DNA of 64,000 bases from Cymodocea nodosa. Lineage: Eukaryota > Streptophyta > Magnoliopsida > Alismatales > Cymodoceaceae. Shown piece after piece: positions 1-64,000 of the stretch. The translations under genes and the position numbers were made by a program. The DNA lies in NCBI GenBank assembly GCA_036874045.1, contig CM072336.1:19959001-20023000 (forward strand), written 5' to 3'. Numbering within the stretch: the stretch's first letter is position 1; each line of letters starts with the position of its first letter. Under the pieces are notes generated by a model, which saw only the letters and a list, made by a program, of their open reading frames with translations, had not been told where the DNA came from and made no database searches.

Positions 1-609
1 CATATCAAGCTACAAGCTCTATTGTTATGGGAAATGGGCATCAATTACCTATTACTCATATAGGTAATCACACTTTATATTCTTCCTCTAGGCTCCTTTA
101 TCTACAACGTGTTCTATATGTTCCAATATTATTAGTGAATCTCATATCTATCCAACAATACGCCTTTGATAATAATTGTGATTTTATTCTTAATGGCGAT
201 GGTTTTTCTATTAAGGATTGATGGACAAGATAGATCAAACTTTGTGGCCATAGAAACAATAGAGTTCATAAGATCATGACAACAACTCATCAACACTATC
301 ATGCTGTATACACTGCCTTATATGTAGAATGAATGTTGGTGTTAGTATGGCATTCTTCTCTTGGACATCCATAGTTTTCAACTCTTCGTTACTTCATTTC
401 CCATCGAGATATTGATGCACACTCTCTAGATAAAGTGAAGCACCACCACTACTAATTTTGCTCCTCTACCAAAGCTTCTAAACTTTCGTTTTCTTCATAA
501 TAGCACCATTCTTCCAAGCTATTTGAACTCTTGTTTACTATTGTTTGGGATCCTACCCTCGTTTTTCTCTTCAACAACATTCTTATTATCTTATTAGTGT
601 GGATGACTA
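1..609 (+). pseudogene. Ty1/copia polyprotein remnant (GAG-pre-integrase to start of integrase)
   Basis: Degenerate piece of a copia polyprotein. An open stretch at 27-221 reads like the segment between protease and integrase (GNGHQLPITHIG..., then a VLYVP..LVNLISIQQ stretch matching the usual 'NVLHVP.LS.NLLSV' block). At 345-371 the translation gives VWHSSLGHP, the conserved W-H-x2-L-G-H-P start of the copia integrase zinc region, followed by several stops. The left end is cut by the window. Homology stops at 609, where a copia-type LTR begins, and resumes at 2228 with RNase H, so integrase and RT are largely missing. The family assignment is secure; the lineage is not. Not functional. Confidence 0.8.
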
Positions 610-2227
610 TGTTAGGAATAACTTTATATGAAATATAAATTCTAATATTAAATATGTTATTTTGATGATGAAAAATCTTGGTATTTAATTGAAAACCTCT
701 TGTTAGTACATTTATAAGTTGTGGTCACTAATTTGTATTTAAGTATTAGAACTAAGAGCTAGAAAAAGAACAAACACTTTTTTGTTGCAAGACTCGGGAA
801 GCTAAATATCTTACTATAGAAAATTTGGTAACTCTTTCTCTAAAATCTTGTAAACTTATGATCACAAAACCTATATAGTTATAGTGTTATGCACGTATGC
901 TTTAAATAACTTAACTTCTTCACGTGTTTTCCATATGCTTTTTTTAATGTCATCGAAGAGTTAAGATAACTATTTGAGTTTTTCATATGGTTATTTGATA
1001 ACTGTTCAAGTTTTGTAAGACTAACATTTTAATTTAAGTTTTACAGGTCACATGCTTTGCATGTGAGAAATTAGAAGAGTTAAGAAATAAGTGTTTGAGT
1101 TTTTATAAGACTTACAAGTATAATAGTTTGACAAAGATGAAAAGTTAAGGTAACTCGATGGAATAACTGTCAAATCTTAAAATAATACTCCAATAGCTAA
1201 ATTGAATACCTACTGATGTTTATGGTAACTTATTGACTGAAATAAGAATTAGATAAGTTATTGCATATCTACAAGTTACTTTATTGTAAAATATATTTCA
1301 AGGAAAGGAGTATCAAAATAGAATGAACAACTAGAGACACAAAGAAATGACGAAAATCATGGATTAATTGGTGTTTCCAAATTTAGGAATTAATGAGTTT
1401 CAAAAGCTAGATTTCAAAGAAAGAAAAGTAAGACAAAGCACAAGTTGGAAAGTAGAGGAGAGAAAACAAAGAGCAACCAATGTGTATGGATTGGAATCTT
1501 GAGCTCTTGTCTTCCTTTTGTAAGTGTGATTTATAGAAGCCAAGATTTTGGAGCATTTGAGGAGAATCACACGAAGTCCTTTTGATTATATGTGCTATTA
1601 ATTCTTGTGTGTTCTCAAGTAAAGTTACTAGTGTAATTTTTGGTTGAATGCTCATATGCTTAATTTGTTAGCTCTGTAGGTTTTTAATCTGCTTAAAAAC
1701 CTATCTCACTAGGGTGTGGTGAGAATTGTTCTATAATTGAAGATTTGAGAATGTGGTGAGGTTGGGACCTCACACACATAGAGTTGGAACTCTATGTTGG
1801 TGTGTAAAAATGTGATGATGTACTTGGTTGGGTGTGCAATTAGAAAACACCACTTTGGGTTGGCATTAAGCTTGTGAAAAATACCATTGAGGCTGGTATT
1901 TAGCCTAAGTAAAATATTTATAAGGTTAGATGTTGAGCCTATGAAAAATATCATTGTAAGGGTTGGCATTAAGCTCATGAAAATACCAATTTAGTGGTCT
2001 CTCAAGGTTGGACTTTGGAGAGTGGATTAGCCTATTTGGGTGAATCACTATAAACTTCCATGTGTTATTTTCTTTAATTACAATTATATCTATTTGTTGT
2101 GCTTAATTAAAAACTACATTAGTAAAACTAAAATATTCTACTTATATAATTGGGTGAAGAATTAAAATATTACAAAGTTAGTAAAATTCACTATTCACCC
2201 CCTCTCTAGTGAAGTCATCAATCCTCA
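610..2227 (+). repeat. Solo LTR, copia-type family E
   Basis: Begins TGTTAGGAATAAC and ends near CACCCCCTCTCTAGTGAAG...CCTCA, the same start and end style as the TR-GAG LTRs (TGTTAGG ... CACCCCCCTCTAGTGAAGCC...CCTAACA). The first ~470 bp match 50741-51205, where the same LTR sits behind a polypurine tract, which fixes its identity and orientation. No primer-binding site follows, so it is read as a solo LTR. A convincing target-site duplication was not seen. GTTA/TAAC motifs occur at about 957-1020 and 1105-1165. Confidence 0.7.
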
Positions 2228-2549
2228 ATGTATTACTCTTGATTTACATGGTTATTTCCACTTATCTGCAAATTTGATGTCCAATATATTATTTCTTCCT
2301 TGGTTAATCATGTTGAATATCAATTTTCTACCTATATAAAATTCAAAGATACTATCATCAACTATGATAGTAGCAATGCTATCAATCTTTTCAAAAATCC
2401 AGTTCTTCACTCTAGAGCCAAACATATTGAAGCTAGACATCATTTTCTTTGTGATTGTGTTTCTAAAGGTCATATTCAACTTAAATATATATCCACAAAG
2501 GAACAATTACAAAAACTTGTACAAGCTTCAAGGTATTCACAATAAGCAC
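2228..2549 (+). pseudogene. Ty1/copia RNase H C-terminal remnant
   Basis: The frame open at 2300-2545 contains DSSNAINL then NPVLHSRAKHIEARHHF and ISTKEQL. This is the signature of the C-terminal part of copia RNase H (the 'CDNQSA...NPVFHERTKHIE.D.HF...T..QLAD' block). The first catalytic aspartates are outside the piece. It continues, after the LTR at 610-2227 and a deletion, the polyprotein seen at 1-609. Downstream it is truncated by the Athila-like LTR starting near 2550. The other open frames here (2252-2506 minus, 2364-2564 plus) are shadows. Confidence 0.8.
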
Positions 2550-4609
2550 ATTATAAAAACCTAGTTTTAAAATTTCTAACTACAAGCACACAATGCCTAT
2601 CATAGATAGCATGTGAGTATGGGTCAATCCATAGGGAATTTATTTAAAGTAAAACTCAAAATCTTGTAAAGTCAAATATTCCTAAGCCTTTAAGATTTTC
2701 TAAGAGATATTCAAAGAAATGCAAAGCGAAACTCAATGTCATCCAAATATGCATTCTAATTATTTTCATAGTTTAACATATCCTTATAAAGTGAAGGTCA
2801 TCAATAGAAGTGAAGTAAACTCAAATCATTCGATTAATACAAGGAGAGATCAAAGAAAACAAAAGAATCACTAGAACTGTCTTACCCAAAAATCACTAAA
2901 ATTAAGCTTAACTCTACACCCCTTTCCTTTCATCCTACTAGATAATAAATTCACTAAAAATACAAGGAAGGAAGGACCATCAAGGTAAAAAATAACAAAA
3001 GTGATTTTAAGGAAAAACTCCTCTTGAAGTACTACCACCAGTTATCTTATCAAGAGAGTGCAAAACAATCTAAGTGATTACTAAATTGTGCATTGCTCGA
3101 AGAAAGATGATACATCTTTGAATTCTTTGTGAAAACCAACGAAATCAAATCATAGAAAGAGAAGTCAATAATCTAACTATTGCCATTTACAAAACTAGAT
3201 TTCATTAAGTATAGCTCATGAAACACATTCTTCTTTAAAGCACAAAATCCAATGTCTAGAACAAAAAACAGGGCAATTATGTCTTTGATTTTAAAATTTG
3301 AAAACTCTAATCAAATCATTCCAAAATATTTAACAAATACCATAATATGAATCTACATGAAAAACCATTCAAAATAACATCAAGAAACACTCAAAAACTC
3401 CACTAAAAACTCGACTTTTGAATGAGTTAAGTTTCACTTAGTTAGGTTCGTTGAGTTACTAGCTAACTCAATGGACCTGGGCATAACTCTACGGACCTAG
3501 TTCATTGAATTATGGCTAACTCAATAGACCTAGGCATTGGGACACCAGAAAAACTCCTACCTGGTCTTGCATTAAACTATGACACTTCTTTACCATCTAT
3601 CTACACCTAAAACATATCTAATACATCCATTCACCACTATGTACATGATCAAAATTCATTTCTATACATTTCTATGAATAAATGAAATGAAAATAAAAGG
3701 GTTAATTGAGTTAGTCATATACGATATTTACAGTATTAACAAGGCTCATCTATTTTCAAATATAAATTTCATTAAACTTGAAAGGTAAAGTATCAACATT
3801 AAAATAACAATACTAACATTAACAACTAACCTATTAATGTAAAAATACACACAAACATGAGATATAAAGTCACACATACAAATACATAACATCATAGTAT
3901 GGAAACACAACAAGAACGTATGCAAACATAAATGATCTTCCTTCTTCATATTAGTACCTGAAGCTTAGCCAACAAACACTCAAAATTCACTAAAGATGTT
4001 GTCCAATCCTTTTCCATGTGCTACCCTTGGGTTGTCACCACCAAGAATCATCACCGAAGTAGGGAGGCTTCATATGAACCTAGATATGCAATGTTGGAGC
4101 CCACTGAATGACTTCCAACTATAGTCCATTCCTTGCAAGAAAGGAGCAGCTACAATAGTGTTCTTCTCTTCCCACAAGTGTGCAAGTCTTCTCCACGTCG
4201 TTGCCTTGCACCAAGGATGTCATCAGAGATGGGGGCTCTTCAAGGGAGAGGAGGAAACTCAATTGAAATGGGTGCTCCACAAATCTATAGTAAGGGTGCC
4301 TTCTCCACATCATTGCCTTGCTCCAAAGATGTCACCAAAGATGGGAGGACAGTAGTAAACTCAAACTATAGCCATAGAGGTTTTCTTCTTTGTGCTAGGG
4401 ACTAGGAGGAGAGAAAAGATCAAGAGAGAGAGTTTTGGATGTTGTAGGTTGTACTTTTCAAGAGGGAGAGATGGCTGACGGTTGCTTGATAGGAGTGGCC
4501 AGAGATCATGGGTAGAGTGGAAAAGAGGAGGCCGATGGTGTTGGAGTTGGTAGTTGGCCATTTCCTTAATTCCCAAAATGCCCTTGTCATCCCTTTTGAT
4601 TTTACTTTG
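2550..4609 (-). repeat. Athila-like LTR 'H', 3' (U5) part
   Basis: Read on the minus strand, the left end carries the block 'ccctatggattgaccc...actcacatgc...gtgtgcttgtag', matching the U5 end of element D's LTR (gtggattcgaccc...cttgcacatg...gtgcgcttgcag). The right end of the window's left block (13448-13743) resembles the start of the D LTR. The two parts are therefore one LTR split by the insertion at 4610-13447, with CTTTG duplicated on both sides. Hairpin motifs lie at about 3440-3530 and 4915-4970. The exact left boundary is uncertain. No gene seen; small ORFs at 3746-4660 are not supported. Confidence 0.6.
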
Positions 4610-4980
4610 TGTTTGGATCTCCAGCACGACACTAGAAAAACTTGATTGGTTACTTAGCAACGCGCCAAAAAAACTTAGATTTATTAACTTCTATTTTTAC
4701 TTAGTTAATTTATCTTTATGTCTATTCCTTTTTAGAAGTAAACAAACAACCTTTCACACAAATTAGATATTAATTCTAATTTGTATTTTAACTGCAAGAG
4801 CACAATGTTTATTGTATTAGTGTGCAAGTATAGGTCGATCTCATAAGAAATTGCTTAAGAATTGAGAACTATTCCATTTTTAACAATCAAATTTATATAT
4901 TCAATAAGCTCTCTATTGAGTTACAGTTAACTCAATGGACAAAGTTCGTTGAGTTATGGCTAACTCAACGGACTAACCTT

Positions 4981-6775
4981 TGTTAGGACCCTAGTATTTT
5001 GATAATGCAAAAACCTATGTGAGGAAACCAAATTGTATTTCACAGATATGATAGCTCAACAAAAGATTAGAAAGCAGACGAATAGATGGAGAAAGTTCCA
5101 GATGATACTGCCTTAAAGTTACAGGAAAATCGAACAGTTACAGGTCCAAGTATTCGAAGAGTAAAACAACAGCAAGTCCATCGAACAGTTAGAAGGATAA
5201 CTATCTGATTTTATAAAGCCTTCGGAGAGTTATTTAATCAGACAGTTAAGTTGGTTGAATGATTAAAGAGTTATGTGTTAACTATCTGAAAGAAAAAGGA
5301 AAATCGAAAAGTTAGAAAGGCTAACTATCCGAAACTTAAGTTATTCAATTAACCATGTGCATAAATACAAAACAGAATCTTAAAGGACTTTTTCAGAGAG
5401 TTAGATAACTATTTGAGTTTTTCGGAGAGTTACAGGTATAACTTTCTAGAACTTAAGTTATCTTATTACGTATGTGTAGAATGGAGAAGCTGGCAGTTGA
5501 AAACTTAAAAGGGAAAATTGGAGAGTTAGATAACTATCCGAATTTTCAAAGAGAGTTTCGGTAAGTTATAGTTTAACTATCTGAAACTTAAGTTATTGAA
5601 ATTGCCACGTGCAGAATTCCAGAAATAAGATCATTTAGGTTTTCAGAAAGTTAGAAAGATAACTATCTGAAATCTCAAGAGAGTTTCGGTGATTTACGGT
5701 TTAACCATTCGAAACTTAAGTTAGTGAATTTCCTACGTGCAAAATTCTAGACAAATGTTCAAATGGGTTTTCGAAGAGTTAGAAAGATAACTATCCGAAA
5801 AATGGGAAAGTTTCGGTGAGTTAAATTATTAACTATCCGAAACTTAAGTTATGATTTTATGCACGTGCAGATTTGAAGGGACAACTGTCAGAGACTTAAA
5901 ATTCAGAGAGTTATAGTAGTTAACTATCTGAAAGTCAGGAACTCTTTTCAGTAAGTTAAATACAAGACTCTGAACACTTGACATTACACGTGAGCAACTT
6001 AAAATCCTCACGTGACTTAGATAAAGGAATATGAGTGATGAATCGGTAAGTTATGGATGCTTTTCGATAAGTTATTTTTATAACCATCCGAAAGCTTGAG
6101 ATTTTCGGAAGGTTACTTACTGAACATTAGACAGAATGATAACTTACCATATTTAGGTCTGATTATTTACCAAGTACAACAGAATACATCCATTGAAAGA
6201 AAAATATGATCGTTATACCTTTGGTATAAATATGAGGAGTTTAAGAGAGGAAAAGATAGAGATAACGTATATACCACATATAGTGAGCTACACTCCAATT
6301 CCAATTACACTCAAGTCTGCAAACAGTGAAGCATATTCTAAAGATCTACTACAGAAAAAGCTCTATGCACCAAAACTTTGATTAAAAGACTTAAGCTATT
6401 GGTTCGTGGCTTCAACCTGAAAGCTACATATAGTTGTTGGTTTGAGTTTTGACCTGAAAACTCTAAATGTTGGTTTACTGAAGTTTATACCTAAAAACTT
6501 CTGTGTTGTTGGTTCTTGCTTTGACTTGAAAGCAAATGTGTAAGTATTGAAATACTTAGTGAAACCCAAGTGACCCTTGGGGGTGGACTAGCCGAGTTGG
6601 TAAACCTAAAATTCTCTTGTGTTTCTTACCTTTATTTCTGCTGTGCATGATATTTTTATCTGATTATTACTTGTGCAAACTGATTAATCAAATTAGTTAG
6701 TAAAGTGAAAAATAGGCTTAAATTCACATTGTTCTCCATTCACCCCCCCTCTAGTGAAGCCATTCATTCCTAACA
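4981..6775 (+). repeat. TR-GAG1 5' LTR
   Basis: 1,795 bp. The U3 part is filled with modules of about 118-135 bp. Each module has a quasi-palindrome (CGGAGAGTTA..TAACTATCCG and TTTCGGTGAGTTA..TAACTATCCGAAA), an ACTTAAGT palindrome and a G-box or decayed G-box (5353, 5471, 5606, 5734, 5862). Further CACGTG-like sites lie near 5986 and 6009. The end carries the conserved stretch CTTGGGGGTGGACTAGCCG before CACCCCCCCTCTAGTGAAGC. Confidence 0.9.
6225..6233 (+). promoter_or_regulatory. Putative TATA box of TR-GAG1 LTR
   Basis: TATAAATAT follows the module array and is kept in the 3' LTR at 11164-11172. Its place downstream of the repeated modules fits a U3/R boundary. Not tested; no initiation site can be read from sequence. 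Confidence 0.45.
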
Positions 6776-6777
6776 AT

Positions 6778-6792
6778 TGGTATCAAAGTAGG
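6778..6792 (+). other. Primer-binding site (initiator tRNA-Met type)
   Basis: TGGTATCAAAGTAGG begins two bases after the 5' LTR end. It is a one-base variant of the TGGTATCAGAG primer site of copia elements; the unmutated form is kept in TR-GAG2 at 58007. Confidence 0.85.
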
Positions 6793-6827
6793 TTGATCTC
6801 TTTTTATAGATTTAACCATCTGAAATC

Positions 6828-8356
6828 ATTGCATCTTTTCACAAAGAGGATCAGAACATCCATCGTCCTCCCCTGTTTGATGGTATTAATTATAATTACT
6901 AGAAAAACAGGATGGAATGTTTCCTCAGAAGCTTAGATGTGAGTTTATGGAAAATGATTGTTCTAGGAACACCTATTCCACCTAGTCATGAGGATGACTA
7001 GACTGAGGAGGATGAGAGAATCATCCAAATGGATGCTCGAGGGTTGAATATTATTTACTGTGCCTTATCTACTGAACAATATAATAAAGTTTCAGCTTGT
7101 AAATTTGCTCACGAGGCTTGGAACACTCTTCAAATAACCTTTGAAGGAACCAGCCAAGTGAAAGACACTAAAATAAACATTTTACTTAGAAAACTTGAAT
7201 TATTTAAAATGCTTGATGATGAAACTATCACTGATATATTTTCAAGATTCACTGAGATTATTAATGGCTTAAGAGGTTTGGGAAAGGAATTTTCTATCTG
7301 TGAACAGGTATAGAAAATCCTCAGAAGCTTAACTGTGGAATGGAAGCAAAAGTCCACATTGATACAAGATTCCAAAGACCTCAACAAATACTCAGTAGAG
7401 GATCTAATGGGCAACCTACTGGCCCATGAAGTTCAAATGAAGGAATGGAAAGTTGAGGAAGGTAGTGGTATAAAGAAAACTGAAACAAAGAAAGAACTAG
7501 CCTTTCCATCAACATAGGAACTTCAAAGCTCGGATGATGATGAAGTTCTGCAATTGGCCAGAAAATTCAGAAAATGGATGAAGAAAAAGAATCATGCCAG
7601 CACATCAAAAAGCAATGCACCAATATGCTTTAAATGTAAGAAGCAAGGACATATACAACCTGATTGTCCACTGCAACAAGAAGAAGAAAAAGAAATGAAG
7701 AAGAAGAAGAGGAGCTACAAAAAGAAAATGGCATTGAAGGCTACTTGGGATGATAGTAGTTCTTCTAGTAGCTCATCTAGTTCAGATGAAGAGGTACTAG
7801 TAAACGTGTGCTATACAGCACAAGAGGTATGTTCCACTTCATCTCAAAGTGATTCTGATGTAGACAATGATAATCTAGATGTAAATATTCTTTTGTCTAC
7901 TATTGACAGCTTATATGTTAAATGCAAAAAGTATAAAAAGGAAATTAAGCATTTAACTGCATGCTTAGAAGAAGCACATACTAAACTTGAAAATTTACAT
8001 GTTGAAGATACAAAATGCAATAATGATAAATTGATAATGAAAATGAAAATTTGAAATCAGAAATCACTGATCTAAAAAATTCTGTGCATAAATTTACCAA
8101 TGGATAGAAAAGATTAGATCAAATCATTGGTTCACAAAGACATGACTCAAATAGATTTGGCCTAGGGTATGCTACTCCAAAGGAAATACCCTACTGTGGT
8201 GGTGTTATCCGATCTTATAGAGATGTTACAACAGTGTTTGCCATCAAAAGAAGATCTGGTTCAATGTGGCTGCCAAAAGGCAATAAACTAAATATTGTCA
8301 GGACTAACACTTATGGACCCAAGAAAGTATGGGTACCAAAATCTATTTCTATTTGA
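6828..8356 (+). pseudogene. Copia-type gag (capsid plus zinc knuckle), TR-GAG1
   Basis: Collinear with the better preserved gag at 58059-59588. The start codon is ATT here. In order: the N-terminal block RPPLFDG(I/N)..YW, a UBN2-type capsid region with AHEAWNTLQ and EGTSQVKDTK, a lysine-rich linker, the zinc knuckle CFKCKKQGHIQPDC (C-x2-C-x4-H-x4-C, about 7628-7669), a serine-rich stretch and a coiled-coil-like lysine/glutamate region. In-frame stops include two TGG-to-TAG changes (near 6903 and 7000), TAG at 7311-7313, TAG at 7515-7517 (shared with TR-GAG2) and one near 8105. One base is missing near 8037. The role of the family is to form the virus-like particle and bind RNA. Not functional as it stands. 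Confidence 0.85.
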
Positions 8357-9873
8357 ATTGCAAGATTATATGGTTTAGGGGGAGTAGTTGATCTATAGCT
8401 CCAAACCAATTATGACAGTAAAAATTTGGTATTACAAGAGGCACCATAAATTGGTAGAAAGTGCTCACTTAGACTGAGTGGAAATTGTGCCTAAAATCTT
8501 GATGCTCAAGGAGAGAAAAATCTGCAGCAACTAGACTACAGTCACAAATTGCTCTCTGCATATGTTTTGAAGGAATCTATTGAAGAGAGAGTTTAAGAAG
8601 CTAAATAGTTGGTAATCAGAAGGCAATCAGTTAAGAATCATTTATGATATTCTGAAATTAACAATTGGCATCAAAAGTAGCATCAATGATTGAATCATGT
8701 TCTTTAAAGGAAACAAGGCTTGCACGAGCCAAGTTGAATGACTACAAACGTAGGGAAATCAAATTCATCAAAGGACAACCAAAATCTGCAGTAGATAGAT
8801 TACATTCTTCAAATTATCTTCTGCAAATAGAAGAACCACTTGAAACAAAGATCCAAGAGAAGATAAACAAATTGGAGTCATAAGCAAATTGATTGAAAAT
8901 CTTTTATGATATTTTTGATTAACAATTGGTATTTAGTTCAATTGGTATCATATATGACATTCATTTTGCAGAATAGGTGCAACAAATTTGTCTGCAAGGA
9001 AAAACATATAAGTAGGGGGAGAACCTACTATATGAAGAGAATTCAGAATGTTACTTAAGTACAAAATAAAAGTGTATAAAGAGGGCATGCATATAGGGGG
9101 AGAGCCTATAGCTTGCTATTATAAATCAGAGAACCTCCATACAGATAGGGAGAGAGCATGTGGTAGAAATTACAAATATTAACTGCATATTTATAAATTG
9201 CTACATTAACTATTGGCATTTTGTTGTTTTCAGTTTTTATAGATGATATAGTAATTACACGAAAACAAAGGAAGAAATATCACAAATCAGGAGAGCAATT
9301 ACTGACTTCTCAGATGATAGAATGTCAACAACTGGCATCAGACAAGGATTAAGGAAATTGACACTTCAATTGATACTGTGCTCGAATAAGAAAGAAGAAA
9401 AGCAGCACAACATCAAAGGAAAATAAGAAAATAGATTGCAATGATGAAAATATCTCAACAATTGAGATCTACACATCAACAGTCTACATTTGATGGAAAA
9501 TCAAAAATTGATATTTGAAGATATTGATGCATTTGATTCTTTTCACAACCTGATATCTGACAGGATTATAGAGATCAGAAAATTGGTATATCATCAAATA
9601 CAAATTTAATGACAAAAAGGGGAGAAGAAAATACAGCAAAAGAAAATTTTATAACTCCTTTTATCTAATGACAAAAAGGGGGAGAACAATATAGAAAATT
9701 ACATAGAAGGTAGGGGGAGCATTCCCAGCACACAGACAAGGCGAGAATTTAACTTCATTATATTATATTCATTGTAAATCTTTGCTTTACTTAGTTTCTG
9801 TGTGATTGAATGTATAGCAACAATCTAGAGAGTGAAATACATGTAATTTAATGTAAAGGATTTTGTCATTATC
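8357..9873 (+). other. Non-coding 3' part of TR-GAG1 interior
   Basis: About 1.5 kb with no protease, integrase or RT similarity in any frame. It contains repeated purine blocks (GGGGGAGTAGTT near 8379, TAGGGGGAGAACC near 9013, ATAGGGGGAGAGCC near 9096, AAAAAGGGGAGAAG near 9615, AAAAAGGGGGAGAAC near 9672). These resemble copies of the polypurine tract and are kept at matching places in TR-GAG2. A 72-codon ORF at 8665-8883 is disrupted by a deletion in TR-GAG2 and is not supported as a gene. Confidence 0.7.
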
Positions 9874-9887
9874 AAAAAGGGGGAGAT
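9874..9887 (+). other. Polypurine tract of TR-GAG1
   Basis: AAAAAGGGGGAGAT directly abuts the TGTTAGG start of the 3' LTR; it would prime plus-strand DNA synthesis. Confidence 0.9.
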
Positions 9888-11716
9888 TGTTAGGACCCTA
9901 GTATTTTGATAATGCAAAAACCTATGTGAGGAAACCAAATTGTATTTCACAAATATGATAGCTCAGCAAAAGATTAGAAAGCAAACGAATAGATGGAGAA
10001 GGTTCCAGATGATACTGCCTTAAAGTTACTGGAAAATCAGACAGTTACAGGTCCAAGTATCCGAAGAGTAAAACATCAACAAGTCCATGGGACAGTTAGA
10101 AGGATAACTATTCGATTTTACAAAGCCTTTGGAGAGTTATTTAATTAGACAGTTAAGTTGGTTGAATGATCGGAGAGTTATGTGTTAACTATCCAAAAGA
10201 AAAAGGAAAATCGGAAAGTTAGAAAGGCTAACTATCTGAAACTTAAGTCATTCAATTAACCACGTGCAGAAATACAAAATAGAATCTCAAAGGATTTTTT
10301 CAGTGAGTTAGATAACTATCTAAATTTTCTTTCGGAGAGTTAGATAATTATTTGAGTTTTTTGGAGAGTTATAGGTATAACTTTTCGGAACTTAAGTCAT
10401 CTTATTACGCACGTGTAGAATGGAGAAGCCAGCAGTTGAAAGCTTAAAAGGGAAAATCAGAGAGTTAGATAACTATCTGAATTTTCAAAGAGAGTTTCGG
10501 TATGTTACAGTTTAACTATCCAAAACTTAAGTTATTGAAATTGCCACGTACAGAATTCCAGAAAGAAGATCATTTAGGTTTTCGGAAAGTTAGAAAGATA
10601 ACTATCTGAAATATCAAGAGAGTTTCGGTGAGTTACGGTTTAACCATCCGAAACTTAAGTCAGTGAATTTTCCACATGTAGAATTCCAAACAGATGTTCA
10701 AATGGGTTTTCGGAGAGTTAGAAAGATAACTATCCGAAAAATGGGAAGGTTTCGGTGAGTTAAATTATTAACTATCCGGAACTTAAGTTATGATTTTATG
10801 CACGTGTAGATTTGAAGGGACAACTGTCGGAGACTTAAAATTCAAAGAGTTACAGTAGTTAACTATCCGAAAGTCAGGAACTCTTTTCGGTAAGTTAAAT
10901 GCAAAACTCTGAACACTTGACATTACACGTGAGCAACTTAAAATCCTCATGTGACTCAGATAACAGAATATGAGTGATGAATCGGTAAGTTATGGATGCT
11001 TTTCGGTAAGTTATTTTTATAACCATCTGAAAGCTTGAAATTTTCGAAAGGTTACTTATTGAACATCAGACAGAACGGTAACTTACCATATTTAGGTCTG
11101 ATTATTTAACAAGTACAACAGAATACATCCGTTGAAAGAAAAATATGATCGTTATACCTTTGGTATAAATATGAAGAGTTTAAGAGAGAAAAAGACAGAG
11201 ATAACGTATATACCACATACAGTGAGCTACACTCCAATTCCAATTACACTCAAGTCTGCAAACAGTGAAGTATATTCTAAAGATTTATTGTAGAAAAAAC
11301 TCTGTTTGCCAAAACTCTGATTGAAAGACTCAAGCTGTTGGTTTGTGGCTTCAACCTAAAAGCTACATACAGTTGTTGGTTGGAGTTTCGATCTGAAAAC
11401 TCTAAATGTTGGTTTACTGAAGTTTATACTTGAAAACTTCTGTGTTGGTGGTTCTTACTTTGACCTGAAAGCAAGTGTGTAAGTGTTGAGACACTTAGTA
11501 AAGCCCAAGTGACCCTTGGGGGTGGACTAGCTGAGTTGGTGAACCACCTAAAATTCTCTTGTGTTTCTTACCTTTATTTCTGTTGTGCATGATATTTTTA
11601 TCTGATTATTACTTATGCAAACTAATTAATCAAATTAGTTAGTAAAGTGAAAAATAGGCTTAAATTCACACTCTTCTCCATTCACCCCCCTTTGGTGAAA
11701 CCATTCGTTCCTAACA
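9888..11716 (+). repeat. TR-GAG1 3' LTR
   Basis: 1,829 bp, collinear with 4981-6775 with many point differences and small indels, mostly transitions. It has the same module array, the same TATA-like site (11164-11172) and the same end CCTAACA. Confidence 0.9.
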
Positions 11717-11721
11717 ACCTC

Positions 11722-13447
11722 ATGGACTTAAGTTAACTCCACGAGCTTGTCTTTTCCATTTAATACTACTATTTATAAAAGAATTTGGCCAACCATTGGG
11801 TGATTCCACAGATTGTAAATAACATCAATTAAGCTCTTTAATGTTAGTAAACACTGGATTTATCATTAGGCAATACTAACATTCAGATAATTCAAACAAT
11901 AACTATTAAAATCTTTAAGTCTTTTGAATGAACCAATTTCAGTAAATTGTAAAACTAAAACAATCACAACACTGACAAAGATAACATTAATCATGATACA
12001 AAACAAACAATACAATACTCAAATACAAAATATAAACACAGATAAGTTGTTTTTGGTATTTTTGTTTTGATATGAGCATGGAAATGGGCGAAAGGTGAAA
12101 TGTAAAGTAATCTCAGTCGACAGTAAATACTTCCATCACTACATGCGAGGCGATTACACCACTGAAAATTAAACCACTTACAATTTTGTCTCCTCTCGCT
12201 ATAGAATTGCGAGTCCAGAATTGCAAAATGATCTCCTCTTCAGCATACAGGCATCAACCCGAAGCCAAGGCTAGAAGCTTTACGATCTCTTGAGATATGA
12301 GTCGGCACTTGGTGAAAATGGCTTCCCTTCCCGCGACGTGATCACTCCTCACAGTAGTTGTCAAGCACTGTGTTTGGCTCGAAATCGACCCGACATCAGG
12401 AAAGTATCCTCACAGACCTCTGATGGTTGGTGATTATGGTGGTAGTGATGATGGTTGATGTGGTACTTCAGAGAATTACCGACGCTGCCTTTAGAAAGCT
12501 CGATGATCCTCCTCTGCATACACTGGCCACACCCATCGATCACACACCCCTTTACTTCTTTTTCTTCTTTTCTTTTATATTTCTTCAGTGGTAACTGCTT
12601 TTGCTTGAATGATCGGTTGGATTTCCTTCATTCATATCAACGACAATGATTTCTTCTCCCTACATGTTATGTGCGATTGTGGTTTTTCCTTCCAACTGTC
12701 CTGTTTCTGCAACCGCTACAGTGGCATATTAGAAAATAAATAGTCTATGGAGTTACATATAACTCAACAGACTTGCTTCGTTGATTTAACTATAAAACAC
12801 GTGCATAAATTTAACTATCTGATGCTTAGGTGCATTTCGGATAGTTACAAACTTAACTATCCAATGCTTACATGTATTTCGGATAATTACAGACATAACT
12901 ATTCGATGCCTAGATGCATTTCGGATAGTTAGATAACTCACCGAAAATCTACTTAAGTTATTCTCCCAGAACATGACACATGTCAGCAACTACTTTATAA
13001 ATAAAAGGAGATTTTAGAGAGTTACACATATAACTATCCGATGCCCATCTGCAATTTCGGATAGTTATAAATAACTCACCGAAAGTTCACTTAAGTCATG
13101 CATTATGGTTTCAACACGTGTACTTCAGGAAATAATAAAATATTCTTTTAAAACATAACTATTCGGCAATTTAAATATAACTATCTGATACATGTTCGGT
13201 ACGTTAAACATAACTGTACGAAATAACAGAAAATTCGGATACTTAAGAATTTAACAGTCTGCAATTTACCGACAGTTCAGAAATGTACTAAATTAACATT
13301 AATTCTCCGAAATTAAGTAGATTCTTTAATTAAAGCTTATAACAGTGCAATTATAACATAATGTCTTAATTCTCATATGATAAGCTAAATATTATGTAAT
13401 TAACCATCATTTAACTGTTAATATTATGCACTTTTTCATTCTAAACA
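11722..13447 (-). repeat. Second part of the family B solo LTR (U3 to insertion point)
   Basis: Completes the LTR that continues at 4610-4980. It contains CGGATAGTTA quasi-palindromes between about 12810 and 13260, CACGTG-like sites near 12800 and 13117, and a GC-richer block at 12080-12560 that is conserved in all family B LTRs here (23640-24200, 27560-28060, 48770-49050, 52080-52570). ORFs inside that block are antisense or frame-variable and are not counted as genes. Confidence 0.8.
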
Positions 13448-13743
13448 CTTTGCAACCAAATAACTTAAATCACATTAATAATCAAGCATTAGACATAATA
13501 AAAATTATCTAAATAAACTAAAGCAATAAACATCTAATGCATAACCAAAATGTGCTTCTAAACATTAAGTATAAAACATGTGGTTCAATTTGTGCATTTA
13601 AATGTATTTGAACTTAAATAAGATGCATAAACATTTAAAAGTGCATTACATGTAATTTCTCATAATATCTTCAATATTTTCACATTATAATCATAATATG
13701 CATGAAAAATGACATATAGAGTAGCACAAATTGTCACTATACA
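13448..13743 (-). repeat. Athila-like LTR 'H', 5' (U3) start
   Basis: On minus it begins TGTATAGTGACAATTTGTGC..., aligning with element D's LTR start TGTAAAGTATCAATTTGTGC and the following TCATGCATnTTA block. It is the other side of the insertion at 4610-13447. Confidence 0.6.
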
Positions 13744-14052
13744 TCCAATATCTTTACCAAGCCCTTAGATGAATCCCAATTTGTAAAACTTAGAAGAGAT
13801 CTGGGTATTTGATGTTTAAATGATATTTGAACTTATCGATCTATTTATCTATATTGAAACTTGCTATCTATTTCTCTAATTTAAGCTTTGTTTATGAAAA
13901 TTTAAAATATATATACATATATATATAAAAAGAAAAAAATATTCATTCTTCTTTTTCTTTTGAATTTGTAGTTTGGTTGTGTTTTTGTTTTATCAAAAAA
14001 AAGGAATTATTATAAAATGAAAAATCTATTGAGACTAAAGTGAATGCACAAT
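13744..14052 (+). other. Athila-like element remnant 'J', left part
   Basis: AT-rich sequence with a short (TA)n stretch near 13907-13927. Its right end (ATTGAGACTAAAGTGAATGC) resembles the region downstream of the first polypurine tract of D (43255-43275). It continues at 49823 after element C, whose ACAAT duplication ends this piece. No ORF supported. Confidence 0.45.
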
Positions 14053-14386
14053 TGTTTGCTTGATTACGAACTTCTATTTTTATGCTTATATTAATAAATT
14101 CTTTTAGAAGTAAACAAACAACATTTCACATAAATTAGATATTAAATCTAATTTATATTTTAACTGCAAGTGCATAATGTATATTGTATTTGTGTGCAAG
14201 TACAGGTCGATCCTATAGAGATTGAGTAAGAATTGTGTACTATTTCAATTTTTATATTGGAGTTTATATGTGTTCAGTTAAGCACTCCGTTGAGTTATAG
14301 TTAACACAACGGACTTAGTTCGTGGAGTTATAGTTAACTCAATAGACTAACCTCATAGACTTAAGTTAACTCTACAAGCCTACCTT
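14053..14386 (-). repeat. Element C 3' LTR, terminal part
   Basis: Matches the U5 ends of other family B LTRs (block with 'gtgcacttgcagttaaaat' read on minus and TTAGAAGTAAAC on plus). It is cut at 14386, where element A's pol begins. It contains the hairpin CCGTTGAGTTATAGTTAACAC and a related one near 14318-14345. Confidence 0.75.
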
Positions 14387-17134
14387 AAAGAGGATCAAAT
14401 AGCTAAATTAAAAGATGTAGTAAAAAGTTATAAAGAAGCAATAGGATGGACTATGACTGATATAAAAGGGTTAAGTTCAACTTTATGCTGTCACCACATA
14501 TATTTAGAAGAGAATGCTAATCCTGTTAGAATTCCTGAGAAGAGATTAAATCCAAACCTTAAAGAAGTAGTCAGGAAGGAAATAGTTAAATGGTTAGATA
14601 ATGATATAATTTATTCAATTTCTGATAGCTTGTGGGTTAGTTCAATCCATGTAGTTCCGAAGAAATCAGGATTAACAGTTATTAGGAATGAAAGTCAAGA
14701 CTTGATACCTACTAGAATTCAATCAGGCTGGAGAGTATGTATAGACTATAGAAAGCTGAATGCTATGACTAGGAAAGATCATTTTCCCTTACCTTTTATA
14801 GATCAAATGCTGGAAAGATTAGCAGGGCAAGAATATTTTTGTTTCCTAGACGGGTATTCAAGGTATAATCAAATTCCAGTAGCATTAGAGGATCAAGAGA
14901 AAACAACTTTCACCTATCCTAATGGAACTTATGCTTTTAAAAGAATGCCATTCGGATTATGCAATGCGCTAGCTACCTTTCAAAGGTGTGTGCAGGGCAT
15001 ATTTACTGGAATGACTGAAGAATTTTTAGAAATATTTATGTATGATTTTACTGTATATGGTAACTCATATGAAGTGTGTTTAAGCAATTTAGACCAAATA
15101 TTAAAACGATGTGTGGAAAAAAATCTGGTTTTAAATTGGGAAAAATGTCACTTCATGGTTAAACAAGGAATAGTCTTAGGGCATGTTGTTTCTAAAAAAG
15201 GGTTGGAAGTAGATAAAGCTAAAATAGAAGTAATTTCTAATCTACCAGAACCTAAATCAGTAAAAGATATTAGACCATTTCTAGGACATGCTGGTTTTTA
15301 TAGAAGATTTATTAAAGACTTTAGCAAGATAGCTAGAGCTTTAACTAATCTATTAAAAGATGTTCCATTTAACTTTGATAAAAATTGTAAGGAAGCATTT
15401 TTCAGACTTAAGACTAGCTTAATTTCAACTCCTATAATTCAAGCACCTAATTGGAACCATCCATTTGAATTAATGTACGATGCTTCTGATTTTGCTGTAG
15501 GAGCAGTGTTAGGACAGAAGATAGAAAAATCTCCTAGAGTGATTCATTATGCAAGCAAAACCTTAAATGATGCTCAAGTTAATTACACAACTATTGAAAA
15601 AGAATTATTAGCTATTGTGTTTGCTTTAGAAAAGTTTAGATCATATTTGATTGGAGCTAAAGTAATAGTATACACGGATCATTCAGCTCTAAAACATCTA
15701 ATAAAGAAAAAAGAAACTAAACCTAGATTGATCCGAGGGATATTATTATTGCAAGAATTTGATCTAGAAAATAAAGATAAAAAAGGTTGTGAGAATGTAG
15801 TAGCAGATCATTTATCAAGATTACAAATAGAAAAATCAAATATTGAAATTAAGGATAATTTTCCTGATGAACAATTAATGACCATCAACACAATGCCTTG
15901 GTATGCAGACATGGTTAATTACTTAGTTATTGGTTTAACACCTAAGGATTGGAATAGACAGAATAAGAAATTATTTTTCTCAACAGTAAAATATTACTAT
16001 TGGGAAGACCTTTACTTATTTAAGAAATGTCCCGATCTGGTTTTAAGGACGTGTGTTCCAGAAACTGAATATTCGAGCATATTGTCTTTTTGTCATGACC
16101 AAGCTTGTGGAGGACATTTTGGTTCAGGGAAAACTGTTGCAAAAATTCTGCAATGTGGGTTTTATTGGCCAACACTATTCAAAGATACTTATAAATATTG
16201 CTTAAGTTGTTTAAGATGTCAACAAATAGGAAGAATATCAAAGAGGAATATGATGCCTCTTAATCCTATTGTTGAGGTTGAAATCTTTGATGTGTGGGGA
16301 ATAGATTTTATAGGTCCATTTCCTATGTCTAATCAATTTAATTACATATTGTTGGGGGTAGATTATGTATCTAAATGGATAGAAGCTATTCCTACAAAAA
16401 CTAATGATAACAAAGTGGTAATACAATTTATAAGAACAAATATATTTGCCAGATTTGGAATACCTAAAGCTATTACCAGTGATAGAGGAACTCATTTCTG
16501 TAATAGAAGTTTTGAAGCCTTAATGAAGAAATATGGAGTAAACCACAAAATTGCAACATCATATCAGCCGCAAACAAGTGGACAAGTAGAAAGTGCAAAC
16601 AAACAAATTAAATTAATCTTAGAAAAAGTAGTAAATCCTACTAGAACAGATTGGGCTAATAGATTGATAGATGCATTTTGGGCTTATAGAACTGCTTATA
16701 AAACGAGCTTAGGTATGTCACCTTTTAGGCTAGTATATGGAAAAAGTTGTCATTTACTTGTTGAAATAGAATATAAAGCTTATTGGGCATTAAAAACTCT
16801 AAACACTAATTTAAATCAAGCTGCTGAAAATAGGAAAATGCAACTAATTGAATTAGAAGAATTTAGAAATGAAGCTTATTCGAAGACTGTAAGAGAAAAA
16901 GAGAAAATTAAATTTTGGCATGATAGAAAAATTATTCCTAAAATCTTTGAAATAGGACAAGAAGTATATCTTTATATGGCTAGACTCCATAACCATCTAG
17001 GAAAATTAAGATCTAGATGGGTATGACCTTACATAGTTCGAATTGTTTATCCTTATAGAGCTATTGAAATTGAAAATCCTAAAAATCAGAATATATTTAA
17101 AGTAAATGGACAAAGACTTAAACCTATTCTGTAA
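14387..17134 (+). pseudogene. Athila-type pol: RT, RNase H, integrase (element A)
   Basis: Best preserved pol in the window: 857 codons open from 14453, then one TGA at 17024-17026 (in the GPF/Y-like module, where D has RSRWIGP), after which the same frame runs to TAA at 17132-17134. RT blocks: [50 protein letters not shown]. The catalytic motif reads FMYD (15035-15046) instead of FMDD, so one catalytic aspartate is lost. RNase H starts near 15466 ([10 protein letters not shown]) and runs to [12 protein letters not shown]. Integrase has [10 protein letters not shown] and CLSCLRC (HHCC zinc) and a D618-D677-E713 triad with 35-residue spacing. Similarity is clearly Athila/Tat type. Confidence 0.93.
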
Positions 17135-17218
17135 ACACCAAAAAGCTCCTTTGGAATTATAGAAGAAGTCAGAGTAGAGGACTACTCGAGCTTTACTTAG
17201 TAAGAAATCAGTTTTTAT

Positions 17219-17256
<38 letters not shown>

Positions 17257-18723
17257 AAAAATATATATAAAACATAAAAATAGTTGCGGTTCAACCGACT
17301 AGATCCATTGGTATGACCGAAACATTAAAAAAAATTGTATATTAATTTTCAGAAAAAAATATTTGTTTTACCGAAACATAGTATTGGTTCAACCGAAAGA
17401 AAAATAAAAAAATAAAAAATATTTAGGTCTGACCGAAGCATAGTATCAGTTAAACTTGTAAAAAAACAGAAAAACTATTCTCTGTAATATTTTTATTATT
17501 ATAATTGCTTGTACGAGGAGTTCGTTGAGTTACGCTTAACTCAACGAGCTGACTCCGTTTAGTCTTGAGTTAGTCAACGAGCTTATTCCGTTGAGTTAAC
17601 TGTAACTCAACGGAGTACTGTAGCTAAGATCTAAAATTAGAAAAACTCCAGAAGGAAGTAGATGAACTTAGGCATAAAGATTAAATTGTATTGGTCGTCT
17701 ACTTGTGTAAAATTGTATGAAATTGTATGGTGTACTTGTAATGTAATTGATTCATATTAATGAATATAATTTTTCAGATGCAATTTTCATATGTATTTGG
17801 ATGTGAAATGAATGGAATTTATTGAATATTATGTAATTTGTGGAACTTTATGAATATGTAACAGATTTACAATTTGCTGAATGACAGGATAACTACTTGA
17901 AAATTTCTGCATGTTATAAGTTAAAATGTAAATTCTTCATAACATAAAATGACCTGCAAGTTAAATCTTTATATAATGTTCAGATTTAAATATATTTTAA
18001 TCAAAATGAGGCATTAATGACATAGATTTAACTTTATTACAGTTAGCAGAATGACAAAGAAAAAAAAAACAGAATGGAAAACTTACGAGAGTGAAACTTA
18101 GAAGTTGCTAGTGTTAACTCAACGAAGTAAGTCTGTTGAATTAACCGTAACTCTACGAGGTCAGTAATATAATATAAGGTCACTCCGTTGAGTTATCTGT
18201 AACTCAACGAAGTTAGTCCGTGGAGTTTGCAACAGTAACCGACTGTGTTCTGTTGAGTAATCTGTAACTCAACGAGGTTAGTTCGTGGATTAGGCAGAAC
18301 GGTTATTCTTCTAACCACGAATGAAACTTCGTCGGTTTAGCGGTTACCAAAATTTGAAATTAGTAGTGGTACACGTACCCATAAAAACAGGAACGACGAT
18401 GCACATTGCAAGACACATTCTTGCAACGAGATTTATTCACTTTATGGATGCGTAGTATATATATGAAACAGAATGTTATTTACGAGTTACCAGTACTTTT
18501 AAAAGAAAGGGGAAAGCGTTGGAGGAACTGGAAGGAGAAGCAACTGATTCAACCTTCATCTGACAACAAATATTTATAGAATGGAAAGCTTCAGACTGGT
18601 ATGTAATTAATCTTCTGCTATTTATTTATGAGCACATGGACTCGTTCTCTAAGCACTAAACGATTAGTAAGAACACCTATCTAGGAATTTTCATTGTAGA
18701 GGAGTACTGAAAAATTTTCTGAA
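17135..18723 (+). other. Spacer between integrase and gag of element A
   Basis: Contains a TA microsatellite (about 17221-17250), degenerate repeats with TTCAACCGA / CCGAAACAT (17285-17455), and strong quasi-palindromes at 17522-17547, 17587-17614 and 18110-18290. A short coiled-coil ORF end (LEKLQKEVDELRHKD then stop, 17630-17684) has a better copy in C at 48629-48769. The rest is AT-rich and matches C's spacer (32569-31715 and 48765-48369). No full ORF; a possible 3' splice site (TTTTCATTGTAG) precedes gag near 18700. Confidence 0.65.
17587..17614. repeat. Perfect inverted repeat, GTTGAGTTA type
   Basis: Arms TCCGTTGAGTTA and TAACTCAACGGA around ACTG: a 12-bp perfect stem. It is the cleanest example of the hairpin class found throughout the window. 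Confidence 0.9.
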
Positions 18724-20018
18724 CTGAACTTTAACGAAATTCTTTGGGGTGTAGCTAACCTTTCTTTAAAAGAGAATGTAGAGATGGTTGCTCTAGTAGA
18801 AAAACCATTAGGAGAGATTCTGTATCCTGAATTAATTGATGAACCTTCATGTATTCGATTGCCAAACTTTGAGGGAGATAGGTTTGAACTGAAATCTAAT
18901 TATATTAGTCAATTGCCACATTTTCATGGATTAGAATGAGAGGATGCCTATTATTTCCTTAGAGAATTTAACGAAGTTTGTCAAATGATGAGAATGCCGA
19001 ACATGAGTATAGATGCTATTAAACATAGATATACTCCTTTTGCTTTAAAAGATACAGCTAAGAGATGGTTATATACTCTATCGCCTGATTCAATTTCTAC
19101 ATTGACTGAATTTTGCTCTGTTTTTCTGGAAAAATATTATCCAACACATCAAACAATTAAAAAGAAGAAAGAAATATTAATGTGTAGCCAAAAACAAGGT
19201 GAATCATTCTAGAAATATTTTGAAAGATTTAAAGATTTACTGACTCAATGTCCACATCATGCAATGAGTAAAGCACAATTAATAAGCATTATTTATGAAG
19301 GCATAGATGTTTCAACGAAATCTTTATTAGAATCTACTTGTCAAAATGGATTTTTAAAATTATGTAGTGAAGAAGCATGGGCATATTTAGAAAATTTTGC
19401 AAAAAGAACTGCACAGTGGGAAAATTCGGCTGAAGCTATTGCAGATAAAAAATATTGCCAAGAGGAATGCATGAAATAGATTCCAATACTATGCTTGAGG
19501 TGAAATTAAATGAATTAATAAAGAAAATAGAAGAGTTATCATTAAATCAAAAGCTAGCAGAAAAGAATACAAACATAAATGACTTAGATATTATTTATGC
19601 TAGAAACCAGAGAGATAACTTGGGAAATTCTTATAATCCTAATTGGAGAAATCACCCGAATTTATCTTGGAGAAACAACAATTTCCAGGGAGGAGAAAAT
19701 ATAAATGAGAAGAACATAAGTTATGAAGTATTAATTGAACAAGGAGCTAGAATAGATAAATTAGAAAAGATAATCCAACAAGTAAACAATGGTCTCGAAT
19801 TTATATTTGGAAATGCTGCAAATCAAAATCAGAATAGAAATATATCACTTAGACTGAAGGAACCAATGGAAGTTAGACCTACTAGAGGATTGCCAATACA
19901 AGCTATACCTAATCCTGTCAATAGAACGGTTAATGAAATTGATACCTCTTCTGGGAGGGCAGTGAATGAAGCAGCATATCTGAAGCAACTATCTGTATGT
20001 ATATATGTTTTATTTTAA
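18724..20018 (+). pseudogene. Athila-type gag (capsid) located downstream of pol, element A
   Basis: Collinear with C's gag (31714-30461). The start codon is CTG where C has ATG. Blocks: LPNFEGDRFELKSNYI, LPHFHGLE, FLREFNEVCQMM, AKRWLYTLSPDSIS..TEF, FLEKYYPTHQT, KYFERFKDLLTQCPHH. These are the retrotransposon gag capsid signature of Athila. Then come YNPNWRNHPNLSWRNN and RGLPIQAIPNP, the usual gag C-terminal blocks. There is no zinc knuckle in it; in this family the knuckle lies before protease (see 53481-53522). Stops at about 18940 and 19210, and one base is missing near 19456. Its position after integrase and before the F-box gene is the notable feature. Confidence 0.88.
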
Positions 20019-20157
20019 GTTAATAGTATCGTAGAGTTAATTTTTAACTCAATGAACTTAGTCCGTTGAGTTATGCCTTAACTCCACGAGGGTGTGCAGT
20101 AGTTAGGTTAATTTTTGTCTCTGCAAAATTTTTGTTTTTATTTTACAAAATCGACAA
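20019..20157 (+). promoter_or_regulatory. Gag/F-box intergenic region with hairpin motifs
   Basis: 139 bp containing GAGTTAATTTTTAACTC and CCGTTGAGTTATGCCTTAACTCCACG. The corresponding gap in C (30242-30460) has the same kind of motif. No recognisable promoter; function unknown. Confidence 0.5.
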
Positions 20158-21297
20158 ATGGAATTAATGCAATTACCGTTGGATGCACTAAGGGAAATAC
20201 TAAGTAACTTGTCAGCTAAAGATCTATGCAGGCTGTGTTGTGTATCAAAGGAAATTAAAGACTGTATTGAAGAAAAATATTTTCAGGGACTACAAGCTGC
20301 AAAAATGACTAAGATTAGAGATGGATTCATATGGAGGTCATTTAATCGTAGTTGAAATACCCATGAATATTTGGCTATGGAAGAAACTACTAGAATTCCA
20401 CCCAATGCATTAGAAGGAATGAGTCATATTATGGGGATAGATGAAGGATTAATCATATACAAGATGAGACCAATGTATGCAAGTTTATCATTACCTAATA
20501 TTTTGATACGAAATCCTATAACAAGAGAAGAATGGAATATAGGAAGACCTAATATATTTGAAGCACCAACTAAAAATTGTGGGTCAACTTTAATATTTTC
20601 TGATAAAAATTCTGCAATTCCTGAAAAATTATATTATTGGAGACCTACAGGAAATTGGGGTGAAGATTAACGCTTAAGTGTGTATAATTTTCTGAATAGA
20701 TCTTGGAATGAAAACATTATGATATATCTAGGACAGAAATCATTAATTAACCAAACACATGTCATACTTGATGAATATATCTATTTAGTCACGGAGATAT
20801 CAATAGCATATAGATCTGATTTATACATAGTGAGCATAGACAGTTATGATGATTATATAGAAATTTTACCTGTACCGAGTGAAATAGCTAAACCACCATC
20901 TGCAGAATTTAATGAAATTCAAATAGGAATGTGGTATAATGAAGAAGATGATCCTACTTTATGTTTGATAAGATGGTGGGATGAACTGATGAAATTTCAA
21001 ATATGGATTATGGAAGACATGAATGAATGGAAGTGGGAAGAGGAGTATATTGAAATAGATGTAGAAATAGAAACTGCTACATTACCTTGGAACCAAAAAG
21101 GATCCCTTTCTGCATTACATATCATTAATGGTAATACACTCGTATTTGGAATTTATAATATATTGCATGTTTACAAATTAAAAAGGAACAAGAACTGCAT
21201 TAAAACAGAATTAATAGCAAGAAGAACTACGCCTAAAAAGTTTGCTTGGACTGATACATTTATTCCATTTGTTTCTACTTTTCAATCATGTTCTTAA
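20158..21297 (+). pseudogene. F-box protein gene carried by a retrotransposon (element A)
   Basis: A single 379-codon frame with two in-frame stops (TGA 20353-20355, TAA 20668-20670). Residues 1-45 are an F-box: MELMQLPLDALREILSNLSA then KDLCRLCCVSKEIKD, with the typical LP.(D/E)x3.IL..L..KDLxRLCCVSK pattern that binds SKP1 in SCF ubiquitin ligases. The rest resembles the F-box-associated region of plant F-box proteins: IMGIDEGLIIY, ILIRNPITREEWNIGRP, CLIRWWDELMKFQIWIMED, EWKWEEEYIEI. It lies after gag and before the polypurine tract, within the transcribed part of the element. C has a diverged copy in the same place. F-box identity is by motif; its target is unknown. It could be a captured host gene or an old accessory gene. 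Confidence 0.82.
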
Positions 21298-21380
21298 GCT
21301 GTGATTTTGTGTGTTTAATGTTGTGTATTCTGCATTTATTTCTAGAAAGAAAAAAAAAAGAATTTTGAAATTTTCATGTG

Positions 21381-21418
<38 letters not shown>

Positions 21419-21740
21419 AAAATATCAATCCAGTTTGTTGGTATCTGTTCTAGGAAACCAACTGGCTTGCTTGTGAGCCACCAAAGGCATAGGAGCCTAG
21501 GTTCCACACAAGACACTGATTTATTAATATCTGTTAAATTTTATTTTGTTTTATATTCTGTATTTATCTGGGAATGAAAAGTTTTTCAGAATCAAAAATC
21601 GGAATATGCAGAAAGAGATACAAATGGAACAAGGTATGTAATTACTTATCTTGAATTTTAAATCAAACAAAACTTTATTCATGCTTGCTACAATTACTGT
21701 ACTTATTGTCAAATCTTTTACATTGAGGACAATGCAAAAT
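21298..21740 (+). other. Conserved non-coding block after the F-box gene, with poly(A) tract
   Basis: Holds a run of 32 A (21386-21417) followed by about 110 bp conserved with C (29040-28925 on minus), including CCAACTGGCTTGCTTGTGAG and AGGAGCCTAGGTTCC. In C the A-run is a short interrupted A-rich stretch. Small ORFs on both strands (21286-21577) are open mainly because of the A-run and are not counted. It ends with TACATTGAGGACAATGCAAA, the usual lead-in to the polypurine tract. Confidence 0.6.
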
Positions 21741-21760
21741 GTAGGTATGGGGGGGAGGTA
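21741..21760 (+). other. First polypurine tract of element A
   Basis: GTAGGTATGGGGGGGAGGTA, preceded by GAGGACAATGCAAAAT as in Athila-type elements. It lies 1.3 kb upstream of the LTR, so it is an internal tract; D has the same arrangement (43145-43159 and 46163-46175). Confidence 0.75.
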
Positions 21761-23067
21761 ATTAAAGTAACAGCCATGTAAGTTTGTTAATTAAAGGAAT
21801 TAAAATGGTACTACAAAGTTTTGAGGAAATTGAAAATTTTTATGAACTTGCTGTAACTATCCGATAATTGAGACTGTAAAATTTTTATAAACTACTTAAA
21901 TGTTATATTTAGAAGGCTATAGAAGATGCTATAGAATTTATTATTTATGTAAATCTAGATATAGTATCTTATGATTTTTCTGAATTTCATGAGTTTAATA
22001 GTTGCACGATTTTAAAATGAAATCAGAATATTTAATGCTTAATCAGAAAATTATTTGAAGTCCTGAAGGAGCTGAGATGTGAATTCTAGATTAAATGAAA
22101 CACATATGATGAAAGATACATTTACTTTGACTGATTGAACTTGTAGAATGATTTATGTGTAGATCTTATTAAACTACAGATAAAGTATGAGCTTATTGTT
22201 ATGGATTCATATTTTTAGTAAATGATAGAAGCAGGATTATATGAGATTGGTGTTTTACTACATCTGTATTAATGAAATACGTGCATATACAGTATGTGAT
22301 TAATGCTTTGTTTTGTGTGTGCATTTATTTTTAGAAAAAAAAAAAGAAAAAAAAAAAACTTTGAGAGTTTATTGACTTGTTTGATCACGAGCCTTTTGTA
22401 CTTGAGCAGATAGGTATGTTAGGATTGTTGACCTGAAAAAGGACTCTGAAAATCTGGCAACCTAAGATCCTGATCAGATCTGGGATTGTTAACTGAAAGC
22501 TCATTACATGGGTACATTAGAAAGCTCTTGTATGATTCAAGCTTGTCAAATTAACTTTTAAAGTACACAAAAAAAAAGAAAAAAAAGAAGAAAAAAACAT
22601 ATACTATTATGAAAAGATACAAGTGTTTTGTGAAATACAGATATCTTATGAATCGAGTATATTTTCTGTTATCTAGAATTACTGAAATATGAATCTGGAA
22701 TTGACTTTTGAAGTTGTTTAATGGAAATACAATTCTTTATTCTACTTGTCTTAATCAGATTGAATTGGATTGTACTTTGATTCGTATGTTATTGAAATTT
22801 CTTCTAGAAAACTTATTGGAAAATTTAGGATTACAGATGATGAAAAGAAGAACAAACGATAATATAATTAACACCTATATGAAGATGATATACTTTGTAT
22901 GTAATTTACATATATTCTAAATATCTTTGCAGGTTGATTACTGAAACATACAGAATATATGTTTATGTTGAACAGAAGAAAAAAAACAAAAGGGGACGAA
23001 TTAATTCTAGCACTTTTTGAAAGATCAATTAATTAGATCTTAGTTTGCTAAGGGACTAGCAAAATTT
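21761..23067 (+). other. Non-coding region between the two polypurine tracts, element A
   Basis: AT-rich, with A-rich runs near 22335-22360 and 22567-22597. Collinear with C at 26660-25344 (minus). It occupies the place where Athila elements may carry an env-like ORF, but no long ORF or membrane protein is seen (the 70-codon ORF at 22708 is not convincing). Confidence 0.6.
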
Positions 23068-23081
23068 AGGTATGGGGGAAG
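23068..23081 (+). other. Second polypurine tract of element A
   Basis: AGGTATGGGGGAAG directly abuts the TGTTTAG start of the LTR. Confidence 0.85.
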
Positions 23082-24917
23082 TGTTTAGAATGAAAAAGTG
23101 CATATTATTAACGGTTAAATGATGGTTAATTGCATAATATTTAGCTTATCATATGAGAATTAAGCCATTATGTTATAATTGCACTGTTATATGCTTTAAT
23201 TAAAGAATCTACTTAATTTTGGGGAATTAATGTTAATTTAGTACATTTATGAACTATCGGTAAGTTGCAGGCTGTGAAATTCTTAAGTATCCGAATTTTC
23301 TGATATTTCGGATAGTTATGTTTAAATTGCTGAACAGTTATGTTTAGAGAGAACATGTTATTATTTCCAAATGTACACGTGTCGAGATCTGGTAGATTTA
23401 CTTAAGTTATAACTCGTTAAGTTAGCATAACTGTACGCGTTGAGTTACTATATTGAACACTAAGGCAACGTGTTAGGTTAGCGTTATAAACTTAAGTTGT
23501 TATTTTTGCATGTGTTTTATAGTTAAATCAACGAAGAAAGTCCGTTGAGTTATTTGTAACTCCACGGACTATATATTTTCTAATATGCCACTATAGCGGT
23601 TGCAGGAATAGACAGTTAGAATGAAAAACCACATTTGCACGTATCACGTAGGAATTCAATAGCGCAGGGAGAAAGAAATCATCGCCGTTGATCTGAAGGA
23701 AGGAAATCCAACCGACCATTCAAGTAGAAGCAGTTACTACTGAAGAAATATAAAAGAAAAGAAGAAAAAAAGAAGAAGTGTGTGTGATCGATGGACGGCC
23801 AGTATATACAGAGGAGGAGCACCGAGCTTTCTGTAGACAGTATCGACGATTCTCCGAAGTATCACACCAACCATCGTTATCACCACCATAATCACCAATC
23901 ATCGGAGGTCTGTGATGATACTTGCCTGATGTCGGGTCGATTCCGAGCCAAACACAGTGCCTGACAACCATTGTGAGGAGTGATCGCGTCGCGGGAAGGG
24001 AAACCATTTTCACCAAGCGCCGACTCATATTTCAGGAGATCGTAAAGCTTTTAGCCTTGGCTTCGGGTTGATGCCTGTATGCTGAAGAGGAGATCATCTT
24101 GCAATTCTAGACTCGCGATTCTATAGGGAGAGGAGACAGAATTGTAAGTGGTTTAATTTTCAGTGGTGTAATCGCGTTGCAAGTAGTGTCGGAAGTATTT
24201 ATTGTCAAGTGAGATTACTTTACATTTCACCTTTCGCCCATTACATTAAAACAAAAATACCAAAAACAATTTATCTTTGTTTGTATGTTGTATTTGAGTG
24301 TTGTATTGTTTGTGTTGTATTGTGATTAATGTTATCTGTATCAGTTTTATGATTGTTTTATGTTAGTTTTAATTTTACAGTTTATTGCAATTGGTTCGTA
24401 AAAAAAAAACTTAAAGATTTTAATGGTTACTGTTTGAATCATCTAAATGTTAGTATTGCTTAATGATAAATCCAATGTTAACTAGCATTAAAAAGCTTAA
24501 TTGATGTTATTTACAATCTATGGAATCACCCAATGGTTGGTCGAATTCCTCTGTAAATAGCAGTATTATAAAGAAGAGACAGGCTCGTGGAGTTAACTTA
24601 AGTCCACGAGGATAGTCCGTTGAGTTAGCCATAACTCAACAGAGTGCTTATTGAATATAAATTTGAATTGTTCACAATCAAACATTTCTTAAATTCGTTA
24701 GCAATTCCCTGTGGGATCAACCTGTACTTGCACATTGATACAATAGACACTGTGCACTTGCAGTTAAAGTACAAATTGGAATTAATATCTAAATTGTATT
24801 AAAGATTGTTTGTTTACTTCTAAAAGAAAGAATAGACATAAAGATAAATTAACTAAGTAAAAAAATAGAAGTAACAAATCCAAGTTTTTCTAGTGTAGTA
24901 CTGGGAAAAACCAAACA
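23082..24917 (+). repeat. Element A 3' LTR (family B)
   Basis: 1,836 bp, TGTTTAGAATGAAAAAGTGC to CCAAACA. A TATA-like sequence (TATAAAAG) lies at 23749-23756. Hairpin motifs occur near 23285-23345 and 24587-24645. A U5 block GGGATCAACCTGTACTTGCA and a decayed Asp-type primer-site-like stretch lie inside the last 30 bp (24891-24907). It is joined directly to a minus-strand piece of C's LTR at 24918, consistent with insertion of A into that LTR. Confidence 0.85.
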
Positions 24918-25329
24918 ACGTGTATGATTCTAACTTAACAAGTTTAGATGTACACTTACAGTTTTTACTCACTAACTCAATGAGTTCTCACGTGATCATT
25001 TTACACCTTTAAACCTATAACTTAACGAGTTGTTATTGTGTACCTGAATATTCTTTTAGTGTTTTAAAACATAACTATCTGGTACATGAAATATAACTCT
25101 CCGAAATATAGAAAATTCGGATACTTAAGAATTAAACAGCCTGTAATTCACTGACATTTTAGAAATGTAGTTAATTAACACTAATTTTCCGAAATTATGT
25201 AGATTCTTTCATTAAATCGTATAACAGTGCAATTATAACATAATGGCTTAATTCTCATATGATAAGCTAAATATTATACAATTAACCATCATTTAACTGT
25301 TAATATTATGCACTTTTTCATTCTAAATA
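24918..25329 (-). repeat. Element C 3' LTR, initial part
   Basis: On minus begins TATTTAGAATGAAAAAGTGC (TG mutated to TA) and aligns with 49817-49370. Its continuation is 14386-14053 on the other side of A; part of the middle of the LTR is missing. Confidence 0.75.
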
Positions 25330-26839
25330 CTTCCCCACACTTAAACTTTGCTAGTCCCTTAACAAACTACTAAGATCTAACTAGTTGGTCTTTCTAAAGT
25401 GATAGAATTAATTCTTCATTTTTTTCTTCAGAATGCATAGATTAGATTACCATAAAGATATTCTATATTTTTCATTAATCTATTAACATTGTTTTCTCCT
25501 CTTCAACCTACAAATATATTTAAAATATATACAAATTGCATACAAAATATATTAGCATCACATAGGTGGTAATTATATTATCATTTTTCTTTGCAAAAAT
25601 CTGTTATCCTAAATTTTCCAATATGATTTCCAAAATAAACTTCAAGTACATACGAATCAAAACACAATTCAACTCAATATGATTAAAACAAGAAGAATAA
25701 TGAATTGTATCTCAAATAAACAACTTTAAAAGTCTAATCTAGATTCATACTTTAGTAATCTTAGATAATAGAAAATATGCTCGATTCAAAAGATATCTGT
25801 ATTTCACAAAACACTTTTATCTTTTCACAATAGTATATGCATATTTGTACTTTAAAAGTTAATTTAAAAAGCTTGAATCATACAAGAGCTTTCTAGTATA
25901 CCCATGTGTCGAGCTTTCAGTCAACAATCCCATATCTGATTAGGATCTTAGATTGCCAGATTTAAAGTGTCCTTTTTCAAGTCAACAATCCTTACATACC
26001 TATCTACTCAAGTACAAAAGGCTCGTGATCAAACAAGTCAATAAACTCTCAAAGTTTTTTTCTTTTTTTCTTTTCAACACAGTATATATATGTATTTCGT
26101 TCATACAGATACAATAAAACACAAATCTCCTTTAATCATGCTTCTGTGATTTACTAAAAAACATGAATTCATATCAATAAGCTCATACTTTTTCTGTAGT
26201 TTAATAAGATTTACACATAAATCATTCTACAAGTTTAATCAATGAAATTAAATGTATCCTTGATCATATGCATCTCATTTAATCCAAAAATCAACATTTC
26301 AGCTCTTTCAGGATTACAAATCATTTCTTGAGTTTCAATTAAGCATTCTGATTTCTTTTTAAAATCGTGAAATTGTTAAACTCATAAAATTCAGCAAAAA
26401 CATAAAATACTATATCCAAATTTGTATTAATAGTAAAAATTTTGTAGCATCTTATATAAGATTCTAAATATAACATTCAAATAGTTATAGTTCTTTAAGC
26501 TGTTACAGTTCTTAAAAATTTTATAGTCTTAATTATCGAATAGTTACAAGAAATTTCGATTAGTTACAACAAATTCATACAAAATTTTCAATTTCTACAG
26601 AAATTTACAGCAGCATTCTAGTTCCTCTAATTAACAAAATTACTTGGATTTTAATCTAATTACCTCCCCTCATACCTACATTTTGCATTATCCTTAATGT
26701 AAAAGATTTTACAGTAAATATAGTAAATGTTAGTAGGCATGAATATTGTTTCGTTGACCTAGCACCTAACTCAACGAACTTAGTTCGTTGAGTTAAGGAA
26801 TAACTCCACAAACTGAGTTTAAATGTAAATTCAAGATAA
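25330..26839 (-). other. Element C non-coding 3' region with two polypurine tracts
   Basis: Mirror of A's 23081-21660. The second tract lies at about 25330-25343 (read on minus GTGTGGGGAAG) and the first at 26661-26679 (GTAGGTATGAGGGGAGGTA). Hairpin motif near 26763-26815 (CTCAACGAACTTAGTTCGTTGAG). No ORF. It is interrupted at 26844 by a solo LTR. Confidence 0.7.
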
Positions 26840-26844
26840 GTAAT

Positions 26845-28804
26845 TGTATTGATGTGAAAGATTAGATCTTAAACTTGTTTACTTTGTCTTTATGCTTATA
26901 TCAATAATTACTTTTAGAAGTAAACTAACAACCTTTCCCACAAATTAGATATTAATTCCAATTTGTATTTTAACTGCAAGTGCACAGTGTATATTGTATT
27001 TGTGTGCAAGTATAGGTCGATCCCACAGAGAGATGGAGTAAGAATTGTGTACTGTTTCGATTTTTATATTGGAGTTTCTATGTTCATTAAAGCATTCTGT
27101 TGAGTTACAGTTAACACAACAGACCTAGTTTGTGGAGTTATGGCTAACTCAACGAACTAACCTCGTGGACTTAGTTAACTCCACAACTATCTTTCTAATT
27201 TAATACTGCTATTTACAGAGGAATTCGGCCAACCATTGGGTAATTTCACAGATTGTAAATAACATCACTTAATGCTAGTTAAGATTAGATTTATCATTAA
27301 GCAACACTAATATTCAGATATTTCAAATAGTAACCATTAAAATCTTTAAGTATTTGGAACACAATAATTTCAGTAAACTGTAAAAACTATTATCTACTTT
27401 TTGAATCAATCAAACATAAAACATTCGCAATACTGGCAATGATAACATTAATCACGATACAAACAAACAATACAACACTTACATACTAAATGTATATACA
27501 GATAAGTTATTGTTTTTGGTATTTTTGTTTTGATATGTTCTTGAAGAAGAATGAAAGGTGAAATGTAAAAATCTCTATTGACAGTAAAGCTTTTGTCACT
27601 ACATGCAACGTGATTATACCACTGAAAACTTAATCACTTATAATCCTGTCTCCTCTCCTTATAGAATCGTGAGTCCAGAATTGCAAGATGATCTCCTCCT
27701 TAACATACTAGCATCAACCTGAAACCAATGCTAGAAGCTTTACGATCTCTTGAGATATGAATCAGTGCTTGGTGAAAATGGCTTCCCTTCCCGCGACGCA
27801 ATCACTCCTCACAGTGGTTGTCAGACACTATGTTTGGCTCAGAATCGACCCGACATCAGGAAAGTATCCTCACAGACCTCCGATGGTTGGTGATTATGGT
27901 GGTGGTGTGGAGCTTCAGGGAACTTCCGACGTTGCCTGTAGTTAGCGTGGTTCTCTAACACCCCTTTGCACACACTTTTTCTTCGTCTTTTATATTTCTT
28001 ACAGTAGTAACTACTCCTACTTAAATGATCAGTTAGATTTCCTTCATTCATATCAACGATGGTGATTTCTTCTTTCTTCCATGAGTGAATTCCTGTGTGA
28101 TACGTGCAATTGTGGTTTTCCTTCGAATGTCGTGTTTCTGTAATTACTATAGTGGCATATTAGAAAATAAAAGGTCCATGGAGTTACAGATAATTCAATA
28201 GACTTCCTTCGTTGATTTAACTATATAACACGTGCAATAAAGAAATAAGCTGCTAACATAACGCATTACCTTAGTGTGTATTCATGTAACCCAACGCGTA
28301 TAGTTATGCTAACTTAACAAGTCAAACATGTGCATTTCACATGATCTACTAAAGCATTTAAATTCAACACGTGCATAATTCTAACTTAGCAAATTAAGAT
28401 ATTTCAGACACTTACGAACCTAACTATCAGATGCCTAGATGCATTTCGGATAGTTAACAAATAACTTACTAAAAATCCACTTAAGTCATGCATTACGATT
28501 TCAACACATGTACTTTAGGAAATAATAAAATATTCTTTAAAACATAATTGTCCAGTACATTAAACATAACTCTCCGAAATAATAGAAAATTCAGATACTT
28601 AAGAATTTCATAGCCTACAATTTTACAGATAGTTCAGAAATGTACTAAATTAACATTAATTCCCTGAAATTATGCAGATTCTTTCATTAAAGCATATAAT
28701 AGTGCAATTATAACATAATGGCTTAATTCTCATATGATAAGCTAAATATTATGCAATTAACCATCGTTTAACCGTTAATATTACGCACTTTTTTATTCTA
28801 AACA
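26845..28804 (-). mobile_element. Solo family B LTR inside element C
   Basis: 1,960 bp, on minus TGTTTAGAATAAAAAAGTGC to CATCAATACA. GTAAT is duplicated at 26840-26844 and 28805-28809. The empty site is visible in A at 21637-21650 (GTATGTAATTACTTATC). This gives a precise LTR length and ends for the family. Confidence 0.9.
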
Positions 28805-28809
28805 GTAAT

Positions 28810-29101
28810 CAATTACATACCTTGTTCTTTTGTATCTCCTTCAATATCTTTTGACTTTTGATTCTAAAAAACTTTTCACTCACAAATAAAAGTAGAATAT
28901 ATAACAAAATAACATTTAACAAAACATAAATTGTTAAATCGGTGTCTTGTGTGGAACCTAGGCTCTTATGCCTTTGGTGGCTCACAAGCAAGCAAGTTGG
29001 TTTCCTAAAACAGATACCAACAAACTGGATTGATATTTTATTTTTTTTCTTTTCTAAAAATAAATGCAGAGTATACACAACATAAACGTACAAATCATAG
29101 T
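28810..29101 (-). other. Conserved block downstream of the F-box gene, element C
   Basis: Counterpart of A's 21298-21640. It keeps CTAGGCTCTTATGCCTTTGG and GCTCACAAGCAAGCAAG on the plus strand. The 100-codon minus ORF here (28809-29111) partly parallels a frame in A, but nucleotide conservation explains this. Confidence 0.5.
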
Positions 29102-30241
29102 TTAAGAACATGATTGAAAAATAGTGACAAATGGAATAAATGTGTCAGTCCAAGCAAACTTTTTAGGCATAATTCTTCTTGCTATTAATTCTGTTTTAAT
29201 GTAGTCTGCTCTTTTTTTTAACTTGTAAACTTGTAGTATGTTATCAATACTAAATATAAGTGCATTACCATTAATAAATTAAAATGCAGAAAGGGATCCT
29301 TTTCTGTTCCAAGATAATGTAGTTGTCTCTATGTCTACATATATTTCAATATATTCCTCTTCCCATTTCCATTCATTTAGGTCTTTCATAATCCATAATT
29401 GAAATTTCATCAATTCATCCCACCATCTTATTAGACATAAAGTAGGATCGTCATATTCATTATACCACATTCCTAATTAAATTTTGTCATATTCTGTAGA
29501 TGATGGTTCAGCTATATCACTAGGTATAGGTAATATTTCTATAAAGTCATCATCATAACTATCTATGCTTACCATATATAAATTAGATCTAAATGCAACT
29601 GATATATCCATAACTAAATATATATATCCATCAAATATGACATGTATGTTGTTAAGTAATGCTTTCTATCCTGGATATATCATAGTATTTTCAGTCCAAG
29701 ATCTATTCAGAAAATTATACACACTTAAACATAAATCTTCATCCCAATTTCCAGTTGGTCTCTAGTAATACAATTTTTTAGGAATGGTCAAATTTTTATC
29801 AAAAAATGTTAAAGCTAACCTACAATTTTCAGTTGGTGCTTCAAATCTATTAGGTCTTCCTATATTTTATTCTTCTCTAGTGATAGGATTTCTAATCAAA
29901 ATATCAAGTAACAGAATTGCATACCTTGGTTCGGTTCTGTAAATAATTAATCCTTCATCTATTCCTATAATATGATCTATTCCTTCTAATGTATTTGGTA
30001 GAATTCCAGTATTTTCTTCCATATTCAGATATTCATAGCTGATTGAACTATGATTAAATGACTTCCATAAAAATCCATCTCTAATATTAGTCATTTTTGT
30101 AGCTTGTAATCTATGAAAATATTTTTCTCTAACACATTCTTTAATTTCCTTTGACACACAACACAATTTACACAAATCTTTAGTTGATAAGTTACTCAGT
30201 ACTTCCCTCAATGCATCTAGTGGCAATTTCATCAATTCCAT
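29102..30241 (-). pseudogene. F-box protein gene, second copy (element C)
   Basis: Read on minus from 30241: MELMKLPLDALREVLSNLST then KDLCKLCCVSKEIKE (F-box), then IIGIDEGLIIY, ILIRNPITREE, LGMWYNEYDDPTLCLIRWWD, MKFQLWIMKDLNEWKWEEEY. It aligns with the copy at 20158-21297 over its whole length with many substitutions but few indels. Stops are at different places from A (for example after NPITREE near 29869 and after GSLSAF near 29279), and there is a frameshift in the last 50 codons. That the frame survived largely without indels while substitutions accumulated suggests it was coding before these copies decayed; this is an inference. Confidence 0.82.
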
Positions 30242-30460
30242 TTGTTGTGATTGTATGTAGCATAAACAAAATTAGTAGAGATAAAATTAACATAGCTACT
30301 TACATACTCACGTGGAGTTAGGTCATAACTCAACGGACTAAATTCGTTGAGTTAAGTAATAACTCTATGATATTACTAACTATAATTAAACTTATGTTTT
30401 TTTTTCTTTTTATATTTTTCTACTTACTATATTATACATAGTTGCTTTAGTTGTACTACT
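30242..30460 (-). promoter_or_regulatory. Gag/F-box intergenic region with hairpin motifs, element C
   Basis: Contains CGTGGAGTTAGGTCATAACTC and TTCGTTGAGTTAAGTAATAA on plus at 30311-30365, at the same relative place as the hairpins at 20030-20095 in A. Confidence 0.5.
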
Positions 30461-31714
30461 TCATTCGGCTTCCCTCCCAAAGGAGGTATTAATTTCATTA
30501 ACAGTTCTATTGACAGAGTTAGGTACTGCTTGCATTGGCAATGCTCTAGTAGGTCTAACTTCTATTGAATCCTTTTGTCTAGGAGGTATATTTCTATACA
30601 TATTATGATTTTGAATGGTAGCATTTCCAAATACAAGATCTAGACGATTGTTCAATTGTTGAATTATCTTTTCTAACTTCTCTATTCTAGATCATTGTTC
30701 AATTAATGCTTCATAACTTATATTTTTGTCATTTATATCTTTTCCTCCCTGGAAATTGGCATTTCTCCAAGATAGGTTCAGGTGATTTCTCCAATTAGGG
30801 TTATAACAATTTCCAAAGTTATCTTTCTGGTTTCTAGCATAAATAATATCTAAGTCATTAATGTTTGCATTCTTTTCTGCTTGTTTTTGATTTAATGATA
30901 ACTCTTCTATTTTCTTTATTAATTTAGTTAATTTAACTTCAAGCATAGTGCTTGAATCTATTTCATGCATTCCCCTTTGAAATATTCTTTTATCTGTAAT
31001 AGCTTCAGCTAAGTTTTCCTACTATGCAGTTCTTTTTGCAAAGTTTTCTAAGTATGCCCATGTTTCTTCACTACACAGTTTTAAAAATTCATTCTGACAA
31101 GTAGATTCTAATAAAGATTTAGTTGAAACATCTATGCCTTCATAAATTATATCTATTGACTATGCTTTACTCATTGCATGATGTGGACATTGAGTTAGTA
31201 AATCTTTAAATCTTTCAAAATATTTCCAAAATAATTCTCTCTGTTTTTGACTACACATTAATATTTCCTTTTTCTTTTTAATCGTTTGATGTGTTGGATA
31301 ATATTTTTCCAGAAAAACAAAGCAAAATTCAGTCCATGCAGAAATTGAATCAGGCAATAGAGTATATAACCATCTCTTAGCTATGTCTTTTAAAGCCAAA
31401 GGGATATATCTAAGTTTAATAGCATCAATACTCATGTTCAGTATTTTCATCATTTGACAAACTTCGTTAAATTCTCTAAGGAAATAATAGGCATCTTATC
31501 TTTCTAATCCATGAAAGTGTGGCAATTAATTAATATAATTAGATTTCAGTTCAAACCTATTTCCCTCAAAGTTTAGCAATTGAATACATGAATGTTCATT
31601 AACTAATTTAGGATACAGAATTTCCCCTAATGATTTTTCTACTGGAGTAGTCATATCTTTGTTCTCTTTTAAAGAAAGGTTAGCTACACCCCTAAGGATA
31701 TTGTTAAAGTCCAA
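30461..31714 (-). pseudogene. Athila-type gag, element C
   Basis: One frame of about 418 codons on minus from ATG at 31714, with in-frame stops (for example near 31526, 31500, 31157, 31020 and 30690) but no frameshift. Conserved blocks: FNEVCQMMKI, DIAKRWLYTLLPDSIS..TEF, FLEKYYPTHQTIKKKKEILM, WKYFERFKDLLTQCPHHAMS, then YNPNWRNHLNLSWRN and RALPMQAVPNSVNRT. Capsid protein of the virus-like particle. It is followed by the F-box gene and preceded by spacer, not by the LTR leader. Confidence 0.87.
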
Positions 31715-32569
31715 TTCAGAAAATATTTCAGTACGCCTTTATGTTGAATAATCTTGTGTAGGTATTCTTACTAATCATTTAGTACTAGGAGAACGAATCC
31801 ATGTGCTTATAAACTCTTAACATAAAGTAAAATAGTAGAAGATTAATTACATACCAGACTGATGCTTTGTTTCCAATAAATAGTTGTTGATGGATGAAGT
31901 TGAATTAGCTGCTTCTTCTTCTAGTTCCGCAACGAATTTCTTTTCTTCACTCAAGTGCTGGCAACTCGTAAATAACATTCTGTTCTATATTTATAATGCA
32001 CGTCCATAAGGCAAATGAATCTCATTGCAAGAACGTGTCTTGTAACGTGTAGTATGGTTCCTATTTTTATGGTTACGTGTTCCACTTTCTAATTTCAAAT
32101 TTTAGTAATTGCTAAACCCATGAAGTTTCATTGATGGTTAAAAAAATAACCATTCAGCTTAATCCATGAACTAACCTCGTTGAGTTACAGTTAACTCAAT
32201 GAACTAATCTCTTTGAGTTACAGCTAACTCAACGGACTAGCTTCGTTGCCTATTTGCTAACTCCACGAACTAACTTCATTGAGTTATAGATAACTTAACA
32301 GAGTGATCTTATATTTTATTATTGACCTCGTGGAGTAAAGTGAACTCAATAGACTTACTTCGTTGAGTTAACACTTAGCAACTTTTTTTAAAACTTACTG
32401 CTCATATTAACTTCTATATTTTTCTTCTTCTACATTTTGTCAACTTAGATAAAGTTAAATATATGTCATTAATGTAGTGTTTTAACTTAAACTCATTTAA
32501 ATCTGAACATTATATGTATATTTAACTTACAGTTCATTTCCTGTTATGCAAAATTTACATTTTACTTTT
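31715..32569 (-). other. Element C spacer, gag-proximal part
   Basis: Matches A's 17930-18723 in inverse orientation. Hairpin motifs at 32176-32250 and 32275-32365 (for example CTCGTTGAGTTACAGTTAAC). No ORF. It ends at the D insertion; the last 38 bp (32532-32569) are repeated at 48331-48368 with one mismatch. Confidence 0.65.
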
Positions 32570-34720
32570 TGTAAAGTATCAATTTGTGCATTTTATATAT
32601 GTTAATTCATGCATGTTAAGGATTATAAGTCATCATTATATATGTTCTTATGAAAGATTACATGAAAATCATATTTTTAGACATATGCATGAATTAGGGA
32701 TTAAATAGTTGATAATGTACAAATTTATCCTTTATCAATTAAACACTTAGTCAATAGCCCTTGTATTAGACATAATTCTTATAATTCTTCAATGTATGAC
32801 TTTATATACATTGTATGATTGCCAAATCACTTAAATATGATGTTAAACTAAAGAACTTTAAGTAATTCATGTATGTACATGTGAAAAAGTTGTAGACCAA
32901 AACCTTCCTAATTTGACAACTTTCCATATATGGCAACTCATGCATGCATGTATACTATATTTGCATCATATGATTTATATTCAATGTATATGTGCATCCA
33001 ACTTGGTTTTGAGTTTTATAGGTCAATAAATCATGAAATCAAGGTGGATCAAAGAGGAAAAAAAACGTGGGCCATTGGACGCAACTTATTGGAGCCCAAG
33101 CAACAAAAGCCTAGAGTATTTAAAGTGTTTGACCACTCAATTGTAGGCTATCTCCTCCTCTTCCAACACATTGCAACCGACGGTTCTAGCCATTCCAGCA
33201 TCTTCATCCGGAAAGTCCCATCTTCCCCTTGATCTTGAACAAGCTCCATTCAAGAATGGTGAGCTTTGACGTCTTCCACTCCTCCTAGAAGACACCTTCT
33301 CTTCAATTCAGACGGCCATATGTTAGGATCTCTTTGGGCATTCATCTTGGTGGGTTGGGAGGCTCGTGTGACTGATTTGGAGTGGAGAAAAAGGTTAGGA
33401 TCTTCAGGGTTGAGTCATCGGAAGCTCCATTCTTAGATGTGGAAGCCAAAGTTATGGGTCTTGGAGGCAAGATCTTGAGGACGTGCACCACTCTTCTTCA
33501 AGGCAACCTTAGAAGCTTCACTTGGACATGCTACAGGTGGTGACAACCCTGTGGAGCATCGATTTCAAGGACTTTGAGGAGTCATTGCTTGAAGAAACGT
33601 GGAGGATTAAAAGGTATGATGGAAAGGAGAGATCCTCATACTAGTTTTCATGTTTTACAATTTTATATGTATGAGTATAGTTTGTGTATGTGGAAGAACA
33701 AAATTCTATGCATAAATCTTTGTTTCAAATGTTCTAAATTAAAGATTATATATTGTTTTGATGTTAATTGATATAAGAATTAAGTTCATATCATATGTTT
33801 CGTGTGAATGATGGTGATGGTGTAAATTGTGAAGGCAGTTTTCCGTTTCTTAGATGGCCAGAATGTTAGTAGCTTTTCTTCGAATTGTATGCATTTGTTC
33901 GTCATCTCTAAAATCTATTTTTTTGTTTCGTTTTGTAAGTATAATGAGTGTATAACAAGTTTACAAAGTTTTAGAATTTTTTAGAATGTTTTTCGAATTC
34001 GATTTTATTTTGTGAAGGTATCAGTGGTTTTGAGTCTCTATTGAGTGCTAGTTTTGAGCTCGACGCCTGTGCTGTGCTTGCATCGTGTATTTTGTGGAAG
34101 TCAGTTCTGTAAATTTTCTTTGTTAGTGTAACGGATCTACTTTCAAGGCGTGCTTATTTCGTAGCATTTCATGAAGATTTGACAGAGATTTGATTTTTGA
34201 ACCGAATGTGCATTTTTGGAAAGTTTCCATAACCGTCTGCGCCCCTTTCTTAAATAAGATATTGCCAGTGTTTTAAGTTGATTTAATCCACGAAATCACT
34301 GCCATTTTAAAGATATTCTAAGGATCTTTCCAACCATTATTTATTCTGGATTTTTAAACGTTCAAGTTGGAAGTTATTAGAGTTAAAAGTCGAGTGTAAA
34401 TTCTGTGATTTCTGGATTAATACTCATTGATTTCTTAAATATCTTATCATAACTAATTAGATTTTGGGGTAATCTTATAAACCTTAATTGTGCTACGAAT
34501 TTTGTATATTAATATTAAGTAATTAGAGTTTAATTATAAATTAGTTTAATGTGGATATTTAATTAGATAATCATTTTAATAAAATTATTTAAGACAAACT
34601 CCTTGTGGATTTGACCCGTACTTGCACATGCTTATTACAATGGGCACCGTGCGCTTGCAGTTATAAATGTAAAATTTGCACTTTTGCCGTTTAATTTAAC
34701 AACACATAAAAGCGTTTACA
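32570..34720 (+). repeat. Element D 5' LTR
   Basis: TGTAAAGTATC...CGTTTACA, so the ends form a TGTAAA/TTTACA inverted terminal repeat. U5 block GTGGATTTGACCCGTACTTG. A 100-codon ORF (32930-33232) recurs in the 3' LTR only because LTRs are duplicated; it is not counted. Confidence 0.95.
33117..33125 (+). promoter_or_regulatory. Putative TATA box of element D LTR
   Basis: TATTTAAAG in a GC-richer neighbourhood, preserved in the 3' LTR at 46723-46731. Plausible core promoter; not proven. Confidence 0.4.
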
Positions 34721-34726
34721 AGTTTT

Positions 34727-34744
34727 TGGTGCCGTTGTCGGGGA
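34727..34744 (+). other. Primer-binding site (tRNA-Asp type), element D
   Basis: TGGTGCCGTTGTCGGGGA starts six bases after the LTR. It equals the Asp-type TGGCGCCGTTGCCGGGGA with two C-to-T changes. Confidence 0.9.
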
Positions 34745-36672
34745 GTTTTGGTGCTTTAAAATGATTTATTAAGATGATTTGCAAGATTTAATATCCTTTA
34801 AATTGTTTTAGTTTTATTTGTTTTCTTGTTGAGTTATTATTTTTCTTTGTTTGTTTGCAAAGAAATGGATACATGGATTGACTGTTCTATGTGTTCAATT
34901 CTTTGTTATCTGAATTGCTTGTTACATGTTTAATTCAAGTTTATGATTTGGTGACAAGTAGCTTAATGGAGTAATGATAATCTTTGTGTACAAGTTATTA
35001 AGACAGAATCTGTCTGTCTGTAAATTTAAATTTTTTGATGTGCACAAGATTAGAACTCATTTTTATGATATTTTTCCTGAAATACTCGGTTTTTGAGATT
35101 TCCTTTGATTAGTTATGCATAAAATTCTGATTAGTATGTTAAAAGATAAAAATTTTAGAAAACAGGGATGTTTTACAGAATTCTGGATAGGTTTCTGTTA
35201 ATGAATTTTGAAAATATGATATTATTAAAGTATGTAAAATTTAATTCAGTGATTTTTTCCAAAAAGTACATGAAAATATCTTTACAACGAGTATTATAAG
35301 CTTCATTTGGATTTATATAGATTTATGTGTGAATTTTTAAAGTTGGCATATCAGATTTAACCAATATTATGAAAATCGGATAGTCAGGGGTATAATTGTC
35401 CGAACACTTCATGAAAAACTCAAACAGTTACACCTAACTATCCAAGTTTTCCCTGACCAAAACTCGAACAGTTACACCTAACTATCCGAGTTTTCCCTGA
35501 CCAAAAATCGGATAGTTAGGGTGAGCTATCCGATATCTATCGGATGGTTATTTTCTGGTGAAGAACAGTTTTATCTGAACTCTTATATTTGAAACTTCAG
35601 ATACATGTTTGAATAAAACTTATTTTTGAAATTTTTCTATGAAACTACATGAGTTTACTTTTCCAAAAAGGTATTATACGTTGTATTTGGACTTATATAT
35701 ATTTCTGGAGAATTTTTCTAAGATGATATGTTCTGTAGATTACGAATTTATGTTGTCTGAGGTTTTACATAATTTTGATAATACTTCAGTTTTGGAAATT
35801 TTTATCTCTGATTTTTTATAAAAACTAGAAGTAATTACCTTTCAGAGAAGTATTTAATTGTAAATTTTGGAGCTGTATAAATTTCTGTGTGATTTTTTCA
35901 AGTTGAGATATTTAGCTTTCCCTCTAACCTTCCGAAATTTTTTTGCCATTTCAGAAGGTTAGGTAGTTAACCTTTCGAAATCTTCATATTCTGCTATTTT
36001 TCGGAAGGTTAACCAGTAACCTTTCGAAACTTTTACCTTTCCGGAAGGTTAGGTGGCTAACCTTCAGAACTCTCTATGAGTGCAGTTTTTCTGATATTTC
36101 TCTTTATCTGCATGCTTATAATCGAAACTGCAATTAAATGTTGAGTTAAAAATTATTTTTGTAATTTTTCCTTGAAACTAAAGTAGTTTATCTTTCAAAC
36201 AAGGTATTATACGTTATATTTGGATTTGTATACATTTCTGGGGAATTTTTCTAAGATGACATGTTCTGCAGATTACGAATTCTGAGTTATCTGAGTTTCA
36301 CCCGATTTTGACAACGCTTCAGTTTTGGGAACTTTTTGTCTCTGATTTTTCTTAGAAACTAGAAGTAATTACCTTTCAGAAGAGTATTTATTTGTGAATT
36401 TACATGCTATATGAGTTTCTGTAGAAAACTTTTAAGCTAAGGTAGTATAGTTTAGTTTCAGAAATTCCATGACTACTTGTTTTAGATGAAACTCAGATTA
36501 TATACAAAGTTTGCGAGATATATGCTTTGCTGTTTGTATCTAGAATTTAGTGGTATGATAATAGAATAGTCATTGAATGAATCTACGAAAAATTAAGTTT
36601 CAAGTAAAAGAAAAAAATAATTGTTTATCAATTTTTCTATTATGTTGCAGATTTACTTAAATCACTTGAAGA
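34745..36672 (+). other. Element D leader with tandem duplication and inverted repeats
   Basis: About 1.9 kb without a long ORF. A segment is duplicated with a period of ~533 bp (35670/36203 and 35824/36358), and a weaker third copy begins near 35290. Quasi-palindromes: CGGATAGTTA type at 35375-35560 (units separated by TTTTCCCTGACCAAAA) and GGAAGGTTA..TAACCTTTCG type at 35930-36075. It ends with TTCTATTATGTTGCAG (36635-36650), a good 3' splice site just before the pol frame, so the leader may be an intron; no donor was identified. Confidence 0.65.
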
Positions 36673-38118
36673 TTGTGCTTGATTGAATACATTCGGTTTG
36701 TTCATTTAGTTGAAAATTTGCATGCCATTCTAGATAAATATTTAATTTATAATATGGATGAATTTAGTTTTGATTTGACATCTACATGTTCCAAATGCAA
36801 ATTGAATAATCACGTTGATGCTGATTGCCCATTTTATATGATAAATAGCAAAGTAGATGCATGTTCTAATTCTAATGTTAGCCTATATATGCCAAATTTA
36901 AATTATAATGTTGATGCTTATGACACTAGTAGCTATAGTTGTGAAATTAAAATGGAATAGCCTATAGGAAATATTTCCTATGTTGTATCTTCAGTAAACT
37001 TAGCTAAGGCAATTGCTGAACTTAACACCTCTATGGATTTATTAAACTTAGCAAAAGCCTCTAGTGCCCCCATTGACATAGATGGTTATGAAAACATAGA
37101 TTTAAGATCAACATCCTTGGTTGAGGATGAATCAATTAAAACTTATGTTGCTTTAAGGTCCGGGAGAGAGGTGAGCATTCCTGAAAAGGAAACTCCTTCT
37201 CTTGTACCGATGAGTGTTCCTACAGATGATTTAGGTTCATCCAATCAACTAAATAAAGAATCTGAAAATGAAATTTTATTGGGTGATAAAAAGGGTAAAG
37301 GTAAGTTATCCGAGGTAAGTATCCCTTTAGAAAGTCAACCTGCCCCTTTTCCCCATAGATTAAGAACTCCACATAAGGATATTGATCAGAATATTAAGAT
37401 GAGAGAAATCTTTGAACAGGTTAGTATTAACATTCCATTACTAGATGCAATAGAGCAAATACCTGCATATGCCAAGTTTTTAAAGGAATTATGTACGAAG
37501 AAGCGAGCTAGGAAGACACCTATGAAAGTGTGCTTAGCTAAATTCGTTAGTGCCTATTTCTGCCAAGACTTGCCTAAGAAGTTTAGTGATCCAGGTACTC
37601 CAACCATTTCTTGTACAATTGGAGATACCTATTTTGATAGAGCATTGATAGATTTAGGAGCAAGAGTAAATGTTATGTCATCTAGTGTTTATGTGAACCT
37701 AGGACTTAATGGTATTCAACCCACTAAGGTTCTCATTCAACTAGTTGACCATTCTTTTAGAACTCCCTTAGGAGTTGTTGAAAACATATTGATTAAGATT
37801 AAAGATTTTGTCTATCCCATAGACTTTATTGTCTTAGAAAATCAACCTTCACTTGGTAGAAAGCAAAATGTGCCCCTTATTTTAGGAAGACCCTTCCTAG
37901 CCATAGCAGATGCATATATAGGATGTAGAGATGGGTCTATGCAAATAACATATGGTGATGCTAAGGTTGATTTAAATATTTTTAAATGTCACCTAGACGT
38001 TAAAATTTTAGATAATGAAAATTTTAATGTGAGCTTATTAAGCATTATGGATGAAGGTGAGGGGGTAGAAAATTATAGTTTATTTAAAGATGAAGATTAT
38101 CCACCTATAGAACATTAG
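36673..38118 (+). pseudogene. Element D zinc-knuckle and protease part of pol
   Basis: One frame with stops at 36958-36960 and 38116-38118. Order: zinc knuckle CSKCKLNNHVDADC (36787-36828; C-x2-C-x4-H-x4-C), a spacer, the junction block ALRSGREV (37150-37173; in ordinary Athila elements the equivalent LRSGK block follows gag directly), MREIFEQVSINIPLL, then aspartic protease TISCTIGDTYFDRALIDLGA with the DLGA catalytic motif (37651-37662) and LILGRPFLA. The usual capsid part of gag, expected upstream, is absent; only the knuckle precedes the protease. The start at 36673 is a convenience; translation could begin further down. Confidence 0.88.
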
Positions 38119-39814
38119 GTTGATCTAGCACATATCTATGACTTAGATGATGACATTGGTGAGAGTGATAATATTTTTGAATTAAATTACATAGAGCCTT
38201 TAGAAAGAGATTTAGGAGAGATTAAGAAACCATCTATTGTAGAACCACCTTCTCTTGAACTAAAACCCTTGCCTCAAGACCTTAAGTATGCCTATTTGGG
38301 AAAAGAGAACAACTTGCTAGTTATTTTGTCTTCCCATCTTTCTAGAGAACAAGAAGAGAAGTTGTTGGTAATTTTAAAAGAACATAAGGAGGCCATTGGT
38401 TGGATCATGGCCGACATCAAAGTAATTGACCCTAGTTTATGTCAACATAGAATTCATTTGAATAATGACATTACACATTCTAGGGACCCATAGAGAAGAT
38501 TAAACCCAAACATAAAAGATGTGGTTAGAAAAGAAATTATTAAGTGGCTAGATCATGACATCATTTATCCTATTTCTGATAGTCCTTGGGTTAGCCTTGT
38601 TCAGGTTGTCCCAAAGAAATCTGGTATTATAGTTGTAGAAAATAGCAATCATGAACTAGTCCCTACTAGAGTGCAAACAGGATGGCAAGTGTGTATTGAT
38701 TATAGAAAACTAAATACCGCCACTAGGAAAGACCATTTTCCCTTGCCTTTTATGGATCAAATGTTAGAGAAGTTAGCTGGGCAAGAATATTATTGTTTCC
38801 TAGATGGTTATTCTGGATATAACCAAATTCCTGTAGCACCTTGTGACTAAGAGAAAACCACATTCACATGTCCTTTTGGTACTTTTGCATTCCGGCACAT
38901 GCCCTTTAGTTTGTGTAATGCTCCTGCAACTTTTCAAAGGTGTATGACTGGAATCTTTTCAGACATGATTGATAACTTCTTAGAGATTTTTATGGATGAT
39001 TTCTCTGTGTCAGGGTCTTCCTTTGATGTGTCTTAAGAATTTAGAATTGGTTTTAAAAAGATGTATAGAGAAAAATTTGGTTTTAAATTGGGAAAAATGC
39101 CACTTCATAGTGCAACATGGAATTGTGTTAGGCCATGCTGTTTCTAAGAATGGGTTGGAAGTAGATAAGGCCAAAGTAGACTTGATAGCCAACCTACCAC
39201 CCCCTAAATCTATTAAGGATATAAGAGAATTTTTGGGTCATGTTGGGTTTTATAGACGATTTATTAAGGATTTTAGTAAGATTACCCGTCCTTTAACTAG
39301 TTTATGATCAAAGGATCATAAGTTTGAATTCTCTAGAGAATGTCAAGATGCCTTTGATAAGCTTAAGGGAGTCCTCACCTTAGCCCCTATTGTGTATCCA
39401 CCCGATTGGTCTCAACCATTCGAGTTGATGTGTGATGCATCGGATTATGCAATTGGTGCTATGTTGGGGCAAAGAATTGATAAATTACCTAGGGTAATCT
39501 ATTATGCTACTAAAACTCTTAATGCAGCCTAATTGAACTATACAGTTACAGAGAAAGAATTTTTAGCTATAGTTTTTGCTCTTGAGAAGTTTAGATCTTA
39601 TTTGCTAGGCTCTAAAGTTATCATTTTCACTGATCATTCTGCCATTAAATATTTATTAGCTAAAAAAGATGCTAAGGCTAGATTAGTTAGATGGATTCTT
39701 CTCTTGCAAGAATTTGATATTGAGATAAAAGATAAGAAAGGATGTGAGAACGTAGTTGCCGACCACTTGTCTCATATTGTCACGCCTCAAGGGGAGTTAC
39801 CCATTGATGAATAA
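38119..39814 (+). pseudogene. Element D reverse transcriptase and RNase H
   Basis: Continues the protease frame. RT blocks: [65 protein letters not shown] and an intact FMDD (38989-39000), then VLNWEKCHF and [18 protein letters not shown]. RNase [61 protein letters not shown]. Stops at 38491, 38848, 39305 and 39530; a frameshift near 39030 (after SSFDV). Athila type by sequence; more decayed than A's pol but with the catalytic YxDD-equivalent kept. Confidence 0.9.
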
Positions 39815-39829
39815 TTTCCTGATGAGCAG

Positions 39830-41117
39830 TTGATGGCTATAACTCCAATCCCTTGGTTTGCAAATATTGTGAATTATCTTGTGACAAAACGACTACCTAG
39901 CAATTGGTCAAGGCAAGATATTAAGAGATTTTTAGCTAGGGCCAAAGAATTTTATTGGGATGACCCCTATCTTTATAAGTTAGGCCCTGATTTGATTTTG
40001 AGGAGATGCTTCCTAGATATGGAAATCCATAGTGTGCTATCTTTTTGTCATGACCAACCTGTTGGTAGTCATCTTAACCCTATTAAGACTGCAACTAAAG
40101 TTCTTCAATGTCGTTTTTTCTGGCCCACATTGCATAAAGATGCATACTCCTATGTTAAGAATTGTAGAGATTGTCAAAAAGCGGGAAGATTGACTAGAAG
40201 AAATATGATGCCGCTTACACCAATTATTGAAGTTGAAGTATTTGACATGTGGGGTATTGATTTCATGGGACCCTTCCCTAATTTTGGAGGTTATTTGTAT
40301 ATTCTGTTAGCTATTGATTATGTGTCCAAATGGGTTGAAGTTATTCCCACACGGACTTGTGATTCTAAGGTAGTAATAAATTTTATTAAGAGCAACATTT
40401 TTGCTAGATTTGGCATTCCTAGAGCAATCATTAGTGATAGGGGAACACACTTTAATAATAGAAGTTTTGAAGTATTAATGAAAAAATTTGGAGTAAACCA
40501 TAAAATGACAACCCCCTATCACCCACAAACCAATGGACAAGTAGAGAATGCCAATAAGCAAATTTTGGAGAAGATAGTAGGAAAGACAAGAAAAGATTGG
40601 GTAGAAAAGTTAGATGAGGCATTATGGGCTTATCGGACTGCTTTTAAGTTTGTTTTAAATATGTCATTTACCAGTAGAGCTTGAGCATAAGGCAAGATGG
40701 GCTATTCAAAGACTCAACTTAGATTTAAAGGCTGCTGGTAAGAAGAGAAAATTTCAATTGACTGAATTAGAAGAAAAACGGAGAGAGGCATATGAGAATT
40801 CACGGATAGCTAAAGAAAAGAGTAAAGTATTTCATGATAGCAAGCTCTTCCGTAAGAATTTTGTAGTAGGGCAGCAGGTATTGTTGTATAATTCTAGACT
40901 ACATCTATTTCCTGGTAAGTTAAGATCACGGTGGATAGGACCTCTTGTGGTAAAAAGTATGTTTCCTCATGGAGCAGTGGAGATTGAAAACCCTAAGAGT
41001 GGGGAAGTTTCTAAGGTCAATGGCCACCGTTTAAAACATTTCTCGCAGCAAATATTATTTGGCCATGAAGAGAATATTGTTTTAATCGATGCTGTCTATG
41101 CTGAATCTGATAATTAG
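39830..41117 (+). pseudogene. Element D integrase
   Basis: HHCC zinc domain (FCHDQPVGSHLNP...CRDCQKAGR), catalytic core with MWGIDFMGPF, ISDRGTHFNNRSF and NGQVENANKQ giving the D,D,E residues. Then, after a short deletion and frameshift at about 40670 that removes the FRLVYGK-CH block, the C-terminal GPF/Y-like module LHLFPGKLRSRWIGPLVV. It ends at TAG 41115-41117 after DAVYAESDN. In the normal family the element's coding part would end here; instead gag follows. Confidence 0.9.
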
Positions 41118-41319
41118 TGCTCTTTTGTTTTTCTTTTTATTAGTTTTAGATGTAATTACTCTTATTTCTTTTTGTTGATTTTGTCATTATGTAAATCTTG
41201 TTTTTCAATTATGTACTTACCTATCTAACATGCACGTGTTGGGATTAGAGACTATTCCACTGTAAGTGTCATTTGTACCTTTTTCTATCAAAATATTTCT
41301 TTTGTGATATTGTTAGTGT
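41118..41319 (+). other. Integrase/gag intergenic region of element D
   Basis: 202 bp, T-rich, with CACGTG near 41234 and ending TTTGTGATATTGTTAG (41301-41316), a possible 3' splice site four bases before the gag ATG. No LTR-like sequence, which argues against two fused elements. How gag was translated is not evident. Confidence 0.5.
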
Positions 41320-42678
41320 ATGCAATCTTCTAAGTGGGTGAGAGATAGTGCATCTAGATTACTTAGACAAACCCCTTTAGAAGAAGAAGTTAGTGTGTTA
41401 GAAGAGCCTGTAAGGATGGGAGACCAAGGTAGAAATCAACAATTACCTTCTCTTGAGGGCATCTGCTATCCTCAAATACATGACCATCCCTCTTGTCTTG
41501 TATTGCCACAGGTAGATGGACATAAATTTCAATTGCATATGAATTATGTCAATCAGTTGCCTAGATTTCATGGACTAGATAAGGAAGATGCATATGCATT
41601 CCTGAATGACTTTAATGATGTTTGCAACATGATTAATCTACTTGAAGTGCCTATTGATGCAATAAAGTTGAGATTTATTCCTTTTGCTCTTCGATATGAT
41701 GCGAAACTATGGTTGAACACCCTTCCTGTTAATTCCATTTGTACTTGGACTGATTTTTGTGGTGTCTTTATTAAGAAATTTCATCCTTTGCATAAGACCA
41801 TTCAAGCTAAGAATGCTATTCTAAACATCTGTCAGCAAACCAATGAACCTTTTTGGAAATATTTTGAACGTTTCAATAAACTAGTGGCAAGATGTTCTAA
41901 TCATGGTCTACCTAAATCAAGATAGTGTCAAGTAATCTATGAAGGATTGGATTATCAAACCAAGTTGATGTTAGAATCTGTATGTCCTGGATGATTCATG
42001 AGATTAGATGAAGTCAGTGCATGGGATAGACTTGTGGACCTTGCTGAGAGAACAATGGAAATGGAAAGTTCATCAGATAGAACATTTGACAGAACTTTGG
42101 AAAGGGGAATGCACACAGTAGACCCCATGGTAGGCATGGAAGCTAGGATGTCGTCCATGGTTAAAAAAGTAGATCTGATTATAAGTCAACAAAAGGGAAA
42201 AGATAAAGTGATTGAAGTCAAGTGTATAGCATGTGGAATTCCTGGGCACATCATGGAAGAATGCCCTGCAATGCAAGGACAACAGTTTGAGGAAGTCAAT
42301 GCCATTGGTATGGGATAAAGTTCATTCCAACCGTCATCACACTATACCTCGGGATGGAGAAACCATCCCAATTTTTCATGGCAACAACCGGAAGCACCTA
42401 GAAACCGTACTGAGCATCATGGACCCACTCAGCCAAATTTAAATGATAGAATGTTCGCTTTGGAGAAAAGATTTACTGAAATGGAGAAAGGGATTCAATC
42501 CCTAATTCAAGTTAGTGGACAAGTAAATCCCATTTTAGCTAGCCATGACCAAATCATTAAGGGATTAAAAGCAAAGTTTGATAGGTTGTCTACTTCATCT
42601 GGAGGTAGAGCACGGGGAGAATTACCAAGTAACACTGTACCAAATCCCCGCTTGACAGGTGTGCATTTGGCACAATGA
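41320..42678 (+). pseudogene. Element D gag (capsid and zinc knuckle) downstream of integrase
   Basis: One 452-codon frame with three stops (41923, about 41990, 42316) and no frameshift. Blocks: LPQVDGHKFQLHMNYVNQLP, RFHGLDKEDAYAFLNDFNDV, PFALRYDAKLWLNTLPVNSI, FIKKFHPLHKTI, WKYFERFNKLVARCSNHGLP. This is the Athila capsid region. Then comes zinc knuckle CIACGIPGHIMEEC (42223-42264), the WRNHPNFSWQQP block and RARGELPSNTVPNP near the end. This last block normally precedes the LRSGK block and protease; here LRSGRE is found 5.5 kb upstream at 37150, so the two sides of the gag/pol junction have been swapped. It is followed by the internal polypurine tract. Confidence 0.92.
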
Positions 42679-43970
42679 GAGACTTCAGGAACTAACCCTT
42701 CACCATCTACATGAGTAGATATAAAAAAAAAAAGAAAAAAAAAAAAGAAAACAAAAATTCCTTTTTGTTAGTATTTTTATTCTTAATCGCATGCTATAGT
42801 TCTGTTTATATAAATTTCTTTTCTATTTTGATATGTTTGTTAGTTTTGTAGTTATTATTTTTCTTCATCAAGCAAGGTACGCACTCTTCACCTTATTTCT
42901 GTATGATGCATTTGAATGATACATGTATTGAACATTATTTCTTCAGCATACTACTCAATCTCCATTGTATGTTTTAGGAATAATACAATTTAAATTTACA
43001 CATGTGCATATGGATTACATGCTAGATATGGGGGTGTAATCTGTCCTTGCTTGTCATAGTTTGTTTCTTTTATTTTTGTCGTCTTCATGCTTTTTATCTT
43101 ATTGCCTAAATACTTTCTTTTACATTGGGGACAATGCAAGATTTAGGTATGGAGGGAGGCATTTGACGATAGTTTTTTTCGATTTTGTACTTTTCTTGTT
43201 TATTTTGTTTTATAAATGCTCATAGGCCTTAATGGATATAGTTCTTTTAGGTATAATTGAGACCTAAAAGTGAATCCTTTAGGAAAGAAACCTTGAACCT
43301 TAAGGGGAGGAGAAGAATAAAATTCAAAACCATCCATATTTTTGAGCTTATATGTAGTATTGCACTTACATAAGGCCTTGATTAGGAAGGAACCACTCCT
43401 CTTGAAGGGAAACTTAGGTAAAAACTTAGGAATATACCTTGGGGTTGTCCTATGAGAAGGGTAGAATAAAACGACTAAGGTAAAATTGCCCGTTCCTACA
43501 CAATGATGTAGGAGGCACTCTTAAGGGTAGAGGGCTAGGGAGAGAGAACAAAAAAAACAAGAAAAAAAAAAGAAAAAAAGAAAAGAAAAAGTAGAAGAGA
43601 GATTGATTACTTGTTCTTACAAAAGCTACTAAGTAACCGGTCAACTTTCCCCTAAGTAAGGGATTGTGGTCGCGTAAAAAGGTGTTGGAGTAGGAGGTAA
43701 TAAAAAGAAGAAGAAAAAAAGAGTCAAAATAAAAGGATAATGGACTCAAGGATAGACCTTTGGGATTACCTAGGTAACTTGGAGGGAGTTGAGTAGGTTA
43801 TTTCTTAGTCTTGGCCAATTTCACATACACTTATTTATATGGTACTTTACTTTCTTAGGATGAAAATTGAATGATTATTTGAATCCAATCTAGAAAGGTG
43901 AGAGGTGATTGAATAAAGGTGAAGCTAATAGGTTAAGACTACTTAAGAGCAACTTTATCCATGTTTAGGA
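42679..43970 (+). other. Element D non-coding region with internal polypurine tract
   Basis: A-rich run at 42722-42752. The tract AGGTATGGAGGGAGG (43145-43159) is preceded by TTGGGGACAATGCAAG. Further on, purine-rich runs on plus produce a spurious minus ORF (43450-43749). The block GCTACTAAGTAACCGGTC.. GGGATTGTGGTCGCGTAAAA (43626-43680) recurs in remnant J at 50072-50130. No env-like ORF. Confidence 0.65.
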
Positions 43971-45848
43971 TGTTAGGATCGATAGGCTCACCAAAGGGGG
44001 GGTGAATGGTGAAAGTGTGTATTTTTAAAATTCTTTAAATGTTGAATCGAATAATTCAACAAAAAATGAAATGAGATGAAACAGATATAATGCAAATTAA
44101 CAGAGATAAGAAACACACAGCAAATTTTTAGGTGGTTCACCAAATTGGCTAGTCCACCCCCAAGGTTCACTTGGGCTTCACTAAGTGTATCAACACTTAC
44201 ACACTTGCTTTCAGGTCAAAGCAAGAACCAACTACACAGAAGTTTTTAGGTAAAAACTTCAGTAAACCAACCTCTAGAGTTTTCAGATCGAAACTCAAAC
44301 CAACACTGTATGTAGCTTTTAGGTTGAAGCCACGAACCAACAGCTTTAAACCTTCAATCAGAGTTTTAGCGCAAGAGCTTTTTCTGCAATGGATCTTCTG
44401 AAAATTTTTCACTATTTGTAGACTTGAGTGTAAATGGAATTCGAGTGTAGCTCACTATATATCTCTGCCATATATCTATTGTCTGTATTTTGAATATATA
44501 CTTGATATGTACAACGATCATATTTTCCTCCAACAGATGTATTCTACTGTACTTAATTAGGATCAAGTCCCAATATGGCAAGTGACCGTTCAGAAAAAAC
44601 GTTTCAAGTCAACTTACTGATTTTCCTATTCTTTCGGATAGTTAGCTATGCAACTCTCCGAAGAGTAACTGTAACTCACCAAAAGATCACTTATCATTTA
44701 CTGCCAGGTAGGATTCCAGAATATTTAAATGTGAGCTATCATCCAATCGGATACTTATAACTGTAACTCACCGAATAGTTGTATACTTGACTTTGTCGAA
44801 TTTCGGAAGGTTATCTTGTAACTCACCGAAATTCTTCAGGATTTCGAATAGTTATTTTTCTAACTCTCCGAAAACTTATTTGAACCACTGTCTAGAATTC
44901 TGCACGTGGGAAATTCGATAACTTAAGTTTCGGATGGTTAAACTGTAACTCACCGAAACTCTTTTGAAATTTCGGATAGTTATCCTTCTAACTCTCCGAA
45001 AACCTATTTGAGCATCTATCTGGATTTCTGCACGTGGGAAATTCGATGACTTAAGTTTCGGATGGTTAAACTATAACTCACCGAAACTCTTTTGAAATTT
45101 CGGATAGTTATCCTTCTAACTCTCCGAAAACCTATTTGAGCATTTGTCTAGATTTCTACACGTGGGAAATTCACTGACTTAAGTTTCGGATAGTTAAACT
45201 GTAACTTACCGAAACTCTCTTTTTAAAATTCGGATAGTTATCCTAACTCTCCGATTTTCCCATTTAACTTTTCAACTGTCGGCTTCCTCCATTTTGCACG
45301 TGCGTAAAAAATGACTTAAGTTCCAGAAAGTTATGCCTGTAACTTACCGAAAAACTCGAATAGTTATCTAACTCTCTAAAAAGAAAACTCAGATAGTTAT
45401 CTAACTCATCGACAAGTCTTTTAAACTTCCGTTCTGTATTTCTGCACGTAGTTTATTGAATGACTTAACTTTCGGATAGTTATACCTGTAACTCTCTAAA
45501 AAGTCCATTAAGCTTCCGGATAGTTATCTCCTTAACTATCCGATCATTCAATCCCTTTAACTATCTGATTAAATAACTCTCCGAAGGCTTTGTAAAATCG
45601 GATAGTTATTCTTTTAACTATCCGATAGCATTGCTGCTGCTTTAAACGTGCTCTTTGGATACTTAGACCTGTAATTGTCCGATTTTGCTGAATCTTCTTG
45701 ATCTGTTCATTTGGAACCTTCTTGATCTTTTCATTTGCCTGGAAATAGTTCTAATAGCCTTTTGATCTAATGCAGTAAGACTTTACTGTGAAATACAATA
45801 TGTTTCCTCACATAGGTTTTGCATTATCAAAATACTCGGGTACTAACA
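43971..45848 (-). mobile_element. Solo TR-GAG LTR inside element D
   Basis: On minus: TGTTAGTACCCGAGTATTTTG to CGATCCTAACA, matching the TR-GAG LTRs in start, module array and end. CACGTG or near-CACGTG sites at 44903, 45031, 45159, 45297 and 45447 are spaced 128-150 bp. Around them lie CGGATAGTTA..TAACTCTCCG and TTTCGGATGGTTA..TAACTCACCGAAA quasi-palindromes and ACTTAAGT. No matching flanks were found, so the TSD has decayed or the LTR arose by recombination between different copies. Confidence 0.88.
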
Positions 45849-46175
45849 CGGAAACCAAGAGCATATTTTCGGTTTTTTTGTCTTTTAATTGTGTTGTTTT
45901 ATGTTTTGTTTTGGATTTTGTGGGTATATCCGTTGAAAACCCTCTAGAGACACAACTCTACCACTAGGGTGACCTAGGGGTTTAAAGGCTTGCTACACAT
46001 GCTAAGTGTAGTTGTGATCCCTACGAAAGTGGCCTAGGTTAGTTTTATTTTTGTTATTTATTTCTTAGTTCGTTTGTTTTGTTTTTAATGAATGTGCTTT
46101 TATATGGGCTTTGTGTTATCATTGTTTAGCTTTAGTCCTTTGCTAAGGGACTAGCAAAGACTAGGTATGGGGGTG
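45849..46175 (+). other. Element D 3' end with terminal polypurine tract
   Basis: Non-coding; ends CTAAGGGACTAGCAAAGACT then AGGTATGGGGGTG (46163-46175) abutting the LTR. The same GGGACTAGCAAA lead-in precedes the second tract of family B (23051-23067), showing common ancestry of D and family B. Confidence 0.8.
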
Positions 46176-48326
46176 TGTAAAGTATCAATTTGTGCATTTT
46201 ATATATGTTAATTCATGTATGTTAAGGATTATAAGTCATCATTATATATGTTCTTATGAAAGATTACATGAAAATCATATTTTTAGACATATGCATGAAT
46301 TAGGGATTAAATAGTTGATAATGTACAAATTTATCCTTTATCAATTAAACACTTAGTCAATAGCCCTTGTATTAGACATAATTCTTATAATTCTTCAATG
46401 TATGACTTTATATACATTGTATGATTGCCAAATCACTTAAATATGATGTTAAACTAAAGAACTTTAAGTAATTCATGTATGTACATGTGAAAAAGTTGTA
46501 GACCAAAACCTTCCTAATTTGGTAACTTTCCATATATGGCAACTCATGCATGCATGTATACTATATTTGCATCATATGATTTATATTCAATGTATATGTG
46601 CATCCAACTTGGTTTTGAGTTTTATAGGTCAATAAATCATGAAATCAAGGTGGATCAAAGAGGGAAAAAAACGTGGGCCATTGGATGCAACTTATTAGAG
46701 CCCAAGCAACAAAAGCCTAGAGTATTTAAAGTGTTTGACCACTCAATTGTAGGCTATCTCTTCCTCTTCCAACACATTGCAACCGACGGTTCCAGCTATT
46801 CCAACATCTTCATCTGGAAAGTCCCATCTTCCCCTTGATCTTGAACAAGCTCCCTTCAAGAATGGTGAGCTTTGGCGTCTTCCACTCCTCCTAGAAGACA
46901 TATTCTCTTCAATTCAGACGGCCATATGTTAGGATCTCTTTGGGCATTCATCTTGGTGGGTTGGGAGGCTCGTGTGACTGATTTGGAGTGGAGAAAAAGG
47001 TTAGGATCTTCAGGGTTGAGTCATCAGAAGCTCCATTCTTAGATGTGGAAGCCAAAGTTGTGGGTCTTGGAGGCAAGATCTTGAGGACGTGCATCACTCT
47101 TCTTCAAGGCAACCTTAGAAGCTTCACTTGGACGTGCTACAGGTGGTGATAGCCCTATGGAGCATCGATTTCAAGGACTTTGGGGAGTCATTGCTTGAAG
47201 AAACGTGGAGGATTAAAAGGTATGATGGAAAGGAGAGATCCTCATACTAGTTTTCATGTTTTACAATTTTATATGTATGAGTATAGTTTGAGTATGTGGA
47301 AGAACGAAATTCTATGCATAAATCTTTGTTTCAAATGTTCTAAATTAAAGATTATATATTGTTTTGATGTTAATTGATATAAGAATTGAGTTCATATCAT
47401 ATGTTTCGTGTGAATGATGGTGATGGTGTAAATTGTGAAGGCAGTTTTCCGTTTCTTAGATGGCCAGAATATTAGTAGCTTTTCTTCGAATTGTATGCAC
47501 TTGTTCGTCATCTCTAAATTCTGTTTTTTTGTTTCGTTTTGTAAGTATAATGAGTGTATAACAAGTTTACAAAGTTTTAGAATTTTTTAAAATGTTTTTC
47601 GAATTTGATTTTATTTTGTGAAGGTATCAACAGTTTTGAGTCTTTGTTGAGTGCTAGTTTTGAGCTCGACGCCTGTGCTGTGCTTGCATCGTGTATTTTG
47701 TGGAAGTCAGTTCTGTAAATTTTCCTTGTTAGTGTAATGGATCTACTTTCAAGGCGTGCTTATTTCGTAGCATTTCATGAAGATTTGATAGAGATTTGAT
47801 TTTTGAATCGAAGGTGCATTTTTGGAAAGTTTCCATAACCTTCTGTACCCCTTTCTTAAATAAGATATTGCCAGCATTTTAAGTTGATTTAATCCATGAA
47901 ATCACTGCCATTTTAAAGATATTCTGAGGATCTTTCCAACCATTATTTATTCTGGATTTTTAAACATTCAAGTTGGATGTTATTAGAGTTAAAAGTCGAG
48001 CATAAATTCTATGATTTCTGGATTAATACTCATTGATTTCTTAAATATCTTATCATAACTAATTGGATTTTGGGGTAATCTTATAAACCTTAATTGTGCT
48101 ACGAATTTTGTATATTAATATTAAGTAATTAGAGTTTAATTATAAATTAGTTTAATGTGGATATTTAATCGGATAATCATTTTAATAAAATTATTTAAGA
48201 CAAACTCCTTGTGGATTCGACCCATACTTGCACATGCTTATTACAATGGGCACCGTGCGCTTGCGGTTATAAATGTAAAATTTGCACTTTTGCCGTTTAA
48301 TTTAACAACACATAAAAGCGTTTACA
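46176..48326 (+). repeat. Element D 3' LTR
   Basis: 2,151 bp, same length as the 5' LTR, about 2.7% different by eye count. It is followed by AGTT and then the 38-bp copy of the left flank. Confidence 0.95.
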
Positions 48327-48765
48327 AGTTGTTCATTTCATGTTATGCAAAATTTACATTTTACTTTTCAACATGCAGATATATTTAGACATTCCCAATC
48401 ATTGTGCATTTAACCATGTCATTAATAAAATTGTAAAACTTGTAACACAGTTCTGTAAATTCTTATACAGTTATATAATATTCAATTTCAACTTTAAATC
48501 ATTCGTTCACAATTACATAAATTCAGAAACATCTGAAATTCAAACATTCATTTATATAAATAGTTTACATTTACATATAGCTAGATATATATTTTTTTCA
48601 ATATAATACAAGTAGATGAACAATACATTTAGTCCTTCTTCCTAAGTTCATCTACTTCCTTCTGAAGCTTTTCTAATTGTTGTTCTAACTGATTTATACG
48701 TTCAACAACTCCTATAAATTCTCTAGAAGGTATAGATATCTCAGCAGTTGCAACATTATAACTGA
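48327..48765 (-). other. Element C spacer, LTR-proximal part, with coiled-coil ORF remnant
   Basis: On minus, the frame 48769-48629 reads ...ATAEISIPSREFIGVVERI then NQLEQQLEKLQKEVDELRKKD and stop: about 45 residues ending in a heptad-like coiled coil. Its N-terminus is lost at the junction with the LTR (48766). A keeps only the last ~17 residues (17630-17684). It may be the tail of an additional ORF between integrase and gag; identity unknown. The rest is AT-rich spacer, beginning with the 38-bp repeat at 48331-48368. Confidence 0.55.
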
Positions 48766-49817
48766 TTTCGACACGATCACTCCTCATAGTAGTTGTTAGT
48801 CACTATGTTTGGCTCAGAATCGACCCAACATCAAGAAAGTATCCTCATAGATCTCCAATGGTTGGTGATTTTTGTGGTGGTGCAGAGCTTCAGGAAACTT
48901 CCGACGCTTCCTGCAGTTAGCATGGTTCTCCTCCTACACACACTCTTCTTTGTCTTTCTCCTCTTCTTTTATATATTTTTCAGTAGTAACTACTTCTGCT
49001 TAAATGATCAGTTGAATTTTCTTCATTCATATCAACGATGGTGATTTCTTCTTCATTCCACGAGTGAATCCCTGCATGATATGTGTAATCGTGGTTTTCC
49101 TTCGAATTTTCTTGTTTCTACAACTACTACAATGGCATGTTAAAAAATAAATGATCTGTGGAGTTAGTGTAACTCAACGAACTTACTTCGTTGACTTAGC
49201 TATAAAACACGTGTAATAAAGAAATAACTTATAAGCTTATAACACTAACAGAACGTGTTACCTTAGTGTATATTCAAGTAATTCAATGTGTATAGTTATG
49301 CTAACTTAACGAGTTATATATGTGCAACTCACGTGACATAATAAAGCATTTAAATTCAACACATGCATAATTCTAACTTAATGAATTTAGATGTATTCTT
49401 ACAGTTTTTACTCACTAACTCAACGAGTTCTCATGTGATCATTTTACACCTTTAAACTTGTAACTTAACGAGTTGTCACGTGATCATTTTACACCTTTAA
49501 ATCTATAACTTAACGAGTTGTTACTGTGTACCTAAATATTCTTTTAGCATTTTAAAACTTAACTATCTAGTACATGAAATATAACTCTTTGAAATACAGA
49601 AAATTCGGATACTTAAGAATTAAATAACCTATAATTCACTGACAGTTCAGAAATATACTTAATTAACACTAATTTCCTAAAATTATGCAGATTCTTTCAT
49701 TAAAGCATATAATAGTGCAATTATAACATAATGGCTTAATTCTCATATGATAAGCTAAATATTATGCAATTAACCATCATTTAACCGTTAATATTATGCA
49801 CTTTTTCATTCTGAACA
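48766..49817 (-). repeat. Element C 5' LTR, truncated
   Basis: On minus begins TGTTCAGAATGAAAAAGTGC and follows the family B LTR as far as the GC-richer block, then breaks to the spacer at 48766. The deletion removed the rest of the LTR, leader, zinc knuckle, protease, RT and integrase. ACAAT follows at 49818-49822. Confidence 0.8.
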
Positions 49818-49822
49818 ACAAT

Positions 49823-50515
49823 TATCTCATGAAACTTAGAATTAAGGACTATGTGTCTAACAAATAGCTAAAATTGATCAAGAATTCTATTCATATGAAA
49901 TTTTTTTCAATCTTAGAAGTCTAAGAATTATAGGATTGAGATTGTTTATATATCTTTGGGAAAAAGATAAGGAAAAGTGGTGGGAGACAATGTTTACTCA
50001 AGTTATTATTCCTAAGGTTGTCTTTGAACAAAAACATAGAGAAGAAAAGGCAAAAGAAAAGATGGTTTAAAGTTACTGAGTAATTGGTTGGTCTTTCTCT
50101 TGATAAGGGATTGTGATCACATAAAAAGTAACTTTAAACAAATAAATAATAATAATAATAAAGAAAGAAAGAAAAATGTTTGAGGCAATGCACTTAGGGT
50201 ACTATACTTGAGATTGTCTCATTGGTCTGTATTAAACTGGTGAAGAGTAAAGATTTATTTGATTGAATCAAGAATGTAATTTAAAGATTGATAATTTTGA
50301 AAAACTTATATGAGTTGAATGATTGAATAGATTTAGTGAAAAATAAAGATTCATACCCTTTACTTCTTAGTCTAATGAGTTAATCTATGTAGACCTCGCA
50401 ATCTCAACTTAAATCAAAGGAAAGTCTAATGTTTTAAATATTATAATTTTATGAAAGATTAAAGTTTTCTTGATTTTCAATGACTTTTACAATTTTTTTT
50501 GAAATTTTCCAAAGA
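49823..50515 (+). other. Athila-like element remnant 'J', right part
   Basis: Non-coding; resembles D's region after the internal polypurine tract, including a GGGATTGTGATCACATAAAA block at 50108-50127 that parallels GGGATTGTGGTCGCGTAAAA in D. (AAT)n/(AAAG)n simple repeats near 50143-50175. No ORF. Confidence 0.5.
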
Positions 50516-51205
50516 AACAAAAATTGTATTATGCATAAAAATTGGGGGAGTGCTAGTCTCTCACGTAGGCTTCCATCCTCTTGACCTATTCTATAGCATT
50601 CTACATAGTTGGTCCTCCCTATTCACACTTTTGATTATGACAAAAAGGGAGAGAAATCTAAACATCAAGATTAGATATTGCTTTTATGTAGGGGGAGCAT
50701 TGGTTTTCAATAGTTTTGTCTTCGTGAAAAAGGGGGAGATTGTTAAAAATAACTTTATATGAAATATAAATTCTAATACTAATATGTTATTTTGATGATG
50801 AAAAACCCTGATATTTAATTGAAAATCTCTCATTAGTATATTTATAAGTTGTGGTCACTAATTTGTATTTAAGTATTAGAACGAAGAGTTGGAAAAAGAA
50901 CAAACACTTTATTGTCACATGACTCGAAAAGCTAAAATTTGGTAACTCTTTCTTTGAAATCTCGTAGAGTTATGATTGCAAAACTCGTATAGTTATGGTG
51001 TTATGCGCTTGTGCTTTAAATAACTTAACTTCTTCATGTGTTTCCCATACACTTCTTTTAACGTTATCAAATAGTTATGATAATTGTTCAAGTTTTTCGT
51101 ATGGCTATTTGATAATTGTTCGAGTTTTGTAAGACTAACATTTTAAGTTAAGTTTTGTAGGTCACATGCTTTACATGTGAGAAACTCGAAGAGTTAAGAG
51201 ATAAG
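50516..51205 (+). mobile_element. Copia element E: 3' end and start of 3' LTR
   Basis: Purine blocks TTGGGGGAGTGC, AAAAAGGGAGAG and AGGGGGAGCATTGG lead to the polypurine tract AAAAAGGGGGAGAT (50727-50740) and an LTR starting TGTTAAAAATAACTTTATATG (50741), matching the LTR at 610. The LTR is cut at 51205 by element G (target ATAAG at 51201-51205). No coding sequence in the visible part. Confidence 0.75.
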
Positions 51206-53367
51206 TGTTTAGAATGAAAAAGTACATAATATTAACGGTTAAATAATGGTTAATTGCATAATATTTAGTTTATCATATGAGAATTAAGCCATTATGTTAT
51301 AATTGCACTATTATATGCCTTAATAAAAGAATCTGCATAATTTCAAGGAATTAGTGTTAATTAAATACATTTTTGCATTGTTGGTGAGTTATAGGCTTTG
51401 AAATTCTTAAATAACCGAATTGTTTGTTATTTTGGAGAGTTACATTTCATATACTTAATAGTTATGTTTTGAATGCTTAAAGAATACTTTATTATTTCAT
51501 GAAGGGCATGTGTTTTAACCTTAATACATGACTTAAGTGGATTTTCAGTAAGTTAGATGCTAACTATCTGAAATGTATCTAAGCATCAGATAGTTAGGTT
51601 TGCAAGTATCCAAAATACCTTTTTTATCATAAAACTTATTGAGGACACATGTCGTGATCTAGAAACTTGACTTAAGTTATCTTTCGAAAGGTTAGGTGCT
51701 AACTATTCGAAATGCATATAAGTTTCGGATACTTATAGTTTGTAACTATCCAAAATATCTTTTTATTCGTTAAGTTAGAATTATGCATATGTTGAATTTA
51801 AATGTTTTACTATGTCATGTGAGCTACACATGTTTAACTCGTTAAGTTAGCATAACTATATGCGTTGAGTTACTTGAATATACACTAAGGTAACGTGTTG
51901 TGTTAGTGTTATAAGTTATTTCTTTATTGCACGTGTTTTATTGTTAAGTCAACGAAGTAAATCTGTTGAGTTATACTAACTCCATGGACCACTTATTTTC
52001 TAACATGCCATTGTAGCAGTTGCAAAAACAAGAAATACGAAAGAAAACCATGATTACACGTATCACGCAGGAATTAACTTGTGGAATGAAGAAGAAATCA
52101 CCATCGTAGATACAAATGAAGGAAATCCAACCGATCATTTAAGCAGAAGTAGTTACTATTGAAAGAAATATAAAAGAAGAGGAGAAAAACTATGTGAGGG
52201 TGTGTGAAGGTGGAGGATCGCGCTAACTGTAGGAAGTGTCGGAAGTTCCCTGAAGCTCCACAACACCACCAAAATCACAAACCATTGGAGGTCTGTGAGG
52301 ATACTTTTGGATGTCGGGACGATTCCAAGCCAAACACGGTGACTGACAACCACTATGAGGAGTGATCGTGTCGCAAGAAGGAAAGCCATTTTCACTAAGC
52401 ACTGACTCATATCTCAAGAGATCGTAAAGCTTCTAGCCTTAGTTTCAGGTTGATGCTAGTATACTGAAGAGGAGATCAACTTACAAGTCTTAGTTCACGA
52501 TTCTATAGGGAGAGGAGGCAAGACTGTAAGTGATTAAGTGTTCAGTGGTGTAATCACATCGCATGTAGTGATGGAAGTTTTTATTGTCGATAGAAATTTT
52601 TTACATTTCACCTTCACTCATCTTCAAGAACATATCAAAACAAAAATACCAAAAACAACTAATTATCTGTGTTTACATTTAGTATTAATGTGTTGTATTG
52701 TTTGTTTTGTATCGTGATTACTGTTATCATTGTTAGTACTATGAATATTTTATGTTTGTTTGATTCAGAAAATAGAAAATAGTTTTATTGTTTACTAAAA
52801 TTGATTCGTCCAGAATACTTAAAAATTTTAATGGTTACTGTTTGAAATATCTAAATGTTAGTTTTACTTAATGACAAATCTCAGATTAACTAACATTAAA
52901 AAGCTTAATTGATGTTATTTACATTCTATGGAAATGCCCAATGGATGGCTGAATTTCTTTGTGAATAGTAGTATTTAACTAGAAAGATAGGCTCATGGAG
53001 TTAACTTAAGTCCACAAGGTTAGTCCATTGAGTTAACCATAACTCCACGAACTAAGTCCATTAAGTTAGTTGTAACTCAATGAAGTGTTTAACTGAACAC
53101 ATATAAACTCCAATATAAAAATTAAAATAGTACACAATTCTTACTCAATCTCTATAGGATCAACCTGTACTTGCATACAAATACAATATACATTGTACAC
53201 TTGCAATTAAGAACAAATTAGATTTAATATCTAATTTGTGAAAATTATTTGTTTACTTTTAGTAGAACTTATAAATATACATTTAAAAGTAATTGAACAA
53301 AAGAATATTTACTTCTTCATAAATAAGTTTTCTAACGTCGTCATAGGGGATTGAGAAGCTAAGCAAT
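51206..53367 (+). repeat. Element G 5' LTR (family B)
   Basis: Begins TGTTTAGAATGAAAAAGTAC. TATA-like TATAAAAG at 52169-52176. U5 block GGATCAACCTGTACTTGCAT near 53159. The end is not sharp: 53333-53350 (TAACGTCGTCATAGGGGA) matches 11 of 18 bases of the Asp-type primer site, so the LTR ends either just before it (about 53330) or at GCTAAGCA (about 53367), depending on whether that stretch is the primer site or an LTR-internal relic. Hairpins at 51545-51760 and 52990-53080. Confidence 0.75.
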
Positions 53368-53545
53368 TGTGAGTGTTGTTTTGTTTTAATAACAAAGGGA
53401 GTGTTGTGTGTTTTTATTATATAATTAAGAATATGACATATGATTATGCTCAAAGATTTCTGAAACTTGTAGTTAGCATATGTGAATTCTATAATTTGGA
53501 AGGTCATGACATTTCTGATTGTTTGAAATTGAGACAAATGTAGAT
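53368..53545 (+). pseudogene. Element G pol N-terminus with degenerate zinc knuckle
   Basis: The plus frame reads YAQRFLKLVVSICEFYNLEGHD then ISDC. CEFYNLEGHDISDC (53481-53522) is a zinc knuckle in which the second cysteine became tyrosine (C-x2-Y-x4-H-x4-C). It lies shortly after the 5' LTR and ahead of protease, as in D, with no capsid region between LTR and knuckle. The 84-codon minus ORF over it is a shadow. Confidence 0.65.
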
Positions 53546-53565
53546 GGTTAGATCACACGAACAAA

Positions 53566-53683
53566 GGTGCATTTACACCTTTTACTAAGCACCCACTCTT
53601 ATAAGAACTTTGGAGTTAACTGTGTTTAGGTGGGAGCAGAATTAGGATGGGTGACCATCTGGGAAGTTCTCATGCAGTGCCTA
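53566..53683 (+). rRNA. 5S rRNA-derived sequence (pseudogene or Cassandra-like LTR piece)
   Basis: About 118 bp aligning along a plant 5S rRNA: GGTGC start, an AAGAACTTTGGAGTTAA stretch matching AGAACTCCGCAGTTAA, the internal control region ending AGGATGGGTGACC (53643-53656) and CTGGGAAGTTCTC. Roughly 70% identical by eye. It is too diverged to be a working 5S gene and no run of T follows. It sits inside element G between the zinc knuckle and the protease region, so it came in by insertion. Cassandra TRIM elements carry 5S sequence in their LTRs and are the likeliest source; a 5S-derived retrocopy is the alternative. Confidence 0.75.
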
Positions 53684-53989
53684 TGGGCAGTAGTACTAGC
53701 TCTATTCAAGCATTGGCAAGTTGTAGGTGTGTGCACCACTTACTCAATTCATGTGTCAACATTGCGGGTCTTGCCTTAGTTAGTAATCTCAACTGAGTTG
53801 GTGGATGGGGCCACTTAGGGTATCTCCAACTAGTTGGAAATTTCTGCAAGTACGCGATACTTGGAGAAATCTACTATGTTAGGGCCTAGTAAGGCCTCCT
53901 ACACGCTTTCGCCTCCTTGGATACTTCTAGTGTATACTAGGCTATTTGAGTGTCTATTGAGACTCACATGTTATCACTTCTATGGATAC
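53684..53989. other. Unassigned insert downstream of the 5S-like sequence
   Basis: GC-richer than its surroundings, no ORF, no similarity to the other elements here. Possibly the rest of the same insert (Cassandra-like LTR). No clear terminal repeats or target duplication seen. Confidence 0.35.
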
Positions 53990-55783
53990 TCTTAGAGGAT
54001 CTAAAAAAAGAAGAAAATCACATGAACAACAAATGAATTATATTCAATATAATAGAATTGAGTATGAGAATCCCCTAGTTTACCTAACTAATGGTTAGTT
54101 TAGTCTAAAACATAGACAAATTGGAACAATACAAAAAGAAAGCAAAGTGGAGTTAAGTAAGAACAAAATTCAAAATGACAATGAACAAATAATATTTGAA
54201 AACTTAAAAATCAATGAAGAAAAATCTAAATCTGAAAATGAGACTAAAGTTGATCAAAAGAATGAAAAGAAAGAAAAACAATCTTGTAAATCATAGTCAT
54301 TAGCATCCTATCTTGAAAGATTACAACAAACATTTCATACAAAATAAGAAAAAATTAGAGAAATTTTTGAAAAAGTACAAGTTAACATTCCTTTTGTTAG
54401 ACTTATTACAGAAAATGCCACCTTGTGATAAATTTCTTAAGGATTGGTGTACTAAGAAAAGAGAGCGAAAAGTTTTAAGGAAAGTCTTTTTAGTTGAGCA
54501 AAGTAGTTCTTTATTTCTACCACAAATTCCTAAAAAGTTATCTGATCCAAGAATCATTGTTATATCATGCACCATAGGAAATATCATTCTGGAAAGAACC
54601 TTAATAAATCTAGGTGTAGGTATAAATGTTATACCTAGTGATATATTTGCATTCTTAGGATTAGAAGGCTTAAACCCTACTAGGACTGTCATTCAATTAG
54701 CAGATAGAAGTATAAGATACCTTAGAGGAAAAATAAAAGATGTCCTAATTAAAATAAAAAACATTTCATATATCCTATTGATATTGTGATTTTGGATTCC
54801 CAACAAATTAAGCATCAGAATCATGATACATCTTTTATTTTGGAAAGGCCATTTTTAGCAACATCAAGGGCTGTTATAAATTGTAAAGTTGGAGTGATGA
54901 AATTAGCGTATGGTAATGAGGATACTCAACTAAATATTTTCAAACCAGAAAAGTTTGAGAAGTTAGAAATGTCCTTACATACTATAAACTTTTTAGAGGA
55001 TGAAGGAGATATGCTAGATGATGTGATTCAAGAAGAATTAAAAAGGCAATTAGATTCTGAAACTTTAGAAGTAAGTGAAAGCATAGATTTAGAAGAAGAT
55101 CAAGAAGAGTTTAATATAGAAGATAAAAATGTTAGATTAGGAGCTTTAGCTTCTAATGGTCAACATTTAGATTTAAAACATTTACCTCCTGAATTAACTT
55201 ATATATTTCTGAAAGAAAAACGAACATGTCCAATCATTATTGCATTAGATTTAAAAGAGGATCAAATTTCTAAATTAAAAGATATAGTAAAAACTTATAA
55301 AAAGGTAATAGGATGGACTATGGTTAATATAAAAGGGTTAAGTGCAACTTTATGTTGTCACTATATATATTTAGAAGAGAATGTTAAACTAGTTAGAATT
55401 CTTAAGAGGAGATAAAATCCAAACCTTAAAAAAGTTGTTAGGAAGGAAATAGTGAAATGGTTGGATAATAACATAATTTATCCGATTTCTGATAGCTCAT
55501 GAGTTAATCCAATCCATGTAGTCCTCAAGAAATCAGGATTAACAATTATTAGGAATGAAAGTCAAGACTTGATACCTACTAGAATTTAATCAAGCTGGAG
55601 AGTGTGTATAAACTATAGAAAGTTGAATGTTGTGACTAGGAAAGATCATTTTCCCTTTCATTTTATAGATTAAATGCTAAAGAAATTAGTAGGGCAAAAA
55701 TATTTTTGTTTCTTAGACGGGTATTTAGGATAAAACCAAGTTCCAGTAGCATTAGAGGATCAAGAGAAAACAACTTTCACATA
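53990..55783 (+). pseudogene. Element G pol: protease and start of RT (family B)
   Basis: After a lysine/glutamate-rich linker (54130-54290) comes REIFEKVQVNIPF (one frame), then, after a frameshift near 54400, CDKFLKDWCTKKRERKV, VISCTIGNIILERTLINLGV (protease; the catalytic aspartate of DLG is asparagine at 54607-54609), LILERPFLATSRAV, a long acidic linker (54960-55150), then the RT start DIKGLSATLCCHYIY-like block shared with A and RT blocks with many stops up to EKTTFTY at 55783, where element F is inserted. Supplies the 5' half of the family B coding order missing from A. Confidence 0.85.
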
Positions 55784-56306
55784 TGTTGAGTATTTTGTTT
55801 TGATGATGTATGCTAAACGAATATAATCATATTTACTCAATTACTATTGTCTGTGAAAGTAACTTAAGAATATCAATTAATATAGAAAAAGTTTACTAAT
55901 ATAAATACTTGTCTATAATGGATCTAAGATTATACTGAGTTAAATAACTAGTCATTATGTTATACTAACTTTTCATTTATCTAAATATTAAGTTAACGTG
56001 TGTTTTTATTGTAAAGCATAATATATTTTAAAGTTATATTTCCTGTATCATGTACAATGCACGTTAAAGACAACTTGTTAAGTTAGTGAGTTATTTGTAT
56101 AAAGGTCACGTGAGAACTCGTTGAGTTATAAGCTTAAATGTTAAAATAGGTCACATGAGAACTTGTTAAGTTAGAGAGTAAAAGAGCAGACGAACTCGTT
56201 AAGTTAGTATTATACACATGGTGAAATTAAGGTTTACGAATGTTATAGTGTGTATCGCTTGAGTTGCACATGTTTAACTCGTTAAGTTAACATAACTGCA
56301 TGCGTT
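55784..56306 (+). repeat. Copia element F 5' LTR, first part
   Basis: Starts TGTTGAGTATTTTG inside G's RT. Contains CACGTG-like sites (near 56059, 56107) and GTTGAGTTA/GTTAAGTTA motifs. It is interrupted by TR-GAG2 with GCGTT duplicated, and resumes at 62680. Confidence 0.75.
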
Positions 56307-58004
56307 TGTTAGGACCCTAATATTTTGATAATGCAAAAGCCTATGTGAGGATACCAAATTGTATTTCACAGATATGATAGCTCAACAAAAGATCAGAAAG
56401 TAGACGAACAAATGGAGAAAGTTCCAGAAGATACTGCTATAGAGCTATAGGAAAATCAGATAGTTACAGGTCTAAGTATCCGAAGAGCGATTTTAAAGCA
56501 GCAGCAACACTATCGAACAATTAGAAGAATAACTATCCAAAATTATAAAGCCTTCGGAGAGTTATGAAAGACAGTTGGTTGAATGATCAGAGAGTTAAGA
56601 AGTTAACTATCCAAAAGCAAAAGGAAAATCGGAAAGTTAGAAAGGCTAACTATCCGAAACTTAAGTTATTCAATTAATCACGTGTAGAAATTCAGAACAA
56701 AAGCTTAAAGGATTTTTCGGAGAGTTAGGAAGATAACTATCCGACTTTTTCAGTGAGTTACAGGTATAACTTTCCGAAACTTAAGTTATCCTATTACGCA
56801 CGTGTAGAATGGAGAAGATGGTAGTTAAAAGCTTAAAAGGAAAAATCAGAGAGTTAGATAATTATCTGAAATTTCAAGAGAGTTTCGGTGAGTTACAGTT
56901 TAACTATCTGAAACTTAAGTCATTGAATTTCCCTCGTGCAGAAATCCAAACGGAAGCTTAAAAGGAAAATCAAAAAGTTACTCGAGATAACTATCCAAAA
57001 TCTTGAAGCGTTTCGGTGAGTTACAAGTATAACCATTTGAAACTTAAGTCAGTCTTTTATGCACGTGCTGAATTGAAGCAATCGGAAACTTAATGGAGGG
57101 TTACTGTAGCTAACTATCCAATAGTTAAGTAACAGTTCGGTAAGTTACAGCTACAAGTATCTGATTGAATGACAGCTTGCATTGTATGATCTGGAATCCT
57201 ACATGGTAGAAAGACTAAAGTGATCTTTCGGTGAGTTACAAACATTCTTCGGAGAGTTACACAGCTAACTATCTAAAAGGTTAAGAAAATCGGAAGGATA
57301 TCTTGAAATATCTTTCTGAATGGTAACTTACCGTATTTGGGACTAAAGTCAAATCAAGTACAATAGAATAAATCCCTTGAGGAGAAAATATGATCGTTGG
57401 ATATTCAAGCATATATATAGTCAGATCATTCAGTATTCAAAAAGAGCTTACAAATGAGATTACAGATACAATTACATACAAAGATACAGTATACATTGCA
57501 GATCAATTACTGATATAGAAGAAAGCTCAAATTCAATTCAACAAAGAATTGATTGAAAGCTGGATTTACAAGAAGATTCTTAAAGCTCTCCATGTGTTTA
57601 AAGTCTGATCCAAGAAGGATCATTTGGTTCGTAGCTTCAACCTTAAAGCTTCATTCAGTTGTTGGTTTGAGTTTCGACTTGAAAACTCAAGAGGTTGGTT
57701 TTTTGGAGTTTATACTTGAAAACTTATGTGTGGTTGGTTCTTGCTTCGACCTGAAAGCAAGTGTGTAAGTGTTGAGACATTTAGTGAAGCCCAAGTGACC
57801 CTTGGGGGTGGACTAGCCGAGTTGGTGAATCAACTAAAATTCTCTTGTGTTTCTTACCTTTATTTCCATTGTGCATGATATTTTTATCTAATTATTACTT
57901 GTGCAAACTAATTAATCAAATTAGTTAGTAAAGTGAAAAATAGACTTAAATTCACACTGTTCTCCATTCACCCCCCCCTCTAGTGAAGCCATTCGTTCCT
58001 AACA
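56307..58004 (+). repeat. TR-GAG2 5' LTR
   Basis: TGTTAGGACCCTAATATTTTG to CCTAACA. G-box or G-box-like sites at 56679, 56799, 56933 (CTCGTG) and 57062 are spaced 120, 134 and 129 bp, each at the same place in a repeated module with TTTCGGTGAGTTA..TAACTATCCGAAACTTAAGT-type sequence. TATA-like CATATATATAG at 57410-57420. Confidence 0.92.
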
Positions 58005-58006
58005 AT

Positions 58007-58018
58007 TGGTATCAGAGT
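58007..58018 (+). other. Primer-binding site of TR-GAG2
   Basis: TGGTATCAGAGT, two bases after the LTR end; the standard copia initiator-Met type. Confidence 0.9.
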
Positions 58019-58058
58019 AGGTTGATCTTTTTTTTTATAGATTTAACCATCTTAGGTC

Positions 58059-59588
58059 ATGACATCTTTTCACAGAGAGGGTCAGAACATCCATCGTCCT
58101 CCCCTGTTTGATGGTATTAATTATAATTATTGGAAAAACAGGATGGAATGTTTCCTTAGAAGCTCAGATGTGAGTTTATTGAAAATGATTGTTCTAGGAA
58201 CACCTATTCCACCTAGTGATGAGGATGATTGGACTAAGGAGGATGAGAGAATCATCCAAATGGATGCTCAAGGGTTGAATATTATTTACTGTGCCTTATC
58301 TGCTGAACAATATAATAAAGTTTTAGCTTGTAAATCTGCTCACGAGGCTTGGAACACTCTTCAAATAACCTTTGAAGGAACCAGCCAAGTGAAAGACACT
58401 AAAATAAGCATTTTGCTCAAAAAGCTTGAATTATTTAAAATGCTTGATGATGAAACTATCACTGATATGTTTTCAAGATTCACTGAGATTATTAATGGCT
58501 TAAGAGGTTTGGGAAAGGAATTTTCTATCCGTGAACAGGTACAGAAAATCCTTAGAAGCTTAACTGTGGAATGGAAGCAAAAGTCCACATCGATACAAGA
58601 TTCCAAAGACCTCAACAAATACTCAGTAGAGGATCTAATGGGCAATTTGTTGGCCCATGAAGTTCAAATGAAGGAATGGAAAGTTGAGGAAGGTAGTGGT
58701 AAAAAGAAAACTGAAACAAAGAAAGAATTAGCCTTTCCATTAACATAGGAACTTCAAAGCTCGAATGATGATGAAGTTGTGCTACTGGCTAGAAAATTCA
58801 GAAAATGGATGAAGAAAAAGAATCATGCCAGCACATCAAAAAGCAATGCACCAATATGCTTTAAATGCAAGAAGCAGGGACATATACAACCTGATTGTCC
58901 ATTGTAACAAAAAGAAGAAAAAGAAATGAAGAAGAAGAAGAGGAGCTACAAAAAGAAAATGGCATTGAAGGCTACTTGGGATGATAGTAGTTCTTCTAGT
59001 AGCTCATCTAGTTCAGATGAAGAGTTACCAGCAAACGTGTGCTATACAGCACAAGAGGTATGTTTCACTTCATCTCAAAGTGATTCTGATGTAGACAATG
59101 ATAATCTAGATGTAAATATTCTTTTGTCTACTGTTGACAGCTTATATGTTAAATGCAAAAAGTATAAAAAGGAAATTAAGCATTTAACTGCATGCTTAGA
59201 AGAAGCACATACTAAACTTGAAAATTTGCATGCTGAAGATACAAAATGCAATAATGATAAATTGATAAATGAAAATGAAAATTTGAAATCAGAAATCAAT
59301 GATCTGAAAAATTCTATGCATAAATTTACCAATGGACAGAAAAGATTAGATCAAATCATTGGTTCACAGAGACATGGCTCAAATAGATTTGGCCTAGGGT
59401 ATACTACTCCACAGGAAATACCCTACTGTGGTGGTGTTATCCGATCTTATAGAGATGGTACAATAGTGTTTGCCATCAAAAGAAGATTTGGCTCAATGTG
59501 GTTGCCAAAAGGCAATAAACTAAATATTGTCAGGACTAACACTTATGGACCCAAGAAAGTATGGGTACCAAAATCTATTTCTGTTTGA
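58059..59588 (+). pseudogene. Copia-type gag, TR-GAG2
   Basis: A 510-codon frame with two in-frame stops: TAG 58746-58748 (also present at the same codon in TR-GAG1, 7515-7517) and TAA near 58905. Start ATG at 58059, 52 bp after the primer site. Order: RPPLFDGINYNYWKNRMECF, DAQGLNIIYCALSAEQYN, AHEAWNTLQITFEGTSQVKD, GLGKEFSIREQVQKILRSL, then after the shared TAG KFRKWMKKKNHAS and zinc knuckle CFKCKKQGHIQPDC (about 58859-58900), a lysine-rich and serine-rich tract, a coiled-coil-like segment and a C-terminal YGPKKVWVPKS. The last block is the piece that in other copia polyproteins stands just before protease. No pol follows. The 94-codon minus ORF at 58361-58645 is a shadow. Confidence 0.92.
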
Positions 59589-60944
59589 ATTGTACGATTA
59601 TATGGTTTAGGGGGAGTAGTTGATCTATAGCTCCAAACCAATTATGACAGTAAAAATTTGGTATTACAAGAGGCACCATAAATTGGTAGAAAGTGCTCAC
59701 TTAGAATGAGTGGAAATTGTGCCTAAAATCTTGATGCTCAAGGAGAGCAAAATCTGCAGCAACCAGACTACAGTCACAAAGGAAACAAGGTGTCACGAGC
59801 CAAGTTGAATGACTACAAATGCAGGGAAATCAGATTCATCAAAGGATAACCAAAATCTGTAGTAGATAGATTACAGTCTTCAAATTATCTTTTGTAAATA
59901 GAAGAACCACTTGAAACAAAGATCCAAGAGAAGATAAACGAATTGGAGTTAGAAGCAAATTGATTGAAAATCTTTTATGATATTTTTGATTAACAATTAG
60001 TATTTAGTTTAATTGGTATCATATATGACATTCATTTTGCAGAACAGGTGCAACAAATTTGTCTGCAAGGAAAAACATATAAGTAGGGGGAGAACCTACT
60101 ATATGAAGAGAATTCAAAATGTTACTTCAGTACAAAATAAAAGTGTATAAAGAGGGCATGCATATAGGGGGAGAGCCTATAGCTTGCTATTATAAATCAG
60201 AGAACCTCCATACAGATAGGGAGAGAGCATGTGGCAGAAATTACAAATATTAACTGTATATTTATAAATTGCTACATTAACTATTGGCATTTCGCTGTTT
60301 TCAATTTTTACAGATGATGCAGTAATTACACGAAAACAAATGAAGAAATATCACAAATCAGGAGAGCAATTACTGACTTCTCAGTTGATAGAATGTCAAC
60401 AACTGACATTAGACAAGGATTAAGGAAATTGACACTTCAATTGATACTATGCTCGAATAAGAAAGAAGAAAAGCAGCACAACATCAAAGGAAAAGACGAA
60501 AATAGACTGCAATGATGAAAATATCTCAACAATTGAGATCTACACATCAACAGTCTACATTTGATGGAAAATCAAAAATTGGTATTTGAAGATATTGATG
60601 CATTTGATTCTTTTCACAACTTGATATTTGATAGGATTATAGAGATCAGAAAATTGGTATATCATCATATACAAATTTAATGACAAAAAGGGGAGAAGAA
60701 AATTCAGCAAAAGAAAATTGTGGAACTCCTTTTATCTAATGACAAAAAGGGGGAGAAGAATATAGAAAATTACATAGAAGGCAAGGAGAGCATTCCCAAC
60801 ACACAGACAAGGCGAGAATTTAACTTCATTGTATTATATTCATTGTAAATCTTTGCTTTACTTAGTTTCTGTGTGATTGAATGTATAGCAACAATCTAGG
60901 GAGTGAAATACATGTAATTTAATGTAAAGGATTTTGTCATTATC
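59589..60944 (+). other. Non-coding 3' part of TR-GAG2 interior
   Basis: Collinear with 8357-9873 but lacking about 170 bp after 59775. It has the same repeated GGGGGAG blocks (59610, 60086, 60167, 60686, 60748). No coding similarity. Confidence 0.75.
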
Positions 60945-60958
60945 AAAAAGGGGGAGAT
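60945..60958 (+). other. Polypurine tract of TR-GAG2
   Basis: AAAAAGGGGGAGAT directly before the 3' LTR. Confidence 0.9.
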
Positions 60959-62674
60959 TGTTAGGACCCTAGTATTTTGATAATGCAAAAACCTATGTGA
61001 GGAAACTAAATTGTATTTCATAGATATAATAGCTCAACAAAAGATTAGAAAGCAGACGAACAGATGGAGAAAGTTCCAGAAGATACTGCTATAGAGCTAC
61101 AGGAAAATCAGACAATTACAGGTCTAAGTATCCGAAGAGCTAGTTTAAAGCCACAGCAATACTATCGGACAGTTAGAAGAATAACTATCCAAAATTATAA
61201 AGCCTTCGAAGAGTTATGAAAGGCAGTTGGTTGAATGATCGGAGAGTTAAAGAGTTAACTATCCGAAAGCAAAAGGAAAATCAGAAAGTTAGAAAGGATA
61301 ACTATCCGAAACTTAAGTCATTCAATTAACCACGTGCAGAAATTCAAAACAGAAGCTTAAAGGATTTTTCAGAGAGTTAGGAAGATAACTATTTGACTTT
61401 TTTAATGAGTTATAGGTATAACTTTCTAGAACTTAAGTTATCCTATTACGCACATGTAGAATGGAGAAGACGGTAGTTAAAAGCTTAAAAGGAAAAATCG
61501 GAGAGTTAGATAACTATTTGAAATTTCGAGAAAGTTTCGGTGAGTTACAGTTTAACTATCCGAAACTTAAGTCATTGAATTTCCCACGTGCAAAAATCCA
61601 AACAGAAGCTTAAAAGGAAAATCAAAAAGTTACTAGAGATAACTATCCAAAATCTTGAAGCGTTTCGGTGAGTTACAGGTATAACCATCCGAAACTTAAG
61701 TCAGTCTTTTATACACGTGCTGAATTGAAGCAATCAGAAACTTAACGGAGGGTTACTGTAGCTAACTATCCGACAGTTAAGTAATAGTTCGGTAAGTTAC
61801 AACTACAAGTATCCGATTGAATGACAGCTCACATTGTATGATCTGGAATCCTACATGGTAGAAAGACTTAAGTGATCTTTCGGTGAGTTACAAACATTCT
61901 TCGGAGAGTTATACAGCTAACTATCCGAAAGGTTAAGAAAATTGGAAAGATATCTTGAAATATCTTTCTGAACGGTAACTTACCGTATTTGGGACTGAAG
62001 TCAAATAAAGTACAACAGAATAAATCCGTTAAGGAGAAAATATGATCGTTGGATATTCAAGCATATATACAGTCAGATCATTCAGTATTCAAAAAGAGCT
62101 TATAAGTGAGATTACAGATACAGTATACATTGCAGATCAATTACTAATATAGAAGAAAGCTCAAATTCAGTTCAATAAAGAATCAATTGAAAGCTGGATT
62201 TACAAGAAGATTCTTAAAGCTCTCCATGTGCTAAAAGTCTGATCCAAGAAGGATCATTTGGTTCGTGGTTTCAACCTTAAAGCTTCATTCAACTGTTGGT
62301 TTGAGTTTTGACTTGAAAACTCAAGAGGTTGGTTTTTTGGAGTTTATACCTGAAAACTTCTAAGTGTTGGTTTTCTGGAGTTTATACCTGAAAACTTCTG
62401 TGTGGTTGGTTCTTGCTTCGACCTGAAAGCAAGTGTGTAAGTGTTGAGACACTTAGTGAAGCCCAAGTGACCCTTGGGGGTGGACTAGCCGAGTTGGTGA
62501 ACCACCTAAAATTCTCTTGTATTTCTTACCTTTATTTCCGCTGTGCATGATATTTTTATCTGATTATTACTTGTGCAAACTGATTAATCAAATTAGTTAG
62601 TAAAGTGAAAAATAGGCTTAAATTCACACTATTCTCCATTCACCCCCCTCTAGTGAAGCCATTCGTTCCTAACA
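60959..62674 (+). repeat. TR-GAG2 3' LTR
   Basis: Collinear with the 5' LTR. G-box positions 61331, 61451 (CACATG), 61585 and 61714, the same spacing as in the 5' LTR. It carries a small extra duplication of the 'gttggttttctggagtttatacctgaaaacttc' unit near 62320-62400. Confidence 0.92.
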
Positions 62675-62679
62675 GCGTT

Positions 62680-63701
62680 GAGTTGCTATATTGAATACTA
62701 AGGCAATGCATTAGGTTAGCGTTATAAACTTAAAATTATTATTCTTGCACGTGGTAAATACTTTATTGTTTAAAACATTTGTTTATTACTGATTCATTGA
62801 GTTATTTGTAACACAATAGAGTTGGTTCGTTGAGTTAGCGTAATACCATGGACTTAGTTCGTTGAGTTAGCTACAATACTTATCATGTGATTTGGCACAT
62901 GATGAACTCATTGAGTTAGATATGTTAAGTTATAAATCTACTTGTATTATTCATTTAGTTAACATTAACACAAACGACTTCTTATTACATTTGATAAAAA
63001 AATTTTGACGAGAAAGTTTATTTTGCAGGAAATTTTTCAAAGATCCAGGATTGATGATTAAAGAAAATTCGAAAGGAAAAACATGGGTCAGAACGTGTGT
63101 ATTTCGATGAAAGAAAAAGAGAAGACGTGAAGAGTGGAAAACTGATAGTCGTTAAACGTGTAGGATATGCATGAAGTGAATATACAGTATAAAAGATAGA
63201 ATTCTCGTTGATCAATTATCCCTACACACCAAATGAAATATCTTTTTAAGGATCAAAAACACCTCTTTAGGGAAAAGCTCTCAGTTAGAAGAAAATTCAG
63301 TAAAGCAAAGAAAGTCAGATATATGTCACTGAAGATTTGAAGAAGAAGAAAACAAATTCAGTGAAGCAAAGAAAGTCAGATATTTATCACTTAAGAATTG
63401 CAAAAGAATAAGAAGAAGAAGAAGAAGGAAAATCTCAAATAGGGAGAAATATTTTAAATTTCATAAATTAGTTTTCTCAATTTGTAGTTATGAAATTGGT
63501 TAGATGAAATATGGTCTTATTATATAATTGCATCTATAATTTTAGAGGAGAATTGAATTATATATTGTAATTGAAACCTTGAATAAAATGATTTAATTAA
63601 AATAGTGTCTTGACTTGTTTTTATTTTTGAAGTTTCAATTATAATCGAAAATGTTGACAAACATAATTCACCCCCTTCTTGTGTAGCTATTCGATCCTAT
63701 A
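62680..63701 (+). repeat. Copia element F 5' LTR, second part
   Basis: Continues from 56306 and ends CACCCCCTTCTTGTGTAGC..ATCCTATA just before a primer site. Together about 1.55 kb. Hairpin-type motifs at 62795-62880. TATA-like TATAAAAG at 63188-63195. Repeated 'cagtgaagcaaagaaagtcagatat' unit at about 63298 and 63360. Confidence 0.75.
63188..63195 (+). promoter_or_regulatory. Putative TATA box of element F LTR
   Basis: TATAAAAG at the expected distance from the LTR end (about 510 bp before the primer site). Motif match only. Confidence 0.4.
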
Positions 63702-63703
63702 AG

Positions 63704-63715
63704 TGGTATTAGAGC
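63704..63715 (+). other. Primer-binding site of element F
   Basis: TGGTATTAGAGC, a one-base variant of the initiator-Met site TGGTATCAGAGC. Confidence 0.85.
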
Positions 63716-63899
63716 TGGTTAATAATCTTTGATATAAAATCGATACCAACTTAATTAATATCATTGCTTATTCTGCCTTCCTTTTTTTAAACAGAAATTT
63801 ATATCTGAGCATTCGTTTAACTTTGTTAATTTTAGGCTCAAGTTGTTTTTAAAGTTTTAAACTGTTTAAAATCAAATAGGTTGAAAAATCTAAGGTAAG

Positions 63900-64000
63900 A
63901 TGACTACTAGAAATGGTAATTTTTCTTTGTATGAAGGCCAAAATCTTAACCGTCCTCCTTTATTTGATGGAATACATTTTGAATATTGGAAATACAGGAT
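63900..64000 (+). CDS. Copia gag of element F, N-terminus (cut by window end)
   Basis: ATG at 63900 opens MTTRNGNFSLYEGQNLNRPP then LFDGIHFEYWKYR, running off the window. It matches the gag start of TR-GAG2 (GQNIHRPPLFDGINYNYWKNRM). Short but free of stops. Since F has an LTR, primer site and related gag, it may be the pol-bearing relative of the TR-GAG family; that cannot be seen here. Confidence 0.75.
   Translation, partial: MTTRNGNFSLYEGQNLNRPPLFDGIHFEYWKYR

Follow-up and report, generated by a model that had tools for sequence, protein, structure and literature searches.

A multicopy family of Athila-type Ty3/gypsy retrotransposons in Cymodocea nodosa carries its genes in reversed order, with pol ahead of gag. 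This order is nearly fixed among the copies examined and the permuted unit transposes, conclusions that we hold firmly. To our knowledge, LTR retrotransposons and retroviruses place gag 5' of pol, and the ratio of Gag to Gag-Pol is usually set at that junction. Judging from sequence, we put at roughly 0.5 the probability of a broader reading, in which an old Athila-type clade, comprising at least two LTR families here and probably others, would have permanently uncoupled Gag from Pol by placing gag behind pol; it would make Gag and a knuckle-bearing Pol separately, and would have been overlooked since surveys discard unexpected domain orders.

The element described first, D, spans positions 32570-48326 of the window (the whole stretch of DNA analysed, 64,000 nucleotides) and comprises the following features:

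32570 to 34720, + strand: 5' LTR, beginning TG and terminating ACA, with AGTTTT separating its end from the primer site
34727 to 34743, + strand: primer-binding site of tRNA-Asp type, with 2/17 mismatches to a 17-mer that we take to be the tRNA-Asp sequence
36754 to 37149, + strand: Pol start, with M, a CX2CX4HX4C knuckle (from 36787) and a spacer up to the LRSGRE block
37033 to 38118, + strand: protease ORF (PF13650), carrying the LRSGRE block (about 37150)
38119 to 39814, + strand: RT and RNase H, disrupted by stops and by a frame change
39830 to 41117, + strand: integrase core and C-terminal part, with one frame change
41118 to 41319, + strand: integrase-gag spacer, with four ATGs and an acceptor-like TTGTTAG 4 nt 5' of the gag ATG
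41320 to 42678, + strand: complete gag, with a natural N-terminus, PF03732 capsid, CCHC knuckle and LPSNTVPNPR end
43951 to 45848, - strand: nested solo LTR belonging to a different element, outside D's own plan
46162 to 46175, + strand: polypurine tract, adjoining the 3' LTR start at 46176
46176 to 48326, + strand: 3' LTR

The pair of 2,151-bp LTRs, the primer site and the terminal polypurine tract that the first-pass annotation had claimed were all located by sequence search. The LTRs are 97.2% identical (K2P 0.0286 over 2,155 columns; 53 transitions and 7 transversions), the site at 34727 is the sole primer-site match in the window at up to 4/17 mismatches, and the duplication flanking D is 38 bp long, not a short target duplication. 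Pfam and tblastn give the order as a knuckle ORF at 36673, protease, RT, RNase H, integrase (to 41117) and then gag, with RT, RNase H and integrase arranged within pol in the manner typical of Ty3/gypsy elements. Gag has its own start codon, an N-terminus that aligns with the natural starts of relatives, and a capsid domain (E 8.6e-15) within 41320-41922. The permuted order proposed for a "complete" Athila-like element is thus upheld, but its intactness is not: the reading frames are damaged by several stops in pol and gag and two frame changes in pol, and the solo LTR interrupts the element. The three in-frame stops of gag lie beyond the 603-nt stretch used for the stop counts given below, and its terminal stop is at 42678.

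As had been supposed for ordinary Athila elements, the LRSGRE and LPSNTVPNPR-type blocks of relatives share a single protein and precede protease (P0010, P0030 and P0035; 12 proteins read), and the coding block of D's lineage is permuted at this gag-protease junction. A gag that stands first and is fused to protease, an Athila trait, was found neither in D nor in the other copies read. The knuckle at 36787, previously described as a leftover of gag, is instead the start of the Pol frame: this segment has one stop in D and is open in L032 and L034, where it reads into protease. That gag was duplicated downstream and its 5' capsid part then lost is unproven, and neither blastn nor tblastx detected similarity between the 5' stretch of D and its own gag region. 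As an ancient origin, duplication competes with the fusion of two neighbouring ordinary elements, in which the LTR between pol and the next gag was lost and the unit later spread. We consider such a fusion a serious possibility, if one with odds somewhat against it; it would give precisely pol-then-gag and leave gag its natural start. D cannot be such a fusion in its present state, because no trace of an LTR, primer site or leader is left between its integrase and gag. A similarity scan of 41118-41319, in agreement with the earlier claim, returned nothing notable against the LTR or leader (sole hit 19 bases, opposite strand, E 0.03) and no primer site (best 9/17 mismatches), which rules out a concealed LTR at the pol-gag boundary of D.

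A gag search of the source genome yielded 552 first-look candidates, narrowed to 40 scored matches at 95-100%. In 28 of the 29 other copies read with flanks, gag is immediately preceded by the C-terminal part of integrase in the same orientation, and five of six 8-kb stretches have the order protease-RT-integrase-gag. No copy with gag 5' of protease was encountered: protease was absent within about 1.1 kb 3' of gag in all 30 copies, and capsid was absent ahead of protease in all four long stretches whose 5' side is intact. The segment running from the integrase C-terminus through the spacer to the gag N-terminus occurs in two forms, each with integrase before gag. Because the order is common to nearly all copies examined, the permuted layout is inherited and not a one-off. 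An order that contradicts the usual plan, in a repeat-rich and nested region, might suggest a single rearrangement or an assembly error at 41117-41320; the recurrence of the junction order in 28/29 other copies on many contigs, together with one copy bearing a 5-bp TSD, refutes this explanation, to which we attach practically no probability.

Besides D, two copies (C18 and C16) carry both genes from LTR to LTR. The C18 copy is flanked on both sides by the 5-bp TSD CATTC, has a primer site and, like D, shows the hallmarks of an LTR retrotransposon (a TG..CA LTR pair, primer site and purine tract); its LTRs differ by a K2P of 0.0086, calculated from the first 818 aligned LTR positions only. In the C16 copy a primer site was not recognised (best 7/17 mismatches). 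Since there are two more LTR-to-LTR copies, one with a TSD and young LTRs, the permuted unit transposes, and the suggestion that an active lineage uses the pol-gag order is borne out by these data and by the 28/29 count. BARE-2 is an element without gag, and TR-GAG carries gag only; D's family, by contrast, joins both genes in one unit. The idea that complementary partners of these kinds, capsid-less pol elements and gag-only elements, were misread as one plan is accordingly contradicted for D's family by the presence of both genes inside one LTR pair in D, C18 and C16.

A second family in the window, whose LTR is unrelated to D's and whose gag identity is 49-50%, has the same plan in pieces (elements A, C and G):

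14453 to 17026, + strand: element A, open RT-RNase H-integrase frame of 857 codons
18628 to 20018, + strand: element A, gag 3' of integrase, with frame changes and stops, the end LPIQAIPNP...SSGRA and no protease after it
23082 to 24880, + strand: element A, 3' LTR of type X (ends approximate), with a purine tract before it; unrelated to the D LTR by blastn
29867 to 30241, - strand: element C, F-box ORF (PF00646, 7.9e-11) lying 3' of gag and before the element's end
30758 to 31633, - strand: element C, gag belonging to A's family
51206 to 53322, + strand: element G, 5' LTR of type X (ends approximate), with a degenerate primer-site-like stretch after it
53480 to 55784, + strand: element G, protease and a portion of RT, preceded by a degenerate knuckle that lies about 160 nt past the LTR

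The missing parts are the 5' end of A, the pol of C and most of G. Complementary partners would account for the lack of a pol in C and of a capsid match ahead of protease in G (53480 to 55784), but in A both genes lie on the same strand, separated by about 1.5 kb, and we regard this explanation as very improbable. An LTR within the 1.5-kb spacer of A was considered and rejected; type-X LTR or leader matches there are only short (up to about 90 bases) and in repeats.

Homology of protease, RT and gag, together with the tRNA-Asp primer site, places D in the Athila lineage. Its protease drew 2472 matches, presumably Athila-type by the hallmarks we used, with 37-56% identity among the 120 matches listed, and its RT is 62-70% identical to five references. 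In trees that included no outgroup from another lineage, the gags of D, A, C and P0001 formed a clade apart from 28 other gags (98/99), and the RTs of D, A and G split from the five references (88/88). Taken at face value, the core-protease tree would speak against a single D-G lineage, as D falls within a 14-row reference group (91/99) and G outside all; both sequences are decayed and sit on very long branches, so protease trees are unusable for them. Relatives were absent from viral contigs (integrase, gag and gag-alignment queries) and from one scan of genome contigs, scans against Rfam (gathering threshold) and for tRNAs had no hits, and a PDB search gave nothing significant.

The lineage is organised as LTR, primer site, a Pol with its own ATG and an N-terminal zinc knuckle ahead of protease, RT, RNase H and integrase, then a separate complete gag, purine tract and LTR. 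Gag and Pol would be two separate products with no Gag-Pol fusion, and the RNA-binding knuckle of Pol would bring it into particles, replacing fusion to Gag. Because gag lies about 4.6 kb 3' of the Pol start and behind four spacer ATGs, its RNA is probably spliced or otherwise subgenomic. The acceptor-like site before gag is present in form-1 copies and absent from form-2 copies and A, and splice-site scoring used a rough weight table, whose scores carry no proof. Foamy viruses make Pol without Gag fusion, from a spliced pol RNA, with gag 5' of pol. The likeness to D's family would be one of working mode only; the gene order differs. We propose this foamy-virus-like scheme tentatively, at slightly less than even odds.

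A different account traces the order to a single origin in a defective element, which ordinary gag-pol Athila elements move in trans, so that its own order goes unused. The broken frames of D, at least one stop in 19 of 30 projected 603-nt gag stretches and a high within-family dN/dS in pol pieces (integrase 0.87) fit this account. The other within-family coding values are 0.27-0.40 for capsid, 0.54 for the gag C-part and 0.87 for the knuckle-spacer; as non-coding controls gave 0.54 (stretch after gag) and 0.93 (leader), we treat all of these as weak evidence and largely set them aside. Between the two forms, however, capsid dN/dS is 0.12, A retains its open 857-codon pol, L032 and L034 read uninterrupted from the Pol start into protease, and a second LTR family shares the plan in pieces, all of which argues against mobilisation in trans, an unlikely explanation in our view.

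With the Athila lineage (Athila, Calypso, Cyclops, Diaspora) D shares protease, RT and gag homology, the primer site, long LTRs and a single gag CCHC. The accessible part of the Diaspora report describes a tRNA-Asp primer site 5-6 bp past an LTR ending in CA and a single gag-pol ORF (PMC1142308), whereas D's family has pol first and gag as a separate downstream gene. A natural lineage with reversed order suggests that gag-pol coupling is dispensable, and makes the setting of the Gag:Pol ratio and the packaging of Pol without fusion testable. In Gmr1, integrase occupies a Ty1/copia-like position in pol and gag is still first. Gmr1-type elements are described as a Ty3/gypsy group with altered coding-domain order (PMC2774666), but D's family has moved gag, not integrase. 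Our literature search found no pol-before-gag LTR element, a weak negative given queries that were partly rare exact phrases, and none is described in the available parts of PMC6317226, PMC2577118, PMC7264820, PMC11963269, PMC9904347, PMC2774666, PMC1142308 and PMC2633040. Elements with unexpected domain order were always removed as likely mispredictions in one survey, according to its accessible text (PMC6317226), so similar lineages may be hidden; the reversed-order lineage exposes this blind spot of element surveys. Plant LTR elements with additional ORFs (env-like, aORF) carry a further ORF 3' of pol, ahead of the 3' LTR (PMC7264820), whereas D has at that place its own complete gag, not an extra gene. 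Downstream of this gag lies a 41-bp stretch (43116 to 43156, + strand) that D has in common with A (90%).

Element D, an Athila-like LTR retrotransposon, carries pol ahead of gag, as the first-pass annotation had proposed. Pfam and tblastn place its domains in the order knuckle ORF, protease, RT, RNase H and integrase, followed by gag:

32570-48326, + strand: element D, with 2,151-bp LTRs
34727: primer site, tRNA-Asp-type
to 41117: end of the integrase
41320-42678, + strand: gag (Pfam, tblastn)
43951-45848, - strand: solo LTR nested in D
before 46176: purine tract

Neither the nested solo LTR nor the broken state of D's reading frames had been recorded previously. The 202-nt spacer between integrase and gag holds no remnant of an LTR, leader or primer site, as was also claimed at first reading for the LTR and primer site. 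The gag starts with MQSSKWVRDSASRLLR, and this N-terminus is natural because the database relatives P0004, P0006 and P0008 start similarly. LPSNTVPNPR lies shortly before the gag end and an LRSGRE block ahead of protease; in relatives LRSGRE follows the gag block, and among 12 relatives read both blocks occur in one protein in P0010, P0030 and P0035. The break falls between the LPxxxxPNP and LRSG blocks.

We searched the 374.6-Mb source assembly (where the window is C2:19959001-20023000) with the D gag. The first look gave 552 candidates; the counts of gag copies cover the best 40 of these, scored matches of 95-100% identity, 30 of which became loci. One locus (L001) is D itself, and the remaining 29 are 96-97% identical. 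At 28 of these 29, all except L015, gag is immediately preceded on its own strand by integrase C-terminal sequence; protease was found in the gag flanks at 0 of 30 loci. Five of six 8-kb stretches contain protease (partial in L036), RT, integrase and gag in order; in L033 the part 5' of the RT end has been replaced. Capsid upstream of protease was seen in none of the four long stretches with an intact 5' side. Flanks were examined for three copies. In the C18 copy both LTRs are present, together with a primer site (2/17 mismatches) and a 5-bp duplication, CATTC; comparison of its LTR pair, confined to the first 818 aligned positions, gives a K2P of 0.0086. Both LTRs are also present in the C16 copy, where the 3' LTR is rearranged, the right end looks unprocessed and no primer site was recognised (best candidate, 7/17 mismatches); in the C7 copy the 5' LTR is disturbed. 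The pol-gag order is nearly fixed in the copies read and has transposed as a unit.

Vicient and Casacuberta 2020 (PMC7264820) give LTR elements the plan LTR, gag, pol, LTR and place additional ORFs behind pol. The ordinary plan is also reported for Diaspora (PMC1142308). In Neumann et al. 2019 (PMC6317226), elements with unexpected domain order were removed in every case. Among open-licence papers we found no pol-gag LTR element, some queries matching nothing.

The knuckle region upstream of protease, kept in four of the six long stretches, had been taken for a leftover of gag. Its frame is shifted in L031 and L035 and has one stop in D; in L032 and L034 it runs open from the ATG into protease, and the knuckle is therefore the Pol N-terminus instead. 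The permuted order could have arisen either by duplication of gag behind pol with loss of the front capsid or by fusion of two tandem elements and loss of the LTR between them; a knuckle at the Pol start is compatible with both.

D is inserted within another element, C. Its LTRs differ by K2P 0.0286 (53 transitions, 7 transversions), or ~1.1 million years at a substitution rate of 1.3e-8. The flanks (32532-32569 and 48331-48368) form a ~38-bp target duplication that contains one mismatch; directly after the 3' LTR stands AGTT instead of a 5-bp duplication. The C16 copy (L039/L040) ends similarly, in ACA+AGTTTTT with a duplicated GCRTTTAGTTATG stretch. Both ends look like captured unprocessed cDNA ends rather than products of ordinary integrase joining.

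The integrase-gag junction exists in two forms, differing in the integrase C-terminal part (INT-C), spacer and gag N-terminus. Form 1 is found in 22 of 30 copies, including D, and form 2 in seven (L003, L007, L010, L019, L020, L024 and L028), as a sharp mosaic; L015 is cut at the junction. Form 2 is 84-88% identical to form 1 in INT-C and ~73-78% in the gag N-terminus (L020 over 67 nt only), its spacer has no match in five of seven, and the remaining sequence is 95-96% identical. Most simply, form 2 derives from a diverged element that likewise had integrase before gag. Between forms, capsid has dS 0.188 and dN 0.022 (ratio 0.12), and dN/dS is 0.36 for INT-C and 0.40 for the gag N-terminus. 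Within the family, ratios are 0.27-0.40 for capsid, 0.51 for protease, 0.54 for the gag C-part, 0.60 for RT and 0.87 for both INT and knuckle-spacer; non-coding controls give 0.54 and 0.93, and these ratios are less telling than those between forms. The pooled value over 41320-41922, 0.26, includes the exchanged segment. At least one stop interrupts 19 of 30 projected gag stretches. That ordinary Athila elements moved the D family in trans seems unlikely to us. Pol would be translated first, from full-length RNA, and would enter particles via its own knuckle; gag, ~4.6 kb downstream and behind four spacer ATGs, would need a spliced or other subgenomic RNA. Splicing is a guess, because only form-1 copies, and none of form 2, show the acceptor-like TTGTTAG that ends 4 nt ahead of the gag start codon in D.

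Three incomplete elements in the window share an LTR type (type X) unrelated to the D LTR by blastn:

14360 to ~17.1 kb: A, RT to integrase
18628-20018: A, gag
20680-21297, + strand: A, ORF after gag, no Pfam match
31633-30758, - strand: C, gag, then F-box ORF, purine tract and the beginning of an LTR
29867-30241, - strand: C, F-box ORF after gag
~51206-53322: G, LTR, with a degenerate knuckle ~160 nt later, then protease and RT

A is truncated at RT, pol is missing from C and G lacks everything past part of RT, so their shared plan is a composite of the three copies. The gags of A and C end near the same junction as that of D, protease not following. A host-type gene may occupy the usual place of env-like ORFs. 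RT identity between A and G is 79%; dN/dS is 0.38 for RT A-G, 0.39 for gag A-C and 0.23 for gag D-A, where dS is saturated.

In the gag tree (32 rows), D, A, C and P0001, a database gag encoded on a contig of 1,744 bases, separate from 28 other gags (98/99), and P0001 groups with D (99/96), a hint that this clade extends beyond the C. nodosa genome. The RT tree (8 rows, unrooted) splits A, G and D from five references (88/88) and A and G from the rest (100/99), which fits a common lineage without proving one; D RT is closer to reference P0016 (70%) than to A (64%). The core-protease tree (47 rows) places D within a reference group of 14 rows (91/99) and G outside all, with a very long branch in each case. 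We draw no conclusion from these placements, which if taken literally would count against one lineage holding both D and G.

The window holds further repeats. A type X solo LTR lies in C (26850-28810, - strand; 5-bp duplication ATTAC), with an empty site in A. A 33-bp partly palindromic repeat (17523-17612, 32159-32295, 52994-53068) is found both within type-X LTR sequence and in the stretch preceding the gags of A and C, and the left flank of the G LTR (50741-51210) recurs at 610-1096 (85%). Paired-LTR elements at 4980-11717 (K2P 0.081) and 56306-62674 (K2P 0.066; copia-type gag by Pfam) are nested in type-X sequences, and their LTRs are of the same type as the solo LTR inside D (70-80%).
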